A stretch of 64,000 nt of DNA, taken from contig JAJTDM010000006.1 in assembly GCA_021300575.1 (NCBI GenBank), forward strand, positions 1 through 64,000, given 5' to 3'. Position 1 is the first letter of the stretch. Each line of letters starts with the position of its first letter. Shown here in pieces: positions 1-64,000 of the stretch. A program made the position numbers and the translations under genes. This stretch comes from Rubrivivax sp. (GTDB lineage Bacteria; Pseudomonadota; Gammaproteobacteria; Burkholderiales; Burkholderiaceae_C). The notes below the pieces were generated by a model, which was not told the origin of the DNA, did not search any database, and saw nothing but the letters and a program-made list of their open reading frames with translations.

Positions 1-223
1 AAGTGACAAGGACCAGCAGCCCAATACACTGGCTCGGTCTACAACCGATTGGCGCTCCGCGCGCCACCAAAGTCAGGTCGCTCCAGGCTCATACCTGAAT
101 TGGAAAAGACTTCCATCCGACGTTCCATCGACGGCGGATCCCAAACAGGCCTCGGCAGGAGATCAAAGTGCCCCGCCCACGTCCCCGCCTCGCCTGCTGG
201 ACGCGCTGCGCCGCGCCATCCGT

Positions 224-1141
224 GTGCGGCACTATTCGATCCGCACCGAAGAGGCTTACGTCGACTGGACCCGGCGCTTCGTCCGCTTCCATGGGCGGCG
301 CCACCCGCGCGAGTTGGGCGCGCCAGAGGTGGCGGCCTTTCTCACCCACCTGGCCGTGGATCGCACGGTGGCGCCCTCCACGCAGAATCAGGCCCGCTCG
401 GCGTTGATGTTCCTGTACCGCGATGTGCTGCAGTTGGAGCTGCCGTGGCTGCAGGAGGTGGTGGCGGCCAAGACCCAGCGTCGCCTGCCCGTGGTGCTGA
501 CGCCCTCCGAGGTGCGTGCCTTGTTGGGCGAACTCAGCGGCACCATGGGCCTGGTGGCCGCCCTGCTCTACGGCACGGGCATGCGGCTGCTGGAGGCGCT
601 GCGCCTGCGGGTGAAGGACATCGGCTTCGAGCAGCGCGAACTGGTGGTGCGCGACGGCAAGGGCGGCAAGGACCGCGTGACCGTGCTGCCCGAGAACCTG
701 ATCGCGCCTCTGCAGCAGCAGCTGGGCCAGGCCCGGGCGCTGCACCAGCAGGATCTGACCGAGGGGTTTGGCGAAGTCTGGCTGCCCGATGCGCTGGCGG
801 CCAAGCACCCCGCCATGCCGCGCGCCTGGGGCTGGCAATGGGCGTTTCCCAGTGCCGTGCGGTCGGCAGACCCGCGCTCAGGCGTCGTGCGGCGGCACCA
901 CCTGCATGAAGCCTCGGTGCAGAAGGCGGTGTCCACCGCGGCGCGGCGCGCCGGCATCGTCAAACCCTGCTCGCCTCACGTGCTGCGCCACTGCTTTGCC
1001 ACGCACCTGCTGCAGGCTGGCTACGACATCCGTACCGTGCAAGAACTGCTGGGCCACGCGGACGTGTCCACCACCATGATCTACACCCATGTGCTCAACC
1101 GGGGCGGACGCGGGGTGCGCAGCCCGCTGGACCAGATGTAG
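224..1141 (+). CDS. intI: Integron-type tyrosine recombinase (IntI family), 5' end unresolved
   Basis: Site-specific tyrosine recombinase that would insert and excise gene cassettes at attI/attC sites. Numbering from GTG 224, the catalytic set is visible: R121 (GTGMRLLE), K149 (KGGKDR), H252 and R255 (PHVLRH), H278 (LLGH) and nucleophile Y287 (MIYTH). The extra IntI-specific patch between boxes, around residues 195-228 ([10 protein letters not shown]...RRHHLHE), separates it from XerC/D. Family similarity in this frame begins earlier, near base 182 ([18 protein letters not shown]), and the frame stays open to base 2 with no ATG, GTG or TTG before 224. The true start is therefore either outside the window or a rare codon; 224 is only the first ordinary start. 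Cassettes, if present, would be expected to the left of the window because attI normally lies upstream of intI. The protein looks intact to its C-terminus (VRSPLDQM). Confidence 0.88.
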
Positions 1142-1156
1142 CGGCCTGCCTGCGCC

Positions 1157-1339
1157 TCAGGCCGCGACGCGCTGAGCCAATGCTTCCTGCGCCAGCGTGT
1201 TCAAGCTCTTGCCTTCGGCCTGTGCGGCAATCGCCAGGCGCTCATGAAGTTCTGGCGGAATTCGAAGGTTGAACTTGCCGGAGTAGTGGCGGCGCGGCTC
1301 GATGCCCTTTTCCTTGCAGACCTCCAGAAAGACCGCCAA
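1157..1339 (-). pseudogene. HicB-family antitoxin remnant (C-terminal RHH domain only)
   Basis: The 60-residue frame matches only the C-terminal half of HicB antitoxins: the YSGKFNLRIPPELHERLA stretch is the ribbon-helix-helix DNA-binding domain. Full HicB proteins are about 110 residues with an N-terminal RNase-H-like fold, which is absent. Upstream on the minus strand the same frame hits TGA near 1376 after 13 unrelated codons, and the only start is a TTG. No HicA toxin gene is visible beside it. I read it as a 5'-truncated relic. Expression as a mini-antitoxin cannot be excluded but has no support. Confidence 0.6.
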
Positions 1340-1375
1340 GGAGGGTGTGCTGCATGTTGGATTTCCTTCACAGGT

Positions 1376-1495
1376 TCAGCACAGATCATCCATCTCGTAC
1401 AGCGGCCTGATCTCGATCTCGCTGGGGCCTGGCATGGGGTTGGGGCAGCGCTGGACCCATGCGAGGGGGCCGCGGTGTTCGCCATCTGCGGCCAT
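1376..1495 (-). pseudogene. DGPF/YCII-domain protein, C-terminal fragment
   Basis: A 39-codon frame, too short for the ORF track, reads GPLAWVQRCPNPMPGPSE followed by IEIRPLYEMDDLC and a TGA. This matches the typical C-terminal end of DGPF/YCII-related proteins (WxxRCP...EIRPxxEMxDF). An in-frame TGA lies five codons before the ATG and no N-terminal DGPF portion is found upstream, so this is a decayed gene end lying directly before the HicB relic. Identification rests on motif recall, not on a search. Confidence 0.45.
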
Positions 1496-1507
1496 GGGCT
1501 GCTCCAG

Positions 1508-1813
1508 TCAGGACACTGCAGATGACCGCAACGGCTTCATCCGATCAATCACGTCGCGCAGCTTGGAATGCGCTTGCCACAGGTCGTACTTCGACTGCAT
1601 GTCCAGCCAAAGCTGAGCGCCATTGCCGAGCAAAGCGCCCAGGCGCAGAGCCATCTCCGCCGAGATTCCGCTGCGCTCGGCCAGCACCGAGTGCAGCGTC
1701 TGGCGCGAAACCCCCAAGGCGCGTGCAAAACTCGCCACGGATTGCCCCTCCAGGCTTGGCAATACGTCTTCCCGCAACAGGGCTCCAGGGTGGGTAGGTG
1801 GACGATTGCGCAT
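1508..1813 (-). CDS. higA: HigA-family antitoxin (XRE/HTH), type II toxin-antitoxin
   Basis: Antitoxin that should bind and neutralise the HigB encoded just upstream and repress the shared promoter. The 101-residue protein carries the HigA signature: HPGALLREDVLP at the N-terminus, then an XRE helix-turn-helix (SVASFARALGVSRQTLHSVLAERSGI), and the GNGAQLWLDMQ segment typical of the VapI/HigA addiction-module family. I chose ATG 1813 over the track's GTG 1816 because AGGAG lies seven bases before it. The gene follows higB by nine bases, the toxin-first order usual for higBA. Confidence 0.85.
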   Translation of the reverse strand: MRNRPPTHPGALLREDVLPSLEGQSVASFARALGVSRQTLHSVLAERSGISAEMALRLGALLGNGAQLWLDMQSKYDLWQAHSKLRDVIDRMKPLRSSAVS

Positions 1814-1822
1814 CACAGACTC

Positions 1823-2098
1823 CTAGTGATAGTTCTCAAGATCGACCTTCACGGCGTTTTCGCCCTGCCACTCAAAGGTGATGCACCACGGCCCGTTGAC
1901 GTGGACGCTGTAGCGCTTGGGCTTGCCCTGCAGGCCGTGAAAGTCAAACCCTGGCACGTTCAACGCCTCTGGTGACTTGGCGGTATCGATCGCATCCAGG
2001 CGGCGCAAAACCCGCTCCACAAGAGCCTTCTGAATCTTCGGGCTGGAACCCTTCTCGAAGAGTTCCTGAAGGCCCTTGTGCCTGAATGACTCGATCAC
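1823..2098 (-). CDS. higB: HigB-family mRNA interferase toxin (RelE superfamily)
   Basis: Ribosome-dependent mRNA-cleaving toxin of the RelE/HigB fold. The 91-residue product from GTG 2098 (VIESFRHKGLQELFEKG) is standard length and carries the family landmarks: LRRLDAIDTAKSPEAL, the GKPKRYSVHVNGPWCITFEW core and the C-terminal VDLENYH. The track start at 2203 adds 35 residues without family resemblance and crosses the operator palindrome, so it is rejected. Transcribed as toxin then antitoxin with higA; probably autorepressed through the inverted repeat at 2107-2127. Confidence 0.85.
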   Translation of the reverse strand: MIESFRHKGLQELFEKGSSPKIQKALVERVLRRLDAIDTAKSPEALNVPGFDFHGLQGKPKRYSVHVNGPWCITFEWQGENAVKVDLENYH

Positions 2099-2106
2099 AT
2101 GGGAAA

Positions 2107-2127
2107 GTGTAAAGGATATATTTACAC
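2107..2127. promoter_or_regulatory. Operator palindrome of higBA
   Basis: A perfect inverted repeat, GTGTAAA-N7-TTTACAC, ends nine bases upstream of the higB GTG. It is A/T-rich against a GC-rich background and sits where the toxin-antitoxin complex would repress its own promoter. Placement and symmetry are seen directly; binding by HigA is inferred from the family. Confidence 0.6.
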
Positions 2128-2186
2128 CCTGGATGAGATCCCCCGGGCCACCGCCTTGACCGCGGACCTGCGGGGCAACGACGGGC

Positions 2187-2408
2187 CTATCGCCGCGCTG
2201 CAAGCCCAGGTGCTATGGCCAGGACGGCCAGCCAGCCCAGGAAGGACACCAGCCGGAAGAGGGCGCTCACGCACAGCGCGAAGATCACCAGGGCCCAGCC
2301 AGAGGCGGTAATGCTGAGTCCGGCGGCCAGAAAGAGCAGCTGTGTGAGCACGGCGCTGCCGGCCGAGACGATGGCAATGAACCACCATTTGTTTTCCACG
2401 CTGGACAT
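2187..2408 (-). CDS. Small two-helix membrane protein, function unknown
   Basis: A 73-residue protein with two hydrophobic stretches that should span the inner membrane (roughly residues 8-30, FIAIVSAGSAVLTQLLFLAAG, and 38-68), a short N-terminus MSSVENKWW and a basic C-terminal AARR. The start is supported by AAGAGG five bases upstream of the ATG. I do not recognise a family. It lies between higBA and the peptide-importer ATPase, all on the minus strand, but nothing links it functionally to either. Confidence 0.6.
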   Translation of the reverse strand: MSSVENKWWFIAIVSAGSAVLTQLLFLAAGLSITASGWALVIFALCVSALFRLVSFLGWLAVLAIAPGLAARR

Positions 2409-2465
2409 CGATGCCTCTTGAATCCTTGGGCGCGCCCCTGCAGGCGCGCGCCAGCCATGGCCCCC

Positions 2466-4195
<1,730 letters not shown>

Positions 4196-4199
<4 letters not shown>

Positions 4200-5260
4200 T
4201 CCAGCCCCCGCAGCTTCGGGTCCAGCGCGTCGCGCACGGCGTCGGCCATCAGCGAGAACGCGGTGACGAACACGGCCATGAACAGCGTGGCCGCGGCCAG
4301 TTGCCACCAGTGGCCCAGGATCAGCTCGCTCTGCGCCTCGGCCAGCATGGTGCCCCAGGAGACATCCTCCACGCCCACGCCCAGGCCCAGGTAGGACAGG
4401 ATGACCTCGCTCTTGATGAAGCCCACCACCAGCAGGCTCATGCGCACCAGGATGACGTGGCTGATGTTGGGCAGGATGTGCTTGAACATGCGGCTCCACG
4501 CGGAGGCGCCGATGGCCTCGGCCGCACGCACATACTCGCGCGAGCCGTGCTTCATGAACTCGGCCCGCACCTGCCGGTACAGCCCCGTCCACCCCGCCAG
4601 CCCCAGGATCAGCACCACGGTGCCGATGCCGCGGCCGAACACCGCGGCAAACGCGAAGATCAGCAGGATGCCCGGAATGGCCTCGAAGACGTTGTACAGC
4701 CACTCCAGGAAGTCGCCCACCTTGCCGCCGAAGAAGCCGGCCAGCGCGCCCAGCACGGTGCCGATCAGCGTGGCCAGCACGGCGGCCAGCACGCCCACGA
4801 ACACCGAGATCTGCGTGCCCTTGATCGCCTTGTCCAGCACGTCGCGGCCCAGGCGGTCACCGCCCAGGGGCAGGGTCTCGGCCTTGGCCGTCTCGGTGGT
4901 GCGGTACTTCTTGGCCGCTTCCTCGATCTCGGCGTAGCGCGGGGCCAGCGGGTCCACGGCCGAGAGGTCCACGTTCGGGCCCTTGGGCACCTCGATGGTG
5001 CCCGTGGCCTCGGGCGGCTTCGGCCCGATGAAGGTAGGCGGCGCGTTGGCCACGCCCACCTCGGCCTGCCAGTTCTTGGCCACCAGGCCCAGCGAGGCCA
5101 GCAGCACCAGCCCCAGGAAGGCCAGCACGATGAGGGCCGAGACCAGGCCCACGCGGTCGGCCTTGAAGCGGCGCCAGGCGGCGTGCCACACGCCTTCGGA
5201 CTTCTCGATGGGGGCCGAGGAAGCGGCGGAGGCGGCGGGGTTCATTCCAGCCGCGCTCAT
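4196..5260 (-). CDS. Peptide-type ABC importer permease (YejE/DppC-like)
   Basis: Inner-membrane permease of the binding-protein-dependent inner-membrane component family. The 354-residue protein has the DppC-type N-terminus ([29 protein letters not shown]), a periplasmic loop with HPLG-like text ([16 protein letters not shown]), and the EAA loop [24 protein letters not shown] that contacts the ATPase. The long loop of about 80 residues between the first membrane segment and GRDVL is typical of YejE. It overlaps both neighbours by four bases, so the three genes are one operon. Confidence 0.9.
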
Positions 5261-6195
5261 TTCAGCACCACCCGGGGGTCGACCAGCTTGAACATCACGT
5301 CCACGATGAGGTTGATCACCATCGTCAGCACTGCCAGGTACACGGCGATGGCCTGGATGACGGGGTAGTCGCTGCGGTTCACCGCCAGCAGGATCTCCCG
5401 GCCCAGGCCGGGGATGGAGAAGAACACCTCGATCAGGAACGAGCCCACGAACACGCCCGGCAGCGACAGCCCGATGTTGGTGAGGATGGGGATCATCGCG
5501 TTGCGCAGCACGTGCCGGAACATCACCGTGTTCTCGGTCAGGCCCTTGGCGCGGGCGGTGCGCACGTAGTCGTGGCCCAGTTCATCCAGGAAGAAGCTGC
5601 GGTACAGCCGGGTCTGCGGCGCCAGGCCCACCATCACCGCCAGCAGCACCGGCAGCGGCACGTAGGTGACGAGGTTGGTCCAGACGTTGTCGCTCCAGCC
5701 CTGCACCGGGAACCAGCCGAGCTGGAAGCCGAACAGGTACTGGCCCACGATGATGTAGACCAGGAAGCTGATGGACAGCGCCACGGTGGTGATGACCATC
5801 AGCGTGCGGTCGGCCAGCGAGCCGCGGCGGTAGGCCACCCACATGGCGATGGGCAGCGCCAGCAGCACGTCCAGCACCAGGATGGGCAGCATCACCGTCA
5901 GCGTGGCGGGCAGGCGCGAAGCGAAGAGGTTGCTCACCGCCTCGTTGGTGGCCCAGCTCTTGCCCCAGTCGAAGGTGACGATGCTCTTGAGGTACAGGCC
6001 CAGCTGCACCCACACCGGCTGGTCCAGGCCCAGCTGCTGGCGGATGGCGGCAATCTGTTCCGGCGTGGCGTTCAGGCCGCCCAGGATCTCGGCCGGGTCG
6101 CCGCCGAAGTACTTGAAGAGGAAGAACACCAGCAGCACGACGCCGAGGATCGTCGGCACCATCTGCCACAGGCGCCGCAGGATGTAGGCGGCCAT
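5257..6195 (-). CDS. Peptide-type ABC importer permease (YejB/DppB-like)
   Basis: First gene of the importer operon, encoding the partner permease. From ATG 6195 the 312-residue protein begins MAAYILRRLWQMVPTILGVVLL, the classic DppB/YejB N-terminal helix, and carries the EAA loop DYVRTARAKGLTENTVMFRHVLRNA plus the C-terminal SIPGLGREILLAVNRSDYPVIQA. A Shine-Dalgarno AGGAG lies upstream of this ATG; the track start at 6453 reads through the divergent promoter region and is rejected. The neighbouring binding-protein genes run the other way. Confidence 0.9.
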   Translation of the reverse strand: MAAYILRRLWQMVPTILGVVLLVFFLFKYFGGDPAEILGGLNATPEQIAAIRQQLGLDQPVWVQLGLYLKSIVTFDWGKSWATNEAVSNLFASRLPATLTVMLPILVLDVLLALPIAMWVAYRRGSLADRTLMVITTVALSISFLVYIIVGQYLFGFQLGWFPVQGWSDNVWTNLVTYVPLPVLLAVMVGLAPQTRLYRSFFLDELGHDYVRTARAKGLTENTVMFRHVLRNAMIPILTNIGLSLPGVFVGSFLIEVFFSIPGLGREILLAVNRSDYPVIQAIAVYLAVLTMVINLIVDVMFKLVDPRVVLK

Positions 6196-6238
6196 CGTTG
6201 AGTCGCTCCTGGTGAGGGGGGGTTCGTGCCGGAGTGTA

Positions 6239-6262
6239 GAAGCCCTGGTGGAAGCCCTGGTG
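6239..6262 (+). repeat. Exact tandem 12-bp duplication in the divergent promoter region
   Basis: GAAGCCCTGGTG occurs twice head-to-tail between the divergently transcribed permease (start 6195) and the first binding-protein gene. It is a multiple of three, so it would leave a longer N-terminal reading frame open if translation began at 6212 (giving EALVEALV). No regulator is assigned. Confidence 0.6.
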
Positions 6263-6304
6263 CCCGCCGGCCCGGGTCTTTGGTGCGCCGCTAGACTGCC
6301 CGGT

Positions 6305-8185
6305 GTGTCCAGACACCGCCTGCCTGCCATCACTTCGGCGCGATCGCCCGGCCTGCCGTGGCTGCTGTGGGCCGGGGCGGTGTGCATGGGCTTGGCCGCC
6401 GCGGTCGCACCCGCGACGGCCGGTGCCCAGCCGGCGGCCGGGGCCGTCAGCAAGACCTTGCGCTACGCGTTTCCCGTGGCCGAGAGCAGCTTCGACCCGG
6501 CGCAGATCTCCGACCTGTACTCGCGCACCGTGGTGGGCGCCATCCTGGAGGCTCCGCTGGAGTTCGAGTTCCTGGCCTCGCCGGCGCGCATGCGGCCCAA
6601 CACCGCGGCCGAGATGCCCGAGGTGTCGGCCGACTTTCGCACCTTCACCTTCCGCCTCAAGCCCGGCATCTTCTTCTCGGACGACCCCGCCTTCAAGGGG
6701 GCCAAGCGCGAGCTCACCGCGGACGATTACGTCTACGCCATCAAGCGCCACTACGACCCGCGCTGGAAGAGCGCCAACCTCTACATCCTGGAGAACGCCA
6801 AGATCCTGGGCCTGTCGGAGTTGCGCAAGGAGTTGATCGCCGCGAAGAAGCCCTTCGACTACGACCGGGAAGTGGAAGGCCTGAAGGCGCTGGACCGCTA
6901 CACCTTCCGCGTCCAGCTGGCCGAGCCCAACCCGCGCTTTCTCTACAACTTCACAGACGGCTCGTTCGTGGGCGCCGTGGCGCGCGAGGTGGTGGAGCTC
7001 TATGGCGACAAGATCGGTGAGCACCCGGTGGGCACCGGGCCGTTCCGGCTGGTCAACGCCGACTGGAAGCGCAGCTCGCGCATCGTGCTGGCCCGCAACC
7101 CGAACTACCGCGAGGTGTTCTACAACGAGACTGCGCCCCCGGGCGATGCCCGCTTGCAGGAGGTGGCCCAGCGTTTCAAGGGCCGGCGCCTGCCCCTGGT
7201 GGACCGGCTGCAGATCTCGGTGGTGGAGGAGGCGCAGCCGCGCTGGCTGTCGTTCCTGAACGCCGAGCAGGATCTGCTGGAGGGCGTGCCGGCCGAGTTT
7301 GCCACCCTGGCCGCGCCCCACAACCGGCTGGCGCCCAACCTCGCCCGTCAGGGCGTGGGCATGGTGCGCTACCCCCGGGCTGACGTGGCGCTGAGCTACT
7401 TCGCCATGGAGCATCCCGTGGTGGGCGGCTACGAGCCGCACAAGGTGGCGCTGCGCCGCGCCATCTCGCTGGCGGTGGACCTGGACAAGGAGATCCGCCT
7501 CGTGCGCAAGGGCCAGGCCATTCCCGGCCAGAGCCCCATCGGCCCGCAGACCTACGGCTACGACCCGGCGTTCAAGTCCGAGATGAGCGAGTACAACCTG
7601 CCCAAGGCCCAGGCGCTGCTGGACCTGCATGGCTACGTGGACAAGAACGGCGACGGCTGGCGCGACCAGCCTGACGGCCAGCCCCTGGTGCTGGAGTACG
7701 CCACCCAGCCCGACCAGACCAGCCGCCAGCTCATCGAACTGTGGAAGAAGAACATGGACGCGCTGCGCGTGCGCATCGAGTTCAAGACGGCCAAGTGGCC
7801 CGAGAACCTGAAGAGCAGCCGTGCCGGCAAGCTGATGATGTGGGGCGTGGGTTGGGGTGCGGGCGCGCCCGATGGCGACACCTTCCTGGCCCTGGGCTAC
7901 GGCCCCAACAAGGGCGGCGCCAACCATGCCCGTTTCAACCTGCCCGCCTTCAACCGGGCCTACGAGGCGCAGCGCCTGCTGCCCGACGGCCCCGAACGCC
8001 TGGCGCTGATGGACGAGGCCAAGCGCCTGATGGTGAGCTACATGCCGTACAAGATCCACGCCCACCGCATCGGCACCGACCTGCACCATCCGTGGGTGCA
8101 GGGCTACCACCGCAACCTCTTCGTGCGGGATTTCTTCAAGTACGTGGACCTGGACGTGCAGGCGCGCGAGCGCGCCGGAAAGTGA
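6305..8185 (+). CDS. Extracellular solute-binding protein, peptide family (SBP_bac_5), copy 1
   Basis: Periplasmic receptor for the adjacent peptide-type importer. From GTG 6305 the product is about 626 residues. A basic start (VSRHR) leads into a hydrophobic core (LPWLLWAGAVCMGLAAAV) and a signal-peptidase-like ATAGAQ. Family blocks follow: FRTFTFRLKPGIFFSDDPAF, DYVYAIKRHYDPRWK, HPVGTGPFR, QPRWLSFLN, the Asp/Gly loop DKNGDGWRD, and PDGPERLALMDEAKRL near the end. The start is uncertain because no good ribosome site precedes 6305; 6212 (GTG) and an internal ATG are alternatives. It is the first of three tandem paralogues. Confidence 0.82.
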   Translation: MSRHRLPAITSARSPGLPWLLWAGAVCMGLAAAVAPATAGAQPAAGAVSKTLRYAFPVAESSFDPAQISDLYSRTVVGAILEAPLEFEFLASPARMRPNTAAEMPEVSADFRTFTFRLKPGIFFSDDPAFKGAKRELTADDYVYAIKRHYDPRWKSANLYILENAKILGLSELRKELIAAKKPFDYDREVEGLKALDRYTFRVQLAEPNPRFLYNFTDGSFVGAVAREVVELYGDKIGEHPVGTGPFRLVNADWKRSSRIVLARNPNYREVFYNETAPPGDARLQEVAQRFKGRRLPLVDRLQISVVEEAQPRWLSFLNAEQDLLEGVPAEFATLAAPHNRLAPNLARQGVGMVRYPRADVALSYFAMEHPVVGGYEPHKVALRRAISLAVDLDKEIRLVRKGQAIPGQSPIGPQTYGYDPAFKSEMSEYNLPKAQALLDLHGYVDKNGDGWRDQPDGQPLVLEYATQPDQTSRQLIELWKKNMDALRVRIEFKTAKWPENLKSSRAGKLMMWGVGWGAGAPDGDTFLALGYGPNKGGANHARFNLPAFNRAYEAQRLLPDGPERLALMDEAKRLMVSYMPYKIHAHRIGTDLHHPWVQGYHRNLFVRDFFKYVDLDVQARERAGK

Positions 8186-8192
8186 GCCCCCC

Positions 8193-10118
8193 ATGACAGC
8201 CGTGCGCAGACGTGTTGCTTCAACGGCCCGGGCGGCGGGCCAGGTGTCGACCGGCTGGAGGGCCCTGGCCGCCCTGGGCGCCGCAGGCCTGGCCCTGGCG
8301 TTCACCCCCGCCCTGGCCCAGCCCAAGGCGGCGCCCGCCGTGTTCGCGCCGGCGGCCGAGCGCGAATCCATCAAGCCCGCCGCCCCGGGCCAGAAGGTCC
8401 TGCGCTATGCCTTCAACGCGGGCGAGACGGGCTTCGATCCCGCGCGCATCGTCGACCTGTACTCGCGCGTCATCACCACCCACATCTTCGAGGCGCTTTA
8501 CACCTACGACCACCTCGCCCGCCCGGCCAGGATCAAGCCGCTGATCGCCGACGGCATGCCCGAGCACTCGCCAGACTTCCGCACCTGGACGGTCAGGCTG
8601 AAGAAGGGCATCTACTTCGCCGACGATCCCGCCTTTGGCGGCCAGAAGCGCGAGGTCACGGCGCAGGATTTCGTCTACGCGATCAAGCGCTTTGCCGACC
8701 CCGCCAACAAGAGCCCGGTGGTGGCCGGCGTGCTGGACCAGAAGTACATCGGCCTGGCGGCGCTGCGCGACAAGGCGCTCAAGGAGAAGAAGCCCTTCGA
8801 CTACGACACCGAGATCGAGGGCCTTCGCGCCCTGGACCGCCACACCATCCAGTACAAGCTGGAGGAGCCGCGGCCGCGCTTCCTCGACAGCCTGGCCGCC
8901 AGCGACCTCTTCGGCGCGGTGGCGCGTGAGGTGGTGGAGAAGTACGGCGAGGCCATCCCCGCCCACCCGGTGGGCACCGGGCCCTTCAGGATGGTGCAGT
9001 GGCGGCGCAGCTCGCTCATCGTGCTGGAGCGCAACCCCCACTACCGCGAGGTGCTCTACGACGCCGAGCCCGCGGCCGATGACGCCGAGGGTCAGGCGAT
9101 CCTGGCCCGCTTCAAGGGCCGCAAGCTGCCCATGATCGACCGGGTGGAGGTCTCCATCATCGAGGAGTCCCAGCCGCGCTGGCTGTCCTTCCTGAACGAG
9201 CAGATCGATTTCGTCAGCGTGCCGCTGGAGTTTGCGAACCAGGCCGTGCCCAATGGCAAGCTCGCCCCCAACCTCGCGCGGCGGGGCGTGCAGCTCTACC
9301 GCGGGCTCAACCCCGACGCTGCCTTCACCTACTTCAACATGGAAGACCCCGTGGTGGGCGGCTACACCCCCGAGCGCATCGCGCTGCGGCGGGCGATCGC
9401 CCTGGCCATGGACGTCGAGCGCGAGATCCGCGTCATCCGCCGTGGCCAGGCCGTGCCGGCGCAATCCGTCGTGGTGCCGCACACCACGGGCTACGACCCC
9501 CGGTTCAAGAGCGAGAACGGCGACTTCGACCCCGCACGCGCCAAGGCCCTGCTGGACCTGCACGGCTATGTGGACAAGGACGGCGACGGCTGGCGCGACC
9601 AGCCCGACGGCAAGCCCCTGACCCTGGAGGTGGCCACGCAGCCGGACCAGCTCAGCCGGCAGTTCGATGAGTTGTGGAAGAAGAACATGCAGCGCATCGG
9701 CATCCGCGTGAAGTTCTTCCCCGGCAAGTGGCCCGAGCAGCTGAAAGCGGCACGGGCCGGCAAGCTGATGCTGTGGACGCTGGGGTCTTCGGCGGCGGGG
9801 TCGGACGGCCAGGGGGCCTTGGCGCGCTTGTACGGGCCGCAGGCCGGCAGCCAGAACCTGGCGCGCTTCAGGAGCGCCGAGTTCGACAGGGTCTACGAGC
9901 GCATGCAGGTCATCGCCGACAGCCCGGAGCGCGACGAACTGTTCCGCCAGGCCAAGCTGATCTCGGTGGCCTACATGCCCTACAAGGTCACGGTGCACCG
10001 CTTCACCAACGACATGCTGCAACCCTGGGTGCAGGGCTACCGGCGCCCGACCTTCTGGAACGAGTGGTGGCACAGGGTGGACATTGACCTGGCGCGCGCG
10101 CCGGGACAGAAGCCGTAG
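8193..10118 (+). CDS. Extracellular solute-binding protein, peptide family, copy 2
   Basis: Second paralogous periplasmic binding protein, 641 residues, starting eight bases after copy 1. The N-terminus MTAVRRRVASTARAAG followed by LAALGAAGLALAFTPALAQP is a clear Sec signal peptide. It shares block order with its neighbours: FDPARIVDLYSRV, WTVRLKKGIYFADDPAF, DFVYAIKRFADP, HPVGTGPFR, QPRWLSFLN, DKDGDGWRD, then PYKVTVHRF near the end. The central ligand-facing sequence differs (ATFTYFNMEDP-type segment instead of LSYFAMEHP), so the three copies may bind different ligands while sharing one membrane complex. Confidence 0.88.
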   Translation: MTAVRRRVASTARAAGQVSTGWRALAALGAAGLALAFTPALAQPKAAPAVFAPAAERESIKPAAPGQKVLRYAFNAGETGFDPARIVDLYSRVITTHIFEALYTYDHLARPARIKPLIADGMPEHSPDFRTWTVRLKKGIYFADDPAFGGQKREVTAQDFVYAIKRFADPANKSPVVAGVLDQKYIGLAALRDKALKEKKPFDYDTEIEGLRALDRHTIQYKLEEPRPRFLDSLAASDLFGAVAREVVEKYGEAIPAHPVGTGPFRMVQWRRSSLIVLERNPHYREVLYDAEPAADDAEGQAILARFKGRKLPMIDRVEVSIIEESQPRWLSFLNEQIDFVSVPLEFANQAVPNGKLAPNLARRGVQLYRGLNPDAAFTYFNMEDPVVGGYTPERIALRRAIALAMDVEREIRVIRRGQAVPAQSVVVPHTTGYDPRFKSENGDFDPARAKALLDLHGYVDKDGDGWRDQPDGKPLTLEVATQPDQLSRQFDELWKKNMQRIGIRVKFFPGKWPEQLKAARAGKLMLWTLGSSAAGSDGQGALARLYGPQAGSQNLARFRSAEFDRVYERMQVIADSPERDELFRQAKLISVAYMPYKVTVHRFTNDMLQPWVQGYRRPTFWNEWWHRVDIDLARAPGQKP

Positions 10119-10134
10119 ACCGCCAGAACCGCTG

Positions 10135-11931
10135 ATGAAGCGCCGCCGTCTGCTGCAAGGCGCCGCGGCCTCGACGCTGGCCGCCGAGGCGGGCCTGGCG
10201 GTGGCCGCCGCTCCCCGCAAGACCCTGCGCATCGCCTTTCCGGCACCGGAGTCGAGCTTCGACCCCACCCAGACCAACAGCGACGCCTACTCCACGGCCA
10301 TCATTGCGCAGATCCTGGAAGCGCCGCTGGCCTACGACTACCTGGCGCGCCCGGTGCGCCTGGTGCCGCAGACGGCTGCGGCCCTGCCGGACATCTCCGC
10401 CGACGGCCGCACGATCACCGTCCGCCTGCGCCCGGGCATCTTCTTTGCCGACGACCCGGCCTTCAAGGGACGGCGGCGCGAACTGGTGGCGCAGGACTAC
10501 GTCTACGCCATCAAGCGCTTCTATGACCCGCAGTACAACTCCAGCGACCTGTACCTCTTCGAGACGGCCAAGCTGCCGGGACTTTCCGCCGTGCGCGAGC
10601 GCGCGCTCAAGACGCGCCAGCCCTTTGACTACGACGCCGAGGTGGAGGGACTGAAGGCGCTGGACCGCTACACCTTCCGCCTGGTGCTGGGCGAGCCCAA
10701 CCCGCGCTTCGTCTACCTGCTGGCCGACCCCGCGATTGCCGGCGCGGTGGCGCGCGAGGTGGTGGAGTTCTACGGCCCGGAGATCGGCGCGCACCCCGTG
10801 GGTACGGGAGCCTTCCGCTTGAAGAGCTGGCGCCGGGCCTCGCGCATCGTGCTGGAGCGCAACCCCGGCTACCGCGGCACGGTGTACGACGGCACGCCTG
10901 CGGCCCACGGCGCCGACGCCGCGCTGGCCCAGCCCATCGCCCGCAGCCTGGCCGGCCGCACCCTGCCCCTGGTGGACGAGGTGCAGGTGGACATCGTGGA
11001 AGAGTCGCAGCCGCGCTGGTTGTCGTTTCTCAACGGCAGTTACCACTGGCTGGCCGTGCCGGGAGACTTCGTCCGCCTGGCGGCGCCGGGGGGCGAGCTG
11101 GCCCCGTTCCTGAAGAAGAAGGGCGTCACGCTGCAGCGCAGCCTGCAGCCCATGATGAGCATGAGCTTCTTCTTCATGGAGCATCCCCTGGTGGGCGGCT
11201 ACACGCCGGAGAAGGTGGCGCTGCGCCGCGCCATCGGCCTGGCCTTCGACGGTGCGCGCTACATCGAGCAGGTGCTGGGGGGCCAGGCGATGCTGGCGCA
11301 GTCCACCATCCCGCCCTTCACCTCCGGGTTTGACGCGGCCTACCGCAGCGAGATGAGCAGCTTCGACCCGGCGCGCGCGCAGGCCCTGCTGGACCTGCAC
11401 GGCTACGTGGACCGCGACGGCGACGGCTGGCGCGAGCAGCCCGGCGGCCGCCCGCTGGAGCTGGTGATGGCCTCCATGGGCTCGCAGCGCGACCGGCTGT
11501 CCAACGAGCTGTGGAAGCGCTCCATGGACCGCATCGGCCTGAGGATGCGCTTCGACATCTCCACCTGGCCCGAGCTGCTGAAGAAGAGCCGGGCCGGCAC
11601 GCTGATGATGTGGGGCTACTCCTGGGGCGCGGGCTCACCGGACGGCGGCTTCTTCCTGGGCATCGCCTACGGCCCGAACGCCAGCGAGTCCAACGATCCG
11701 CGCTTCAGGCTCGAGGCCTTCGACCGGCTGTACGAACGCCAGCAGCGCCTGCCCGACGGCCCCGAGCGCGAGGCCCTGATGCGCCAGGCCAAGGACCTGC
11801 TCACCGCCTACCTGCCCTACAAGGTGCACGGTCACGGCATCGCCAACGACCTGGTGCAGCCCTGGACGCGCCACTACTGGCGCCACCCCTTCATGCGCGA
11901 CACCTGGCGGTTTGTGGATGTGGGGGGGTGA
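10135..11931 (+). CDS. Extracellular solute-binding protein, peptide family, copy 3
   Basis: Third paralogue, 598 residues from ATG 10135. The N-terminus MKRRRLLQGAAASTLAAEAG looks like a twin-arginine (Tat) signal, unlike the Sec signal of copy 2, which would mean a folded export route. Shared blocks are FDPTQTNSDAYS, VRLRPGIFFADDPAF, DYVYAIKRFYDPQYN, HPVGTGAFR, QPRWLSFLN and DRDGDGWRE. The track start at 10084 lies inside copy 2 and adds no signal sequence. It ends four bases before the convergent PIN-toxin gene. Confidence 0.87.
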   Translation: MKRRRLLQGAAASTLAAEAGLAVAAAPRKTLRIAFPAPESSFDPTQTNSDAYSTAIIAQILEAPLAYDYLARPVRLVPQTAAALPDISADGRTITVRLRPGIFFADDPAFKGRRRELVAQDYVYAIKRFYDPQYNSSDLYLFETAKLPGLSAVRERALKTRQPFDYDAEVEGLKALDRYTFRLVLGEPNPRFVYLLADPAIAGAVAREVVEFYGPEIGAHPVGTGAFRLKSWRRASRIVLERNPGYRGTVYDGTPAAHGADAALAQPIARSLAGRTLPLVDEVQVDIVEESQPRWLSFLNGSYHWLAVPGDFVRLAAPGGELAPFLKKKGVTLQRSLQPMMSMSFFFMEHPLVGGYTPEKVALRRAIGLAFDGARYIEQVLGGQAMLAQSTIPPFTSGFDAAYRSEMSSFDPARAQALLDLHGYVDRDGDGWREQPGGRPLELVMASMGSQRDRLSNELWKRSMDRIGLRMRFDISTWPELLKKSRAGTLMMWGYSWGAGSPDGGFFLGIAYGPNASESNDPRFRLEAFDRLYERQQRLPDGPEREALMRQAKDLLTAYLPYKVHGHGIANDLVQPWTRHYWRHPFMRDTWRFVDVGG

Positions 11932-11935
11932 GAAC

Positions 11936-12373
11936 TCAACCAGCGTTCATCTCAGCCAAGGCGTCTGCCGGCGTGAGAATTTGCAGACCCTGGAGCGGCT
12001 GCACCGACAGCAGGTCCAGGTCGCCCGTCACCAGCCAGGGAACGCGGGCGGCCAAAGCAGTGTGGATGAACTTGTCGTCGCCCGCATCTCCGCACCATGC
12101 CTGAGCCGCCACTTCACGGGGCACCTCCACCCAATGCGCCAGGGCCTGCACATCGTGGAGGAGGGCGCGCCGATCTTCCAGGTTCAGATAGCGGTCGAAC
12201 TTGGGCTTCCACAACCGGCTCTCCAGCTCCGTGAAGGTCGCTTCACTGAAGCAAGGGCGCCGAAGTTCCAACAAGCGGCGCACGGCCTGGGCAGCCGTGC
12301 CGGACCGCACCAGAAATGCGCTGATCCAGACGTTGGTGTCGATGACGACCCGCGCAAGCCCTTCAGGTCTCAT
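11936..12373 (-). CDS. PIN-domain toxin, putative type II toxin-antitoxin RNase
   Basis: Metal-dependent ribonuclease of the PIN fold, 145 residues. The acidic site is visible as D12 (VVIDTNVW), E in TFTELESRLW, D in DAGDDKFIHTA and D in VTGDLDLL. The TFTELESRLWKPKFDRYL stretch places it in the group annotated as toxin component of PIN-family toxin-antitoxin systems (COG1569-like) rather than classical VapC. Its start overlaps the end of the Phd-type antitoxin gene by 11 bases, giving antitoxin-toxin order. Confidence 0.82.
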   Translation of the reverse strand: MRPEGLARVVIDTNVWISAFLVRSGTAAQAVRRLLELRRPCFSEATFTELESRLWKPKFDRYLNLEDRRALLHDVQALAHWVEVPREVAAQAWCGDAGDDKFIHTALAARVPWLVTGDLDLLSVQPLQGLQILTPADALAEMNAG

Positions 12374-12614
12374 CGGCCAGCAACTCGGCCAAGGTCTCTT
12401 CGGTCAGGCCGGCAGCGGCCGCCTGGTCGGCCACGCGGTCCATGGTGTGGCGCAATCGGTCCGCGTAGAACGCCCGCATGGCCTCGTAGTCCTGCGCACT
12501 GACCATCACGCCTACCAGCCGATCACGCCGCATCACGCGCACGGGGGCGCGCTGGGCGTCGTCGAGAAACTCACCGAAGTGGGTCTTGGCTTCATTGGCG
12601 GAGTAGGTTCGCAT
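12363..12614 (-). CDS. Phd/YefM-family antitoxin
   Basis: Antitoxin paired with the PIN toxin downstream. The 83-residue protein opens MRTYSANEAKTHFGEFLDDAQRAPVRV, the standard Phd/YefM DNA-binding N-domain, and continues RRDRLVGVMVSAQDYEAM; the helical, acidic C-terminus (LTEETLAELLADET) would wrap the toxin. Upstream (12615-12700) lies a CATAAT-like -10 and a palindrome at 12660-12677, suggesting autorepression. Confidence 0.85.
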   Translation of the reverse strand: MRTYSANEAKTHFGEFLDDAQRAPVRVMRRDRLVGVMVSAQDYEAMRAFYADRLRHTMDRVADQAAAAGLTEETLAELLADET

Positions 12615-12659
12615 GGTCCTGTTCGTGGGGTGGAAAGTGTTGAGGTCAAGAAATTATGG

Positions 12660-12677
12660 ACGAATCGTGCGATTCGT
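12660..12677. promoter_or_regulatory. Palindrome upstream of the first Phd/PIN operon
   Basis: ACGAATC-GTGC-GATTCGT is a perfect inverted repeat with seven-base arms, 46 bases before the antitoxin start. On the minus strand it is followed within a few bases by CATAAT, a plausible -10, so it would overlap the -35/spacer region. Phd/YefM proteins commonly bind such repeats; binding here is inferred. Confidence 0.5.
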
Positions 12678-12773
12678 ACGAGTGGGCCTATTGAAGCCTA
12701 TGTGGTCTGCCAGACCGGGTCCATCAAGGCGATCGAACAGGGTGATCCTCTGCGACTGTCGCACGCAGAGAGA

Positions 12774-13172
12774 TCACCACAGTACCCTCAGACCGTGCTC
12801 TTGGTACGGTGCGAATTGCCCATCCTTGGACACCAGCGCGTGTCCCTGGCGGATGGCCTGCCAGATGATCATGCGGTCGAAAGGGTCCTTGTGTGTCGTC
12901 CTGGGAAGGGCGTGGAACGACGCCATGTCGGTGGCGTCGGTTTGCAGAATCGCAAACTGCATCTCCTGCGCCACCGTGGGCAATTCGTCAGGCGTGCACC
13001 CTTCCAGGGTGATCTTGCCCAGCGAAAACTTCAACGAGACCTCCCAGAACGACAGGCTGCTGACGGCGACCTCGTTCTCCTGGTCGATCAGGGCCGATCG
13101 GGCCCGCGCACTCAGCTTGCGTGGAGAAAAAGCTGCCCAGAGAAAGGTGTGCGTGTCCAGCAGCAGCTTCAT
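12774..13172 (-). CDS. VapC-family PIN-domain toxin
   Basis: PIN ribonuclease of 132 residues in the group that pairs with Phd/YefM antitoxins. Diagnostic text: MKLLLDTHTFLWAAF (D6), FWEVSLKFSLGK (E), HKDPFDRMIIWQAI (D) and LVSKDGQF (D), ending YQEHGLRVLW. Full family length. Starts four bases inside the antitoxin gene (ATGA overlap), so the pair is translationally coupled. Confidence 0.88.
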   Translation of the reverse strand: MKLLLDTHTFLWAAFSPRKLSARARSALIDQENEVAVSSLSFWEVSLKFSLGKITLEGCTPDELPTVAQEMQFAILQTDATDMASFHALPRTTHKDPFDRMIIWQAIRQGHALVSKDGQFAPYQEHGLRVLW

Positions 13173-13411
13173 GCGCTCAGAAACTCTTCGTCGCTCAGGG
13201 CGAAGTCCTTGTGAAGCTTGAACCGGGCGCGACCCTGCAGCAAGCCCAGCACGCGTGGTCGAGGCGCTTGCAGCAGCCGATACGGCACGATGGCCGCCAC
13301 CTTCTCTTTGCGGCGCCCAAAGCTGATGGCCACGGGCTCACCGTCGGCGGCCATCTGGGTCAGCACCTCGGAGAACTGGGCCTTCAGTTCGGCAACGGAC
13401 AGCGTCTTCAT
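13169..13411 (-). CDS. Phd/YefM-family antitoxin
   Basis: Antitoxin of 80 residues for the VapC-like toxin that follows. N-terminal MKTLSVAELKAQFSEVLTQM matches the Phd/YefM fold, with GEPVAISFGRRKEKVAAIVPY in the middle and a toxin-binding tail ending DFALSDEEFLSA. Upstream, on the minus strand, TTGTCC and TGATAAG elements plus the short palindrome GTCCA-AAG-TGGAC (13436-13448) form a candidate autoregulated promoter. Confidence 0.85.
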   Translation of the reverse strand: MKTLSVAELKAQFSEVLTQMAADGEPVAISFGRRKEKVAAIVPYRLLQAPRPRVLGLLQGRARFKLHKDFALSDEEFLSA

Positions 13412-13514
13412 GGGTCAAAGCTTATCACTGTAAGAGTCCAAAGTGGACAACTTGTCATGATGCTGCTCATCGGCATGACGAGTGATGGCGCCGCAATTCC
13501 TTGGGGGTCGCTCC

Positions 13515-13545
13515 AGCCGCCGTTCAAGCCGCCGTTCAAGCCGCC
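13515..13545 (-). repeat. 12-bp tandem repeat spanning the stop codon of the SDR gene
   Basis: On the minus strand the gene ends GCGGCTTGA and is followed at once by ACGGCGGCTTGA and ACGGCGGCTGG. The last four codons including TGA are thus repeated downstream in the same frame, producing a second in-frame stop 12 bases on. It looks like slippage duplication of the gene end. Confidence 0.6.
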
Positions 13546-14372
13546 GAGATGCCGCCCGTGACGCTGACGGTCTGGCCCGTGATCCGGGCCGAGGCCGGGC
13601 CGGCCAGGAAGGCGATCAGTTCGGCGACATCGTCTGCGGTGGCCACCCCGAGGCTGGCGAGCGCCTCGGCCTTGGCGAACAGGCGCTGCGAGAAGGCGTC
13701 CTGCTGCAGGCGGTCGTACAGCGGGGTACCCTGCACGATGCTCGGTGTGACGCAGTTCACGCGGACGCCGTCGCGCTTGGCCTCGATGGCCATGCCGCGA
13801 CAGAACATCGCGATGGCCGCCATGGCCGCGCCGATGACGCTCTCGCCGGGCGTGGCAATCTTGCCGGCGTCGGAGGCGACGCACACGATCGCCCCGGCGC
13901 CTTGGGCGCGCATCACCTCGTAGGCGGCCCGTGCGGGCAAGATGACGCAGGCGGCCACCTGCGCCAGCATCGGCATCACCTCGTGCGTGGCCACCTTGGC
14001 AAGCAGGCGGGGCATCACGTCGCCCCCGGCGCAACTCACCAGCGCGTCCAGGCCGCCGAAGTGGCCGGTGGCCTCCTGGACGACGGCGATGGCCTGCGGC
14101 GCGTCGGCGCCGTCGCCCCGCAGGAATCGCACGTCAAGCCCCGGATGTGCGGCGCGCAGCTCCGCCTGAGCCTTCGTGCCCCGCTCGGCGCTGCGGCCCA
14201 CCAGGGCGATCGCGCGGGTGCCTGCGGTGGCCAGGCGGTGGGCGCAGGCCAGACCGATGCCCGCAGTCCCACCCACGATCACCACCCGCTGCGGGCCTTG
14301 CGGTGGCAGCGGCATGGGCGTGCAGCCGGCCGGATGCGTTGGGTTCGGGCCTGGCCCGGGCCGGTCGTGCAT
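13536..14372 (-). CDS. SDR-fold protein lacking the catalytic Tyr and Lys
   Basis: Short-chain dehydrogenase/reductase fold, 278 residues (about 258 if it starts at the internal Met 20). The Rossmann motif is good: VVIVGGTAGIGLA (residues 30-42). The Ser of the active site is present (S167 in VASDAG), but the residue 13 positions on, where Tyr is expected, is I180, and the Lys four later is M184 (GESVIGAAM). The helix Asn also seems replaced (AQVAACV). The C-terminus ITGQTVSVTGG is typical of the family. It probably cannot act as an ordinary dehydrogenase. It is the last gene of the minus-strand carboxylase/LIV operon, overlapping the binding-protein stop by one base. Confidence 0.8.
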   Translation of the reverse strand: MHDRPGPGPNPTHPAGCTPMPLPPQGPQRVVIVGGTAGIGLACAHRLATAGTRAIALVGRSAERGTKAQAELRAAHPGLDVRFLRGDGADAPQAIAVVQEATGHFGGLDALVSCAGGDVMPRLLAKVATHEVMPMLAQVAACVILPARAAYEVMRAQGAGAIVCVASDAGKIATPGESVIGAAMAAIAMFCRGMAIEAKRDGVRVNCVTPSIVQGTPLYDRLQQDAFSQRLFAKAEALASLGVATADDVAELIAFLAGPASARITGQTVSVTGGISAA

Positions 14373-15544
14373 CAGAACGGCAGCCGGGGGGCCGCGACTA
14401 CCCAGCGGCCACCCTTGACCTGAGACAGCACGGAATACTCCGCGCCGAAGTGCTTGGCGCCAGCGGTCTTCACGTCCGGTCCGCCAAAGGGGTCGCGGTA
14501 GACGCCGAGCGCCGGGAAGGCCGCCATCAGCGACTGGGGCGTCAGCTCACGCCCGGCCTGCTGCAAGCCCCGAACCGTCACGTCGGCCATGGTGTAGCCG
14601 ATGACCGCCTGCGGCGAAGGCTCGATGTTGAATCGCGCCTTGTAGCGCTCCGCCCAGTCGGCGACCGCGGGCTGGGTGGCCCTGAGGCCCCTGAAGTCGA
14701 CCAAGTAGAAGGGTGCGGCTGTGTAGAAGCCTTCCATGGCGGGGTTTTCGGCCACTGGCGGGACGAGTGCCCCCAGGGCAGAAATCACCGGCACATCCCA
14801 GCCAGCCGCACGCACGGCGGTGTAGATCTGGGTGGCGTCCCGCGCCACGGCGCCAATGAACAGCGCCTGACAGCCGGAATTGCGCAGTTGCAGCACGGCA
14901 GCCGTGAACTCGGTCTCCGTCGGCCGGTGCTTGCCCGAAGCGGTGACCGTCAAGCCGAGCTTCTCGGCGGCGCTGGTGATGCCGTTCTCCACCTCGGCGC
15001 CGTAGTCATTGGCCATCACCTGGTAGCAGATGCGCTTGACCCCGCGTTGCTCGGTGATGTAGCGCACCGCCCCGCGCATCGTGTCGCGGTCGTTGAGCAG
15101 GAAGGGCACCTTCAATGGGTGTGGCGGCTCGGACATCTGGAGTCCGGCCGACAGGGGGAACAGGTACGGGAAGCCGGCGTCCATCACGCTCTTCATGATG
15201 GCGTTGTTGGGTGGCGTTCCCAAGGTGGCGATGAATGCGAAGACCTGGTCGGAGGTCATCAGCTTGTTCGATGCCCGGATGGCGTTGGGGATTTGGTACT
15301 GCATGTCCTCGACGATGAATTCGATGCGCCGGCCGTGAATGCCGCCCGCAGCGTTCGCCTCGTCAAAACGCATTCGGATGCCGTTGGTGGCGGACACGCC
15401 CCAACTTGCCAGCGGACCAGACAAGTCGGTGACGGTGCCGATCTTGATCGAGTTGGCGCTGACGCCGCGCGTCTGCGCCACGGTGGTGGCGGGGGATGAA
15501 GCGAGCGCGAAGGCCGCGCTCAGAAGTAGGGCCAGTTGTCTCAT
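14372..15544 (-). CDS. LIV-type (branched-chain amino acid family) periplasmic binding protein
   Basis: Substrate receptor for the HAAT/LIV-type importer encoded upstream in the same operon. The 390-residue precursor has a Sec signal (MRQLALLLSAAFALASSPATTVAQ) and the Peripla_BP_6 blocks IKIGTVTDLSGPLASWG, GIRMRFDEANAAGGIHGRRIE and TLGTPPNNAIM. Ligand is unknown; sitting between an acyl-CoA ligase and CoA-dependent enzymes, a carboxylic acid is at least as likely as an amino acid. Start ATG 15544 overlaps the ligase stop by four bases. Confidence 0.88.
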   Translation of the reverse strand: MRQLALLLSAAFALASSPATTVAQTRGVSANSIKIGTVTDLSGPLASWGVSATNGIRMRFDEANAAGGIHGRRIEFIVEDMQYQIPNAIRASNKLMTSDQVFAFIATLGTPPNNAIMKSVMDAGFPYLFPLSAGLQMSEPPHPLKVPFLLNDRDTMRGAVRYITEQRGVKRICYQVMANDYGAEVENGITSAAEKLGLTVTASGKHRPTETEFTAAVLQLRNSGCQALFIGAVARDATQIYTAVRAAGWDVPVISALGALVPPVAENPAMEGFYTAAPFYLVDFRGLRATQPAVADWAERYKARFNIEPSPQAVIGYTMADVTVRGLQQAGRELTPQSLMAAFPALGVYRDPFGGPDVKTAGAKHFGAEYSVLSQVKGGRWVVAAPRLPF

Positions 15545-17430
15545 CGTGCTTTCTCCTGTGGGTCGGCAGGGCGTGCCGAGGTGCCGGCGGCATACATCTC
15601 GTCGATCAGCGCCCTGTATTTCTGACTGACGATGTTGCGCTTGAGCTTCATCGTGGGCGTCAGCTCTTCGTCGTCGGCGGTCAGGAGCACGTCGATCAAG
15701 CGAAAGCGCTTGACCTGCTCCACCGACGAAAACCGGGTGTTCACGCGTGCCAGCTCGCTGTCGATCAGCGCGACGATCTCGGGGCGGGCGCACAGCGAGC
15801 GGTAGTCCGTGAACGGGATGCCCTGTGCCTGCGCATGGTGCTCGACGTTCTCTTTGTCCAGCATGATCAGCGCCGTGAGGAAGGAGCGTCGGTCGCCAAT
15901 GACCACGCTGTCGGAGATGTAGGCGGAGTATTTGAGCTCGTTCTCGATCAGGCTGGGCGTGATGTTCTTGCCACCGGCCGTGATGATGATGTCCTTGATC
16001 CGGTCCGTGATGCGCAGGCTGCCGTCGGCGTCCAGGCGCCCGACGTCGCCAGTGTGGATCCAGCCGTCCACCACCGTCTGGGCCGTGGTCTCGGGCTGGT
16101 TCAGGTAGCCTGCGAACTGGCCGTCGGAGCGCACCAGGATCTCGCCGTTCTCGGCGATGCGCACATCCACCCCCGGCAGCGGCCGCCCCACGGTGCCCGG
16201 CTTGAACTCGCCGCGCTGCGTGATCGTGGCGATGCCGGTCTCGGTTTGCCCGTAGAGTTCGGCGATCGGCAGCCCGAGGGCCAGGTACCAACGCAACAGG
16301 CTGTCGGAGATGGGCGCGGCGCCAGAGACCATGAAGCGGGCCCGGTCCAGGCCCAGCAGCTCCTTGATGTTGCGGAACACGAAACGGTCGGCCAGGCGGA
16401 ACAGCAGGGCGTCGAGCGCCGCGGGCGCGCGACCTTCCACCAGAGCCTGCGCTCGCCGGGTGCCGACGGCCAGCGCTGCGGCGTACAGGCGCCTGCCCAG
16501 CCAGCCCGCCTCGGACATCAGCGTCACCACCCGGGAATAGGACTTCTCCCAGATGCGCGGCACGCCGAAGATCACGGTGGGCGACAACTCGCGCAGGTTC
16601 ATCGGCACGGCAGCCGGGCTCTCGGCCAGGTTGATGGTGGCGCCGGTGGCCAGCGGCAGGGTGAGCGAGAACAGGCGCTCGGCCAGGTGGCACAGGGGCA
16701 GGTAGGTGAGCAGTTCGTCGTCGGGGCCGAGGCGGAAATGCTCTGGAGCGGCTGTCATCTGGAACATCAGTGCTCTGTGCGGGATCAGCGCGCCCTTCGG
16801 GCGGCCGGTGGTGCCAGAGGTGTAGACGATGACCGCGGGATCGTCAGGCAGGCCCGCCGCGACCAGTGACTCGATGGCTCCGCCCTCATGGGCCCAGATC
16901 GCCTCCCCGCTGTCGTACAGCGCCTCGATGGGGTGGACCAACGGATCAGTGAAGCCGCGCAGTCCCTTGCGGTCGAAATAGTAGACGGCCAGGATCCCAG
17001 GCAGTTCGTCGCGCACCTCGAGGTACTTGTCGAGCTGCTCCTCGTTCTCGACGAAAAGCACCCGCGCCCGACAGTCCTCCAGGCAGAAGCGCACCTGGGG
17101 CGGTTGCGAGGTGGGGTAGATGCCGCAGACCACGCCGCCCGCCAGCATGGCGCCCATGTCGGCCCAGATCCACTCCTTGCAGTCCTCGCCCAGGATGGCG
17201 ACGGCATCGCCGCGCTGAAGCCCGAGCGCGCGCAGGCCGTAGGCGATCTGCATGGCGCGGGCATGGAAGTGGCGCCAGGAGTAGCTTTGCCACACGCCCA
17301 TATCCTTCTCGCGCAGGGCGATGCGCTCGCCGCGCTCGAGTGCCTTCTTGAGGAAGAGCTTGGGTGTGGTGTCGCAGCCGTCGATCCGATGGATCATCAA
17401 CTCGCGGTGGTCAGGGCGCAGGGTCGGCAT
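15541..17430 (-). CDS. AMP-forming acyl-CoA synthetase (long-chain FadD15-like type)
   Basis: Activates a carboxylic acid to its CoA thioester with ATP. The 629-residue protein shows the adenylation P-loop YTSGTTGRPKGALIPH, the YGQTETG motif (A5), WIHTGDVGRLDADG (A7), the hinge RIKDIIITAGGKNITP (A8), and a C-terminal Lys context LTPTMKLKRN. The GGKNITPSLIEN form and extended C-terminus place it with long-chain/FACS enzymes. It is embedded in a LIV-type transporter operon, an arrangement in which the transporter brings in the acid that the ligase activates. Real substrate undetermined: branched or cyclic acids fit the neighbours. Confidence 0.88.
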   Translation of the reverse strand: MPTLRPDHRELMIHRIDGCDTTPKLFLKKALERGERIALREKDMGVWQSYSWRHFHARAMQIAYGLRALGLQRGDAVAILGEDCKEWIWADMGAMLAGGVVCGIYPTSQPPQVRFCLEDCRARVLFVENEEQLDKYLEVRDELPGILAVYYFDRKGLRGFTDPLVHPIEALYDSGEAIWAHEGGAIESLVAAGLPDDPAVIVYTSGTTGRPKGALIPHRALMFQMTAAPEHFRLGPDDELLTYLPLCHLAERLFSLTLPLATGATINLAESPAAVPMNLRELSPTVIFGVPRIWEKSYSRVVTLMSEAGWLGRRLYAAALAVGTRRAQALVEGRAPAALDALLFRLADRFVFRNIKELLGLDRARFMVSGAAPISDSLLRWYLALGLPIAELYGQTETGIATITQRGEFKPGTVGRPLPGVDVRIAENGEILVRSDGQFAGYLNQPETTAQTVVDGWIHTGDVGRLDADGSLRITDRIKDIIITAGGKNITPSLIENELKYSAYISDSVVIGDRRSFLTALIMLDKENVEHHAQAQGIPFTDYRSLCARPEIVALIDSELARVNTRFSSVEQVKRFRLIDVLLTADDEELTPTMKLKRNIVSQKYRALIDEMYAAGTSARPADPQEKAR

Positions 17431-17439
17431 GGGCAGTCC

Positions 17440-18213
17440 TCAGCGCCAGGTCTTGCGCTTCTTCCAGCGCCTGGTGCCCCTGACGCCGGCGGCCTTGTGG
17501 CCCAGATAGAACTCGCGGATGTCATCGCTGCGCGCGAGGTCGGCTGACGGACCGTCCATCACCACCCCGCCAACCTCCATCACGTAGGCCCGGTTCGAGG
17601 TTTCCAGTGCGACAACGGCGTTCTGCTCGACCAGCAGCACGGTGATGCCGCGCTCCTGATTCAGGCGGCGGATGATCTCGAAGATCAAGGTCACCAGCAC
17701 CGGCGACAGGCCCAGGCTGGGCTCGTCAAGCAGCATCAGGCGGGGGCGCGACATGCAGCCGCGCCCAATGGCCAGCATCTGCTGCTGACCGCCCGACAGG
17801 TACCCGGCCAGCTTGCCCATGCTGTCCTTCAACGCAGGAAAGTAGCCGCAGACAGCCTCCAGGTCGTCGGCGATGCCCTGCGCATCGCGGCGTCGGTAGG
17901 CGCCCAGCAACAGGTTCTCGCGCACGGTCAGGAAGGGAAACACCTCGCGCCCTTCAGGCACATGCGCCACGCCCTGCGCGGCCACCCAGTCGGGGTCGCG
18001 GTTCTGAACCGCCCGGCCCTCCAGCAGGATCTCGCCCTTGCGGCAGTTCAGGGCCCCGGAGATAGTCTTGAGCAGGGTGGTCTTGCCGGCACCGTTGGCG
18101 CCCAGCACGGCGACGATCTCGCCCGGGCTGACCTTCAGGCTCACCCCGCGAATGGCCATGATCGGGCCGTAGTAGGTCTCGAGGTTGTTCACCTCCAGCA
18201 GCGGCGCACTCAT
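17440..18213 (-). CDS. livF: LIV-type ABC importer ATPase, LivF family
   Basis: One of two ATPases of the HAAT-family importer, 257 residues. Walker A GANGAGKTT, signature LSGGQQQMLAIG, Walker B LMLLDEPSLGLSP and the switch His in VLLVEQN are all present. GRAVQNRDPDWVAAQGVAHVPEGREVFPFLTV is the LivF hallmark. A basic tail (TRRWKKRKTWR) extends past the usual end. ATG overlaps the livG stop by four bases. Confidence 0.9.
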   Translation of the reverse strand: MSAPLLEVNNLETYYGPIMAIRGVSLKVSPGEIVAVLGANGAGKTTLLKTISGALNCRKGEILLEGRAVQNRDPDWVAAQGVAHVPEGREVFPFLTVRENLLLGAYRRRDAQGIADDLEAVCGYFPALKDSMGKLAGYLSGGQQQMLAIGRGCMSRPRLMLLDEPSLGLSPVLVTLIFEIIRRLNQERGITVLLVEQNAVVALETSNRAYVMEVGGVVMDGPSADLARSDDIREFYLGHKAAGVRGTRRWKKRKTWR

Positions 18214-18974
18214 GGCGCGCTCCCCAGGTAGGCCGTCTGCACCTCCTTGTTGGCGCGCACCTCCTGGGGCGTGCCCAGGGCCAGTGTGCGGCCGTTGTGC
18301 AGCGCCAGCACCCGGTCGGCCATCCGGTTCACCAGGCCCATGTCGTGTTCCACCATCACCATCGTGACGCCAAGTTCGGCCCGGATGTCGTCAAGCCAAA
18401 ACCCGAGGTCATCGGTCTCCTCGGGGTTCAGGCCCGAGGCCGGCTCGTCCAGCAGCAACAGCGTGGGTTCTGCACACAGGGCCCGGGCGATCTCGACGTT
18501 CTTGCGCGCCCCATACGGCAGATCCCGGATGAGCTCGTAGCGCAGGGCCTCGAGTTCCAGCAGGTCAATGATGCGCTCCACGGCCAGGCGCTGGCGGTGT
18601 TCGTCCTCTCGCACGCTGCGCGGGAAGACCATCTCGCGCAGCAGGTTGCGCCGGGTCAGGCGGTGGCGACCCACCAGCAGGTTGTCCAGGACCGAGGCGT
18701 TCTCGAAGAGCTCGATGTTCTGGAAGGTTCGGGCGATGCCGAGCGCGGCCAGTTGATGGGTCTCGTAGCGGCCCAGGTCGTCATCGCCGTAGCTGATCCG
18801 ACCCTGGCTGGGTTGGTAGAGGCGGCTCACGAGATTGAAGATGGTGGACTTGCCCGCGCCGTTCGGGCCGATGATCGCGAAGATCTCGCCTGGCTCGACC
18901 GTGAACGTCACGCCGTCCAGAGCGCTCACCCCGCCAAAGCGGATAGCCAGGTTTTCCACCTGCAGGCGCTTCAT
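18210..18974 (-). CDS. livG: LIV-type ABC importer ATPase, LivG family
   Basis: Second ATPase of the importer, 254 residues. Walker A GPNGAGKST, the LivG-specific IARTFQNIELFENASVLDNLLVGRH stretch, a modified signature (LPYGARKNVEIARAL, as usual in LivG) and Walker B LLLLDEPASGLNPEE are seen. Overlaps livF and livM by four bases each, implying a tightly coupled operon. Confidence 0.9.
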   Translation of the reverse strand: MKRLQVENLAIRFGGVSALDGVTFTVEPGEIFAIIGPNGAGKSTIFNLVSRLYQPSQGRISYGDDDLGRYETHQLAALGIARTFQNIELFENASVLDNLLVGRHRLTRRNLLREMVFPRSVREDEHRQRLAVERIIDLLELEALRYELIRDLPYGARKNVEIARALCAEPTLLLLDEPASGLNPEETDDLGFWLDDIRAELGVTMVMVEHDMGLVNRMADRVLALHNGRTLALGTPQEVRANKEVQTAYLGSAP

Positions 18975-20047
18975 CGCATGCGCTCCGTCTTCAGGTAACG
19001 CTTCTGCCGTACCAGCGAGTCGGCGCGGAAGTAGGGGAAGGTCTCGATCAGGCGCCGCAACTTGGCCCAGCGCCCGGCCAGCCCGGCGGGCTCGAACAGG
19101 ATGAAGAGGACGATGATCAGACCGAAGACCAGGGGCTCAAGCCCGGGCTGGTCGGCGATCGACGGCGGCAGGAAGTTGCGGACCTCACGGATCAGCAGCG
19201 GCAGCACCATGACGAAGGCTGCGCCCAGAATGGGCCCGAGCAGCGTACCCAGGCCGCCCACGACGATCATCAGCAACAGGCGCAGAGACTCCTTGACCTC
19301 GAAGGACTCGGGCGACAGGTACTGAAGGTGATTGGCCATCAGCGCCCCCGCCAGGCCGGTCAGCCCCGCGCTCAGCGCGAAAGCCTGGATCTTCGTCGAG
19401 GCGACGTGAACACCCAGGCAGCGCGCCGACAACTCCGAGTCGCGCACCGAGATGAACGCCCGGCCTGTGGGCGAGCGCAGCACGTTGGCGCTGGCCAGCA
19501 GCACCAGGCCGAAGCACAGCAGGTCGATGCCGTAGCGCGCGACGCTGCCGGAGAAGTCCAGGCCGAAGATCTTCACCGCAGGCACCTGCATGCCGGCATG
19601 GCCTCCGGTCACATGCTCCCACTGTCCCGCCAGCGTTTCGAACAGCACCGAGAAGACCAAGGTGGCAATGGCCAGGTAGAAGCCATGCATGCGCGAGGCC
19701 GAGCGGCCCAGCGCCGCCCCGACGGCGGCCGACAGGAGCACTGCGGCTGGCAGCGCGACAAGGAACGGCACGCCCTTGGTCATCAGGACCGACGAGGTGT
19801 AGGCGCCAATGCCCAGGAACGCTGCGTGGCCGAAGCTAACCTGTCCGGTGAACCCGGTCAGCAGCATCAGGCCGATGCCGGCGATCGCGTAGACCAGCAG
19901 CAGGCTGAGTTGGTTCAGCAAGAAGGAGTTCAGCAGCAGCGGTGCCAGCAGCAGGCCGGCGGCCGCGATCGCCACGCGCCACTTCTCGCCCCGGAAGGGC
20001 AGGTGGTCGATGTCCGGGTCGTAGGAGGTCTTGAACAGTACCTGCAT
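18971..20047 (-). CDS. livM: LIV-type ABC importer permease, LivM family
   Basis: Inner-membrane permease, about 358 residues from ATG 20047 (MQVLFKTSYDPDIDHLPF). The LivM core ALGLMLL-type segment (YAIAGIGLMLLTGFTGQVSFGHAAFLGIG) and the ATPase-contact region RDSELSARCLGVHVASTKIQAFALSAG are clear. The track start at 20068 would overlap the livH end; 20047 leaves a four-base gap. A C-terminal extension (PYFRADSLVRQKRYLKTERMR) follows the last helix. Confidence 0.88.
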   Translation of the reverse strand: MQVLFKTSYDPDIDHLPFRGEKWRVAIAAAGLLLAPLLLNSFLLNQLSLLLVYAIAGIGLMLLTGFTGQVSFGHAAFLGIGAYTSSVLMTKGVPFLVALPAAVLLSAAVGAALGRSASRMHGFYLAIATLVFSVLFETLAGQWEHVTGGHAGMQVPAVKIFGLDFSGSVARYGIDLLCFGLVLLASANVLRSPTGRAFISVRDSELSARCLGVHVASTKIQAFALSAGLTGLAGALMANHLQYLSPESFEVKESLRLLLMIVVGGLGTLLGPILGAAFVMVLPLLIREVRNFLPPSIADQPGLEPLVFGLIIVLFILFEPAGLAGRWAKLRRLIETFPYFRADSLVRQKRYLKTERMR

Positions 20048-20051
20048 GGTG

Positions 20052-20918
20052 TCAGACCTTCTTGGCAAACGTCTGGGCGATCAGGCCTTCGGGCCGGACG
20101 AACAGCACCGCCAGCATGACGATGTACGCCGACACGCCTTTCAGCGAGGGCAGGTACAGGTCGGCAAAGGGCTCGAGCACGCCGATCAGCAGGCAGCCCA
20201 ACAGTGCGCCCGGGATGGATCCGAAGCCCCCGACGATCGCGCCTGCCAGCGCCTTCAGACCGAAGGCGCCCAAGTGCGTGTCGACCTGAGTGAAGGGCGC
20301 GTTGAAGATGCCGGCCGCCGCAGCCACGGCCGCGCCCAGCGCCCACACGACAGATACCAGCGTCTTCACCGGGATGCTCATGTAGTAGGCGGCGAGCTGG
20401 TTCTGACTGGCGGCCTGCATGGCGATGCCGACCCGGCTGCGCGAGAAGAACAGGTACAGCCCGAGGCACAGCAGGGCGGTGCCGGCGATGATGGCGATGC
20501 GGTCGTGCCGCACAGCCAGGCCGCCGATCTGCAGGCTGCCGCCGAAGTGGTTCGGGAACGGGATCGCATCCCAGCCCCAGGCCATGCCTGCCAGCGAGCG
20601 GAAGATGAATCCGAAGGCCACGGTCAGGATGAACACGCTGGCCTGGCTCTCTCCAATGATGCGCCGCATCACCAGCGCGTCGAGCAGAAAGCCCACGACC
20701 GCCATCGCCAGGATGGCGCAGGCGATGCCCATCCAGAAGCCGAACAGACCGATCAACGGCAACGCAGCGAAGGCGCCGAGCATCATGAACTCCCCATGCG
20801 AGAAGTTGACGATCTCCGTGGCCTTGTAGATCAGGACGAAACCGAGAGCGACCAGCCCGTAGGCGCATCCCTGGCTGATGCCGATCAGCAGCAGATTGGT
20901 GAGGTCCTGGGCTGACAC
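20052..20918 (-). CDS. livH: LIV-type ABC importer permease, LivH family
   Basis: Partner permease, 288 residues, beginning MSAQDLTNLLLIGISQGCAYGLVALGFVLIYKATEIVNFSHGEF, the textbook LivH N-terminus. The ATPase-contact loop reads VGIAMQAASQNQLAAYYMSIPVKTL, with AIVGGFGSIPGALLG near the end. First gene of the LIV block, separated from the carboxyltransferase gene by about 90 bases holding a hairpin. Confidence 0.9.
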   Translation of the reverse strand: MSAQDLTNLLLIGISQGCAYGLVALGFVLIYKATEIVNFSHGEFMMLGAFAALPLIGLFGFWMGIACAILAMAVVGFLLDALVMRRIIGESQASVFILTVAFGFIFRSLAGMAWGWDAIPFPNHFGGSLQIGGLAVRHDRIAIIAGTALLCLGLYLFFSRSRVGIAMQAASQNQLAAYYMSIPVKTLVSVVWALGAAVAAAAGIFNAPFTQVDTHLGAFGLKALAGAIVGGFGSIPGALLGCLLIGVLEPFADLYLPSLKGVSAYIVMLAVLFVRPEGLIAQTFAKKV

Positions 20919-20947
20919 GGTCGCTTTCTCCTTCGTTCAGATCCGCG

Positions 20948-20986
20948 CCGCCCTGGGCCGCGGGCTGTCGCTTTGCGCCAGGGTGG
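20948..20986 (-). terminator. Intercistronic hairpin between carboxyltransferase and LIV genes
   Basis: CCGCCCTGG and CCAGGGTGG form a nine-pair stem (one G-U type mismatch) with a 21-base loop in the 89-base gap. There is no T-run on the minus strand, so it may be an attenuator or mRNA-processing hairpin rather than a strong terminator. Confidence 0.35.
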
Positions 20987-21007
20987 TATGGCTGGTGGGC
21001 ATCGCGC

Positions 21008-22615
21008 TCACAGCCGGAACACCCCGTAACCCGGTTCGCCCAACGGCGCGTTCAGCGACGCCGTGATGGCCATGCCCAGGGCACTGCGCGTGTCCACGGG
21101 GTCCAGCAGCCCGTCGTCCCACAGGCGCGACGTGGCGAAGTAGGCGGACACCTGGTGCTCGTAGCCGCGGCGTGTCTCTTCGCGCACCCGCTCCAGTACC
21201 GCGGGATCGACGGCCTCACCATTGCGGCGCAACTGGCGCGTCTTGACATCGACCAGTGTGTTGACTGCCTGCTCGCCGCCCATCGTGGCGATCTGGTAAG
21301 TCGGCCAGCCGAACAGGAAGCGCGCATCGAAGGCCCGGCCGCACATGCCGTAGTTGCCGGCACCGAAGGACGCGTTGCACATGACCGTGAACTTCGGTAC
21401 CCGCGAACAGCTCTGCGCCATGATCATCTTGGCGCCGTCCTTGGTGATGCCGTTGCGCTCGTAGTCGCGCCCGACCATGAAACCTGTGATGTTCTGCAGG
21501 AACACCAGCGGCGTCTCGTTCTGGTTGCACAGCTCGATGAAGTGGGCCGCCTTGAGCGAGGAGTCATTGAACAGCACCCCGTTGTTGGCCACGATGCCGA
21601 CTTTCCAGCCCAGAAGGTTGGCGTAGCCGCAGACCAGGGCAGTACCGTAGCGGGGCTGGTATTCGTGGAAGCGGCTGCCATCGACCATGCGTGCGATCAC
21701 CTCGCGCATGTCGAAGATGGCCTTCGGGTTCTCGGGGATGATGCCGTACAGCTCCTGCGGGTCGTAGTACGGTGCCTCGATCGCCTCGCGCTGGCAGTTC
21801 CAGCGCGGCTGGCGGCGCCACTGAGCGACGATCTCACGGCCGATCGTCAGGGCCTCCTCCTCGCTGTCGGCTGCGTAGTCGCACGTGCCCGAGACGGCGG
21901 TGTGCATGTCTGCGCCGCCCAGTTCCTCGAAGCCGACGTCCTCGCCGGTGGCTGCCTTCACCAGGGGCGGGCCACCGAGGAAGACCGCGCCGATGCCGCG
22001 CACGATCACCGAGTAGTCCGACAGCGCCGGCACGTAGGCGCCCCCCGCGGTGCAGTGCCCGAACACCAGGGCGAGCTGCTGCACGCCCATCTTCGAGAGC
22101 TGGCATTGGTTGCGGAAGATCCGGCCGGCCATGTGGCGGTCCGCGAAGAGGTCGGACTGCTGCTGCAGGAAGCCGCCCGCGCTGTCGCACAGGTGCACTA
22201 CGGGCAGCCGGTTCTCGATGGCGATGTCCAGCAGGCGCACGATCTTCTTGATCGTCAGCGGATACCAGGCGCCGCCCTTGACCGAGCTGTCGTCGGCGTG
22301 GATCGCCACCTCGCGCCCCGACACGATGCCGATGCCGGTGATCGCGCTGGCTCCCGGGCTCTCGCCGTCGTAGTCCATGTTGGCGGCCAGGGTCGACAAC
22401 TCGAGGAACGGCGTGCCGGGGTCGAGCAGGCGCTCGACCCGCTCGCGAGGCAGCATCTTGCCGTGCTGGCGCAGGCGGTCGATGTCGCGCTGAGGCCGCT
22501 GGTGGCGCGCCGCATCCTGACGCTGGTGCAGTTCTGCCACCACGCGGCGGTAGTGGGCGTCGTTGCGCCGGAATCCAGCGTCGCTTGTCGAGAGGGTGGA
22601 GGCGATCCTGCGCAT
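21008..22615 (-). CDS. Acyl-CoA carboxylase carboxyltransferase (beta) subunit, methylcrotonyl/geranyl-CoA type
   Basis: Transfers CO2 from carboxybiotin to an alpha,beta-unsaturated acyl-CoA. Length 535 is normal for MccB/AtuC. Seen: KMLPRERVERLLDPGTPFLELSTLAA near the N-terminus, SGREVAIHADDSSVKGGAWYP, FGHCTAGGAYVPALSDYSV in the acyl-CoA-binding half, EELGGADMHTAVSGTCDY, and the C-terminal CT domain ITGFMVGRDYERNGI...ASFGAGNYGMCGRAFDARF. The DSSVKGG variant and FLFGWP segment match the methylcrotonyl/geranyl group, not propionyl- or acetyl-CoA carboxylase. Its partners follow: a separate biotin carrier and a separate biotin carboxylase. Confidence 0.88.
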   Translation of the reverse strand: MRRIASTLSTSDAGFRRNDAHYRRVVAELHQRQDAARHQRPQRDIDRLRQHGKMLPRERVERLLDPGTPFLELSTLAANMDYDGESPGASAITGIGIVSGREVAIHADDSSVKGGAWYPLTIKKIVRLLDIAIENRLPVVHLCDSAGGFLQQQSDLFADRHMAGRIFRNQCQLSKMGVQQLALVFGHCTAGGAYVPALSDYSVIVRGIGAVFLGGPPLVKAATGEDVGFEELGGADMHTAVSGTCDYAADSEEEALTIGREIVAQWRRQPRWNCQREAIEAPYYDPQELYGIIPENPKAIFDMREVIARMVDGSRFHEYQPRYGTALVCGYANLLGWKVGIVANNGVLFNDSSLKAAHFIELCNQNETPLVFLQNITGFMVGRDYERNGITKDGAKMIMAQSCSRVPKFTVMCNASFGAGNYGMCGRAFDARFLFGWPTYQIATMGGEQAVNTLVDVKTRQLRRNGEAVDPAVLERVREETRRGYEHQVSAYFATSRLWDDGLLDPVDTRSALGMAITASLNAPLGEPGYGVFRL

Positions 22616-22617
22616 GT

Positions 22618-23118
22618 TCAGCTTCCGGCCTCGGGTTCGAGCACGACCAGTGTGGCCCCTTTGTCGAAGGTCTGGTCGACGGCGACCAGTACCCGGGCGA
22701 TCCGCCCGGCACGCGGCGCTGCCAGGTTCATCTGCAACTTCATGCTCTCGATGGTCAGCACGGTCTCGCCGGCGGCCACTTCCTCGCCTGCCGCCTTCAG
22801 CAACTGCAGCAATGTGCCGGGCATCTCCGCCACGATCTCGTCGCTGTCCGCGCCGCGGCTGCGCGTCTGGTCACGCGGGTCGGCTATGTCGACGCGGAAG
22901 CTGCGTCCGCCGTGGCGCAGATGTACCAGCGGGCCGTCGCTGGCGGCGTGGAAACCCATCGTGCGGCCATCGATCGTCAAGGATCTGGCCGGCCCGGCCT
23001 CTGCGCCCGGCGCGTCCAGGACATGGAGCCTGCCATCCAGGCGCACGACGAGCTGCGGATGCCGGGCGACGATCTCAAGCGCATGCTCCCGTCCGTCCAG
23101 GCGCAAGGTGATCGCCAT
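22618..23118 (-). CDS. Stand-alone biotin carboxyl carrier protein of the acyl-CoA carboxylase
   Basis: Carries biotin between the biotin carboxylase and carboxyltransferase. From ATG 23118 the protein is 166 residues: an N-terminal beta-rich part (MAITLRLDGREHALEIV) resembling the BT domain of MccA, then a biotinyl domain (IVAEMPGTLLQLLKAAGEEVAAGETVLTIESMKLQ) with the acceptor Lys in ESMK instead of the commoner EAMK. In most methylcrotonyl-CoA carboxylases these parts are fused to biotin carboxylase; here they are a separate gene one base after it. The track start 23265 is rejected because it lies inside the carboxylase gene and lacks family text. Confidence 0.88.
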   Translation of the reverse strand: MAITLRLDGREHALEIVARHPQLVVRLDGRLHVLDAPGAEAGPARSLTIDGRTMGFHAASDGPLVHLRHGGRSFRVDIADPRDQTRSRGADSDEIVAEMPGTLLQLLKAAGEEVAAGETVLTIESMKLQMNLAAPRAGRIARVLVAVDQTFDKGATLVVLEPEAGS

Positions 23119-23119
23119 C

Positions 23120-24598
23120 TCAGTTTCTCCAGCCGCCGAGCTGCGCATAAGGCTCGGCCACGTCGTCGATGAGCCGGCGAAGCGGCGGGCTTGCCATCGC
23201 GGCTGCCAGCAGGACCGCACTGCGCTCCTCGTCCGCCAGCGTCGGAGTCCGAAGCTCCGAGCCATGTTCGGCCAGGAAACCGGTATGCAGCCGGCCCGAG
23301 ACGAACGCAGGATGTGTCATGACCCTGCCCAGCAAGTCGAGGTTGGTGCCCACGCCCAGGATGGCGGTGTCATGCAGCGCCTGCGACATGCGCTCGATGG
23401 CCTCCTGGCGCGAGGCGCCGGCTACGATCAGCTTGGCCAGCATCGGGTCGAAGCTGGTGCCGACGGTCTGCCCGTCCATCAGGCCGCTGTCGAACTGAGC
23501 CCAGCTCTGGTGGGGCGCTACCGCACGCAACACGCGGCCTGTCTCGGGCATGAAGTTGCGCTCGGGGTCCTCGGCGCAGATCCGGCACTCGATGGCATGT
23601 CCCGACAGCACGATCGAGTCTTGCTCGGGAAGCGCCTGGCCTGCCGCCAGGGCCAGCTGAAGGGCCACCAGATCGAGGTGGCAGACCCGCTCGGTGACAC
23701 GGTGCTCGACCTGCAGCCGTGTGTTCATCTCCAGGAAGTAGAACTGGCCGTCAGGGGCGACGATGAACTCGACGGTTCCGACGTTGGTGTAATGGGCAGC
23801 GCTGGCCAGTTTGACCGCGGCCTCGATGATGGATTGGCGCAGGTCCTCGGCCAGACCGACCGCGGGTGCCTCCTCGATGACCTTCTGAAAGCGCCGCTGG
23901 ATCGAGCATTCGCGCTCACCCAGGTGGATGACCCGCCCGCGGCCGTCGCCCACGACCTGGACCTCGATATGCCGGGGGCGCTCGATGAAGCGCTCGGCGT
24001 AGATGCGGCTGTCACCGAAGTAGCGCTGCGCCTCGCTGGCCGCCAGCGCGGCGCTTGCAGCCAGTTCTGCGGGCGTTCGGGCGATGCTCATGCCCTTGCC
24101 GCCTCCGCCGGCTGCGGCCTTGATGAGCAGGGGGAAGCCGATCGCCCCAGCCGCGGCGACGAATTGCGTCAGGTCTTGTGTGGGCGTCACAGAGGGCGAC
24201 ACCGGCACGCCGTGCCTCACCGCGAAGCCACGAGCCTCGATCTTGTCGCCCATCAGGCGGATGGTGTCGGCGCGCGGTCCGACGAAGGTCAGGCCTGCGG
24301 CCTGCACGTCGGCGGCAAAACCCGCGTTCTCGGACAGGAAGCCGTAGCCGGGGTGCACGGCGTCGCAGCCCGTGCGCTGCGCCACCGCCATCAGCTGGCT
24401 CCGGTCCAGGTGCGCAGCCACCGGGGTCTCGCCATCGATGAGCTCGGCGGCGTCGGCCATCGTGACATGCCGGGCACGGTGGTCCAGGCGGTGGTGTACT
24501 GCAACGGTCTGGATGCCCAGCCTGCGCGCCGACTCGATGATGCGGCACGCGATCTCGCCCCGGTTGGCTATGAGCAGGCGGCGCAGGGAATGGCTCAT
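23120..24598 (-). CDS. Biotin carboxylase subunit (alpha) of acyl-CoA carboxylase, no fused carrier domain
   Basis: ATP-dependent carboxylation of biotin. The 492-residue protein from ATG 24598 has the biotin-carboxylase order: LLIANRGEIACRIIESARRLGI, HPGYGFLSENAGFA, the glycine-rich lid LLIKAAAGGGGKGMSI, RHIEVQVVGDGRGRVIHLGERECSIQRRFQKVIEEAP, and FLEMNTRLQVEHRVTE. It stops after the C-terminal carboxylase domain, without the BT/BCCP portion found in fused MccA (about 660 residues). The track start at 24718 lies inside the TetR gene. Confidence 0.9.
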   Translation of the reverse strand: MSHSLRRLLIANRGEIACRIIESARRLGIQTVAVHHRLDHRARHVTMADAAELIDGETPVAAHLDRSQLMAVAQRTGCDAVHPGYGFLSENAGFAADVQAAGLTFVGPRADTIRLMGDKIEARGFAVRHGVPVSPSVTPTQDLTQFVAAAGAIGFPLLIKAAAGGGGKGMSIARTPAELAASAALAASEAQRYFGDSRIYAERFIERPRHIEVQVVGDGRGRVIHLGERECSIQRRFQKVIEEAPAVGLAEDLRQSIIEAAVKLASAAHYTNVGTVEFIVAPDGQFYFLEMNTRLQVEHRVTERVCHLDLVALQLALAAGQALPEQDSIVLSGHAIECRICAEDPERNFMPETGRVLRAVAPHQSWAQFDSGLMDGQTVGTSFDPMLAKLIVAGASRQEAIERMSQALHDTAILGVGTNLDLLGRVMTHPAFVSGRLHTGFLAEHGSELRTPTLADEERSAVLLAAAMASPPLRRLIDDVAEPYAQLGGWRN

Positions 24599-24608
24599 GG
24601 GTGCTGCC

Positions 24609-25313
24609 TCAAGCCGGTCTCGGCCCGAGGGCCCCTTCCAGGCGAGCGGCCACCCGCTCGAGGCGCTCGACAGTCTGGGCGATGGACGCCGACCCCGCCC
24701 CGGGCGGCTGCAGGCCATCGAAAACCAGCCGGGTCAGCGCGTTGGAAAGTGCATCGCAGTCGAGCGAGCCCCGGCCGGCAAGAAATGCGGCGACATGGTG
24801 CTCAATGCCGCCGAAGACGAGATCGCGTACCAGGCGCACAGGGATGTCCAGCCGCAGCATCCCGGCAGCGATGCCTTTCTCGATTTCGGCAGTCAGCAGT
24901 CCGGTGGCCTCTCGGTTCAGGGCGTGCAGCTCACTGCCGACGTAGTCGGGCCGGCTGCGGACTTCAGCGTAGAACAGCCGGCACAGGTCGGACGCGTCAC
25001 GGATGGTCTTCAGGTGCTGCCAGATCAGCAATTGCACGCGGGCGCGCACTCCCTGGACCCCTGCGATCTTCTCGCGGTTCTCCTTGATCATGTCCAGGTA
25101 CCACTCCCGGATCACGCACAGCAGCAGGTGACGCTTGCTCTCGAAGTAGCGGTAGATGGCCGCTTCGGACACGCCCACGAGGGCGGCGATCTCGGCCATC
25201 GACGCGGACTCGTAGTCCTTCTGCGAGAACACCGAGCGTGCGGCCGACAGGATGTCGTCAATCCTCTCCTGTCGAGGCCGATGGGCGGCACGGCGGCCGG
25301 TCTGTGCGCTCAA
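24609..25313 (-). CDS. TetR-family transcriptional regulator, first gene of the carboxylase/LIV operon
   Basis: DNA-binding repressor, 234 residues, probably responding to an acyl-CoA. HTH is clear at RIDDILSAARSVFSQKDYESASMAEIAALVGVSEAAIYRYFESKRHLLL; the rest is the ligand domain, with LIWQHLKTIRDASDLCRLFYAEVR similar to fatty-acid-type TetR regulators. It is promoter-proximal on the minus arm and divergent from the dehydrogenase operon, so it may control both arms through the region 25314-25576. Confidence 0.85.
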   Translation of the reverse strand: MSAQTGRRAAHRPRQERIDDILSAARSVFSQKDYESASMAEIAALVGVSEAAIYRYFESKRHLLLCVIREWYLDMIKENREKIAGVQGVRARVQLLIWQHLKTIRDASDLCRLFYAEVRSRPDYVGSELHALNREATGLLTAEIEKGIAAGMLRLDIPVRLVRDLVFGGIEHHVAAFLAGRGSLDCDALSNALTRLVFDGLQPPGAGSASIAQTVERLERVAARLEGALGPRPA

Positions 25314-25383
25314 GGCGAAGGGTTCCTTGCGGGGAGGGGGGTAGCAGGGTCAGACGGGCTGATGACGACCCTTCAGGCAGATA

Positions 25384-25398
25384 GTGAATCAAACTCAC
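25384..25398. promoter_or_regulatory. Candidate TetR operator 1 (GTGA-N7-TCAC)
   Basis: GTGAATCAAACTCAC has perfect GTGA/TCAC half-sites with seven-base spacing, lying 71 bases upstream of the tetR start. A second copy of the same architecture lies at 25476. Assignment to the adjacent TetR protein is inferred from position. Confidence 0.4.
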
Positions 25399-25441
25399 AA
25401 CTGATGTCAACTGGGGTTGCGTTGATCTCGTCTCTTACCGG

Positions 25442-25447
25442 TATAAC
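25442..25447 (+). promoter_or_regulatory. Possible -10 element of the dehydrogenase operon
   Basis: TATAAC, in an A/T-rich island of otherwise GC-rich DNA, is preceded by TTGCGT (19-base spacing) or TTGATC (14-base spacing); neither spacing is ideal. It falls between the two GTGA-N7-TCAC motifs, as expected for a regulated promoter. Confidence 0.3.
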
Positions 25448-25475
25448 CACTGATGCGGTTTACCCTATGGACAAT

Positions 25476-25490
25476 GTGAGTACAGATCAC
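25476..25490. promoter_or_regulatory. Candidate TetR operator 2 (GTGA-N7-TCAC)
   Basis: GTGAGTACAGATCAC repeats the architecture of the motif at 25384, 87 bases before the dehydrogenase start and downstream of the TATAAC element, where a bound repressor would block the plus-strand operon. Confidence 0.4.
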
Positions 25491-25576
25491 TTAACGTCCT
25501 CCGCGCTGGGATACATGCCTGCCGAAACACGTCGATGACGGCTCCGCGCACGGCGGCCCGGCCAGGAGGATCACGC

Positions 25577-26824
25577 ATGCATCACGACCACGTCCCCGAC
25601 ATCCCCGTGCGCAACCCCTACGGTTTCGATGCCGAGCAGCAGCGTGTCTTCGAAGCCGCAGACGCCTTCGCCCGCCGCGAGCTGTACCCGTTGGCTACCC
25701 GCATGGATGCGGAGGAATGGTGGCCGCCAGAAGCCTTCGGCAAGATCGCCGAGGCAGGCTTCTTCGGCATCACCGTGGCCGAGGAGGACGGCGGCCTGGG
25801 GTTGGACCTCGTGTCGGCCGGGGCCGTGGTCCAGGCCTTCGGGCGCTGGAACCATGCGCTGGCGCTGTCCTACCTGGTGCACGACAACATCGTCCTCGAC
25901 AACCTGTACCGCAACACCAACGCGGAGCAACGCAGGCGCTATTTGCCGGACATGATTGCCGGGCGCGCGATCGGGGCGCTGGGCCTGACCGAGCCGGGTG
26001 CCGGCTCGGATGCGATGGGCTCCATGCGGACCACAGCGCGCCGCGAGGGCGACCATTACCTGCTCAATGGCACCAAGATCTACATCACCAACGGCCCGGT
26101 GGCCGACGTGCTGCTGGTCTACGCCAAGACCAGCCCCGAGCGCGGCGCCAAGGGCATCTCGGCCTTCATCGTCGAGAAGGGCTTCGAGGGCTTCAAGGTG
26201 GCGCAAAAGCTCACCAAGATGGGCTACCGGGGCAGCCCCACGGCTGAACTCGTGTTCCAGGACTGCCGCGTACCGGCGCAGAACCTGGTGGGCGAGGAAG
26301 ATGGCGGCGTCAAAGTGGTGATGGGAGGCCTGGACATCGAACGCGCGATGATCGCCCCGCTGTGCTTGGGCGTGGCCGAGCGGGCCCATGAGCTCTCTGT
26401 CGAGTACGCCTGCATGCGCCAGCAGTTTGGCCAACCGATCGGCTCCTTCCAGATGATCCAGTCCATGATCGCCGACATGTACGTCGAGATCGAGACGATG
26501 CGTACCTTTACGTACCGGACCTTGGCCGAGTGCACTCGCTGGCCCGGCGCAGGCGGGCGTGGCGAATTACACAAGCTGACTGCGGCGTGCGCCTTGTTTG
26601 CCGCTGAAGCCTGCCACCGCGTGCTCGACCACGCGATCCAGATCCATGGCGGCTCGGGTTACATCTGGGACTCCGAGATCAACCGGCTGTATCGCTCGAT
26701 CAAGCTGCTCGAGATCGGCGCCGGTACCACCCAGGTGCGCAAGATGATCATCGCCGGCGAGTTGCTGGCGGGTCTGGAGACCCGCGGCCGTCAACCCGGC
26801 ACCCCTGCTTCTTCTCAAAGGTGA
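25577..26824 (+). CDS. Acyl-CoA dehydrogenase, isovaleryl-CoA-dehydrogenase-like active site
   Basis: FAD enzyme oxidising a (branched) acyl-CoA to the 2-enoyl-CoA. From ATG 25577, chosen for the CAGGAGGA ribosome site six bases upstream, it is 415 residues. Family blocks: LTEPGAGSDAMG, NGTKIYITNG, FGQPIGSFQMIQ and IHGGSGYIWDSEINRLYRSIKLLEI. At the position where medium/short-chain enzymes have the catalytic Glu (YEGT) it reads EIGAGTTQVRK, with Ala. A Glu is instead present in GGLDIERAM (about residue 255), the arrangement of isovaleryl-CoA and long-chain dehydrogenases. Citronellyl-CoA dehydrogenase (AtuD type) is an alternative. First gene of the plus arm. Confidence 0.9.
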   Translation: MHHDHVPDIPVRNPYGFDAEQQRVFEAADAFARRELYPLATRMDAEEWWPPEAFGKIAEAGFFGITVAEEDGGLGLDLVSAGAVVQAFGRWNHALALSYLVHDNIVLDNLYRNTNAEQRRRYLPDMIAGRAIGALGLTEPGAGSDAMGSMRTTARREGDHYLLNGTKIYITNGPVADVLLVYAKTSPERGAKGISAFIVEKGFEGFKVAQKLTKMGYRGSPTAELVFQDCRVPAQNLVGEEDGGVKVVMGGLDIERAMIAPLCLGVAERAHELSVEYACMRQQFGQPIGSFQMIQSMIADMYVEIETMRTFTYRTLAECTRWPGAGGRGELHKLTAACALFAAEACHRVLDHAIQIHGGSGYIWDSEINRLYRSIKLLEIGAGTTQVRKMIIAGELLAGLETRGRQPGTPASSQR

Positions 26825-26829
26825 AAACG

Positions 26830-27285
26830 ATGGCTGCTCTGTGGTTCGAGGAATTCAAGCCCGGTCTGGTGATCGAGCACGCGCCCCGGCGTACCGTGAC
26901 CGAGGCCGACAACATGTGGTTCTGCAACGCCACGCTCAACCCCCAGCCGCTGCACATCGACTTCCATGCCGCAGCCAAGTCCGAATTCGGCCGCCCCATC
27001 GTCAACAGCATCTTCACGCTGGGCCTGATGATTGGCATGGGGGTGCAGGAGACCACGCTGGGTACCACCGTGGGCAACCTGGGCATGACCGACGTGCTGT
27101 TTCCGCGCCCGGTGTTCCATGGGGACACGATCCATGCGCGCACCACCGTGATCGAGGCCCGGGAGAGCAAGTCCCGCCCGACCAACGGTATCGTGACGTT
27201 GCTCCATGAGGCATTCAACCAGGACGATCTGCTCGTGGCCAGTTGCAAGCGCACGGCTCTGATGCACAGGCGGCCCGTGGCATGA
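26830..27285 (+). CDS. MaoC-family hydratase/dehydratase
   Basis: Hot-dog-fold (R)-type enoyl-CoA hydratase relative, 151 residues. WFEEFKPGLVIEHAPRRTVTEADNMWF and LNPQPLHIDFHAAAKSEFGRPIVNS form the conserved Asp/His region, and HGDTIHARTTVIEARESKSRPTNGIVT is the second half. It resembles the single-domain MaoC proteins annotated near mesaconyl-CoA and related metabolism. ATG 26830 (AAAGG upstream) is preferred to the GTG at 26821 inside the previous stop. Here it could hydrate the carboxylated enoyl-CoA; no crotonase is present in the cluster. Confidence 0.85.
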   Translation: MAALWFEEFKPGLVIEHAPRRTVTEADNMWFCNATLNPQPLHIDFHAAAKSEFGRPIVNSIFTLGLMIGMGVQETTLGTTVGNLGMTDVLFPRPVFHGDTIHARTTVIEARESKSRPTNGIVTLLHEAFNQDDLLVASCKRTALMHRRPVA

Positions 27286-28142
27286 GCGTCGCGCCGCTGC
27301 GCTCCATCCTGTTCGTGCCGGGTGACAGCCCGCGAAAAATCGAACGCGGAGCCGAATCCGCGGCAGATGCGCTCATCCTCGACCTCGAGGACTCGGTGCA
27401 CCCGGATGCCAAGGCGCAGGCGCGCCTGGTAGTGGCCGACGCGTTGAAGTCCCCCAGCCGCCTCCGTCGCATCGTGCGTGTCAACGCCCTGGACTCAGGC
27501 CATTTCGAGCAAGACCTGCAGGCGCTGGCGGCTGACCCGCCCGAAGCCGTGGTGTTGCCCAAGTGCGCGTCGTGGCACGACATCGAGGCCGCTTCCAAGC
27601 AGCTGGACGCGGTCGGCCTGCCCATCGATCGGGTGCGCCTGCTTCCCGTGGCCACCGAGACGGCGCGCGCCCTGCGCAACCTGATGCGCAGTGATTGGTC
27701 GCATCCGCGCCTGCTGGGGCTGACCTGGGGCGCGGAGGATATTGCGGCCGATCTGGGCGCGCTGACCAACCGCGAAGACGGCGTCTACACAGGGGTCTTC
27801 TGCCTCGCACGCGACGTTTGCCTGCTGGCAGCGCGCGAGGCCGGGGTGCTCGCGCTGGACACCGCCTTCATCGATGTGCGCGACGTCCAGGGCTGCGAGC
27901 TGGAAGCGCAGCGCGCGTTCCGCGCCGGGTTCGACGGCAAGCTTGCCATCCACCCAGCCCAGATCGACCCCATCAACCGGGCCTTCACGCCCTCGGCCGA
28001 GCAGATAGACTGGGCTCACCGGGTGCTCGAGGCCCTGGACCGCAGCGGCGAAGGCGTGGCATCGCTCGATGGACGCATGATCGACATGCCGCATCAGCGC
28101 AGTGCCATGAAGATCCTGCGCTCGGTCGGGGCCCGGGCCTGA
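27282..28142 (+). CDS. CitE-like CoA-ester lyase (HpcH/HpaI aldolase family)
   Basis: TIM-barrel lyase that splits beta-hydroxyacyl-CoA compounds (citryl-, malyl-, citramalyl-CoA types). From ATG 27282, overlapping maoC by four bases, it has 286 residues. Seen: RSILFVPGDSPRKIERG, LILDLEDSVHPDAK, LLPVATETARAL, GLTWGAEDIAADLGA (metal-ligand Glu/Asp context) and KLAIHPAQIDPINRAF. All are CitE landmarks at normal length. It lies between the hydratase and acetoacetyl-CoA synthetase, which suggests cleavage of an HMG-CoA-like intermediate (see findings). Malyl- or citramalyl-CoA lyase activity is the conventional alternative. Confidence 0.87.
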   Translation: MSVAPLRSILFVPGDSPRKIERGAESAADALILDLEDSVHPDAKAQARLVVADALKSPSRLRRIVRVNALDSGHFEQDLQALAADPPEAVVLPKCASWHDIEAASKQLDAVGLPIDRVRLLPVATETARALRNLMRSDWSHPRLLGLTWGAEDIAADLGALTNREDGVYTGVFCLARDVCLLAAREAGVLALDTAFIDVRDVQGCELEAQRAFRAGFDGKLAIHPAQIDPINRAFTPSAEQIDWAHRVLEALDRSGEGVASLDGRMIDMPHQRSAMKILRSVGARA

Positions 28143-28151
28143 TCGGACGTC

Positions 28152-30326
28152 ATGGACCTGCCTGTACCCCGCATCACCCTCTACCAGCAATGGCTGGAAC
28201 GCGAGCGCGGCCTGCGCTTTGCGGACTACGACGCGATGTGGGCCTGGTCGGTCACCGACCTTGACGCCTTCTGGCAGTCGATCTGGGTCTACTTTGCGGT
28301 GCAGTCGCCCACACCGCACACGGCGGTGCTGGCGGACGACCGCATGCCCGGGGCGCGGTGGTTTCCGGGGGCGCAGCTGAACTTTGCGCAGCAGGTGTTC
28401 CGCCATGCCGAGGCGGCGCATGCGGCGGGGCACCCGGCCATCGTGTCCACGGACGAGGCCGGCCTGGTGCGTGGCGAGTGTGTGGAGCTGTCCTGGCCTG
28501 AGTTGCAGCAGCAGACCGCACGCTTTGCGGCGGCGCTGCGCACCCTGGGCGTGCGCCGCGGTGACCGCGTCTGCGCCGTGCTGCCCAACACGCCGCAGAC
28601 GGCGGCAGTGTTCCTGGCCGTGGCGAGCCTGGGCGCGGTGTGGAGCGTCTGCTCGCCCGACATGGGGCCGGTGGCGGTGCTGGACCGCTTTCGCCAGATC
28701 GAGCCTACCGTGCTGGTGGCCTGCGACGAGGTGCGCTGGGCCGGCGTGCTGCACGACAAGCGTGCCCTCGTGGACGAGCTGCTGGCGGGGCTGCCCAGCG
28801 TGCGGCATGCGGTGCGGGGTGTGGATGTGCGGGCGGTGCTCCACGGAGAGGTGCCTTCGGATGCGGCGCTGGCCGGTGCGCTGGCCCATGCACCCGGGCC
28901 TGTCCCGGCGTCAGGGGCGCAGCCGACACTCCAGCCCTCGCTCCAGCCCACGCTCCAACCCGAGTGGCTGCCCTTCGATCACCCGCTGTGGATCGTCTAT
29001 TCCAGCGGCACCACCGGCCTGCCCAAGCCCATCGTGCACGGGCATGGTGGCGTGGTGCTTGAAGCGCTGAAGAGTTCGCTGCTGAACAACCTGGGGCCTA
29101 CGGTGGAGACGGGCGACCGCTTCCACTGGTTCAGCACCACGGGCTGGATCATGTGGAACTGCCAGATGGCCGGGTTGCTGGGCGGCACCACCATTTGCCT
29201 CTTCGATGGCAGCCCGGGCGGGCCCTCGGCCGCGCCCGACTGGACCACGCTGTGGCGCTTTGCCGCGCTGTCGCGCGCCACCTTCTTTGGCGCGGGTGCG
29301 GCCTTCTATGCCAGTTGCCTGAAGGCCGATGTGCAGCCGGCCATCACGGCCGACCTGACGGCGCTGCGCGCCGTGGGCTCCACCGGCTCGCCCTTGTCCG
29401 ACGAGTGCCACGACTGGATCTGGGAACGTCTGCCGCGGGTAGGCGGGCAGCCGATCTGGATCGACTGCATCTCCGGCGGCACGGACTTCGCCGGCGCGTT
29501 TGTGGGCGGCAACATCACGCTGCCGCAGGTGCGTGGGCAGATGCAGTGCCGCTGGCTGGGCGCGGCCGTGCAGGCCTGGGACGAGCAGGGCGCCAGCGTC
29601 ATCGACCAGGTGGGCGAGCTGGTGTGCGCGCGGCCCATCCCGTCCATGCCGCTGCGTTTCTGGAACGACGAGGGCGACCGCCGATACCGTGACAGCTACT
29701 TCGACATGTACCCGGGCGTGTGGCGGCATGGGGACTGGATCCGCATCACCCCCCGAACCGCAAGTGACATGGTTGAAGCGCCGGCCCAAGCGGCCGCTGG
29801 AGCTGCAGGCCTCTCGCCAGCGACAAGTACCTCAGGCCCTGAGGCCCTGCGCATCATCCCCAGCCCTTTCGGCCCCACCCCCGTGGCCCACGGCGCCATC
29901 ATCTACGGCCGCAGCGACGCCACCATCAACCGCCAGGGCGTGCGCATGGGCACCGCCGAGCTCTACCGCGTGGTGGAGGCGCTGCCCGAGGTGCTGGACA
30001 GCCTGGTGGTGGACCTGGAATACCTGGGCCGCGAGAGCTTCATGCCGCTGTTCATCGTGCTGCGTGACGGCCTGGTGCTGGACGCGGCACTGAACGCGCG
30101 CATCCACAGTGCCATCCGCCAGGGCCTGGGCCCGCGTTATGTGCCCAGCCAGACTCTGCAGGTGCAGGCTATCCCCCGCACCTTGTCGGGCAAGAAGATG
30201 GAACTGCCGGTCAAGAAACTGCTGCTGGGCGCGGACCCGGCCAAGGTGATGAACCGCGACGCCATGGCCAACGCCGCGGCGGTGGACTGGTTCATCGATT
30301 ACGCCCGGCGGCGCGGGGCCGGCTGA
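28152..30326 (+). CDS. Acetoacetyl-CoA synthetase (acetoacetate-CoA ligase) with two insertions
   Basis: ANL-superfamily ligase activating acetoacetate. N-terminal FWQSIWVYFAVQSP and ARWFPGAQLNFAQQV are typical of AacS, followed by IVYSSGTTGLPKPIVHGHGG (A3), the AacS-specific STTGWIMWNCQMAGLLGGTT and CISGGTDFAGAF, then RHGDWIRIT (A7), YGRSDATINRQGVRMGTAE (A8) and LSGKKMELPVKKLLLG with the C-terminal Lys. At 724 residues it exceeds the usual ~650. Extra material is a TLQPSLQPTLQP-type repeat before the P-loop and an Ala/Ser/Pro-rich stretch of about 40 residues after the A7 motif. Nine bases separate it from the lyase gene; last gene of the plus arm. Confidence 0.88.
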   Translation: MDLPVPRITLYQQWLERERGLRFADYDAMWAWSVTDLDAFWQSIWVYFAVQSPTPHTAVLADDRMPGARWFPGAQLNFAQQVFRHAEAAHAAGHPAIVSTDEAGLVRGECVELSWPELQQQTARFAAALRTLGVRRGDRVCAVLPNTPQTAAVFLAVASLGAVWSVCSPDMGPVAVLDRFRQIEPTVLVACDEVRWAGVLHDKRALVDELLAGLPSVRHAVRGVDVRAVLHGEVPSDAALAGALAHAPGPVPASGAQPTLQPSLQPTLQPEWLPFDHPLWIVYSSGTTGLPKPIVHGHGGVVLEALKSSLLNNLGPTVETGDRFHWFSTTGWIMWNCQMAGLLGGTTICLFDGSPGGPSAAPDWTTLWRFAALSRATFFGAGAAFYASCLKADVQPAITADLTALRAVGSTGSPLSDECHDWIWERLPRVGGQPIWIDCISGGTDFAGAFVGGNITLPQVRGQMQCRWLGAAVQAWDEQGASVIDQVGELVCARPIPSMPLRFWNDEGDRRYRDSYFDMYPGVWRHGDWIRITPRTASDMVEAPAQAAAGAAGLSPATSTSGPEALRIIPSPFGPTPVAHGAIIYGRSDATINRQGVRMGTAELYRVVEALPEVLDSLVVDLEYLGRESFMPLFIVLRDGLVLDAALNARIHSAIRQGLGPRYVPSQTLQVQAIPRTLSGKKMELPVKKLLLGADPAKVMNRDAMANAAAVDWFIDYARRRGAG
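28927..28962 (+). repeat. Three imperfect 12-bp tandem repeats inside the acetoacetyl-CoA synthetase gene
   Basis: Units ACACTCCAGCCC, TCGCTCCAGCCC and ACGCTCCAACCC encode TLQP-SLQP-TLQP. The in-frame repeat falls in a linker just ahead of the adenylation P-loop and accounts for part of the extra length of the protein. Confidence 0.65.
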
Positions 30327-30365
30327 AGGTTCAGCGGGCGGTCCCGCGCCGAGCGGGTGGCCGTC

Positions 30366-30794
30366 TTACTCGATCACCAGCCGCTGTGCGCCGCCGCCCG
30401 CCTTCTTCGGCAGGGTCAGGGTCAGCACACCGCTGTCGTAGCGGGCGTGGGCCTGCGCGGCGTCGATCTCCTGCGGCAGCTGAAAGCTGCGCGAGACAGC
30501 GCCGTAGTAACGCTCGGTGCGCAGCACCTTCTCGCCCTGGCTCTGGCGGTCCTGCTGCTTGACCTCTGCGCGCAGGGTCACCACGTTGCTGTCGAGGTTG
30601 ACGTGGATCTCGTCCTTGGACACGCCCGGCACCTCGGCCTGCACCGTGTAGGCCTTGTCGGACTCCTTCACGTCGACCTTGATCTGTGCCGGTGCGGGCA
30701 AGGGGTCGCTATGCAGGGGTCGGACATAGAAGCCGGGCGCGAAGTCGCGGAAGAACTCGTCGAAGAGGCTGCTGCGTGAGGTCAAGGCGTTCAT
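30366..30794 (-). CDS. Hsp20/alpha-crystallin small heat-shock protein
   Basis: ATP-independent holdase chaperone, 142 residues. From ATG 30794 (AGGAG upstream): a short N-arm (MNALTSRSSLFDEFFRDFAPGFYVRP), the alpha-crystallin domain starting IKVDVKESDKAYTVQAEVPGVSKDEIHVNL, the ERYYGAVSRSFQLPQEID strand pair, and the GVLTLTLPK motif, ending RLVIE. Convergent with the synthetase gene. A sigma-32-like promoter is visible at 30858-30885. Confidence 0.9.
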   Translation of the reverse strand: MNALTSRSSLFDEFFRDFAPGFYVRPLHSDPLPAPAQIKVDVKESDKAYTVQAEVPGVSKDEIHVNLDSNVVTLRAEVKQQDRQSQGEKVLRTERYYGAVSRSFQLPQEIDAAQAHARYDSGVLTLTLPKKAGGGAQRLVIE

Positions 30795-30857
30795 GAGGTG
30801 CTCCTGGGGTGTGGACGGGCGGCGCCACCGCGGGCCGCCCTGTCTTGCATGCTCATC

Positions 30858-30885
30858 AGGTGGGACGTCCCGGCCCAACTTCAAG
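30858..30885 (-). promoter_or_regulatory. Sigma-32-like heat-shock promoter of the hsp20 gene
   Basis: On the minus strand CTTGAA is followed after 15 bases by CCCACCT, close to the heat-shock consensus CTTGAA ... CCCCATNT, about 64 bases ahead of the hsp20 ATG. A perfect GGGACGTCCC palindrome (30862-30871) overlaps the -10 side. Confidence 0.5.
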
Positions 30886-31006
30886 AGCCCAGGCCGTGGC
30901 CTCGCGGGGCGGGCTTGATCTGCCGCAAACCCGTCGGCGCAGGGTGGATGCACGGCGGCTGCTCCTGCAACCACCGGCCATCACGGCCCCGCACCCTGGG
31001 TGCGGC

Positions 31007-31792
31007 TCAGGCCTTGCCGACAGGCTTGCGGGTGGGAGCGATGGACCCAGGCTCCCGGTAGGGGGCAAACACGTCGCGCAAGGGCGCCGCAGGTGCCGGC
31101 TGCGGCGTGAGCGATCGCTCCAGCTCGTCCAGATGGCGGCGCATTTCGGCGGCGCTGCCGGCGGCGCCGGCCTCTTGCAGGGCGGCCAGCATCTCCTGGT
31201 GGCGGTGTGCCACGCAGGCCGGGCGGCCCGGGCGCTTGTACAGCGCCATGAGCAGCGAGGTGGTGGGCAGCAGCTCGTCGAGCATGCGCATGAACACGGG
31301 GTTGCCCGCCAGCCGGGCCAGCGCACGGTGGAATTCGCCAGACAGGCCGATGGCCGCCGCGCTGTCGCCTCGCGCCTCGGCTGCGGCCTCGGCCTCCACC
31401 AGGGAACGCAGGTCGGCCAGCTGGTCGGGCGTGAGTCGGCCGCCCAGGCGCCGCGCGATCTCGCACTCCACCACCCGCCGGGCGTCGAACACGGGCGCGG
31501 CATCCTCCAGGCCGGGCTGTGGCACCTGGGCGCCGCGGTTGTGTCGCAACTCGATGACCTGGTCTTGCGCCAGGCGCTGCAGGGCCTGGCGTACGACCGT
31601 GCGTGAGACAGCAAAGGACTCGGCCAGCTCCTCCTCGCGCAGCCGGGCGCCGGGGGCGAGGCGGTGCTCCACGATGGCGCGGTAGATGCCGTCGTAGACG
31701 CGGTCGGTGGCAGTGGTCGCCTTGGTGGCGGTGGCGCCGGCCACGGGCCCTGCACCGGGCCGTGCGGCGGGGGAGGGGGGGCGTGTGCTCAT
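31007..31792 (-). CDS. GntR-family (FCD/FadR subfamily) transcriptional regulator
   Basis: Winged-helix regulator, 261 residues. HTH: RVYDGIYRAIVEHRLAPGARLREEELAESFAVSRTVVRQALQRLAQDQVIEL. The FCD ligand domain follows with FDARRVVECEIARRL, EFHRALARLAGNPVF and HRHQEMLAALQ, whose Asp/His residues usually bind a metal. Divergent from the M20 hydrolase with 108 bases between, so it is the likely regulator of the ureide/hydantoin cluster; the effector would be a small carboxylate. Confidence 0.88.
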   Translation of the reverse strand: MSTRPPSPAARPGAGPVAGATATKATTATDRVYDGIYRAIVEHRLAPGARLREEELAESFAVSRTVVRQALQRLAQDQVIELRHNRGAQVPQPGLEDAAPVFDARRVVECEIARRLGGRLTPDQLADLRSLVEAEAAAEARGDSAAAIGLSGEFHRALARLAGNPVFMRMLDELLPTTSLLMALYKRPGRPACVAHRHQEMLAALQEAGAAGSAAEMRRHLDELERSLTPQPAPAAPLRDVFAPYREPGSIAPTRKPVGKA

Positions 31793-31900
31793 CGGTGTGG
31801 GGAGGGCCGCAGGGTCAGCTCAGACCTCGGGCCGCGGTGGCGGCTGGCGCACAGGCCTGGACGGCCGCCACAATGGCGCGCTTCCTGCAAGGACCGAAAG

Positions 31901-33190
31901 ATGAACCACGTTTCTCCTGAAGTTGGCAGCGATCCCGCCCCCGCCCACCCTGCGCTGCGCATCGACGGCGCCCGTCTGTGGCAACGCCTGATGACCCTGG
32001 CCGCCATCGGCGCCACGCCGCGTGGCGGTGTGTGCCGCATCGCGCTGACCGACCTGGACCGCCAGGGCCGCGAGCTCTTCGCCACCTGGGCCGCCGAGCT
32101 CGGCTGCACCCTGCGGCGCGACGCCATCGGCAACCTCTTTGCGCGCCGCGCGGGCACGGACGACCACCTGCCCGCCGTGGCCACGGGCAGCCATATCGAC
32201 ACCCAGCCCACGGGCGGCAAGTTCGACGGCAACTACGGCGTGCTGGCCGGGCTGGAGGTGCTGCACACCCTCAACGACCACGGCGTGCGCACGCGCGCCC
32301 CGATGGAGGTGTGCGTGTGGACGAATGAGGAGGGCTCGCGCTTCGTGCCGGTGATGATGGGCTCGGGCGTGTACGCCGGCGCCTTCAGCCTGGCGCATGC
32401 GCTGGCCGCGCGCGACACGCAGGGCGTGAGCGTGGGCGAGGCGCTGCAGGCCATCGGCCAGGCCGGCACGGCGCCGGCGGCCCTTGCCGACGGCGCGCCG
32501 CGCTTTGGCGCCTACTTCGAGGCCCACATCGAGCAGGGCCCGGTGCTGGAGGATGCGGGCATCACCATCGGCGTGGTCAGCGGTGCCTTGGGCCAGCGCT
32601 GGTTTGACGTGACGGTGCAGGGCATGGAGGCGCATGCCGGGCCCACGCCCATGGGCCTGCGGCGTGACGCGCTGCTGCCCGCCGCGGCGCTGATGCAGCG
32701 CGTCAACGCCATCGCGCTGGCCGAGCAGCCGCATGCGCGCGGCACCGTAGGGCAGGTGCTGGTGCACCCCAATTCGCGCAACGTCATCCCCGGGCGGGTG
32801 CGTTTCTCGGTGGACTTCCGTCATGCCGATGCCCAGGGCCTGGCGCGCATGGACGCCGCGCTGCGCGCGGCCGTGGCCGAACTCACCGTGCCCGGCATCG
32901 AGATCACGGTGGAACAGGTGGTGGAGTACGCACCCACCCCCTTTGACGAGGGCTTGCGCGCCTTGATCAGCCAGGGCGCCGAGCGCGCCGGGCTGTCGCA
33001 GATGGCGCTGGCCAGCGGCGCCGGCCATGATGCCGTTTACGTGGCGCGCACCGCGCCTGCGGCCATGATCTTCGTGCCCTGCAAGGACGGCATCTCGCAC
33101 AACGAGATCGAGGACGCCCGCCCCGAGCACCTGGAGGCCGGCGCCAACGTGCTGCTGCACGCGATGCTGGCCCGGGCGGGCGTGGTCTGA
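31901..33190 (+). CDS. M20-family Zn hydrolase: N-carbamoyl-L-amino-acid hydrolase / allantoate amidohydrolase type
   Basis: Hydrolyses an N-carbamoyl bond, releasing CO2 and ammonia or the amine. The 429-residue protein begins at ATG 31901 after AAGGA. Metal-site motifs: GSHIDTQPTGGKFDGNYGVLAGLEVL (His, Asp), NEEGSRF (Glu-Glu), EAHIEQGPVLED, and SGAGHDAVYVA near the end; QVLVHPNSRNVIPG forms part of the dimerisation/substrate region. These are shared by AllC, ureidoglycolate amidohydrolase, beta-ureidopropionase and hydantoin-pathway carbamoylases, so substrate is not fixed by motifs. Ureidoglycolate lyase next door favours a ureide such as allantoate. Confidence 0.87.
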   Translation: MNHVSPEVGSDPAPAHPALRIDGARLWQRLMTLAAIGATPRGGVCRIALTDLDRQGRELFATWAAELGCTLRRDAIGNLFARRAGTDDHLPAVATGSHIDTQPTGGKFDGNYGVLAGLEVLHTLNDHGVRTRAPMEVCVWTNEEGSRFVPVMMGSGVYAGAFSLAHALAARDTQGVSVGEALQAIGQAGTAPAALADGAPRFGAYFEAHIEQGPVLEDAGITIGVVSGALGQRWFDVTVQGMEAHAGPTPMGLRRDALLPAAALMQRVNAIALAEQPHARGTVGQVLVHPNSRNVIPGRVRFSVDFRHADAQGLARMDAALRAAVAELTVPGIEITVEQVVEYAPTPFDEGLRALISQGAERAGLSQMALASGAGHDAVYVARTAPAAMIFVPCKDGISHNEIEDARPEHLEAGANVLLHAMLARAGVV

Positions 33191-33319
33191 AGGCGCGCAT
33201 GGGTCTGGCAGTGACCAGCTGCCTGGAGGCCGCCGCCAAGCTGAAGGGACTGAAGCCCTCAAAGACGCAGATGACGCAGAACACCCAGAAGACGTAGGAA
33301 GCCCAGGAGATCTCAGGAC

Positions 33320-33856
33320 ATGGAACTGAAGTTGCAGCCCCTGAGCGCCGCGGCCTTTGCCCCGTACGGTGAGCTGATCGGCTTGCCGGCGGCCGCGGCG
33401 GGCGCCGTTGACGCCGCGGGTGGCGCTGGCCGTGCGGGCGGCTTGTCCGTGCGCGCCATCAACGGCGGCACCAGCCAGCGCTGGGACATGCCGGGCCGCC
33501 TGCAACTGCACGCTCAAGGGGGCGAGCCTTGCGTGGCCGTGTTCCGTGCGCAGGCGCAAGCCCTCGTCGGGCCTTGGCGCCTGCTGGAGCGTCACCGCCT
33601 GGGCACGCAGACCTTCATCCCGCTGGCCGGGGCCCGCTGCGTGGTGCTGGTGGCACGAGGCGAGGCGGTGCCCGACCCGGCCACGCTGGCGGCCTTTGCG
33701 GTCGACGGTGCCCAGGGCTTCACGCTGCACGCCGACACCTGGCATCACGGCCTGATCGCGCTGGTCGCGGGCGACTTCGTGGTCATCGAGCGGCGCGCCG
33801 CAGAGGTGGACTGCGAGTTCGCGGAACTGGCGGTGCCGGTCACGCTGCGCCCCTGA
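33320..33856 (+). CDS. allA: Ureidoglycolate lyase (AllA family)
   Basis: Would split ureidoglycolate into glyoxylate and urea. 178 residues, cupin-like, starting MELKLQPLSAAAFAPYGELIG, the standard AllA opening. SVRAINGGTSQRWD, ACVVL-type core strands and TLHADTWHHGLIAL (the His-containing signature) are present. A Gly/Ala-rich insertion at residues 24-42 is slightly unusual. About 130 bases separate it from the M20 hydrolase; that gap holds no gene I can support. Confidence 0.82.
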   Translation: MELKLQPLSAAAFAPYGELIGLPAAAAGAVDAAGGAGRAGGLSVRAINGGTSQRWDMPGRLQLHAQGGEPCVAVFRAQAQALVGPWRLLERHRLGTQTFIPLAGARCVVLVARGEAVPDPATLAAFAVDGAQGFTLHADTWHHGLIALVAGDFVVIERRAAEVDCEFAELAVPVTLRP

Positions 33857-33868
33857 CGGCGGGGCGCT

Positions 33869-35053
33869 TCAGCCCGCCACCACCTGCTGCGCCAGGCGCA
33901 CCAGGCTGCGGTCGCTGCCGGTGGGGCCCAGGAGCGACAGGCCCAGCGGCGCGCCCACTCGCGTGGCCAGCGGCAGCGACAGTTGCGGGAAGCCTGCGAG
34001 GCCCGAGATGCACAGCATGCGGATGGCGGCGTTGCGGTAGTCCTCCAGCGCCGCCTCGCTGTCGCTGCGCAGCGGCGCCACGTCAGGCATGGTCGGCATC
34101 ACCAGCACGCCGTCGTCACCCAGCAGCGCCGCCAGGTGCGCACGGAAACGGGCGCGGAAGGCGGTGGCCTGTGCCACCTTCTCGTCGCTCAGTTCCCTGG
34201 ACCAGGCAAAGCGCTCGGCCACCCCGGGGCCGAGCGGCGGGGCGAAGCGCTGGATGAAGCCGCCGTCGGTGCGCCAGGCTTCGCGGCCCTGCAGGTGGCG
34301 GAAGTGCCAGTACATGGCCTCGAAGCTGTCCAGCACCACGTTCACGGGGGCCGGTGCGCCGAGCGCGGCGGCCACCCGTTGGCGCGGCGCGGTAAAGGCC
34401 TCGGCAGCCTCGGGCTTCAGCAGGCCCCACACGTCTTCGGGCGAGAGCAGGCGCACGCGCTGCGGCAGCGGGGTGGCGTCCTCTCCCAGCAGCACATCGG
34501 CCACGCGGGCGAAGGTGCTCACGTCACGCGTGAACCAGCCGCAGGTGTCGAAGCTGGGCGAGAGGTCCAGGCAGTCTTCCAGGCTGATGCGGCCGTGCGT
34601 GGGGCGCAGGCCCACGAGGCCGCAGTGGCTGGCCGGTGCGCGCACCGAGCCGCCGGTGTCGGTGCCGAGTGCGAAGTCCACCAGGCTGTTGGACACGGCC
34701 GCGGCCGAACCCGAGGACGAGCCACCCGTGATGCGGTCCGGCGCCCCGCCGTTGACCGGCGCGCCGAAGTGCGCGTTGTTGCCGTTCATCGAGAAGGCCA
34801 GCTCGTCGGTGAGCGTCTTGCCCGCGAACACGGCGCCGGCGTCCAGCAGCTTTTGCACCGTGGGGGCCGTGCGCTTCTTGATGCCGGACTGCGCCAGAAG
34901 CAGCGGCTGCCCGCCGCTGGTGGGGTAGCCGGCCACGTGAAAGAGGTCCTTGACGGCGAAGGTCAGCCCTGCCAGGGGCCCGGTACCCGCGTGCGGCACG
35001 GGCGCATCCGGATAGGGCATGAAGCAGCGGGCGGTGTCGTGGATGAGGGGCAA
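33869..35053 (-). CDS. Amidase-signature family hydrolase
   Basis: Ser-cisSer-Lys amidase, 394 residues. The triad is visible: K35 (FAVKDLFHV), the cis-Ser in GGSSSGSAAAV (about 112-116) and nucleophile S136 (DTGGSVRAPAS). Short relative to many family members (450-500), in the range of indoleacetamide-hydrolase/AtzE-like enzymes. It is convergent with allA and upstream of the ABC ATPase genes on the same strand; it may hydrolyse an amide imported by that transporter. Confidence 0.87.
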   Translation of the reverse strand: MPLIHDTARCFMPYPDAPVPHAGTGPLAGLTFAVKDLFHVAGYPTSGGQPLLLAQSGIKKRTAPTVQKLLDAGAVFAGKTLTDELAFSMNGNNAHFGAPVNGGAPDRITGGSSSGSAAAVSNSLVDFALGTDTGGSVRAPASHCGLVGLRPTHGRISLEDCLDLSPSFDTCGWFTRDVSTFARVADVLLGEDATPLPQRVRLLSPEDVWGLLKPEAAEAFTAPRQRVAAALGAPAPVNVVLDSFEAMYWHFRHLQGREAWRTDGGFIQRFAPPLGPGVAERFAWSRELSDEKVAQATAFRARFRAHLAALLGDDGVLVMPTMPDVAPLRSDSEAALEDYRNAAIRMLCISGLAGFPQLSLPLATRVGAPLGLSLLGPTGSDRSLVRLAQQVVAG

Positions 35054-35180
35054 GGTGGTCTTCCTGAAATGTCGAAGGGGGGGTTCTGTGCAGGGGACTC
35101 AGGAGAGCGAGCTCTTCACTGTTGTGAGCGGTGCCCGCAGTCCAGGTCTCGGCGGTCGCTGGTACCTCAGCGGGCCTGTC

Positions 35181-36194
35181 TCAGGCGGGCGTGGAGGCGC
35201 TGGCCAAGGCCGCCGTGGCCTCGGTGCGGAAACATCGCGCCTGGTGGCCCGGGGCCAGCACCACGGGCTCGGGGGCCTGCTGGCGGCAGGCGTCCTGCGC
35301 CCAGGCGCAGCGCTCGGCGAAGGCGCAGCCCGGGGGCAGGGCTGAGAGGTCGGGCGGCGCGCCGCCGATGGTCTCCAGGCGCGAGCCCTTGGCCAGCGCG
35401 CCGTGGGCGCGGCTTTTCAGCAGGGCCAGCGTGTAGGGGTGGCGGGGCTCACGGATCAGCGTGCGTGCCGGGCCTTCCTCGACGATGCGCCCGGCGTACA
35501 TGACGGCGATGCGGTCGGCCACTTCCACCGCCGCGCCGATGTCGTGGGTGACAAAGACGACGGCCAGGCCGAGATCACGCTGCAACTCGCGCAGCAGCAG
35601 CAGGATCTGGATCTGCACCGTGGCGTCCAGCGCCGTGGTGGGCTCGTCAGCCAGCAGCAACTGCGGCTGGCAGGCCAGGGCCAGGGCGATCATGGCGCGC
35701 TGGCGCATGCCGCCGCTCATCTCGTGCGGGTAGGCCTGCAGGCGCCGCTCGGGGCTGGGGATGCGCACCCGTTCGAACAGGGCCAGCGCGCGCTGCTGCG
35801 CCTGCGCGGCGGAGACGTTCTCGTGCCGGCGGATGGACTCCACGATCTGCGCGCCCACGGTGTAGACCGGGTCCAGCGCCAGCAAGGGCTCCTGGAAGAT
35901 CATCGAGGCCACGCGCCCGCGGTAGTCGGCCAAGGCGCCGGGCGACAGGGCCAGCACATCGTGCTCGCCTACCCGCATGTGGCCGCCGATGCGCGTGTGG
36001 CGCGGCGTGTGCAGGCGCAGCAGCGAGCGCAGCGTCACGCTCTTGCCCGAGCCGGACTCGCCGATCAGCGCCACCACCTCGCCGCGCCGCACCTGCAGGT
36101 CCACCCCGTCCACGGCGCGCACCGGCTTGCGCCCGGCAGTGAAAGTGACCGTCAGGCCGCGGATGTCGACGAAGGGAATGTCCTCAGGTGTCAT
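35181..36194 (-). CDS. Peptide-type ABC importer ATPase (DppD/OppD-like)
   Basis: ATPase of the five-gene importer, 337 residues from ATG 36194. Walker [11 protein letters not shown]-loop [18 protein letters not shown], signature MSGGMRQRA, Walker [13 protein letters not shown], switch VFVTHDIG, and the oligopeptide-family C-terminus with four Cys (GCAFAERC...DAC...C) that may bind an Fe-S cluster. Four-base overlap with its partner ATPase gene; last gene of the operon. Confidence 0.9.
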
Positions 36195-37207
36195 GCCAGG
36201 GCCTCCATCTGAGCTGCCGCAGCGTGCCCACTGCCCGCCTCGAACATCAGGCAGGCCACCGGGTGGCTTCCGCCGCTGCTGCTGAGCACCGGCACACGCT
36301 GCGCGCACACCGGTTGCGCCTGCGCGCAGCGCGTGTGGAAGCGGCAGCCCGACGGCGGGTTGATGGGGTTGGGCGGGTCGCCGGCCAGGGGAGGCACCTC
36401 GGTGCGGCGGTCCGGGTCCATCGAGGGGATGGAGCTCAGCAGGGCGCGGGTGTAGGGGTGGCGCGGCGCCTCGAACAGCGTCTCGGCTTCGCCCACTTCC
36501 ACCACCTGGCCCAGGTACATCACCATCACGCGGTCGGACATGTAGCGCACCACGTTCAGGTCGTGGCTGATGAAGACGTAGGTCAGGCCGAACTCTTCCT
36601 TCAGGTCCAGCAGCAGGTTCAGCACCTGCGCCTCGACCGACTTGTCCAGTGCCGACACCGCCTCGTCCAGGATCACCAGCCGCGGCTGCAGGGCCAGGGC
36701 GCGGGCGATGTTCACGCGCTGGCGCTGGCCGCCGGAGAGCTCGTGCGGGTAGCGCTCGGCAAAGCGCCGCGGCTCCAGGCCCACGCGGGCCAGCAGGTCG
36801 CGCGCGCGCTGCACCGCCTGCTGGTGCGGCAGGCCATGCACCTGCGGCGCGAAGGCGATGGAGTCCTCGATGGTCAGGCGCGGGTTCAGCGAGGCATAGC
36901 TGTCCTGGAACACCATCTGCGACTGGCGGCGGAAGGCCTTCAGGCTCAGGTCACGCCCGCCCACGGCCATACCGTCGAAGATGATGTCGCCGCGGTCGGG
37001 CTCGATCAGGCGCATGAGCAGCCGCGCCGTCGTGCTCTTGCCGCAGCCGGACTCGCCCACCACGCCCAGGGTCTCGCCCGCGCGCACGCTGAAGTCCACA
37101 CCGTCCACCGCACGCACCACGCCGCCGCCGCGGCCCAGCATGTCTTTCTTCAGCGGGAAGTGCTTGACCAGGCCGCGCACTTCCAGCAGGGGCGATGCGC
37201 CACTCAT
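36191..37207 (-). CDS. Peptide-type ABC importer ATPase (DppF/OppF-like)
   Basis: Second ATPase, 338 residues from ATG 37207. Begins [23 protein letters not shown], with Walker [22 protein letters not shown], signature LSGGQRQRV, Walker [13 protein letters not shown], and the C-terminal [16 protein letters not shown]. Overlaps permease and DppD-like genes by four bases. The track's 526-residue version is a run-on through the permease gene. Confidence 0.9.
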
Positions 37208-38103
37208 GACTTGATCTCCATGGCCGAGCGCAGGCCGTCGCTGAGCAGGTTGAAGGCGATGGAGGTCACGAAGATCATCACGCCGGGCAGCGCGGCAATC
37301 GCCGGCTGGGTGTAGATGGCCGTGCGCAGGGTGTTGAGCATCAGGCCCCACTCTGGCTCGGGCGGCTTGACGCCCAGGCCCAGGAAGCTCAGGCCCGAGG
37401 CCAGGATCATGGACACCGCGATCAGGCTGGTGGCGTAGACGAAGATGGGCCCCAGCACGTTGCCCAGCACGTGCACGCGCACGATGGTGAAGGCGTTCGC
37501 CCCCGAGGCGCGTGCCGCCTCGACGAAGTCGCGCGAGCGGATCTGCGTGGTCACGCTCTCGGCCACGCGGGCAATCGGCGGGATGAACACCACCGTCAGC
37601 GAGATCAGCGAGTTCGTGATGCCCGCGCCCAGCGCGCCCGACAGCGCAATGGCCAGCAGCACCGAGGGGAAGGCGTAGAAGACGTCGATGGTGCGCATCA
37701 GCGCGGTGTTCAGCGGGCCGCCGGCAAACCCGGCCACGATGCCGATGAACGAGCCCAGGAAGAAGGCGCACACCACGGGCGTGATGCCCATGAACAGCGA
37801 CAACCGGGCGCCCACCATCAGGCGCGACAGCAGGTCACGCCCCAGCTCATCCGTGCCCAGTGGGAAGCCCGGCGTGCCTATGGGCTTCAGGCGCGACAGC
37901 ATCGAGGCCTTGTAGGGGTCGGCCGGCGTCAGCATGGGCCCGAAGAGAGCCAGGATCACCAGGACCAGCACCACCAGCGCTGCGCCCATGGCCACCTTGT
38001 CGCGCAGCAGGCGCCGGCCCACGGTCTGCCAGTAGCCGGGTGAGCGTTCGAAGGCGACTTCAGGCACCTTGCGGGGGTCTACGGTGATGTTGAGCATGTT
38101 CAT
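37204..38103 (-). CDS. Peptide-type ABC importer permease (DppC-like)
   Basis: 299-residue membrane protein. N-terminal [57 protein letters not shown] and the EAA loop [24 protein letters not shown] identify the DppC family. C-terminal [17 protein letters not shown]. Operon partner of the DppB-like gene 18 bases upstream. Confidence 0.9.
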
Positions 38104-38121
38104 GGGGGGCTGCTCACGGCG

Positions 38122-39075
38122 TCAGCTGCGCGCGATGCGCGGGTCCAGCTGGGTCTGCACCACGTCCACCAGCAGGTTCAGCAGCACGAAGAACATGGCC
38201 AGCACGAGGATGGTGCCCTGCAGCAGCGGCAGGTCGCGCTGGAAGATGGCGGCGTTGAGCAGGAAGCCCGTGCCCGGCCAGGCGAACACGGTCTCGATGA
38301 GGATGGAGCCGCCCAGCAGATAGCCCAGTTGCAGGCCCATCACCGCCAGGGCGGTGGGCGCGGCGTTCTTCACCACGTGCAGGAAGATGCCCAGGTCCGT
38401 CAGGCCCTTGGCGCGCAGGCCCACCACGAACTCCTGCGCCAGGATCTCGGCCACAAGAGCGCGCACCGTGCGCGCGATGATGCCCATGGGGATGACGCTC
38501 ATGGTCAGCGCGGGCAGCACCATGTGCTTGATGTGTTCCCAGTTCCACGCCCACTGGTCGGAGCCGCCGGGGCCGGCACCGCTGGCCGGCAGCCACATGA
38601 GCTGCGATGAGAAGATGATGACGAGCACCATGCCCAGCCAGTAGTGCGGCACGCTCACGCCCAGCACCGCGGTGAAGGACGCGGCCTTGTCCACCCACGA
38701 GTTCTGGAAGTAGCCCGCGACGAAGCCGAACAGGCTGCCCAGCACGAAGCCGATCAGCGTGGCCAGCACGGCCAGCCGCAGGGTGTTGACCACGGCCTTG
38801 AAGACCTCGGCCGTCACCGGCCGGCTGGTGGCGATGGACGTGCCCAGGTCGCCCTGCAGCGCGCGCCAGATCCAGGACACGAATTGCTCGGGCAGCGAGC
38901 GGTCGAAGCCGTAGAGCGTGCGCAACTGGTTCTGCAACTCCACCGAGGCGTCGGGCGGCAGCACCGACACCAGCGGGTCGCCTGGCGCCACGTGCACCAG
39001 GGAGAAGCACACCAGCGCCACCCCGAACATGATGGGCAGCGCGTAGATCAGTCGTCGCAGCAGGTAAAGCAGCAT
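38122..39075 (-). CDS. Peptide-type ABC importer permease (DppB-like)
   Basis: 317-residue permease: MLLYLLRRLIYALPIMFGVALVCFSLVHVAPGDP is the DppB start, EFVVGLRAKGLTDLGIFLHVVKNA the ATPase-contact loop, and VFAWPGTGFLLNAAIFQRDLPLLQG the conserved C-terminal segment. Preceded by a strong GC hairpin that separates it from the binding-protein gene. Confidence 0.9.
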   Translation of the reverse strand: MLLYLLRRLIYALPIMFGVALVCFSLVHVAPGDPLVSVLPPDASVELQNQLRTLYGFDRSLPEQFVSWIWRALQGDLGTSIATSRPVTAEVFKAVVNTLRLAVLATLIGFVLGSLFGFVAGYFQNSWVDKAASFTAVLGVSVPHYWLGMVLVIIFSSQLMWLPASGAGPGGSDQWAWNWEHIKHMVLPALTMSVIPMGIIARTVRALVAEILAQEFVVGLRAKGLTDLGIFLHVVKNAAPTALAVMGLQLGYLLGGSILIETVFAWPGTGFLLNAAIFQRDLPLLQGTILVLAMFFVLLNLLVDVVQTQLDPRIARS

Positions 39076-39086
39076 GGTCAGGAGGG

Positions 39087-39130
39087 GCCTCCGGCTCCCC
39101 GGGCCTGGTCTGGCGCCGGGGCCCGGAGGC
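39087..39130 (-). terminator. Intercistronic GC hairpin after the binding-protein gene
   Basis: GCCTCCGG pairs with CCGGAGGC and, inside it, CCCCGG with CCGGGG, giving an imperfect stem of about 14 pairs in the 82-base gap. No T-run follows. Such hairpins often stabilise the upstream binding-protein message and lower permease expression. Confidence 0.45.
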
Positions 39131-39157
39131 GGGCAGGGGCTGGAGGAGAGAGGCCGT

Positions 39158-40843
39158 TCAGTCGATGGTCATCGGCGCGATGTCGATGAACCAGCTCTTG
39201 GGCTGCACCACGCCCTTGACCTTGGCGCTCATGGCACGCGGGCCCACGTCGTGCGCGATCCACACGAACGGTGCTTCCTCCACGATGCGGGCGTGCAGCC
39301 TGGCCAGGGCGGCGTCACGCGCCTTGTCTTCAAAGCTGGTGCGTGCATCGGCGATCAGCTTGTCGAACTCGGCGTTGCCAAAGAAGCCCCAGTTGTTGGA
39401 CACCGGCGGGAAGGCGCCCGTGCTGGTGAAGCGCACCATGGCGAAGAAGGGGTCCATCGCGGCGTAGCTGACGTTGATGGCGTTGGTGCCGTTGGCCGAC
39501 GGATCCTTCGCGCCCTTGCGCCAGTTGGTGAACAGCGTGTTCCACTCGATGACGTCGAACTCCACGTCGAAGAAGCAAGCTTTCAGCGACTGCTGCACGA
39601 ACTCGTTCATGGGCAGCGGCTGCATCTGGCCCGAACCCGATGCGGAGATCTGGATCTTCACCTTCAGCGGCTTCGCTGCGGAGTGGCCGGCCTTGGTCAT
39701 CAGTGCACGGGCGGCATTGGCGTCGTACTTGATGTCGAACTTGGGGTTGCCCCACCACGGGTGGCCCGGAGGCACCGTGCCCTTGGGAATGCCCATCATG
39801 CCGCCCAGCAGCTTGGACAGGCCCTCGCGGTCCACGCACAGGTTGGCGGCGTGGCGCACGTCGCGGTTCAACCAGGGCGAACCTTCGGCGAAGGACAGCT
39901 GCCACGGCCACACGTGCGGCTGCGGGTTGCTGTACATCACGAAGCCGCGCTGGCGGATCTGCGCCATCGCGTCAGGGGCGGGGGCCTCGATCCAGTCCAC
40001 CTGGCCGGACAGCAGTGCCGCGGTGCGCGAATTGGCCTCGGGCATGGGCAGCATCACGACGCGGTCGATCTTGGGCGTGCGCTTGGGGTCCCAGTAGGCC
40101 TTGTTGGCCACCACTTCCAGGCGCTCGCGCGGCACGAAGCGCGCCATCTTGAAGGGACCGCTGCCGGAGGCGTCGGCGGCAAAGGCGGTCCAGGCGGCCT
40201 TGGACTTGTCAGCCGGCGTGGCGCCTGCGGCCGCGTCGAACTTCTTCTGCCAGTGTGCCGGCGAGGCCATGAACAGGTTGGTGAGGTTGATCGGCAGGAA
40301 GGCGTCGGGCTCGCTGGTGGTGAGCTCCACGGTCAGGTCGTCGATCTTGCGCGCGCTGCGCAGCGTGGGCATGCGCGAGGCGGTCACGCCCACCTGGCTG
40401 GCGTCAAAGTGCACGGCGTCCTTGTCCAGCACCTTGCGCACGTTCCAGACGATGGCGTCCGCGTTGACGGGCGAGCCGTCGTGGAACTTCACGCCCGGGC
40501 GCAGCTTGAAGGTCCACTTGGTCTTGTCGGTGGCGCCCACGGCCCAACTGGTGGCCAGGCCCGGGATCAGCACGCTGGGCTTTTCGGCGCTGGAGAGGTC
40601 CCAGTGCGTCAGCGCGTCGTACATCGGTATGCCGGTGAAGCGATTGCCCTCGAAGCCCTGGTCGGGCTGGCCCAGCGTGCGCGGGATGTCGGCCGCAGTC
40701 ATCGCGATGCGCAGCACCTTTTCCTGCGCCAGCGCACTGCCGGCCGCGCCGATGGCGAGCATGGCCGCGACAAGGCCTGACTTCACAAGGCCGGTGCTGA
40801 CGCGGCTGGCGGTCTTGCGACCGGGGATTCCGAGAGGGTTCAT
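39158..40843 (-). CDS. Periplasmic binding protein of the peptide-type importer (SBP_bac_5)
   Basis: Receptor of the dpp-like importer, 561 residues, first gene of the operon. Sec signal with two-part basic region (MNPLGIPGRKTASRVSTGLVKSGLVAAMLAIGAAGSALAQ). Family text: WTFKLRPGVKFHDGSPVNADAIVWNVRKVL, GSGPFKMARFVPRERLEV, NRDVRHAANLCVDREGL, and a C-terminal RLHARIVEEAPFVWIAHD. CAGGAG precedes the ATG. It is unrelated in detail to the three tandem copies near 6-12 kb. Divergent from the racemase gene, with two TTGTATGCAA elements between. Confidence 0.9.
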   Translation of the reverse strand: MNPLGIPGRKTASRVSTGLVKSGLVAAMLAIGAAGSALAQEKVLRIAMTAADIPRTLGQPDQGFEGNRFTGIPMYDALTHWDLSSAEKPSVLIPGLATSWAVGATDKTKWTFKLRPGVKFHDGSPVNADAIVWNVRKVLDKDAVHFDASQVGVTASRMPTLRSARKIDDLTVELTTSEPDAFLPINLTNLFMASPAHWQKKFDAAAGATPADKSKAAWTAFAADASGSGPFKMARFVPRERLEVVANKAYWDPKRTPKIDRVVMLPMPEANSRTAALLSGQVDWIEAPAPDAMAQIRQRGFVMYSNPQPHVWPWQLSFAEGSPWLNRDVRHAANLCVDREGLSKLLGGMMGIPKGTVPPGHPWWGNPKFDIKYDANAARALMTKAGHSAAKPLKVKIQISASGSGQMQPLPMNEFVQQSLKACFFDVEFDVIEWNTLFTNWRKGAKDPSANGTNAINVSYAAMDPFFAMVRFTSTGAFPPVSNNWGFFGNAEFDKLIADARTSFEDKARDAALARLHARIVEEAPFVWIAHDVGPRAMSAKVKGVVQPKSWFIDIAPMTID

Positions 40844-40980
40844 GGGGGACTCCTGCTGGTGGGGTTAACAAAAAACGGGTGATCCGGCCCTCGAGCCCGG
40901 TCTCGACCCTTCAACACATGTGCCTGCGGCCGACGCAATTGCCGTCTTCCGCCATGGTGCGATCCATGCTTGTCATCGTT

Positions 40981-40990
40981 TTGTATGCAA
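40981..40990 (+). promoter_or_regulatory. TTGTATGCAA element, copy 1
   Basis: Ten-base near-palindrome (TTG-N4-CAA; context TTTTGTATGCAA), 138 bases upstream of the binding-protein gene in the 343-base divergent region. An identical copy lies at 41145. The form resembles operators of FCD-type GntR regulators; the GntR protein at 31007 is the local candidate. Confidence 0.4.
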
Positions 40991-41144
40991 CCCACATGCC
41001 AGCTTACGGAACCCTCGGGCGCTGTGCCCTGGCATGGTTCTCGCCCGTTCCTGGGGCGCCTTGCGCCCCGCCGTGTGCGGGCGGACGCGTCGGGCGCACC
41101 AAGATGCGGCACGAAAGACGTGATAGTCTGCCCTCAGCCTGTTT

Positions 41145-41154
41145 TTGTATGCAA
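41145..41154 (+). promoter_or_regulatory. TTGTATGCAA element, copy 2
   Basis: Same sequence and same TTTT-leading context as copy 1, centred about 37 bases before the racemase ATG. The two copies are 164 bases apart, so a regulator could act on both divergent promoters. The rest of 40844-41186 holds no gene. Confidence 0.4.
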
Positions 41155-41186
41155 TCCGCACCAACCCGGTGCTCCAAAACCCCACC

Positions 41187-41927
41187 ATGAAGCTGCTGAT
41201 CGTCAACCCCAACACCTCGTCGGCCATGACGGCCTCCATCGCCCAGGCTGCGCGTGACGTGGCGGCCGGCGGCACGCAGATCGTGGCCGTGAACCCGAGC
41301 TTCGGGCCGCTGTCCATCGAGGGCCAGTACGACGAGGCCTTTGCGGCGGCCGGGGTGGCCGAACAGGTGCGGCTGGCGGGGTCAGACCCTGCGGCCGCGC
41401 CGGATGCGGTGGTCATTGCCTGCTTTGGCGACCCGGGCCTGGACGCCGCGCGCGAGGCCACCGACGCCCCGGTGCTGGGCATTGCCGAGGCCGCGTTCCA
41501 CGCCGCCTCCATGCTCGCCACGGGTTTTTCCGTCGTCACGACCATGACGCGCACCTGCATCATTGCGGAGCACTTGGTGCACAAGTACGGCTTCGAGCGC
41601 CGCTGCCGCGGCATCCACGGCACCGACATTCCGGTGCTGGCGCTGGAGTCGGCCGGGCCGGAGATGCTGACGCAGATCGAGGCCGCGTCCCGCGAGGCCC
41701 TGGCGCGCGACCGCAGCGGCGCCATCGTGCTGGGCTGTGCGGGCATGGCCGCGCTCACGCGTGAGCTGCAGCAGCGCCTGGGCGTGCCCGTCATTGACGG
41801 CGTGGCTGCCGCGGTGAAGTTCGCTGAGGCTCTGGGCGCGTTGGGCCTGCGCACCAGCAAGCGGGGCGACTACGCCACGCCGCTACCCAAGCGCTACACG
41901 GGGTGGGCGCAGCCGTTGGGCTGGTAG
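41187..41927 (+). CDS. Asp/Glu/hydantoin racemase family protein
   Basis: Cofactor-independent racemase with two catalytic Cys, 246 residues from ATG 41187 (MKLLIVNPNTSSAMTASI). Active-site contexts VVIACFGDPGLDAARE and GAIVLGCAGMAALT are visible; GFSVVTTM and GVPVIDGVAAAVK complete the hydantoin-racemase pattern. In ureide metabolism members of this family racemise allantoin or hydantoins. The track start at TTG 41145 lies in the TTGTATGCAA element and is rejected. It is transcribed away from the importer operon. Confidence 0.87.
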   Translation: MKLLIVNPNTSSAMTASIAQAARDVAAGGTQIVAVNPSFGPLSIEGQYDEAFAAAGVAEQVRLAGSDPAAAPDAVVIACFGDPGLDAAREATDAPVLGIAEAAFHAASMLATGFSVVTTMTRTCIIAEHLVHKYGFERRCRGIHGTDIPVLALESAGPEMLTQIEAASREALARDRSGAIVLGCAGMAALTRELQQRLGVPVIDGVAAAVKFAEALGALGLRTSKRGDYATPLPKRYTGWAQPLGW

Positions 41928-41945
41928 AGGGTCTGCTCGGCGGGC

Positions 41946-42374
41946 CTATCCCGCAAACGCCACGATCTGCCCGGCCGGCAGCGCGCCGCTGCGGCGGCCG
42001 AGCTCACGCCCGTGATCGAGCTTCACCAGGGTGGGGATGCTGCGGATGCCAAAGCGTGAAGAGGTGAGCGGGTTGTCGTCGCTGTTGACCTTGACCAGCA
42101 GGGCGCGCCCTTTGAGCTGGGCGGCGGCCTGCTCGAAGGCCGGGGCCATCATGCGGCAGGGCCCGCACCACGGCGCCCAGAAGTCCACCACCACCGGCAG
42201 GTCAGTCTTGCCGACCACGGCCTCGAAGTTGGCGTCGGTCAGCTCCACCGGTTCGCCAGCGAGCAGCGCCTGCCCGCAGCGGCCGCAGGTCGGGTCTTCG
42301 CCCAGCCGGGCGGCGGGCACGCGGTTGGTGGCAGCGCATTGGGCGCAGGCGATGTGCAGGGCGTCGGTGTTCAT
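41946..42374 (-). CDS. trxC: Thioredoxin 2 (TrxC)
   Basis: Cytoplasmic thiol-disulfide reductase with an N-terminal zinc site. 142 residues: CAQC (10-13) and CGRC (30-33) form the zinc ribbon, and the thioredoxin domain carries the redox motif WCGPC (C70, C73) within VVDFWAPWCGPCRMMAPAF and the cis-Pro SIPTLVKL. This zinc-ribbon form is diagnostic of TrxC. Convergent with the racemase gene. Confidence 0.93.
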   Translation of the reverse strand: MNTDALHIACAQCAATNRVPAARLGEDPTCGRCGQALLAGEPVELTDANFEAVVGKTDLPVVVDFWAPWCGPCRMMAPAFEQAAAQLKGRALLVKVNSDDNPLTSSRFGIRSIPTLVKLDHGRELGRRSGALPAGQIVAFAG

Positions 42375-42478
42375 GAGGGAGTGATGCGTCCATCGGCCGG
42401 GAATTCAAGGGTGGCGGACCAGGGTTGCAGACACGGGATCCAGAGGGCGTGCTGGCAGCGCAGGAGCTCTGCGTGCTA

Positions 42479-42497
42479 TTGTTGAATTCTTCAACAA
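42479..42497. promoter_or_regulatory. Operator palindrome of the RHH/PIN toxin-antitoxin operon
   Basis: TTGTTGAA-TTC-TTCAACAA is a perfect inverted repeat with eight-base arms, ending 16 bases before the antitoxin ATG. Ribbon-helix-helix antitoxins autorepress through such sites; direct evidence here is only symmetry and location. Confidence 0.6.
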
Positions 42498-42513
42498 CTG
42501 ACGCTCTGTTCCC

Positions 42514-42759
42514 ATGTCCACCGTCAACTTCAGCGTCCCGGAAGACGTCAAGCGAGCGTTTCACGCCGCTTTTGCCGGGCAGAACAAGAGTGCGGTGATC
42601 ACCGCACTGATGCGTGAAGCCGTCGAGCGCCGCGCGCGAGAGGCCCGGCACCAGGCCGCGGTGGAGGCGATCCTGGCTGAGCACACCAGCAGCGTTGCGG
42701 CACTGCCCCGGGTGACCGAGTCGCAGTTCCGTGAGGCACGCGAGCACGGCCGGCCGTGA
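42514..42759 (+). CDS. Ribbon-helix-helix antitoxin
   Basis: 81-residue antitoxin with an N-terminal RHH strand-helix-helix (MSTVNFSVPEDVKRAFHAAFAGQNKSAVITALMREAVERR) and a charged helical tail for toxin binding. Precedes and overlaps the PIN-toxin gene by four bases (GTGA). Probably autoregulated through the palindrome at 42479-42497. Confidence 0.82.
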   Translation: MSTVNFSVPEDVKRAFHAAFAGQNKSAVITALMREAVERRAREARHQAAVEAILAEHTSSVAALPRVTESQFREAREHGRP

Positions 42760-43223
42760 TCTGTGTGGTCGACGCCAGCGTCGCCGTCAAGTGGTTTGTG
42801 CGGGGCGACTGGGCTGCCCGTGAGGACCATGTCGATGCGGCGCTGAACCTGCTTCAGGCCAGTGCCGTGGGGCAGGCCCGCTTTGTCCAGCCGCCGCACT
42901 TTCTGGCAGAGGTGGCCGCGGTGCTTGGGCGTCTGGCGCCCGCATCGGCCGCACGCGACCTGGCGCGCCTGTCGGACCTGGACATCGCATGGACGACACC
43001 CGCCCAGGCCGTGCCCAGGGCGCTGGCGTTGACGATGGAACTGGATCACCACCTCTTCGACACGCTGTACCACGCGGTGGCGCTGGAGGCGCCTGGCGCG
43101 GCCGTGCTGGTGACGGCAGACCGCCGCTACTTTGACAAGGCAAGACACCTCGGCCGTATCACCTGGCTGCCTGAGTGGTGCCCTGATCAGCCCGTGGGAT
43201 CCTCGCCCGCCATTGCACAGTGA
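42756..43223 (+). CDS. VapC-like PIN-domain toxin
   Basis: 155-residue PIN ribonuclease starting at GTG 42756. Acidic residues: D6 (VVDASVAVKWF), E in FLAEVAAVLGRL, D in HHLFDTLYHAVAL and D in LVTADRRYFDKA. This DASVAVKW subgroup pairs with RHH antitoxins. A tail of about 20 residues after the last strand is variable. Confidence 0.85.
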   Translation: MICVVDASVAVKWFVRGDWAAREDHVDAALNLLQASAVGQARFVQPPHFLAEVAAVLGRLAPASAARDLARLSDLDIAWTTPAQAVPRALALTMELDHHLFDTLYHAVALEAPGAAVLVTADRRYFDKARHLGRITWLPEWCPDQPVGSSPAIAQ

Positions 43224-43272
43224 CGCGCAGTGATCCCGAGCGCGCTTGCCAACTGAACCCCCCAATCCCGCG

Positions 43273-44871
43273 ATGAGCATCTCCTCCCTGGCCGCCCTGC
43301 ACCGCCTGCTGGCTGTCACGCTGCTCGGCTTTGCCTCGGGGCTGCCGCTGGCGCTCACTGGGCAGGCGATGCAGGCCTGGCTGACGGCCGACGGCATCGA
43401 CCTGGCCACCATCGGCTTCCTGAGCCTGGTGGGGCTGCCCTACACCTTCAAGTTCCTGTGGGCGCCGCTGATGGACCGCTTCGACCTGCCCGGCCTGGGG
43501 CGGCGCCGCGGCTGGCTGGTGCTGACGCAACTGGCGCTGGCCGGCGCGCTGCTGGCACTGTCGCTTGCGTCTCCGAAAGACGGCATCCGTCTCTTCGCGC
43601 TGCTGGCCGTGACCGTGGCCTTCGTCTCGGCCTCGCAGGACGTGGTCATCGACGCCTGGCGCACCGACGTGCTGCCGCCGGCCGAGCGCGGCCTGGGTGC
43701 CTCGCTCAACGTGATGGGCTACCGGCTGGCGATGATCGTCTCGGGCGGGCTGGCGCTGATCTGGACCGACGCCGCGCAAGGCGGCGGCTGGGACTGGCCC
43801 TCGGTCTACCGCCTGATGGCGCTGCTGATGGTGGGCGCGGCGGGGGTGTCGGCGCTGCTGCTGCCCCCCTTGCCCCAGCTGCCGCCGGCGCAAACCCAGC
43901 CCGGTGCCGCCGCAGCCGCAGCGCCCCCCGCCGCCCGTCAGGACCTGCTCGGCTTTGCCGCCGTGCTTGCCGCAGTGGCCCTGGGCGTGGTGGTAAGTGA
44001 CCACTTCGCCAAGCCCATCTCCCAGGCGCTGATCGGCGGCTGGCTCAAGACCACCGCTCTGCCTGCCGCCTTGCAGGGCCGCTGGGTGGACCTGCTGGCG
44101 CTGATGCTGGGCATCGCCTTCACCCTGCCGCTGGCGGCCTGGGCGGCGCGTCGGGCCCGCTTCGTCACCCTGCTGGCAGGCTTGCGCAACTACTTCAGCC
44201 TGCCCGGGGCGGCGGCCTTCCTGCTGTTCATCGTGCTGTACAAGCTGGGGGATGCCTTCGCAGGCTCGCTGATGACGCCCTTCCTGCTCAAGGGCATGGC
44301 CTTCGCGCCGGCCGAGGTGGGGGTGGTGAACAAGGTCATCGGCTTGTGGCTGACCATCGGCGGGGCGCTGCTGGGCGGGGTGCTGATGATCAAGCTGGGC
44401 CTTTGGCGCGCGTTGCTGGCCTTTGGCGTGCTGCAGATGGCCAGCAACCTGGGCTTCTGGTGGCTGGCCGTGGGCGGCAAGGGTGCGCTGCCGGGCCTGC
44501 TGATCCCGGCCTTCGACTGGGGCTTCGTCAAGCTGGCCACGGCCACACCCGTGGACGGCGGCTTGCTGATGGTGATCGCCTTCGAGAACATCTCCGGCGG
44601 CATGGGCACGGCGGCCTTCGTCGCCTTCCTGATGAGCCTGTGCAACCAGCGCTTCACCGCCACGCAGTTCGCGCTGCTCTCGGCCTTCGCCTCGGTGGGC
44701 CGCGTCTGGGTAGGGCCGCTGGCCGGGGTGCTGGCCGAGACCATCGGCTGGCCGGTGTTCTTCATTGCCAGCACGGTGGCGGCGGTGCCCGCCCTGGTAA
44801 TGCTGTGGTGGATGCGTGCCACGGTGCGGGCGCTGGAGGTCCCGGTCGGGCAGCCTGTGGCCGCCGACTGA
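43273..44871 (+). CDS. ampG: AmpG-like MFS permease (muropeptide transporter family)
   Basis: Inner-membrane permease for anhydromuropeptides in cell-wall recycling. 532 residues from ATG 43273, about 12-14 hydrophobic segments. AmpG features: LLGFASGLPLALTGQAMQAWLTADGIDL, LPYTFKFLWAPLMDRF, SASQDVVIDAWRTDVL, and AFENISGGMGTAAFVAFLMSLCN. An Ala/Pro-rich loop (residues about 210-232) divides the two halves. No ampC, ampR or nagZ is nearby. Confidence 0.85.
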   Translation: MSISSLAALHRLLAVTLLGFASGLPLALTGQAMQAWLTADGIDLATIGFLSLVGLPYTFKFLWAPLMDRFDLPGLGRRRGWLVLTQLALAGALLALSLASPKDGIRLFALLAVTVAFVSASQDVVIDAWRTDVLPPAERGLGASLNVMGYRLAMIVSGGLALIWTDAAQGGGWDWPSVYRLMALLMVGAAGVSALLLPPLPQLPPAQTQPGAAAAAAPPAARQDLLGFAAVLAAVALGVVVSDHFAKPISQALIGGWLKTTALPAALQGRWVDLLALMLGIAFTLPLAAWAARRARFVTLLAGLRNYFSLPGAAAFLLFIVLYKLGDAFAGSLMTPFLLKGMAFAPAEVGVVNKVIGLWLTIGGALLGGVLMIKLGLWRALLAFGVLQMASNLGFWWLAVGGKGALPGLLIPAFDWGFVKLATATPVDGGLLMVIAFENISGGMGTAAFVAFLMSLCNQRFTATQFALLSAFASVGRVWVGPLAGVLAETIGWPVFFIASTVAAVPALVMLWWMRATVRALEVPVGQPVAAD

Positions 44872-44903
44872 GGGCCTGACCCGGCCCAATACAGGCCCAA
44901 TAC

Positions 44904-44920
44904 AGGCCCGGCACGGGCCT
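44904..44920 (+). terminator. Hairpin downstream of ampG
   Basis: AGGCCCG-GCA-CGGGCCT is a perfect seven-pair stem with three-base loop, 33 bases after the ampG stop. It is followed by TGCTGACGC rather than a T-run. Directly before it, CCCAATACAGG is repeated twice in tandem. The wider gap 44872-45227 has no gene beyond the doubtful small ORF listed. Confidence 0.45.
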
Positions 44921-44952
44921 TGCTGACGCTTCCTCGTCATAAACATCCGAGG

Positions 44953-45102
44953 ATGACGATGCAAGCTTCACCCCTGAGCCTTGTGCCCGCAGGCGCGGTC
45001 CTGAAGAGCGTGCTCGACCCGCTGCGCCCTTGCGTGGCCGGGGCGCATCAGGCCGCCCAAGCTGCGGTGCAGGCTTCAGGCACCACCTTGGTGCGGGCCT
45101 GA
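44953..45102 (+). CDS. Doubtful small ORF upstream of the creatininase gene
   Basis: A 49-codon frame (MTMQASPLSLVPAGAVLKSVLDPL...) in the ampG-creatininase gap. No recognisable family, no clear ribosome site; a second tiny frame of 22 codons begins at 45113 (MPANQAPLRDHID). Could be a leader peptide or chance ORF in GC-rich DNA. Confidence 0.15.
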   Translation: MTMQASPLSLVPAGAVLKSVLDPLRPCVAGAHQAAQAAVQASGTTLVRA

Positions 45103-45227
45103 GGGGCGCACCATGCCGGCCAACCAGGCGCCGCTACGCGACCACATCGACCGCCTGCGCCACGCCGAGGCCCTGCGCTGAGTGCCCACAACCCCCCCAC
45201 GCCAAGTACACCGCCTTCGGACCCCCC

Positions 45228-46091
45228 ATGATGCACGGCTACATCCCGCCCGAGCGCTTCCTGCCCTACCTGAGCTGGACCGAGATCGACGAACTCGAGG
45301 ACAAGGCGAACACGGTCATCGTGCTGCCGGTGGGTGCGATCGAGCAGCACGGGCCCCACCTGCCCTGCGCGGTGGACAGCGTTATCTCTGCCGGGGTGCT
45401 GGGCAAGGCGCTGGAGAAGCTGCCTGCGCTGGTACGCGCCTTCGGTCTGGCGCCCATCACCTACGGCAAGTCTGACGAACACCTGCACTTTCCCGGCACG
45501 ATGACGCTGACCGGCCCGACGCTGCTGGCGGTGGTGACCGAGATCGGTGAGTCGGTGTACCGCGCAGGATTTCGCAAGCTGCTGCTGGCCAACGGCCATG
45601 GCGGGCAGCCGCAGGTGCTGGAGATGGCCGCGCGCGAACTGCGCCTGCGCCATGGCGATTTCGTGGTGGTGCCTTTCCATGTCTCCCGTCTGCCCAACGC
45701 CTCGGGCCGCTTCATCAGCGAGACGGAGAAGAAGCTCGCCATGCACGCCGGGCACTCCGAGACCGCGCTGATGATGGCGCTGGCCCCGCACACCGTGCGC
45801 ATGGACCGCGCCGTGGCCAACGTGCCGCCGCCCTTTCCGTCCAAGCTGCTGTCGCCCGACGGCCGCCCGGCCTGCGCCTGGACGGCGCGGGACTTCGGGC
45901 CCAGCGGCGTGATCGGCGACCCGCTCGGCGCCACGCCTGAGCAGGGCGCGGAGATCCTGGACACCCTGAGCGACAGCTGGGTGCAGGCCATCACCGACCT
46001 GTTCCAGATGCAGTGGGTGGTGCGCGATGCACCATCCTGGGGCAGCAGCCACCAGCAGGGGCATGTCGAGACGGCTTTCCAGGCCGGCTGA
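45228..46091 (+). CDS. Creatininase-family amidohydrolase
   Basis: Metal-dependent cyclic-amide hydrolase fold, 287 residues. Metal/catalytic contexts: VLPVGAIEQHGPHLP (Glu, His), VDSVISAGV, LLLANGHGGQP (His) and MHAGHSETALMM (His, Glu). The family includes creatininase, FAPy hydrolase (ArfB/MftE relatives) and many unassigned enzymes. ATG 45228 is chosen because MHGYIPPERFLPYLSW begins the family match; the track start adds GC-rich nonsense. First gene of the N-heterocycle island, in line with the NMT1-type transporter. Confidence 0.85.
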   Translation: MMHGYIPPERFLPYLSWTEIDELEDKANTVIVLPVGAIEQHGPHLPCAVDSVISAGVLGKALEKLPALVRAFGLAPITYGKSDEHLHFPGTMTLTGPTLLAVVTEIGESVYRAGFRKLLLANGHGGQPQVLEMAARELRLRHGDFVVVPFHVSRLPNASGRFISETEKKLAMHAGHSETALMMALAPHTVRMDRAVANVPPPFPSKLLSPDGRPACAWTARDFGPSGVIGDPLGATPEQGAEILDTLSDSWVQAITDLFQMQWVVRDAPSWGSSHQQGHVETAFQAG

Positions 46092-46121
46092 TCTAACGCC
46101 CGCTCCTCGGCCCGCCGTGAT

Positions 46122-46157
46122 GCCAACCCCGACGCCAACCCCGCCGCCAACCCCGAG
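46122..46157 (+). repeat. Three 12-bp tandem repeats after the creatininase gene
   Basis: GCCAACCCCGAC, GCCAACCCCGCC and GCCAACCCCGAG lie head to tail in the 161-base gap before the binding-protein gene. The remainder of the gap is C/T-rich and shows no other structure. Confidence 0.6.
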
Positions 46158-46252
46158 GCCACCCTTGCAGGCGGCTTGAGCTCACCGTTTCTTCTCCAAC
46201 TCGCTTCCCTCCCCCCCTTCCCCTTCCATCCACCCTATCCAAGAGGTCCGCC

Positions 46253-47259
46253 ATGTCACACCGCACGTCCCGCGCTTTGTCCGTGTTCCGCACGGTCCGC
46301 CGCACTCTGGCCGCCGTAGCCGTACTCAGCCTGGCCGCTGGTGCCCAGGCGCAGGAGAAGTTCACCTACATGACGAACTGGTACGCGCAGGCCGAGCACG
46401 GCGGCTTCTACCAGGCGGTGGCCACCGGCATCTACAAGAAGTACGGTCTGGACGTCACCATCCGCATGGGCGGGCCGCAGGTCAACATCCTGCAACTCAT
46501 GGCCGCCGGCCAGACCGACTGCATCATGGGCTCCAGCGACATCCAGATGATGGTGGCGCGCAACGGCGGCGTCCCGGTGGTCACGCTGGCCGCCATCTTT
46601 CAGAAGGACCCGCAGGTCCTGATTTCGCACGAGAACGTCAAGAGCTTCGAGGAGATGCGTGACAAGACCATCCTCATCGCGCCCTCCGCGCAGCGCGGCT
46701 ACTGGCTGTGGCTGAAGAGCCGCTTCGGCCTGAAGGACGAGCAGACCCGCCCCTACACTTTCAACATCCAGCCCTTCCTGGCTGACCGCAACACGGTGCA
46801 GCAGGGCTACCTGACCTCGGAGCCGTTCGCCATCCAGCGGGCCGGCATCAAGGCCACCACGCACCTCTTCGCCGACCATGGCTGGACGTCCTACGCCACC
46901 ACCATCTCCTGCATGGAGCAGACGGTGAAGAACCGCGCCAGGGCGGTGGATGCCTTCGTGAAGGGCTCGATGGAGGGCTGGAAGAGTTTCCTGGAGAACC
47001 CCGCGCCGGCCATTCCCCTCATCAAGAAGGACAATCCCAACATGACCGACGAGCAGATCGCCTACTCGGTGGGCAAGCTCAGGGAACTGGGCATGGTCAC
47101 TTCAGGTGACGCCAGAACCGTGGGCATCGGCGCGATCAGCGAATCCCGCATGCGGCAGAACCTGGCTTTCCTGCTGGACAACAAGCTGGTGGAGCCGGGC
47201 AAGGTCAAGCTCGAAGAAGCCTACAGCCTGGACTCCGTCAGGAGCGCAAAGGTCCTGCC

Positions 47260-47263
<4 letters not shown>
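46253..47263 (+). CDS. NMT1/THI5-type ABC substrate-binding protein
   Basis: Periplasmic receptor of the ThiY/SsuA/TauA superfamily, 336 residues. Signal peptide MSHRTSRALSVFRTVRRTLAAVAVLSLAAGAQAQ. Core: TYMTNWYAQAEHGGFYQAVATGIYKKYGLDV (the NMT1 opening), QTDCIMGSSDIQMMVARNGG and PVVTLAAIFQKDPQVLISH. NWYAQAEHGG is the pattern seen in pyrimidine/HMP-type binders rather than sulfonate binders, compatible with an N-heterocycle ligand. The gene overlaps its ATPase by four bases. Confidence 0.87.
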
Positions 47264-48089
<826 letters not shown>

Positions 48090-48093
<4 letters not shown>

Positions 48094-48908
48094 CCCAGGC
48101 CCAGACCACAGGCGCACCCCGCACCCCGCGGCGGCGCTACGACAAGGTGCTGTACCCCCTGCTGGTGGCCGTGCTGCTGCTGAGCGCCTGGCAGGGCGCA
48201 GTCACCGGCTTCAAGCTGCCGCCGTACCTGGTGCCGTCGCCGCTGCTGATGATGCAGACACTGGTCACCGACTGGCAGGTGCTGGGCGGGGCCTTGCTGT
48301 TCACGCTCAAGATCACCTTGCTGTCGTTTGGCGTGGCGGTGCTGTTGGGCACGCTGGTGTCCTTCCTGTTCGTGCAGAGCCGCACCCTGGAGACGGCGCT
48401 GTTCCCCTACGCCGTGCTGCTGCAGGTCACGCCCATCGTCGCCGTGGCGCCGCTGATCATCATCTGGGTGAAGAACCCCACGGCCTCGCTCGTGATCTGC
48501 GCGGCACTGGTGGCGCTGTTTCCCATCATCTCCAACACCACGCTGGGCTTGCGCAGCGTCGACCCTGATCTGCAAAGTTACTTCGCGATGAACCGCGCCA
48601 GCCGGCTGCAGGTGCTGCTGCGCCTGCGCGTGCCCAGCGCCTTGCCCTACTTCTTCGGCGGCCTGCGCATCTCCAGCGGCCTGGCGCTCATCGGTGCCGT
48701 GGTGGCGGAGTTCGTGGCGGGCACGGGCGGCAACAGTACGGGGCTGGCCTACCAGATCCTGTTTGCTGGCTACCAGCTCAACATCCCTCGCATGTTCGCC
48801 GCGCTGTTGCTGATTTCGCTGACCGGGGTGGCACTCTTCGCGCTGATGGCCTGGTTGTCCCGGGCGGCGCTGGGCAGCTGGCACGCCAGCGAGTTGTCCC
48901 GCGACTGA
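48090..48908 (+). CDS. ABC importer permease (ThiX/SsuC/TauC family)
   Basis: 272-residue membrane protein from ATG 48090. LLSAWQGAVTGFKLPPYLVPSPLLMMQTL at the start, TPIVAVAPLIIIWVKNP, and the coupling loop DLQSYFAMNRASRLQVLLRLRVPSALPYFFGGLRISSG are typical. The 470-residue track ORF is a run-on across the ATPase gene. Confidence 0.9.
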
Positions 48909-49009
48909 GAGCTTGTGAGGCCCATGTCTCCACCCACCGCCTGAACCCCGTCGCCTGAACCCGGTCACCCCTGTCGGCCTGATGGCCCGCCCACCTTCCA
49001 GGAATCTCC

Positions 49010-50377
49010 ATGAACGCCCCGGCCAAGCCCCTCGAACATCTGCTGCACACCCTGCCTGACCTGGATTGGGTGACGGAAGAGGCGCGTGTCGCCCGCCTGT
49101 CGCAGGACTTCTCCTGGTTCAGCCCGGTGCTCAAGCGCCAGCTCGCCGGCAAGACGGCAGAGGCTGCCGTGCGTCCGCGCACGGAGGAGGAGATCGTGCG
49201 AATCGTCGCGGCCTGCGCCCGGCACCGCGTCCCCATCACCATCCGGGGCACCGGCACCGGCAACTACGGCCAGGCCGTGCCGCTGCACGGTGGGGTGGTG
49301 CTGGACATGAGCGGCTACAAGGGCTTTGTCTGGGCACGCCAGGGGGCAGGACGGGCGCAGGCCGGCATCCGCCTGTCGGACTTCGAGAAAGAAACGCGCG
49401 CGGCCTGCGGCATGGAACTGCGCTGCATGCCTTCCACCTACCGCAGCGCCACCCTGGGCGGCCTGTATGGCGGAGGTTTTGGAGGCGTGGGTTCCATCAA
49501 CCACGGGCCGCTGGCGGCGCGCGGCAACGTGCTCGGCCTCAAGGCCATCACCATCGAGCCAGAACCCCAGCTCGTGGAACTGCGCGGCCCGGACGCGCTG
49601 CTGATGCACCACATGTGGGGCACCAACGGCCTGGTGCTGGAGATCGAACTGGCGCTGGCCCCGGCGCACGACTGGCTGGAGTGCATCGTCGTGTTCCGCG
49701 ACTTCAACGCGGCGCTGGGCTTCGGCGACGTGCTGGCCCATGCGCCCGGCATCGTCAAGCGTGAGATCGCCCTGATGGCCGACCCCGTGCCGGGCTACCT
49801 CAAGCCCCTGGCGGACCACCTGCCGCCAGGCTGCCACGCGCTCATCGTCGCCCTGGCGCCCAGCAGCGAGCCTGCGATGCTCGAACTCGTGGCGCAGTGG
49901 GGTGGGGAAGTCACTTACCGAAAGGACGCTGCCGAGATCGCGCGCACCAACCGCACCCTGCTGGAGTACACCTGGAACCACACCACCCTGGTGGCCCTGC
50001 GCACGGAGAAGGACATCACCTATCTGCAGTGCGCCTATACCGCCGGCCAGCACGTGGAGCAGGTGCGCAAGCTGCACGAGATGCTGCACCCGGAGGTGCA
50101 GATGCATGCAGAGTTCATCCGCAACCTGGACGGCCGCATGACCTGCACTGCCCTGCCCATCGTGCGCTTCACCACGGAAGAGCGGCTGCAGGCCATCATG
50201 CAGACTTTCCGTGACCATGGCGTGCGCATCAACGATCCGCACGTGTACATCGTGGAGGACGGCAAGGCCGGCGGCCCGCTGCCCGCGGGCGTGCTGGAGA
50301 TGAAGAAGCGCTTCGACCCCCTGGGGCTGCTCAATCCGGGCAAGGTGCGCGCCTGGATGGACGGGGCCCCGGCGTGA
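49010..50377 (+). CDS. FAD-binding oxidase (PCMH/GlcD-like)
   Basis: 455-residue flavoprotein. FAD PP-loop TIRGTGTGNYGQAVPLHGGVVLDM (about residues 77-100) and GGLYGGGFGGVGSINHGPLA are clear; VRPRTEEEIVRIVAACARH precedes them. C-terminus KKRFDPLGLLNPGKV is the FAD-linked oxidase C-domain end. Substrate unknown; grouped with creatininase, Rieske and deaminase genes. A four-base overlap (GTGA) joins it to the RidA-like gene. Confidence 0.87.
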   Translation: MNAPAKPLEHLLHTLPDLDWVTEEARVARLSQDFSWFSPVLKRQLAGKTAEAAVRPRTEEEIVRIVAACARHRVPITIRGTGTGNYGQAVPLHGGVVLDMSGYKGFVWARQGAGRAQAGIRLSDFEKETRAACGMELRCMPSTYRSATLGGLYGGGFGGVGSINHGPLAARGNVLGLKAITIEPEPQLVELRGPDALLMHHMWGTNGLVLEIELALAPAHDWLECIVVFRDFNAALGFGDVLAHAPGIVKREIALMADPVPGYLKPLADHLPPGCHALIVALAPSSEPAMLELVAQWGGEVTYRKDAAEIARTNRTLLEYTWNHTTLVALRTEKDITYLQCAYTAGQHVEQVRKLHEMLHPEVQMHAEFIRNLDGRMTCTALPIVRFTTEERLQAIMQTFRDHGVRINDPHVYIVEDGKAGGPLPAGVLEMKKRFDPLGLLNPGKVRAWMDGAPA

Positions 50378-50844
50378 GCAACCCCAGCGTGAGCAGCCAG
50401 GGCCAACCGATGGCGAATTACGCCGCGGCGCGGCGCGTGGGCGATTTCGTCTTCCTCAGCGGCGTGGTGGCCGTGGACCCGGCACGTGGCCAGGTGCTGC
50501 AGAGCTACGCGGACCTGCCCGAGCACGCCCGCCAGGCCCTGCGGGGCCTGGGCTTCGACACCGGACAGTTGTCGGTGGATGTGTTCGAGGCGCCGGCCGT
50601 GGTGCAGAGCTGGCTGGTGCTGGAGCGCATCCGGCAGATCGCCCAAGAGCATGGCGCCGGCATGGAGCAGGCCTTCAAGCTGGTGCAGTACTTCCGCGAC
50701 CTGCGCCACTACCCGCTGTACAACCGGGTGCGCGGCCTGTTCTATCCCACGCAGCCGCCGGTGAGCACGGTGGTGGAGGTCTCGCGCTTCCTGCCGGGCG
50801 ATGCGGCGCTGATCGAGGTGGAGGCCACGCTGCACCTCGCCTGA
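50374..50844 (+). CDS. RidA/YjgF-superfamily protein, atypical active site
   Basis: 156-residue member of the Rid family starting at GTG 50374. VGDFVFLSGVVAVDP is the family opening and TVVEVSRFLPGDAALIEVEATLHL the closing strands. In imine deaminases the segment before VEV reads (F/Y)PTRS; here it is YPTQPPVST, so the catalytic Arg appears replaced and two residues inserted. It may be a Rid-fold protein with a different activity in this catabolic cluster. The gene end lies in a 26-bp tandem repeat. Confidence 0.8.
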   Translation: MSNPSVSSQGQPMANYAAARRVGDFVFLSGVVAVDPARGQVLQSYADLPEHARQALRGLGFDTGQLSVDVFEAPAVVQSWLVLERIRQIAQEHGAGMEQAFKLVQYFRDLRHYPLYNRVRGLFYPTQPPVSTVVEVSRFLPGDAALIEVEATLHLA

Positions 50845-50913
50845 AGGCGCCTGCGCCGACCCTCGCCTGAAGGCGCTTGCGTCCCCTCTCGCGCTAAGCG
50901 CCTGCGCCGCCCC
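50836..50913 (+). repeat. Three imperfect 26-bp tandem repeats spanning the RidA-like stop codon
   Basis: Units begin CTCGCCTGAAGGCGC, CTCGCCTGAAGGCGC and CTCGCGCTAAGCGCC at 50836, 50862 and 50888. The first contains the last codons and TGA of the RidA-like gene, so the gene terminus was duplicated downstream. The unit is not a multiple of three. Confidence 0.7.
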
Positions 50914-50945
50914 CACCCCTTTCGACGAAGAAGGATCCTGGCCCG

Positions 50946-52073
50946 ATGCTGGTGACGCAACAACCCGTCCTGCGGCGCTTCTGGTACGCGCTGATGCCCA
51001 TGGCCCACCTGGACGACGGCCCGAAACCCTTTCGCCTGCTGGGCACGGACCTCGTGCTGTGGAAGCAGGCCGACGGCAGCCCCGTTGCGCTGGCCGACCG
51101 CTGCTGCCACCGCACGGCCAAGCTGTCGCGCGGCTTTGTCGAGAACGGCCAGATCGTCTGCGGCTACCACGGCTGGACCTACGACTGCAGCGGCGCCTGC
51201 GTGCGCATCCCGCAGCAGCCCGATCTGCAGATCCCGGCGGGCGCGCGCGTGCCGTCCTACCGCGCGCAGGAGAAGTACGGTTATGTGTGGGTGGCGCTGG
51301 AGGATCCCCTGCGCCCCATTCCCCACTTCCCCGAGGACGGCCAGCCGGGTTACCGGCGCATCTTCCAGTTCCACGAGGAGTGGAAGACCTCGCCCCTGCG
51401 CATGATGGAGAACTCCTTCGACAACGCGCATTTCTCTTACGTGCACAAGGCCAACTTCGGGATTCTGGAGAACCCCAAGCCTGCGCCCTATGAGTTCCGC
51501 GAGACCGATTACGGCTTCGAGGCCGAGACCCTGGTGCCCATCCGCAACCCGCCCTCGGGCCACCGCGTAACCGGCACCACGGAGCCCATCACCCACCGCC
51601 ACCTGGTCAACCGCTACTACCTGCCGTTCTGCCGCCGCTTCGGCTGCCGCTACCCGGCCAGTGGCGTGGACCACATCATCTACAACTGCGCCACGCCCAT
51701 GGAAGACGGCCGCATGCTGCTGGTGCAGTGGCTGTACCGCAACGACACCGAGGCGCAGTGCTCCACGCAGGAATTGATCGACTGGGACGCGGCCATCACG
51801 GCCGAGGACCGCGACATCCTGGAAGCCACCGACTTTGATGCCTGCATCGACACCACCCGTCGCATGGAATTCCACATGACTTCAGACAAGCCCGGCCTCG
51901 TCATCCGCCGCCAGCTGATGGACCTCCTTACCGCCCACGGCGAGGTGGAGGTGCACCGCGGCAACGTGGGCACGCTCACGGCGCAGGCCGGTCACGCTGC
52001 CCCAGTCACCGTGACGCGCGGGGCTGCAATGGGCATCGGGCAAGTCGGTGCAGGGCAGGGGGCTGCCGCATGA
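50946..52073 (+). CDS. Rieske non-heme iron oxygenase, alpha-subunit type
   Basis: 375-residue oxygenase. The Rieske cluster ligands are C53-x-H55 (DRCCHRTAKL) and C72-x2-H75 (VCGYHGWTYD). The mononuclear iron site reads ENSFDNAHFSYVHKANFG, with the two His and nearby Asp. The shape (single alpha component, VanA/NdmA-like length) suggests oxidative demethylation or hydroxylation of a small ring. No reductase or ferredoxin gene is seen in the window, so electrons must come from elsewhere. The end overlaps the amidohydrolase ATG by four bases. Confidence 0.9.
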   Translation: MLVTQQPVLRRFWYALMPMAHLDDGPKPFRLLGTDLVLWKQADGSPVALADRCCHRTAKLSRGFVENGQIVCGYHGWTYDCSGACVRIPQQPDLQIPAGARVPSYRAQEKYGYVWVALEDPLRPIPHFPEDGQPGYRRIFQFHEEWKTSPLRMMENSFDNAHFSYVHKANFGILENPKPAPYEFRETDYGFEAETLVPIRNPPSGHRVTGTTEPITHRHLVNRYYLPFCRRFGCRYPASGVDHIIYNCATPMEDGRMLLVQWLYRNDTEAQCSTQELIDWDAAITAEDRDILEATDFDACIDTTRRMEFHMTSDKPGLVIRRQLMDLLTAHGEVEVHRGNVGTLTAQAGHAAPVTVTRGAAMGIGQVGAGQGAAA

Positions 52074-53488
52074 ACCTGCTGCTGCGCAACGCCACCGCCA
52101 TCCTCAGCGGCCTGCAGGGCCCCGCCGCGCGGGCCACGGGCCCTGACCTGCGCGTGCGCGACGGGCGCATCGCCGCCATCGGCACGCTCACGCCCGAGCC
52201 GGGCGAGCGCCAGATCGATGCCACCGGCTGCGCCCTCTACCCGGCCTGGGTGAACACGCACCACCACCTGTTCCAGTCCCTGCTCAAGGGCGACCCTGCA
52301 GGCCTGAACGCCACGCTGTCGCCGTGGCTGCTGGCCACGCCCATGCGGCTGCGGCCCCTGATGACCGAGCAGGACTTCCGCCTGGCCGCGCGCATCGGCC
52401 TGGTGGAGCTGGCGCTGTCGGGCTGCGGCACCGTGGCCGACCACAACTACCACTACTACCCCGACATGCCCTACGACAGCTCGGCCATCCTCTTCGAAGA
52501 GGCCGGCCGGCTGGGGCTGCGCTTCGTGCTGTGCCGCGGCGGCGGCACGCTGACGCGCCTGCCCCAGACCGAGCTGGCACCGGCCGCGCGCCCCGAGACG
52601 CTGCAGGGCTTCATGGACGACATCGCCCGCCTGGCGCGCGACTTCCACGACCCCGCGCCCGACGCCATGCGCCGCGTCGTGAGCGCGCCCACCACACCGC
52701 CGCATTCCATGCAGCCCGAGGAGTTGCGCGCCTGCGCCGATCAGGCGCGCAGCCTGGGCCTGCGGCTGCACTCGCACCTGTCGGAGACGGTGCACTACCA
52801 GGACATCGTCCAGGCCAAGCACCGCATGCTGCCGGTGGAGTTCTGCGAGTCCGTGGGCTGGGTGGGGCCGGACGTCTGGTACGCCCACCTGGTGAAGCTG
52901 GATCCGCAGGAGATCGCCCTGCTCGGGCGCACGCGCACCGGCATTGCCCACTGCCCGCAGAGCAACTGCCGGCTGGGCAGCGGCATCGCGCCCGTGCGCG
53001 AGCTGGAGGCCGCCGGGGCGCAGATTTCCATCGGCGTGGACGGGGCGGCCTCCAACGAGGCCGCCGACATGATCTCCGAGACCCACGCGGCCTGGCTGAT
53101 GCAGCGCGCCAAGGCGGGTGAGGCGGCCACCGCCGAATGCCGCGGTGGCCAGGGCGAGGCCCAGGCGGCAGCGGCCTCCACCGTGGAAGACGTGGTTCGC
53201 TGGGGCTCGGCCGGCGGCGCGCGTCTCATGGGCCTGGACGCCGTGGGTACCCTGGCCCCCGGCCAGGCCGCCGACATCGCCATCTACGGCCTGGACCGCC
53301 ACCCGCGCTACTTCGGCCTGCACGACCCCGCCATCGGCCCCGTGGCCAGCGGCGGCAACGCCGACCTGCGCTGGCTCTTCGTCGCCGGCCAGGACGTGGT
53401 GCGCGACGGCGCCCTGCCGGGGCTGGACCTGGCCGAACTCGGCCATCAGGCGCGGGTGGCGGTGCGGGAGTTGCTCAAGCGGGTGTGA
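52070..53488 (+). CDS. Amidohydrolase, 8-oxoguanine deaminase / AtzB-like
   Basis: Zn-dependent deaminase of the amidohydrolase superfamily, 472 residues. Metal motif HxH in WVNTHHHLFQSLLKG (about residue 62), His in GLRLHSHLSET, His in VWYAHLVKL, and Asp in ISIGVDGAASNEAADM. The NTHHHLFQ and GWVGPDVWYAH texts match 8-oxoguanine deaminases (8-oxoguanine to urate and ammonia) and the related hydroxyatrazine hydrolase AtzB. N-terminal strand LLLRNATAILSG and C-terminal YFGLHDPAIGPVASGG fit the same group. Last gene of the island. Confidence 0.82.
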   Translation: MNLLLRNATAILSGLQGPAARATGPDLRVRDGRIAAIGTLTPEPGERQIDATGCALYPAWVNTHHHLFQSLLKGDPAGLNATLSPWLLATPMRLRPLMTEQDFRLAARIGLVELALSGCGTVADHNYHYYPDMPYDSSAILFEEAGRLGLRFVLCRGGGTLTRLPQTELAPAARPETLQGFMDDIARLARDFHDPAPDAMRRVVSAPTTPPHSMQPEELRACADQARSLGLRLHSHLSETVHYQDIVQAKHRMLPVEFCESVGWVGPDVWYAHLVKLDPQEIALLGRTRTGIAHCPQSNCRLGSGIAPVRELEAAGAQISIGVDGAASNEAADMISETHAAWLMQRAKAGEAATAECRGGQGEAQAAAASTVEDVVRWGSAGGARLMGLDAVGTLAPGQAADIAIYGLDRHPRYFGLHDPAIGPVASGGNADLRWLFVAGQDVVRDGALPGLDLAELGHQARVAVRELLKRV

Positions 53489-53568
53489 GCGAGAGCCAGA
53501 TGAAGGGTGGTCTGAGCCCGTCGAGGGCCCAACAGGGCCGCCTTCCGCACAGATTCTGTCTCGCGGAA

Positions 53569-53574
53569 TAGAAT
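53569..53574 (+). promoter_or_regulatory. Possible -10 (TAGAAT) immediately before the second higBA
   Basis: TAGAAT lies only six bases upstream of the higB ATG, inside ATTCT-N12-AGAAT symmetry (53553-53574). If used, transcription would begin at or next to the ATG, giving a leaderless toxin message, unless a downstream start is used. Confidence 0.3.
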
Positions 53575-53579
53575 GCGGC

Positions 53580-53858
53580 ATGATCCGCTCGTTTGCGTGC
53601 CGCGACACCCAGGTGCTCTTCGAGAGCCGTGAGGTCCGACGGTTCAGGGCGATCGAGCGTGTGGCCCGCCGCAAACTGCTGCAACTGCATGCCGCCCCTT
53701 CCTTGGAGAGCTTGAAGGTGCCTCCCGGCAACCGCCTGGAGCCTTTGCGAGCTGACCGCAGCGGGCAGCACAGCATCCGCGTGAATGACCAGTGGCGCGT
53801 GTGCTTCGTGTGGCGGGACGGCGGTGCACATGACGTCCAGATCGTGGACTATCACTGA
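53580..53858 (+). CDS. higB: HigB/RelE-family toxin (second higBA locus)
   Basis: 92-residue mRNA interferase. MIRSFACRDTQVLFESREVRRF opens as HigB proteins do; RRKLLQLHAAPSLESLKVPPGNRLEPL and GQHSIRVNDQWRVCFVWRDGGAHDVQIVDYH complete the fold (conserved RVCFVW and DYH end). The track's 246-residue version is a run-on. Only modestly similar to the higB at 1823. Upstream of its antitoxin gene by 14 bases. Confidence 0.87.
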   Translation: MIRSFACRDTQVLFESREVRRFRAIERVARRKLLQLHAAPSLESLKVPPGNRLEPLRADRSGQHSIRVNDQWRVCFVWRDGGAHDVQIVDYH

Positions 53859-53872
53859 ACGAAGAGCCGAAC

Positions 53873-54190
53873 ATGACGACCACCAAGTTGCTCGATGAGA
53901 TCCACCCCGGCGAGGTCCTTCTGGAGGACTTCATGAAGGCCATGGGCATCACGGCGCGCCAGTTGGCGTCCGACATCGATGTGCCGCCCAGCCGCATCAG
54001 CGACATCGTGAACGCCCGTCGTCCCATCACGGCGGACACGGCGGTTCGCCTGGGCCTGTTCTTCGGCATGGACGCCCGGTTCTGGGTCAATCTGCAGGCT
54101 GAGTACGACATGCGCCTGGCCAGCCGGGCGCTGCAGCAAGGCGGGGCGCAGCGCATCCGCCCACTGCAGCCCGGGCTTGAACCCGGCTGA
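53873..54190 (+). CDS. higA: HigA-family antitoxin (second locus)
   Basis: 105-residue XRE antitoxin. IHPGEVLLEDFMKAMGITARQLASDIDVPPSRISDIVNARRPITADTAVRLGLFFGMDARFWVNLQAEYD is the full HigA/VapI signature with helix-turn-helix. GAAGAG precedes the ATG. Toxin-first organisation as at the first locus. Confidence 0.9.
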   Translation: MTTTKLLDEIHPGEVLLEDFMKAMGITARQLASDIDVPPSRISDIVNARRPITADTAVRLGLFFGMDARFWVNLQAEYDMRLASRALQQGGAQRIRPLQPGLEPG

Positions 54191-54254
54191 AGTGAGTGGG
54201 GGGCATGAAGTGATGCCTGAACATGACTCGGCTTCTGTCTCATGGGGTATTGGA

Positions 54255-55190
54255 ATGACCACCTCTGACACGCTCGTGACCCAGACCGCAGGGGAAGCAA
54301 CGACCCATGACCCCTGCTCCTGCAGCGCATGGCGCCCCACGCGCCGGCTGTTCACCGGCCTGCTGGCTGCAGGTGCCGGCGCCGCGGTTGCGCCGGCGTG
54401 GGCCAATCTGCCGGAGTGCAAGCGTTCGGGCTTCACCAAGGCGGTGCCTGCCGGCCAGGTGGAAGACTCCGCCACGCAGCAATACCGTCAGATGCTGCAG
54501 CAGTACAGCGGCAAGCGCGCGTTGGCGCCCATGGACCACCCGCAGCTCAAGCGGCTGCGCTACATGGCCGAGCGGATGATCCCCTTCGCCCCGCAGTGCA
54601 ACGAGCGCGCGCGCGACTGGAAGTGGGAGGTCAACCTGATCGGCAGCCCGGAGGTCAACGCCTTCTGCATGCCGGGCGGCAAGATCGCCTTCTACTGGGG
54701 CATCCTGGCCAAACTGCAGCTGAGCGACGATGAGGCGGCGGCCATCATGGGCCACGAGATGGCGCACGCGCTGCTGGAGCATGCGCGCGAGCAGATGGGC
54801 AAGAACTTCGCCACCCAGACCGGCCTGCGCCTGGGGGCGGCCCTGCTGGGGCTGGGCGATGTGGGCGACATGGCCGCGCGCATGGGCTCGCAACTGCTGA
54901 GCCTGACCTACAGCCGCACCGATGAGACACAGGCCGACGGCCTGGGCCTGATCATGTCGGCCCAGGCCGGCTACGACCCCCGCGCCGGCGTCACCCTGTG
55001 GGAGAAGATGATGAAGGCCAGCGGAGGCGGCAGCCCGCCCAAAATCCTGTCCACGCATCCGGCGAGCGCCGACCGTGTGCGGGACATCGAGGGCCGGCTG
55101 CCCCGCGTGCTGCCGATGTTCGATGCCGCGTCAAAGCCGCGCGAGCGCTTTGGCCCGCCGGCGCTGCCCAAGGGCGAGGCGGAGCGCTGA
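54255..55190 (+). CDS. Exported M48-family metallopeptidase (LoiP/YcaL-like)
   Basis: Zinc peptidase, 311 residues from ATG 54255. A Cys-containing N-terminus leads to a twin-arginine-like signal (TRRLFTGLLAAGAGAAVAPAWA, about 29-50). The active site is HEMAH (167-171) in IMGHEMAHALLEHAREQ; the third ligand Glu is in YSRTDETQADGLGL. SPEVNAFCMPGGKIAFYWGIL is the substrate strand, and STHPASADRVRDIE the C-terminal M48 motif. Likely envelope quality control. Starts 64 bases after higA. Confidence 0.88.
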   Translation: MTTSDTLVTQTAGEATTHDPCSCSAWRPTRRLFTGLLAAGAGAAVAPAWANLPECKRSGFTKAVPAGQVEDSATQQYRQMLQQYSGKRALAPMDHPQLKRLRYMAERMIPFAPQCNERARDWKWEVNLIGSPEVNAFCMPGGKIAFYWGILAKLQLSDDEAAAIMGHEMAHALLEHAREQMGKNFATQTGLRLGAALLGLGDVGDMAARMGSQLLSLTYSRTDETQADGLGLIMSAQAGYDPRAGVTLWEKMMKASGGGSPPKILSTHPASADRVRDIEGRLPRVLPMFDAASKPRERFGPPALPKGEAER

Positions 55191-55294
55191 TGGGCGCTGC
55201 TCTCGCCTTGCGGTCGGCGACCAGCTGAGCGACCCATCGAGCGGTCAGCAAGGCCGCCATCAGGAAGCGGACTCAGGTTCTGGTGATGGCGCAT

Positions 55295-55333
55295 TTCCTG
55301 CAAATTCAAGATCCGACCTTCAATTTGCAGGAA
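55295..55333. terminator. Long hairpin between M48 peptidase and iclR (convergent genes)
   Basis: TTCCTGCAAATT and AATTTGCAGGAA form a perfect 12-pair stem around a 15-base loop, in the 166-base gap between two gene ends. Position suggests a bidirectional terminator, but its low GC content and lack of a T-run leave other roles open. Confidence 0.45.
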
Positions 55334-55356
55334 CTCCAAGCCAAGGATCAAGCCCT

Positions 55357-56199
55357 TCAACCTCGCTGCTCCTTCAACTGCTGCACCATGGCCAGCAGTT
55401 TCGGACCGATGTCGTGATGCAGCCGGGTGGCGCCTTGGGTGCTGGCGGGTGGGCGTGCGAAGGCGCAGTTGAAGACCAAGAATTCGCCGCTGGCTGACGG
55501 GCCGTAGGGCACGCCCACCGCCTGGATCTGGGTGACGAGGTCGCCGTCGACGGCGCAAAAGCCGCGGGTGGCCACGTCTTGCAGGGCCTGACGGATGGGG
55601 GTCTCGTAGCGCGCCCAGTCTTCGGGCGTCTTGACGCGGATCTCGTTGAGCACGGCCTCGCGCGTGGCGGCATCCACGCCGGCCAGCCAGGCACGGCCGA
55701 TGGCCGAGCCGGCGATGGGCAGCGACAGGCCCGTGTCTGCCAGCGCCCCGGCGGCGCGCACGCCGGTGCGGCTGCGGCTGGTTTCCACCAGCACGATGTT
55801 CAGGCGGTCGCGTATGCCCATGGAGACGGCGCCTCCGGTTTCGTCGGCCAATGCGTTCATCAGCGGCCGGGCGTGCTGCCGCAGCCCGATGGAAGCCATC
55901 AGCGGGTAGGTGGCCGAGATGAGCGCACTGCCCAGCTGGTACTTGCCGTACTTGGCGCTGGGCCGCAGGTAGCCCAGGATGACCAGCGTGTAGGTCAGGC
56001 GCGAGATGGTGGGCCGGGGCAGCCCTGTACGCTCCGCCAACTCGGCGTTGGACAGCTGAACATCGGTGGCGCTGAAGCAGCGCAACAGCTCCAGGCCGCG
56101 CGCCAGCGTGGTGGCGAACTGGCGATCGCCCGCGTAGGCCTCCAGGCCCAGCGGTACGCGCCGAGGCTGGTTCAGGAAGTAACGCTCGCGGTCGTTCAC
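55357..56199 (-). CDS. IclR-family transcriptional regulator
   Basis: 280-residue regulator. HTH LSNAELAERTGLPRPTISRLTYTLVILGYLR follows the LARGLELLRCF lead-in; the effector domain contains GLRQHARPLMNALADETGGAVSMGIRD and a C-terminal TRGFCAVDGDLVTQIQAVGVPYG segment (usual text FxDEDLxxGVxAIAVPV), and it ends MVQQLKEQRG. PcaR/IclR-type regulators of aromatic catabolism have this layout. Divergent from the carotenoid-oxygenase operon and probably its regulator through the ATATCGAA repeats. Confidence 0.88.
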   Translation of the reverse strand: MNDRERYFLNQPRRVPLGLEAYAGDRQFATTLARGLELLRCFSATDVQLSNAELAERTGLPRPTISRLTYTLVILGYLRPSAKYGKYQLGSALISATYPLMASIGLRQHARPLMNALADETGGAVSMGIRDRLNIVLVETSRSRTGVRAAGALADTGLSLPIAGSAIGRAWLAGVDAATREAVLNEIRVKTPEDWARYETPIRQALQDVATRGFCAVDGDLVTQIQAVGVPYGPSASGEFLVFNCAFARPPASTQGATRLHHDIGPKLLAMVQQLKEQRG

Positions 56200-56214
56200 T
56201 CACGAATTGTCAGC

Positions 56215-56242
56215 ATATCGAACGATTGGCCGAAATATCGAA
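56215..56242. promoter_or_regulatory. ATATCGAA direct repeats spaced 20 bp (candidate IclR operator)
   Basis: ATATCGAA occurs at 56215-56222 and 56235-56242, exactly two helical turns apart, 16-43 bases before iclR. The surrounding 137-base divergent region is A/T-richer here than elsewhere. A TATGCT at 56274 with GTGACG 18 bases earlier is a weak promoter candidate for the plus-strand operon. Confidence 0.4.
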
Positions 56243-56336
56243 ATCCCCAGTGACGCTGCCGGCCGGCTGTCCCTATGCTGCGTCAGCGCTCAACCCACCA
56301 AGGCGGCTCGCCGCGTGAGTCCGTTGGGCGAAGCGG

Positions 56337-57887
56337 GTGGGTGCCCCAGGCCCTCACATCCACGACACCGAAGTACCGGGCCAATTGCTACCAACGCCAC
56401 CTGCGCCGCCGAAGCCACCGGTGCTACCCGAGGAGACGATCACCGTGAGACGCGACGACCTGCCGGTGCACGAGATCCCGGCGCTGTCGGGCAACAACGC
56501 CCCGATCCACGACGAGCTCGTGTTCGAAGATCTGCCGGTGGAAGGCATGCTGCCGGCCGACTTTGGCGGCCTGTACGTGCGCAACGGGCCCAACCCCTAC
56601 TTCCAGCCCGGATGGCGTTACCACGCCTTCGATGGCGATGGCATGGTGCACGCGGTGCGTTTCGACCATGGCCGGGTGAGCTACCGCAACCGCTGGGTGC
56701 GTACCTCGGCGCTGGCCGAAGAGCAGGCCGCGGGCCACACGCTGTGGAAGGGCATCAAGGAGCCGTTGCGCCGGGACCGGCCCGACGAGCCGATGAAGAA
56801 CACCAGCAACACCGACGTGAAGTACCACGCCGGCCGCTTGCTGACCATGTGGTACCGCTCGGGCATGCCCTACGGGCTGGACCCGGCCACGCTGGAGACT
56901 CTGGGCCCTGCCGACCACGGCGGGGCGCTGTCGCGCATCTCCGCCCACTCGCGCCCGGACGAGACCACGGGCGAGCTGCTGTGGTTCGACTACGGCACCG
57001 AGGCGCCCTACATGCGCTACGGCGTCATCGGGCCGGACCGCCAGCCCCGCCATGCCATCGACGTGCCGCTGCCCGGCCCGCGCCTGCCGCACGACATGGC
57101 GATCACACCGAACTGGACGGTGCTGCACGACTTCCCGCTGCTGCTGGACGAGGAGGCCTGGAAGATCGGTCGCTACAAGCTGCGCTTCCGCCCCGACCTG
57201 CCCACCCGCTTTGCGGTGCTGCCGCGCTATGGCCGGCCCGATCAGATCCGGTGGTTCGAGGCCAAGCCCTGCTACCTGCTGCACGTGGTCAATGCCTGGG
57301 AAGAGGGCGACGAGGTGGTGATGGTGGGCACGCCTTACCGCACCTACGAGAAGGACGACGGCAGCATCGACGCCCGGCGTCTGGAGCACACCATCCACAA
57401 CCGGCAGCGCGACTTCTGGCTCTACGAGTGGCGCTTCAACCTGAAGACCGGCCGCACGCACGAGCGCGTGATCGATGACGTGCTCAACACCGAGTTCCCG
57501 GTCATCAACAGCGCTTTCCAGGGCCTGCCCACAAGACATTCCTACCACCTGGTGTTTCCCAAGGGTGGGCGGGAGGAGGTGCGCTTCACGGGCCTGGCCA
57601 AGGTGAACCATCGCACCGGCGGCTACCAGGCCTGGAGCGAGGGGCCGGACTGGTTCTACAACGAGCCCGGCTTCGCCCCGCGTGACGGCGCCATGGCCGA
57701 GGACGACGGCTACCTCGTGGCCTTTGCCTGGGACCCAGAGCGTCTGCGTTCCGAGGTGCAGGTGTTCGATGCGCGTGGCACCGAGTTCGGCCGAGGGCCC
57801 ATCGCGCGCATCCCGCTGCCGCGCCGGGTGCCGCACGGCTTTCATGCCACCTACGTCAGCGACGCCGTGATAAGGCGCTGGCCTTGA
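56337..57887 (+). CDS. Carotenoid-cleavage / lignostilbene dioxygenase family (RPE65-like)
   Basis: Fe(II) dioxygenase that cleaves a C=C bond of apocarotenoids, stilbenes or phenylpropenes. 516 residues from GTG 56337. Four Fe-binding His contexts are present: ISAHSRPDETTGE (H204), RLPHDMAIT (H252), LLHVVNAWEEGDE and VPHGFHATYVSD. The N-terminal GGLYVRNGPNPYFQP and FDGDGMVHAVRF are universal. Pro-rich first 35 residues are not family-like, so a later start is possible. TTGA overlap links it to a CoA ligase, which would activate the acid made from the cleavage product. Confidence 0.9.
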   Translation: MGAPGPHIHDTEVPGQLLPTPPAPPKPPVLPEETITVRRDDLPVHEIPALSGNNAPIHDELVFEDLPVEGMLPADFGGLYVRNGPNPYFQPGWRYHAFDGDGMVHAVRFDHGRVSYRNRWVRTSALAEEQAAGHTLWKGIKEPLRRDRPDEPMKNTSNTDVKYHAGRLLTMWYRSGMPYGLDPATLETLGPADHGGALSRISAHSRPDETTGELLWFDYGTEAPYMRYGVIGPDRQPRHAIDVPLPGPRLPHDMAITPNWTVLHDFPLLLDEEAWKIGRYKLRFRPDLPTRFAVLPRYGRPDQIRWFEAKPCYLLHVVNAWEEGDEVVMVGTPYRTYEKDDGSIDARRLEHTIHNRQRDFWLYEWRFNLKTGRTHERVIDDVLNTEFPVINSAFQGLPTRHSYHLVFPKGGREEVRFTGLAKVNHRTGGYQAWSEGPDWFYNEPGFAPRDGAMAEDDGYLVAFAWDPERLRSEVQVFDARGTEFGRGPIARIPLPRRVPHGFHATYVSDAVIRRWP

Positions 57888-59692
57888 TCCTCGCCTCGCC
57901 CGAGCGCATCGCCGAGTACACCGCGCGCGGCTGGTGGGACACGCGCACCTTGCACGCCGGGTTTACTGAGGTGGCGCAGCGCCACCCCGCGCGCGAGGCC
58001 GTGGTGGATGCGCCCAACCGGGTTCAGCTGACCGATGGCCAGCCCCGCCGCCTGAGCTACGCGCAGCTGGCCGCCGAGGTAGACCGCCTGGCCGTGCGCC
58101 TGTGGCGCCTGGGCCTGCAGCGCGACGACATCGTGGTGGTGCAGCTGGTCAACTCGGTGGAGCAGTACGCCGTCTACCTGGCGTGCCTGCGGCTCGGGCT
58201 CATCATTTCGCCCGTGCCGGTGCAGTACCGCGAGCATGAGCTGGACCAGATCCTGGCGCAGACGCAGGCGCGTGCCGTCATCACCGCCGCGCGCGTGCTC
58301 AGGCACGCTGCCGCGGCAATGTGGCTGGGGCTGGCTCGCAGGCACGCCGGCCTGGCCCATGTGCTGGCTTATGGGGACGAGCTGCCGCCAGGGGTGTTAT
58401 CGCTGGAAGACTTGCGCGATCAGGGCAGCGAGGCGCAGCCGGTTGAGCGCGGAGCCGACTTGGCCGCGCTCCCTGCATCTGGTGACCCGGCGGGCTTCAC
58501 CTCCGACCTCGCCGCCATCCAGGTGGTGGCCGACCGCATCTCGGCCAATGACATCGCCACCGTGTGCTGGACCTCCGGCACCGAGGCGGCGCCCAAGGGC
58601 GTGCCGCGCAGCCACAACGAGTGGTGGATCGTCGCCCCTTCGGTCATCGAGGCGGCGAGGCTGCAGCCCGGCATGCGGCTGTTGAACCCGTTCCCGCTGG
58701 TCAACATGGCCGGCATCTCGGCCTGCTTCGCCACCTGGATCCGCCTGGAGGCCACGGTGGTGCAGCACCACCCCTTTGACCTGGAGGTGTTCCTCGCGCA
58801 ACTGCGCACCGAGCGCATCGACTACACGGTCTGTCCGCCCGCCATCCTCACCCAGCTGCAGCAGCAACCCGAGCGGCTGACGGGCATCGATTTCCAGCGC
58901 CTGTCGCGCATCGGCTCGGGCTCGGCGCCGCTGTCGGAGTGGGTGGTGCAGGGGTGGTCCGACCGTGGCGTGGACGTCATCAACTACTTCGGCTCCAACG
59001 AAGGCGCGGCGCTGACCGGCTCGCCGCTGGACATCCCGCAGCCGGCGGCGCGGGCCCGTTTCTTCGCCCGCAGCGGCACGCCCGAGGGCTTTTCGAAGAT
59101 CTCCACGGCGCAGAAGATCCGCACCCGGCTGGTGGACCCCGACACCGGTGCCGAGGTCACCTGCGCCGGCCTGCCGGGCGAGCTGCGCGTGACCGGACCC
59201 ACCATCTTCAGCGGCTACTTCCGCAACCCCGAGGCCACGGCCCGCGCCTTCGACGAGCAGGGCTACTACCGCAGTGGCGACCTGTTCGAGATTGCCGGCG
59301 AGCAAGGCCAGTACCTGAAGTTCGTGGGCCGCTGCAAGGACATCGTCGTGCGCGGCGGCATGAAGATCTCCGAGGTGGAGCTCGAGACGCTGCTGCTGGC
59401 CTGCCCCGGCGTGCGCGACGCGGCGGTGGTGGGCGCCCCCGACGCGGTGCTGGGTGAGCGCGTGTGCGCCTGCGTCGTGCCCGCGCCGGGTGTTGAGCTT
59501 ACGCTCGAGGCCCTGGTGCGCTGGCTGCGCGAGCAGCGCCACGTGGCCGCCTACAAACTGCCCGAGCGACTGTTGCTGCTGGACGCCCTGCCTCGCAACC
59601 CCGTGGGTAAGGTGCTCAAGCGCGAACTGCGCGCGCGTTTGCAGGCCGCGCCGCCTGTCCTTTCCTTTACTGCCCTTTCCTGTACGTCCTGA
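57884..59692 (+). CDS. AMP-forming acid-CoA ligase (ANL superfamily)
   Basis: 602-residue ligase starting at TTG 57884 (overlap TTGA). P-loop TVCWTSGTEAAPKGVPRSH has an altered core (SGTEAAPKG for SGTTGxPKG), then YFGSNEGAAL (A5), YYRSGDLFEI (A7), RCKDIVVRGGMKISEVELE (A8) and NPVGKVLKREL with the C-terminal Lys. General family cyclohexanecarboxylate/2,3-dihydroxybenzoate-type; substrate not assignable. Supplies a CoA ester to the downstream thiolase. Confidence 0.87.
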   Translation: MILASPERIAEYTARGWWDTRTLHAGFTEVAQRHPAREAVVDAPNRVQLTDGQPRRLSYAQLAAEVDRLAVRLWRLGLQRDDIVVVQLVNSVEQYAVYLACLRLGLIISPVPVQYREHELDQILAQTQARAVITAARVLRHAAAAMWLGLARRHAGLAHVLAYGDELPPGVLSLEDLRDQGSEAQPVERGADLAALPASGDPAGFTSDLAAIQVVADRISANDIATVCWTSGTEAAPKGVPRSHNEWWIVAPSVIEAARLQPGMRLLNPFPLVNMAGISACFATWIRLEATVVQHHPFDLEVFLAQLRTERIDYTVCPPAILTQLQQQPERLTGIDFQRLSRIGSGSAPLSEWVVQGWSDRGVDVINYFGSNEGAALTGSPLDIPQPAARARFFARSGTPEGFSKISTAQKIRTRLVDPDTGAEVTCAGLPGELRVTGPTIFSGYFRNPEATARAFDEQGYYRSGDLFEIAGEQGQYLKFVGRCKDIVVRGGMKISEVELETLLLACPGVRDAAVVGAPDAVLGERVCACVVPAPGVELTLEALVRWLREQRHVAAYKLPERLLLLDALPRNPVGKVLKRELRARLQAAPPVLSFTALSCTS

Positions 59693-59741
59693 TGCGCATC
59701 CTGAAGGCGCACACCCACGACCCGACCTGGAGAACCTTACC

Positions 59742-60464
59742 ATGACCCCTGTGTTGCTGCTCATCCCCGGCATGACCAACACCCCCCGGGTGTGGGACCG
59801 GGTGCGGGCACATCTGCAGGCTGAAGTGCAGCGCGGGGTGGAGGTTCGCGTCACCGACGTGCGCGCCAGCGCCGACATCCCGGCCATGGCGGCCACGGCC
59901 TGGCGCGAGCTGCAGGACGTGCCGCTGGAGCGCCCGCTGGCCATTGCGGGCTTCTCCATGGGCGGCTACGTGGCACTGCAGATGGTGGTCAGCGCGCCGC
60001 GGCCGGTGCAGGCCCTGGCGCTGGTGTGCACCTCGGCCCGGCCCGACAACCCGGCCGTCGCCCCGATGCGCGAGCGCGCCACCGCCGCCGCGCAGCGCGA
60101 CTGGGAGCGCTACATCACCAGCGTGGCCTCGGCCCTGGCCTCGCCTGACACGCAGGCCGATCCGCAGCTGATGCAGGCCATCCGAGGCGATCTGCGCGAG
60201 GCCGGCGTGGACGCCACCGTGGCTCAGCAGCGGGCCGTGGCCCAGCGCGCCGACCAGCGCCCCCTGCTCGCGACCCTGAAGCTCAAGGCGCTGGTGATCG
60301 CCGGCGCGCTGGACCCCCTGATCTCGCCCGCGCACTCCAAGGAGGCGGCCGACGCCATCGCCGGCGCCCGCTGGCGGGAGGTCGAGGGTGCGGGCCACCT
60401 CCTGCCCTGGGAGCGCCCGCAGGCGCTGGCCGCCGCCATGGACGAGTGGCTGGCGGGTCTCTGA
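59742..60464 (+). CDS. Alpha/beta-fold hydrolase
   Basis: 240-residue hydrolase from ATG 59742. Oxyanion region LLLIPGMTNTPRVWDRV, nucleophile elbow IAGFSMGGYVAL (Ser), acid VIAGALDPLISP (Asp) and VEGAGHLLPWERP (His). Esterase, lactonase or C-C hydrolase roles are all possible. The track ORF starting at 59454 is a run-on from the ligase. About 95 bases precede the next gene. Confidence 0.87.
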   Translation: MTPVLLLIPGMTNTPRVWDRVRAHLQAEVQRGVEVRVTDVRASADIPAMAATAWRELQDVPLERPLAIAGFSMGGYVALQMVVSAPRPVQALALVCTSARPDNPAVAPMRERATAAAQRDWERYITSVASALASPDTQADPQLMQAIRGDLREAGVDATVAQQRAVAQRADQRPLLATLKLKALVIAGALDPLISPAHSKEAADAIAGARWREVEGAGHLLPWERPQALAAAMDEWLAGL

Positions 60465-60558
60465 GCGAGCGCTTGAGAAGCACCCCCCGCGCACGGCCAT
60501 CGTCACGTACTGAAACCTGCCCCACCACCCTCCCCATCCCACCCACACGGAGACCTTC

Positions 60559-61557
60559 ATGCAAAGACGACAACTGCTCACCCAGACCGGCACGGCCCTG
60601 GCTGCCAGCGTGCTGGGCGCTCTTGCGGCCCCTGCCGCCGCGCTGGCACAGACCTTCCCCGCCAAGCCGGTGCGCGTGATCGTGCCCTTTGCCCCGGGCA
60701 ACACGCTGGACGCCTCGCTGCGCCAGGTCAGCGAGGTCTTCCAGCGCCAGACCGGCCAGCCCTTGCTCATCGACAACAAGCCCGGTGGTGCCGGCATCGT
60801 GGCTGCGCAGGCCTTGCTGCAGTCGCCGCCCGACGGCTACACGCTGCTGCTGACCAACACCAGCATGCTCACCATCAACCCGCACACCTTCAGCAAGCTG
60901 CCCTACGACGCGGACAAGAGCTTCAAGCACGTGACCAACTTCCTGGGTGCGGCGATGGTGTTTGCCGTCAACGCTGCCAACGTGCCGGCCAACACCATGC
61001 AGGAGTTCATCGCCTGGGCCAAGCCGCAGGGCTCGAAGATCTCGTACGCTTCTTTCACGGCGGGCAATTCCTCGCACTTCGCCGGCGTCATCCTCAACAG
61101 GCGTACCGGCACCGATCTCACCCACGTGCCCTTCAACGGCACACCGCCTGCGGTGCAGAACCTGGTGGGCGGGCAGGTGCACGCGGCCGTGCTGCCGCTG
61201 ATGGCGGTCAAGCCGCACATGGACAGTGGCAAGGTCAAGGTGCTGGCCGTCACCAGCCCGCAGCGCTCAACGCACATGCCCAGCGTGCCCTCGTTCACCG
61301 AGATCGGTCTGCCCGAGATGGAGATCTTCATCTGGTCGTCCCTGTCTGCCCCGGCGGGCACGCCCGACGCCGTGGTGGCGCGGCTGAACGAGGAGTTCGT
61401 CAAGGCCCTGCGCACCGAGGAGATCCGCGACAAATGGCGCCAGGTGGACTTCACGCCCCTGCCCACCACGCCCGAGGAGACCAACCGCTTCATCCGCGCG
61501 GAGTCGGCGCGCTGGGCGGAGGCGGTGAAGATCTCGGGCTTCAAGGCCAGCGAGTGA
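60559..61557 (+). CDS. Bug/TctC-family tripartite tricarboxylate periplasmic binding protein
   Basis: 332-residue extracytoplasmic receptor. Twin-Arg-like signal MQRRQLLTQTGTALAASVLGALAAPAAALAQ, then FPAKPVRVIVPFAPGNTLDASLRQVSE (Bug opening), DNKPGGAGIVAAQALLQSPPDGYTLLL and a C-terminal FNGTPPAVQNLVGGQV/SVPSFTEIGLP. Genes for TctA/TctB membrane partners are absent in the window, as is common for orphan Bug proteins in Burkholderiales. Confidence 0.9.
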   Translation: MQRRQLLTQTGTALAASVLGALAAPAAALAQTFPAKPVRVIVPFAPGNTLDASLRQVSEVFQRQTGQPLLIDNKPGGAGIVAAQALLQSPPDGYTLLLTNTSMLTINPHTFSKLPYDADKSFKHVTNFLGAAMVFAVNAANVPANTMQEFIAWAKPQGSKISYASFTAGNSSHFAGVILNRRTGTDLTHVPFNGTPPAVQNLVGGQVHAAVLPLMAVKPHMDSGKVKVLAVTSPQRSTHMPSVPSFTEIGLPEMEIFIWSSLSAPAGTPDAVVARLNEEFVKALRTEEIRDKWRQVDFTPLPTTPEETNRFIRAESARWAEAVKISGFKASE

Positions 61558-61559
61558 GC

Positions 61560-62576
61560 ATGCAGGAAGCACCGACGCCTGGCCCAGCGGCACCGGCCGG
61601 GCCAAGCCGCCCCCCGCCGCTGGCCTGCCGGCTGCCGGTGTTTGCGGCGCCCATGTTCCTGGTGTCCGGCCCCGAGCTGGTGGTGGCCGCTTGCAAGGCC
61701 GGCATCGTGGGGGCCTTTCCCACCCCCAATGCCCGCCCCATCGAGGTGCTGGACGAGTGGATGCGCCGCATCACCGAGGCGCTGGCGCGCGCCCGCGACG
61801 AGCAGGCGCCCGGCACGGTGGCGGCCTGGTGTGCCAACCTGGTGACGCACCGCTCCAACGCCCGCCTGCCCGAGGACCTGAAGCTCCTCGAGCGCTACAA
61901 GCCGCCGGTGGTGGTGACGGCGCTGGGCAGCCCCAAGCCGGCCATCGAGGTGGTGCACGGCTATGGCGGGCAGGTGTTTGCCGATGTCACCTCGCTCACG
62001 CTGGCGCGCAAGGCGGTGGAGGCCGGCGCCGACGGCCTGGCCTGCATCTGCGCCGGGGCGGGCGGCCACACCGGCTCGATCAACCCCTTCGCCTTCGTCA
62101 GCGCGGTGCGCGAGTTCTTCGACGGCACCATCGTGGTGGGCGGCGGCATCTGTGACGGCTGGGGCGTGGCCGGCGCGTTGGCCGCCGGTGCGGACTACGT
62201 CTACATGGGCACGCGCTTCATCGCCGCCGCCGAGAGCATGGCCCAGCCGGCCTACAAGCAGATGGTGGTGGACAGCACCGTGGACGACCTGATGCTGACC
62301 GACCGCCTCACCGGCACCACGGCCAGTTGGCTCAAGCCCTCGCTGCGCGCCAGCGGGCTGGACCCGGACCACCTGCCCGAGGCGCCCAGCCGCAACTACG
62401 ACAGCAACCGCTCCTTCGACGCGGCCAAGCGCTGGCGCGACGTGTGGGCCGCCGGCCAGGGGCTGGGGGCGGTGCAGGCGGTGGAGCCGGTGGCGCTCAT
62501 CGTGCAGCGCATCGAAGCGGAGTTTCAGGCGGCGCGCGCACGCTTTGCGGCGTGGCAGCCAGCCCTTGCAGGTTAG
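61560..62576 (+). CDS. NPD/2-nitropropane-dioxygenase-like FMN protein
   Basis: 338-residue FMN TIM-barrel (nitronate monooxygenase / enoyl-reductase-like family), ATG 61560, three bases after the TctC stop. LPVFAAPMFLVSGPELVVAACKAGIVGAFPTPNAR is the family start; GLACICAGAGGHTGSINPFAFV and VVGGGICDGWGVAGALAAGADYVYMGTRFIAA bind FMN phosphate. The His in AGGHTG is kept. In aromatic/CoA clusters this family is often annotated nitronate monooxygenase without known substrate. Confidence 0.87.
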   Translation: MQEAPTPGPAAPAGPSRPPPLACRLPVFAAPMFLVSGPELVVAACKAGIVGAFPTPNARPIEVLDEWMRRITEALARARDEQAPGTVAAWCANLVTHRSNARLPEDLKLLERYKPPVVVTALGSPKPAIEVVHGYGGQVFADVTSLTLARKAVEAGADGLACICAGAGGHTGSINPFAFVSAVREFFDGTIVVGGGICDGWGVAGALAAGADYVYMGTRFIAAAESMAQPAYKQMVVDSTVDDLMLTDRLTGTTASWLKPSLRASGLDPDHLPEAPSRNYDSNRSFDAAKRWRDVWAAGQGLGAVQAVEPVALIVQRIEAEFQAARARFAAWQPALAG

Positions 62577-62600
62577 AAGAGAAGACACAGGAGTGCACCG

Positions 62601-63845
62601 ATGACCCCCACCTACATCCTCGGCGGCTACCAGACCGACTTTGCCAAGGTCTGGTCCCGCAACGGCCAGGACCTCTCGGACATGATGCGCGAGGCCACGC
62701 TGGGCGCCCTGGAGCGCAGCCTGGTGGACGCCTGGCAGGTGCAGAGCATCCACGTGGGCAATGCCTTCGGCGAGATCCAGCGCGCCCAGGCCCATCTGGG
62801 CGCCATGGTGGCCCAGGTGGTGCCTGAGCTCTGGGGCGTGCCCGCCATGCGCCACGAGGGCGCCTGCGCTTCGGCCTCGCTGGCGGTGCTGGCGGCCATG
62901 GCCGAGATCGAGGCCGGGCGCTACGACTGCGTTCTGGTGCTGGGGGCGGAGGAACTGAAGAACCTGCCGGGTGACCAGTCCTCGGCCAACCAGAACGCCG
63001 CCGCCTGGCAGGGCCGTGAGGACATCGACTGCCGCTTCATGTGGCCCGCAGCCTTCGGCCTGATGGCGCAGGAGTACGAGCGGCGCTACGGGCTGGACCG
63101 CCGCCACATCAACCGCATTGCCGAGATCAACTACGGCAATGCCAAGCGCAACCCCCTGGCACAGACGCGCAAGTGGGCCTTCGAGCCTGGCGCCTTCAGC
63201 GACGACGACACGCTCAACCCGGTCATCGAGCCCGGCACGCGGCGCCAGGACTGCGGCCAGATCACCGATGGCGCCTGCGCCCTGGTGCTGGCCGGCCCGC
63301 GCTTCGCGGCCGAGCATGCACGGCGCACGGGGGTGGCGCTGTCCTCGGTGCCGCAGATCCTGGGCTGGGGCCACCGCAACGCGGGCTTGAGGCTGAAGGA
63401 CAAGTTCGAGCGCAGCGCCGGTCAACCTTACGTTTTTCCGCATGTGCGCCAGGCCATCACCGAGGCCTGGGCCCGCGCCGGGGTGAGCGGCCCTGACGCA
63501 CTGGACGGCATCGAGACGCACGACTGCTTCACCACCACCGAGTACATGGCCATCGATCACTTCGGGCTCACGCCACCAGGGCAGAGCTGGCAGGCGGTGG
63601 AGTCCGGGATGATCGAGCTGGGCGGCGCGTTGCCGGTCAACCCGAGCGGCGGCCTGATCGGCGGCGGACACCCCGTGGGCGCCACCGGCGCCCGCATGCT
63701 GCTGGACGCGGCGCGCCAGGTCACCGGCCAGGCAGGCGACTACCAGGTCGATGGCGCCAAGACCTTTGCGACCCTGAACATCGGTGGCAGCTGCGCCACG
63801 GTGTGCAGCTTCGTCGTGGGGGTGCGGGACGCTCAGGCCAGCTGA
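62601..63845 (+). CDS. Thiolase (SCP2/acetyl-CoA acetyltransferase type)
   Basis: 414-residue thiolase-fold enzyme. Nucleophile C89 in RHEGACASASLAV; IETHDCFTTTEYM and LPVNPSGGLIGGGHPVGATG carry the remaining active-site His and Gly motifs. CAGGAG lies seven bases before the ATG. The HDCF form is typical of SCP2-type thiolases that cleave branched or bulky 3-oxoacyl-CoA. Fits as last step of the oxygenase/ligase pathway. Confidence 0.88.
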   Translation: MTPTYILGGYQTDFAKVWSRNGQDLSDMMREATLGALERSLVDAWQVQSIHVGNAFGEIQRAQAHLGAMVAQVVPELWGVPAMRHEGACASASLAVLAAMAEIEAGRYDCVLVLGAEELKNLPGDQSSANQNAAAWQGREDIDCRFMWPAAFGLMAQEYERRYGLDRRHINRIAEINYGNAKRNPLAQTRKWAFEPGAFSDDDTLNPVIEPGTRRQDCGQITDGACALVLAGPRFAAEHARRTGVALSSVPQILGWGHRNAGLRLKDKFERSAGQPYVFPHVRQAITEAWARAGVSGPDALDGIETHDCFTTTEYMAIDHFGLTPPGQSWQAVESGMIELGGALPVNPSGGLIGGGHPVGATGARMLLDAARQVTGQAGDYQVDGAKTFATLNIGGSCATVCSFVVGVRDAQAS

Positions 63846-63890
63846 CCAGGCTGACGCGTCCAGGATTCAGACGCAGGGCCTTCGGGGACT

Positions 63891-64000
63891 TCAATCCGGG
63901 CGCAGCATCACCTCGCCCTCGATCTCCACCGGGATTCCGAAGGGCAGCTCCGCCATGCCCACTGCGCTGCGGGCATGGGCCCCTACCTGTGGCCCGAACA
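63891..64000 (-). CDS. RidA-family protein, C-terminal part (runs off the window)
   Basis: The last 35 codons of a minus-strand gene read FGPQVGAHARSAVGMAELPFGIP and VEIEGEVMLRPD, then TGA. ARSAVG with the catalytic Arg and the (V/I)EIE strand identify the Rid family; unlike the Rid protein at 50374 the Arg is retained. The 5' end lies beyond base 64000. Confidence 0.75.
   Translation of the reverse strand, partial: FGPQVGAHARSAVGMAELPFGIPVEIEGEVMLRPD

Follow-up and report, generated by a model that had tools for sequence, protein, structure and literature searches.

The window analysed here is a 64,000-nucleotide stretch of a Rubrivivax sp. genome (contig JAJTDM010000006.1). It contains a gene cluster organized in two divergent arms (Table 1). 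The plus-strand arm encodes an acyl-CoA dehydrogenase (ACAD), a MaoC-family hydratase, a CitE-like lyase, and an acetoacetyl-CoA synthetase-type ligase (AACS), with a 4-bp overlap at the ACAD–MaoC junction and again at the MaoC–lyase junction. The minus-strand arm encodes a TetR-type regulator, a biotin carboxylase (BC), a BCCP, and a carboxyltransferase (CT). Apart from the TetR and the division of BC and BCCP into two genes, these gene calls had been made in an initial annotation, and all of them hold in Pfam and NCBIfam profile matches and in the best PDB matches. Beyond the carboxylase, the minus-strand run continues through LivH, LivM, LivG, and LivF, an acyl-CoA ligase, a solute-binding protein, and an SDR, and ends at 13536. 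The importer, the ligase, and the SDR of this continuation had been overlooked. The BCCP starts 2 bases past the BC stop. A frameshift between BC and BCCP was considered and rejected, as the two are separate genes in every relative where both are seen.

Table 1 Features of the two-arm cluster, in window coordinates
Feature	Position	Strand	Remarks
SDR oxidoreductase	13536..14372	-	PF00106/PF13561; last gene of the minus-strand run; overlaps the LivK frame
LivK-type periplasmic binding protein	14372..15520, start approximate	-	PF13458, residues 415-762 of an open frame reaching 16693
Acyl-CoA ligase, AMP-forming, FadD11-like	15541..17430	-	PF00501, 244.5 bits
LivF-type ATPase, ABC importer	17440..18213	-	81% identical in Oceanibacterium
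LivG-type ATPase	18210..18974	-	76% identical in Oceanibacterium
LivM-type permease	18971..20068	-	
LivH-type permease	20052..20918	-	PF02653
CT	21008..22615	-	PF01039, 441 bits; Ala163 at the MCC Phe191 position
Separate BCCP (BT-BCCP)	about 22618..23118	-	PF00364, biotin_lipoyl
BC	23120..24598	-	PF00289, PF02786, PF02785; start MSHSLRR, longer frame from 24718
TetR-type regulator, between the arms	24609..25313	-	PF00440, 2e-16
Possible operator GTGAGTACAGATCAC	25476..25490	+	low confidence
ACAD, IVD-type	25535..26824	+	best PDB match IVD 4o5m, 336 bits
MaoC-family hydratase, RipB/Ich-like	26821..27285	+	PF01575; best NCBIfam model NF038241; NPQPLH motif
CitE-like beta-hydroxyacyl-CoA lyase, Rv2498c/RipC-like	27282..28142	+	PF03328; best NCBIfam model NF038242
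AACS, with insertions	28152..30326	+	TIGR01217

The cluster had been described as devoid of a crotonase and a DRE-TIM HMG-CoA lyase, and this is borne out: there is no crotonase within positions 10000–40000 and no HMGL-like gene on the contig. Neither BKACE nor AtuA lies within the window, and the crotonase AtuE is absent from the cluster. The search for canonical liu-type homologues does, however, find both missing enzymes elsewhere in the genome, where contig C6 encodes an IVD, an MCC, a crotonase, and an HMG-CoA lyase. Contig C121 encodes a geranyl-CoA carboxylase (GCC; 645 bits to PDB 5ikl) and the AtuA of this genome, and contig C148 encodes a second AACS, 48% identical to that of the window.

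The carboxylase clade and its loci in relatives

The window carboxylase is a member of a separate, poorly described branch. Its CT falls in a clade of 23 members that is distinct from MCC and GCC, with 100/100 tree support. It does not group with the characterised MCC β subunits, as Pseudomonas aeruginosa MCC and Mycobacterium tuberculosis AccD1 are placed in another, weakly supported branch (91/70), and the GCC branch lies apart from it as well. The position of MCC residue Phe191 (human numbering; mapping checked) is occupied by Phe in 31/31 MCC-type copies, but by Ala in 21 and Gly in 2 of the clade members; the window CT has Ala163. GCC is characterised by Gly at this position and a shorter preceding loop, whereas the window CT combines Ala with the MCC loop length and no gap. 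The Phe of the MCC pocket blocks larger substrates, and GCC, with Gly at the pocket position, still carboxylates 3-methylcrotonyl-CoA (PMC4673880). C5 acids are therefore possible substrates, and the Ala-type window carboxylase, by analogy with the open-pocket GCC, may also take 3-methylcrotonyl-CoA. A Phe-type MCC is also present in 14/15 other genomes with a CT of the window clade.

Oceanibacterium hippocampi and one Sneathiella MAG keep the TetR-BC-BCCP-CT and ACAD-MaoC-lyase arms, together with the importer. In Tistrella mobilis pTM1, found in a plasmid search used for annotated context only, the cassette is rearranged, with MaoC, lyase, BC, BCCP, and CT adjacent and with importer and ligase present. 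Ligase homologues adjoin the transporter at loci L063, L128, L130-L132, and L143 of relatives. SDRs recur beside the clade carboxylase, but the window SDR is only distantly similar to those. Among the loci of the CT clade, MaoC and lyase occur at 7 (no MaoC is detected at one of these, in Croceicoccus) and AtuA, usually with a crotonase, at 5; lyase and AtuA never occur together. Non-overlap of this extent has a probability of about 0.13 by chance, and exclusivity was dropped as proof. A 3,5-dioxohexanoate-type BKACE, which judged by its reaction is useless on acetoacetate, is found at 4/7 lyase loci.

Residues and scores of the other enzymes

The ACAD carries the IVD-type base (GLDIER) and an IGAGT motif. 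The LDxER helix retains its catalytic Glu, and the Gly-Ala branch pocket of IVD is also present, features that do not fix substrate length. Tyr403 of IVD (human precursor numbering) is replaced by Leu. The pocket-closing Leu127 of IVD is retained, with only Leu290 replaced, by Ile, which counts against a larger substrate. With this mixed signal, the ACAD was dropped as a marker of substrate size.

The lyase is only 38% identical to M. tuberculosis Rv2498c (over 275 aa), but retains its Mg ligands Glu112 and Asp138, Arg64, and the WGAED carboxylate loop. Met133 is replaced by Thr, as in most relatives, even those without a carboxylase, and the pocket residues were likewise dropped as a size marker, this change being family-wide and not diagnostic. 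Replacement of Val181 by Ala is confined, among WGAED-type lyases, to the window, Oceanibacterium, and Sneathiella. The AACS scores 668.9 bits against the acetoacetate-CoA ligase model TIGR01217, above the curated cut-off of 520.9. The acyl-CoA ligase has NF038343 as its best model, with a score under the cut-off.

A proposed branched-acid route and its alternatives

The order of steps put forward in the initial annotation, dehydrogenation, γ-carboxylation, hydration by MaoC, cleavage by the CitE-like lyase, and activation of the β-keto acid, fits the gene set. In the reading that we favour, with a probability of roughly 55%, the cluster is a two-arm catabolic cassette, functionally Atu-like, for an imported β-methyl-branched carboxylic acid, probably larger than isovalerate since the group R below is probably larger than methyl. 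The Liv-type importer would take up the acid, and the FadD11-like ligase is the proposed entry ligase that would form its CoA ester. The dehydrogenase, read as specific for 3-methylacyl-CoA, would yield R-C(CH3)=CH-CO-CoA, the γ-methyl group of which would be carboxylated by BC, BCCP, and CT. MaoC is predicted to hydrate the carboxylated product to 3-hydroxy-3-R-glutaryl-CoA, the lyase would split this into acetyl-CoA and a β-keto acid, and the AACS-type ligase would activate the latter for thiolysis. What is observed is the identity and order of the genes, their catalytic residues, the separate carboxylase clade, and the shared synteny; the reactions and the size of R are inferred. Against the larger acid, the window AACS suits acetoacetate, the C5 product.

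The use of MaoC and a CitE-like lyase in the HMG-CoA steps, suggested earlier for a leucine or isovalerate pathway, is already published chemistry: in the equivalent M. tuberculosis leucine cluster Rv2498c-Rv2506 (citE, accA1, accD1, scoAB, bkaR), Rv2498c is an (R)-HMG-CoA lyase required for growth on leucine and AccA1-AccD1 is an MCC (PMC6689899, PMC4347857). The assignment to leucine or isovalerate is not supported. The M. tuberculosis cluster resembles the window in having a biotin carboxylase set, a TetR, and a CitE-like lyase whose catalytic residues are also those of the window enzyme. It also includes a MaoC and fadE19, and its AccA1 is a fused BC-BCCP, unlike the separate genes of the window. 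The CT is Phe-type there and has Ala here, SCOT stands in place of AACS, and the Liv importer and FadD11-like ligase of the window have no counterpart in that operon. The cluster could instead serve isovalerate or 3-methylcrotonate, leucine included or not, through an additional route of the (R)-HMG-CoA type that works as in M. tuberculosis but has AACS in the role of SCOT. This would agree with the matching gene types, the position of AACS next to the lyase, and the acceptance of 3-methylcrotonyl-CoA by GCC-type pockets, and the importer and ligase would fit external isovalerate. We nevertheless consider it unlikely. The genome encodes a separate IVD, MCC, crotonase, HMG-CoA lyase, and AACS on other contigs; AccD1 clusters with MCC and the window CT does not; the pocket Phe is lost; and relatives carry BKACE. 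For leucine breakdown the importer and ligase would be superfluous, and leucine is probably not the substrate. Liu (LiuABCDE) shares with the window the IVD-type dehydrogenase and the MCC-class γ-carboxylase, but differs in its hydratase, lyase, and pocket Phe.

Pseudomonas Atu (AtuA-H, AtuR) has the same steps as the window, with SDR, ligase, a dehydrogenase of the citronellyl-CoA type, γ-carboxylase, hydratase, lyase, and TetR, AtuA being the tentative lyase (PMC4847356). The window has MaoC and the CitE-like lyase in place of AtuE and AtuA, and importer and AACS are extra. With these counterparts, and with AtuA found in members of the CT clade, the cluster could be a plain acyclic-terpene (citronellate/geranate) operon; this is improbable, as GCC and AtuA are already encoded on C121 and the window CT is not of the GCC type in branch, pocket residue, or loop. 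Slightly less credible still is a MaoC–lyase pair for itaconate or another C5 dicarboxylate (Rip/Ich-Ccl type) with the carboxylase nearby by accident: the nearest curated models are indeed RipB and RipC, Rv2498c is bifunctional, and Burkholderiales have such pairs without a nearby carboxylase, but the scores fall far under the cut-offs (140.9 of 340 for NF038241; 192 of 375 for NF038242), no itaconate CoA-transferase is identified in the cassette, and the overlapping genes, their order in Oceanibacterium and Sneathiella, and the Tistrella neighbourhood tie the pair to the dehydrogenase and carboxylase.

Returning to the branched-acid cassette, we tentatively suggest, with somewhat less confidence than an even chance, that the Ala/Gly clade represents a third γ-carboxylation pathway beside Liu and Atu, in which MaoC and CitE-like lyase are swapped with crotonase and AtuA, and AACS with BKACE at the exit. 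If true, this would support AtuA (DUF1446) as a true C–C lyase, and the clade offers a genetic test of that proposed role. MCC-class carboxylases are readily annotated as leucine enzymes, and a role in leucine breakdown should not be the default assumption for Rv2498c-like lyases either. Because the clade is cleanly delimited, has an opened pocket, comes with an importer and a ligase of its own, and combines with exchangeable lyase modules, it provides a handle on a branched-acid route of which no description was found in the literature searched.

The TetR, which would regulate both arms, is 57% identical in Oceanibacterium and 51% in Sneathiella. Its possible operator, GTGAGTACAGATCAC, has an exact copy in the window, a copy with one mismatch in Sneathiella, and weak matches elsewhere.

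Gene content and arrangement

The cassette comprises two divergent arms with a TetR gene at the divergence point. Pfam and NCBIfam confirm the calls of the initial annotation for the carboxyltransferase (CT), biotin carboxyl carrier protein (BCCP), biotin carboxylase (BC), dehydrogenase, MaoC, lyase, and acetoacetyl-CoA synthetase (AACS). That gene set left out the minus-strand run beyond CT (LivH, LivM, LivG, LivF, an AMP-forming acyl-CoA ligase, a periplasmic binding protein, and an SDR), which reaches 13536 without large gaps. The dehydrogenase and MaoC genes overlap by 4 bp, as do the MaoC and lyase genes.

Positions, strands, and family support of the cassette genes
Gene	Position	Strand	Support
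CT	21008-22615	-	Pfam + NCBIfam
BCCP	22618 to about 23118	-	Pfam + NCBIfam
BC	23120-24598	-	Pfam + NCBIfam
TetR	24609-25313	-	
Acyl-CoA dehydrogenase	25535-26824	+	Pfam + NCBIfam
MaoC	26821-27285	+	Pfam + NCBIfam
CitE-like lyase	27282-28142	+	Pfam + NCBIfam
AACS	28152-30326	+	Pfam + NCBIfam

A frameshift between BC and BCCP was rejected: BC ends in TGA, BCCP starts two bases further on, and the two are separate genes in relatives too, so the division is natural.

In the gap that separates TetR from the dehydrogenase gene, the segment 25476-25490, GTGAGTACAGATCAC, is similar in Sneathiella and weak elsewhere. Downstream, 30809-40000 encodes a GntR regulator, an M20 peptidase, an amidase, and more ABC transporter genes, apparently unrelated.

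Carboxyltransferase pocket and clade

In 3-methylcrotonyl-CoA carboxylase (MCC), Phe191 blocks larger substrates; geranyl-CoA carboxylase (GCC) has Gly162 instead, and exchanging these residues alters substrate preference (PMC4673880). The position was mapped exactly, with RQDEVFPDREHFGRIF flanking Phe157 of M. tuberculosis AccD1 and Phe191 of MCC, and is occupied by Ala163 in the window CT. Among 23 distinct members of the window CT clade the residue is Ala in 21 and Gly in 2; it is Phe in 31 other MCC-type copies. The clade (tree support 100/100) lies apart from the branch holding P. aeruginosa MCC, AccD1, and the copy on C6, another contig of the same genome, and also apart from GCC; its joining with GCC in the tree may be long-branch attraction and is not relied upon. 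The window carboxylase is neither MCC nor GCC. Of the 15 genomes in the sample that carry a member of the clade, 14 also have a Phe-type MCC.

At three loci in relatives (L124-L126), the clade CT and BCCP lack an adjacent BC or dehydrogenase and lie beside an EAL/cNMP-binding gene, PPK2, and DUF2125 genes.

Lyase, leucine, and the proposed route

The initial annotation proposed a leucine/isovalerate-type pathway in which MaoC and CitE-like proteins replace crotonase and HMG-CoA lyase. The idea that a CitE-like lyase can cleave HMG-CoA is right and already in print: Rv2498c of M. tuberculosis splits both (R)-HMG-CoA (kcat/Km 3.9 x 10^5) and (S)-citramalyl-CoA, and a deletion mutant fails to grow on leucine (PMC6689899). 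The neighbouring AccA1-AccD1 is an MCC, in an operon controlled by a TetR repressor (PMC4347857). Like Rv2498c (38% identity across 275 residues), the window lyase retains Arg64, Glu112, Asp138, and the WGAED loop. The replacement idea itself is not new; what is of interest here is that the carboxylase forms a separate clade and that the hydratase-lyase modules look interchangeable.

A genome-wide search (assembly completeness 97.7%) found the canonical liu set complete on C6, with a true IVD (C6:38295-39437, 73% identity to PDB 4o5m), MCC alpha, Phe-type CT, crotonase, and HMG-CoA lyase (449 bits, cut-off 246). The presence of such a set is one of the two findings that, in the initial annotation's own terms, would together count against its pathway. 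Leucine is therefore an unlikely substrate, and the earlier assignment was probably wrong in this respect. Two further contigs carry GCC (C121; best PDB match 5ikl, 645 bits), with the DUF1446 protein AtuA nearby, and a second, standard AACS (C148).

The dehydrogenase retains the catalytic Glu of IVD and the Gly-Ala branch space; Leu127, assigned by eye from the GLSYGAH motif, is kept, Leu290 is Ile, and Tyr403 is Leu (IVD residues from PMC12369846). These residues support a 3-methyl branch in the predicted substrate well, but not a particular chain length. The genes and their catalytic residues are identified, and we infer every reaction and substrate of a route in which an acid would be imported, ligated to CoA, dehydrogenated at C2-C3, carboxylated at the gamma-methyl, hydrated, and cleaved to acetyl-CoA and a beta-keto acid, which would itself be ligated.

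MaoC proteins of this family have Asn (N-x4-H) in place of the Asp usual in hydratases, and the Asn is conserved in relatives.

Modules in relatives and distribution

Among 23 loci with a clade CT, MaoC and a CitE-like lyase occur at six (the window, L053, L063, L067, L071, and L143), and L076 has the lyase with MaoC not detected. AtuA occurs with crotonase at L127, L144, and L146, and at the edge of the examined stretch at L130 and L131. None of the 23 has both lyase types (chance probability about 13%), and 11 have neither within the examined stretch. Since AtuA is tentatively a 3-hydroxy-3-isohexenylglutaryl-CoA lyase (PMC4847356), the two modules seem to be alternatives, and AtuA and the CitE-like lyase are possibly functionally equivalent.

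In 4/7 lyase-type loci, a 3,5-dioxohexanoate-type BKACE lies beside the carboxylase/lyase cassette: L053:10898-11833, L067:8563-9522, and L076:15547-16476 (profile-scanned, all over the curated cut-off), and L071:5497-6657 (by homology). BKACE transfers the acetyl unit from a beta-keto acid onto acetyl-CoA, yielding acyl-CoA and acetoacetate. The reaction would be futile on acetoacetate itself, an argument that in these relatives the lyase releases a larger product. The whole Rubrivivax genome has no BKACE, and AACS fills the corresponding slot in the window.

Relative to the family model, the window AACS carries low-complexity insertions, PTLQPSLQPTLQP and a stretch at about residues 537-580.

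Within the host's phylum, sampled evenly, the clade CT occurs in one other genome only; in that genome's class, which includes the alphaproteobacterium Tistrella mobilis and excludes the Rubrivivax host, it occurs in 15 of 385 sampled genomes. No lyase more than 46% identical is found in 36 same-genus genomes. The closest cassettes are alphaproteobacterial, in Oceanibacterium hippocampi (CT 85%, lyase 70%) and a Sneathiella MAG (CT 77%, lyase 58%). The window cassette was likely acquired horizontally.
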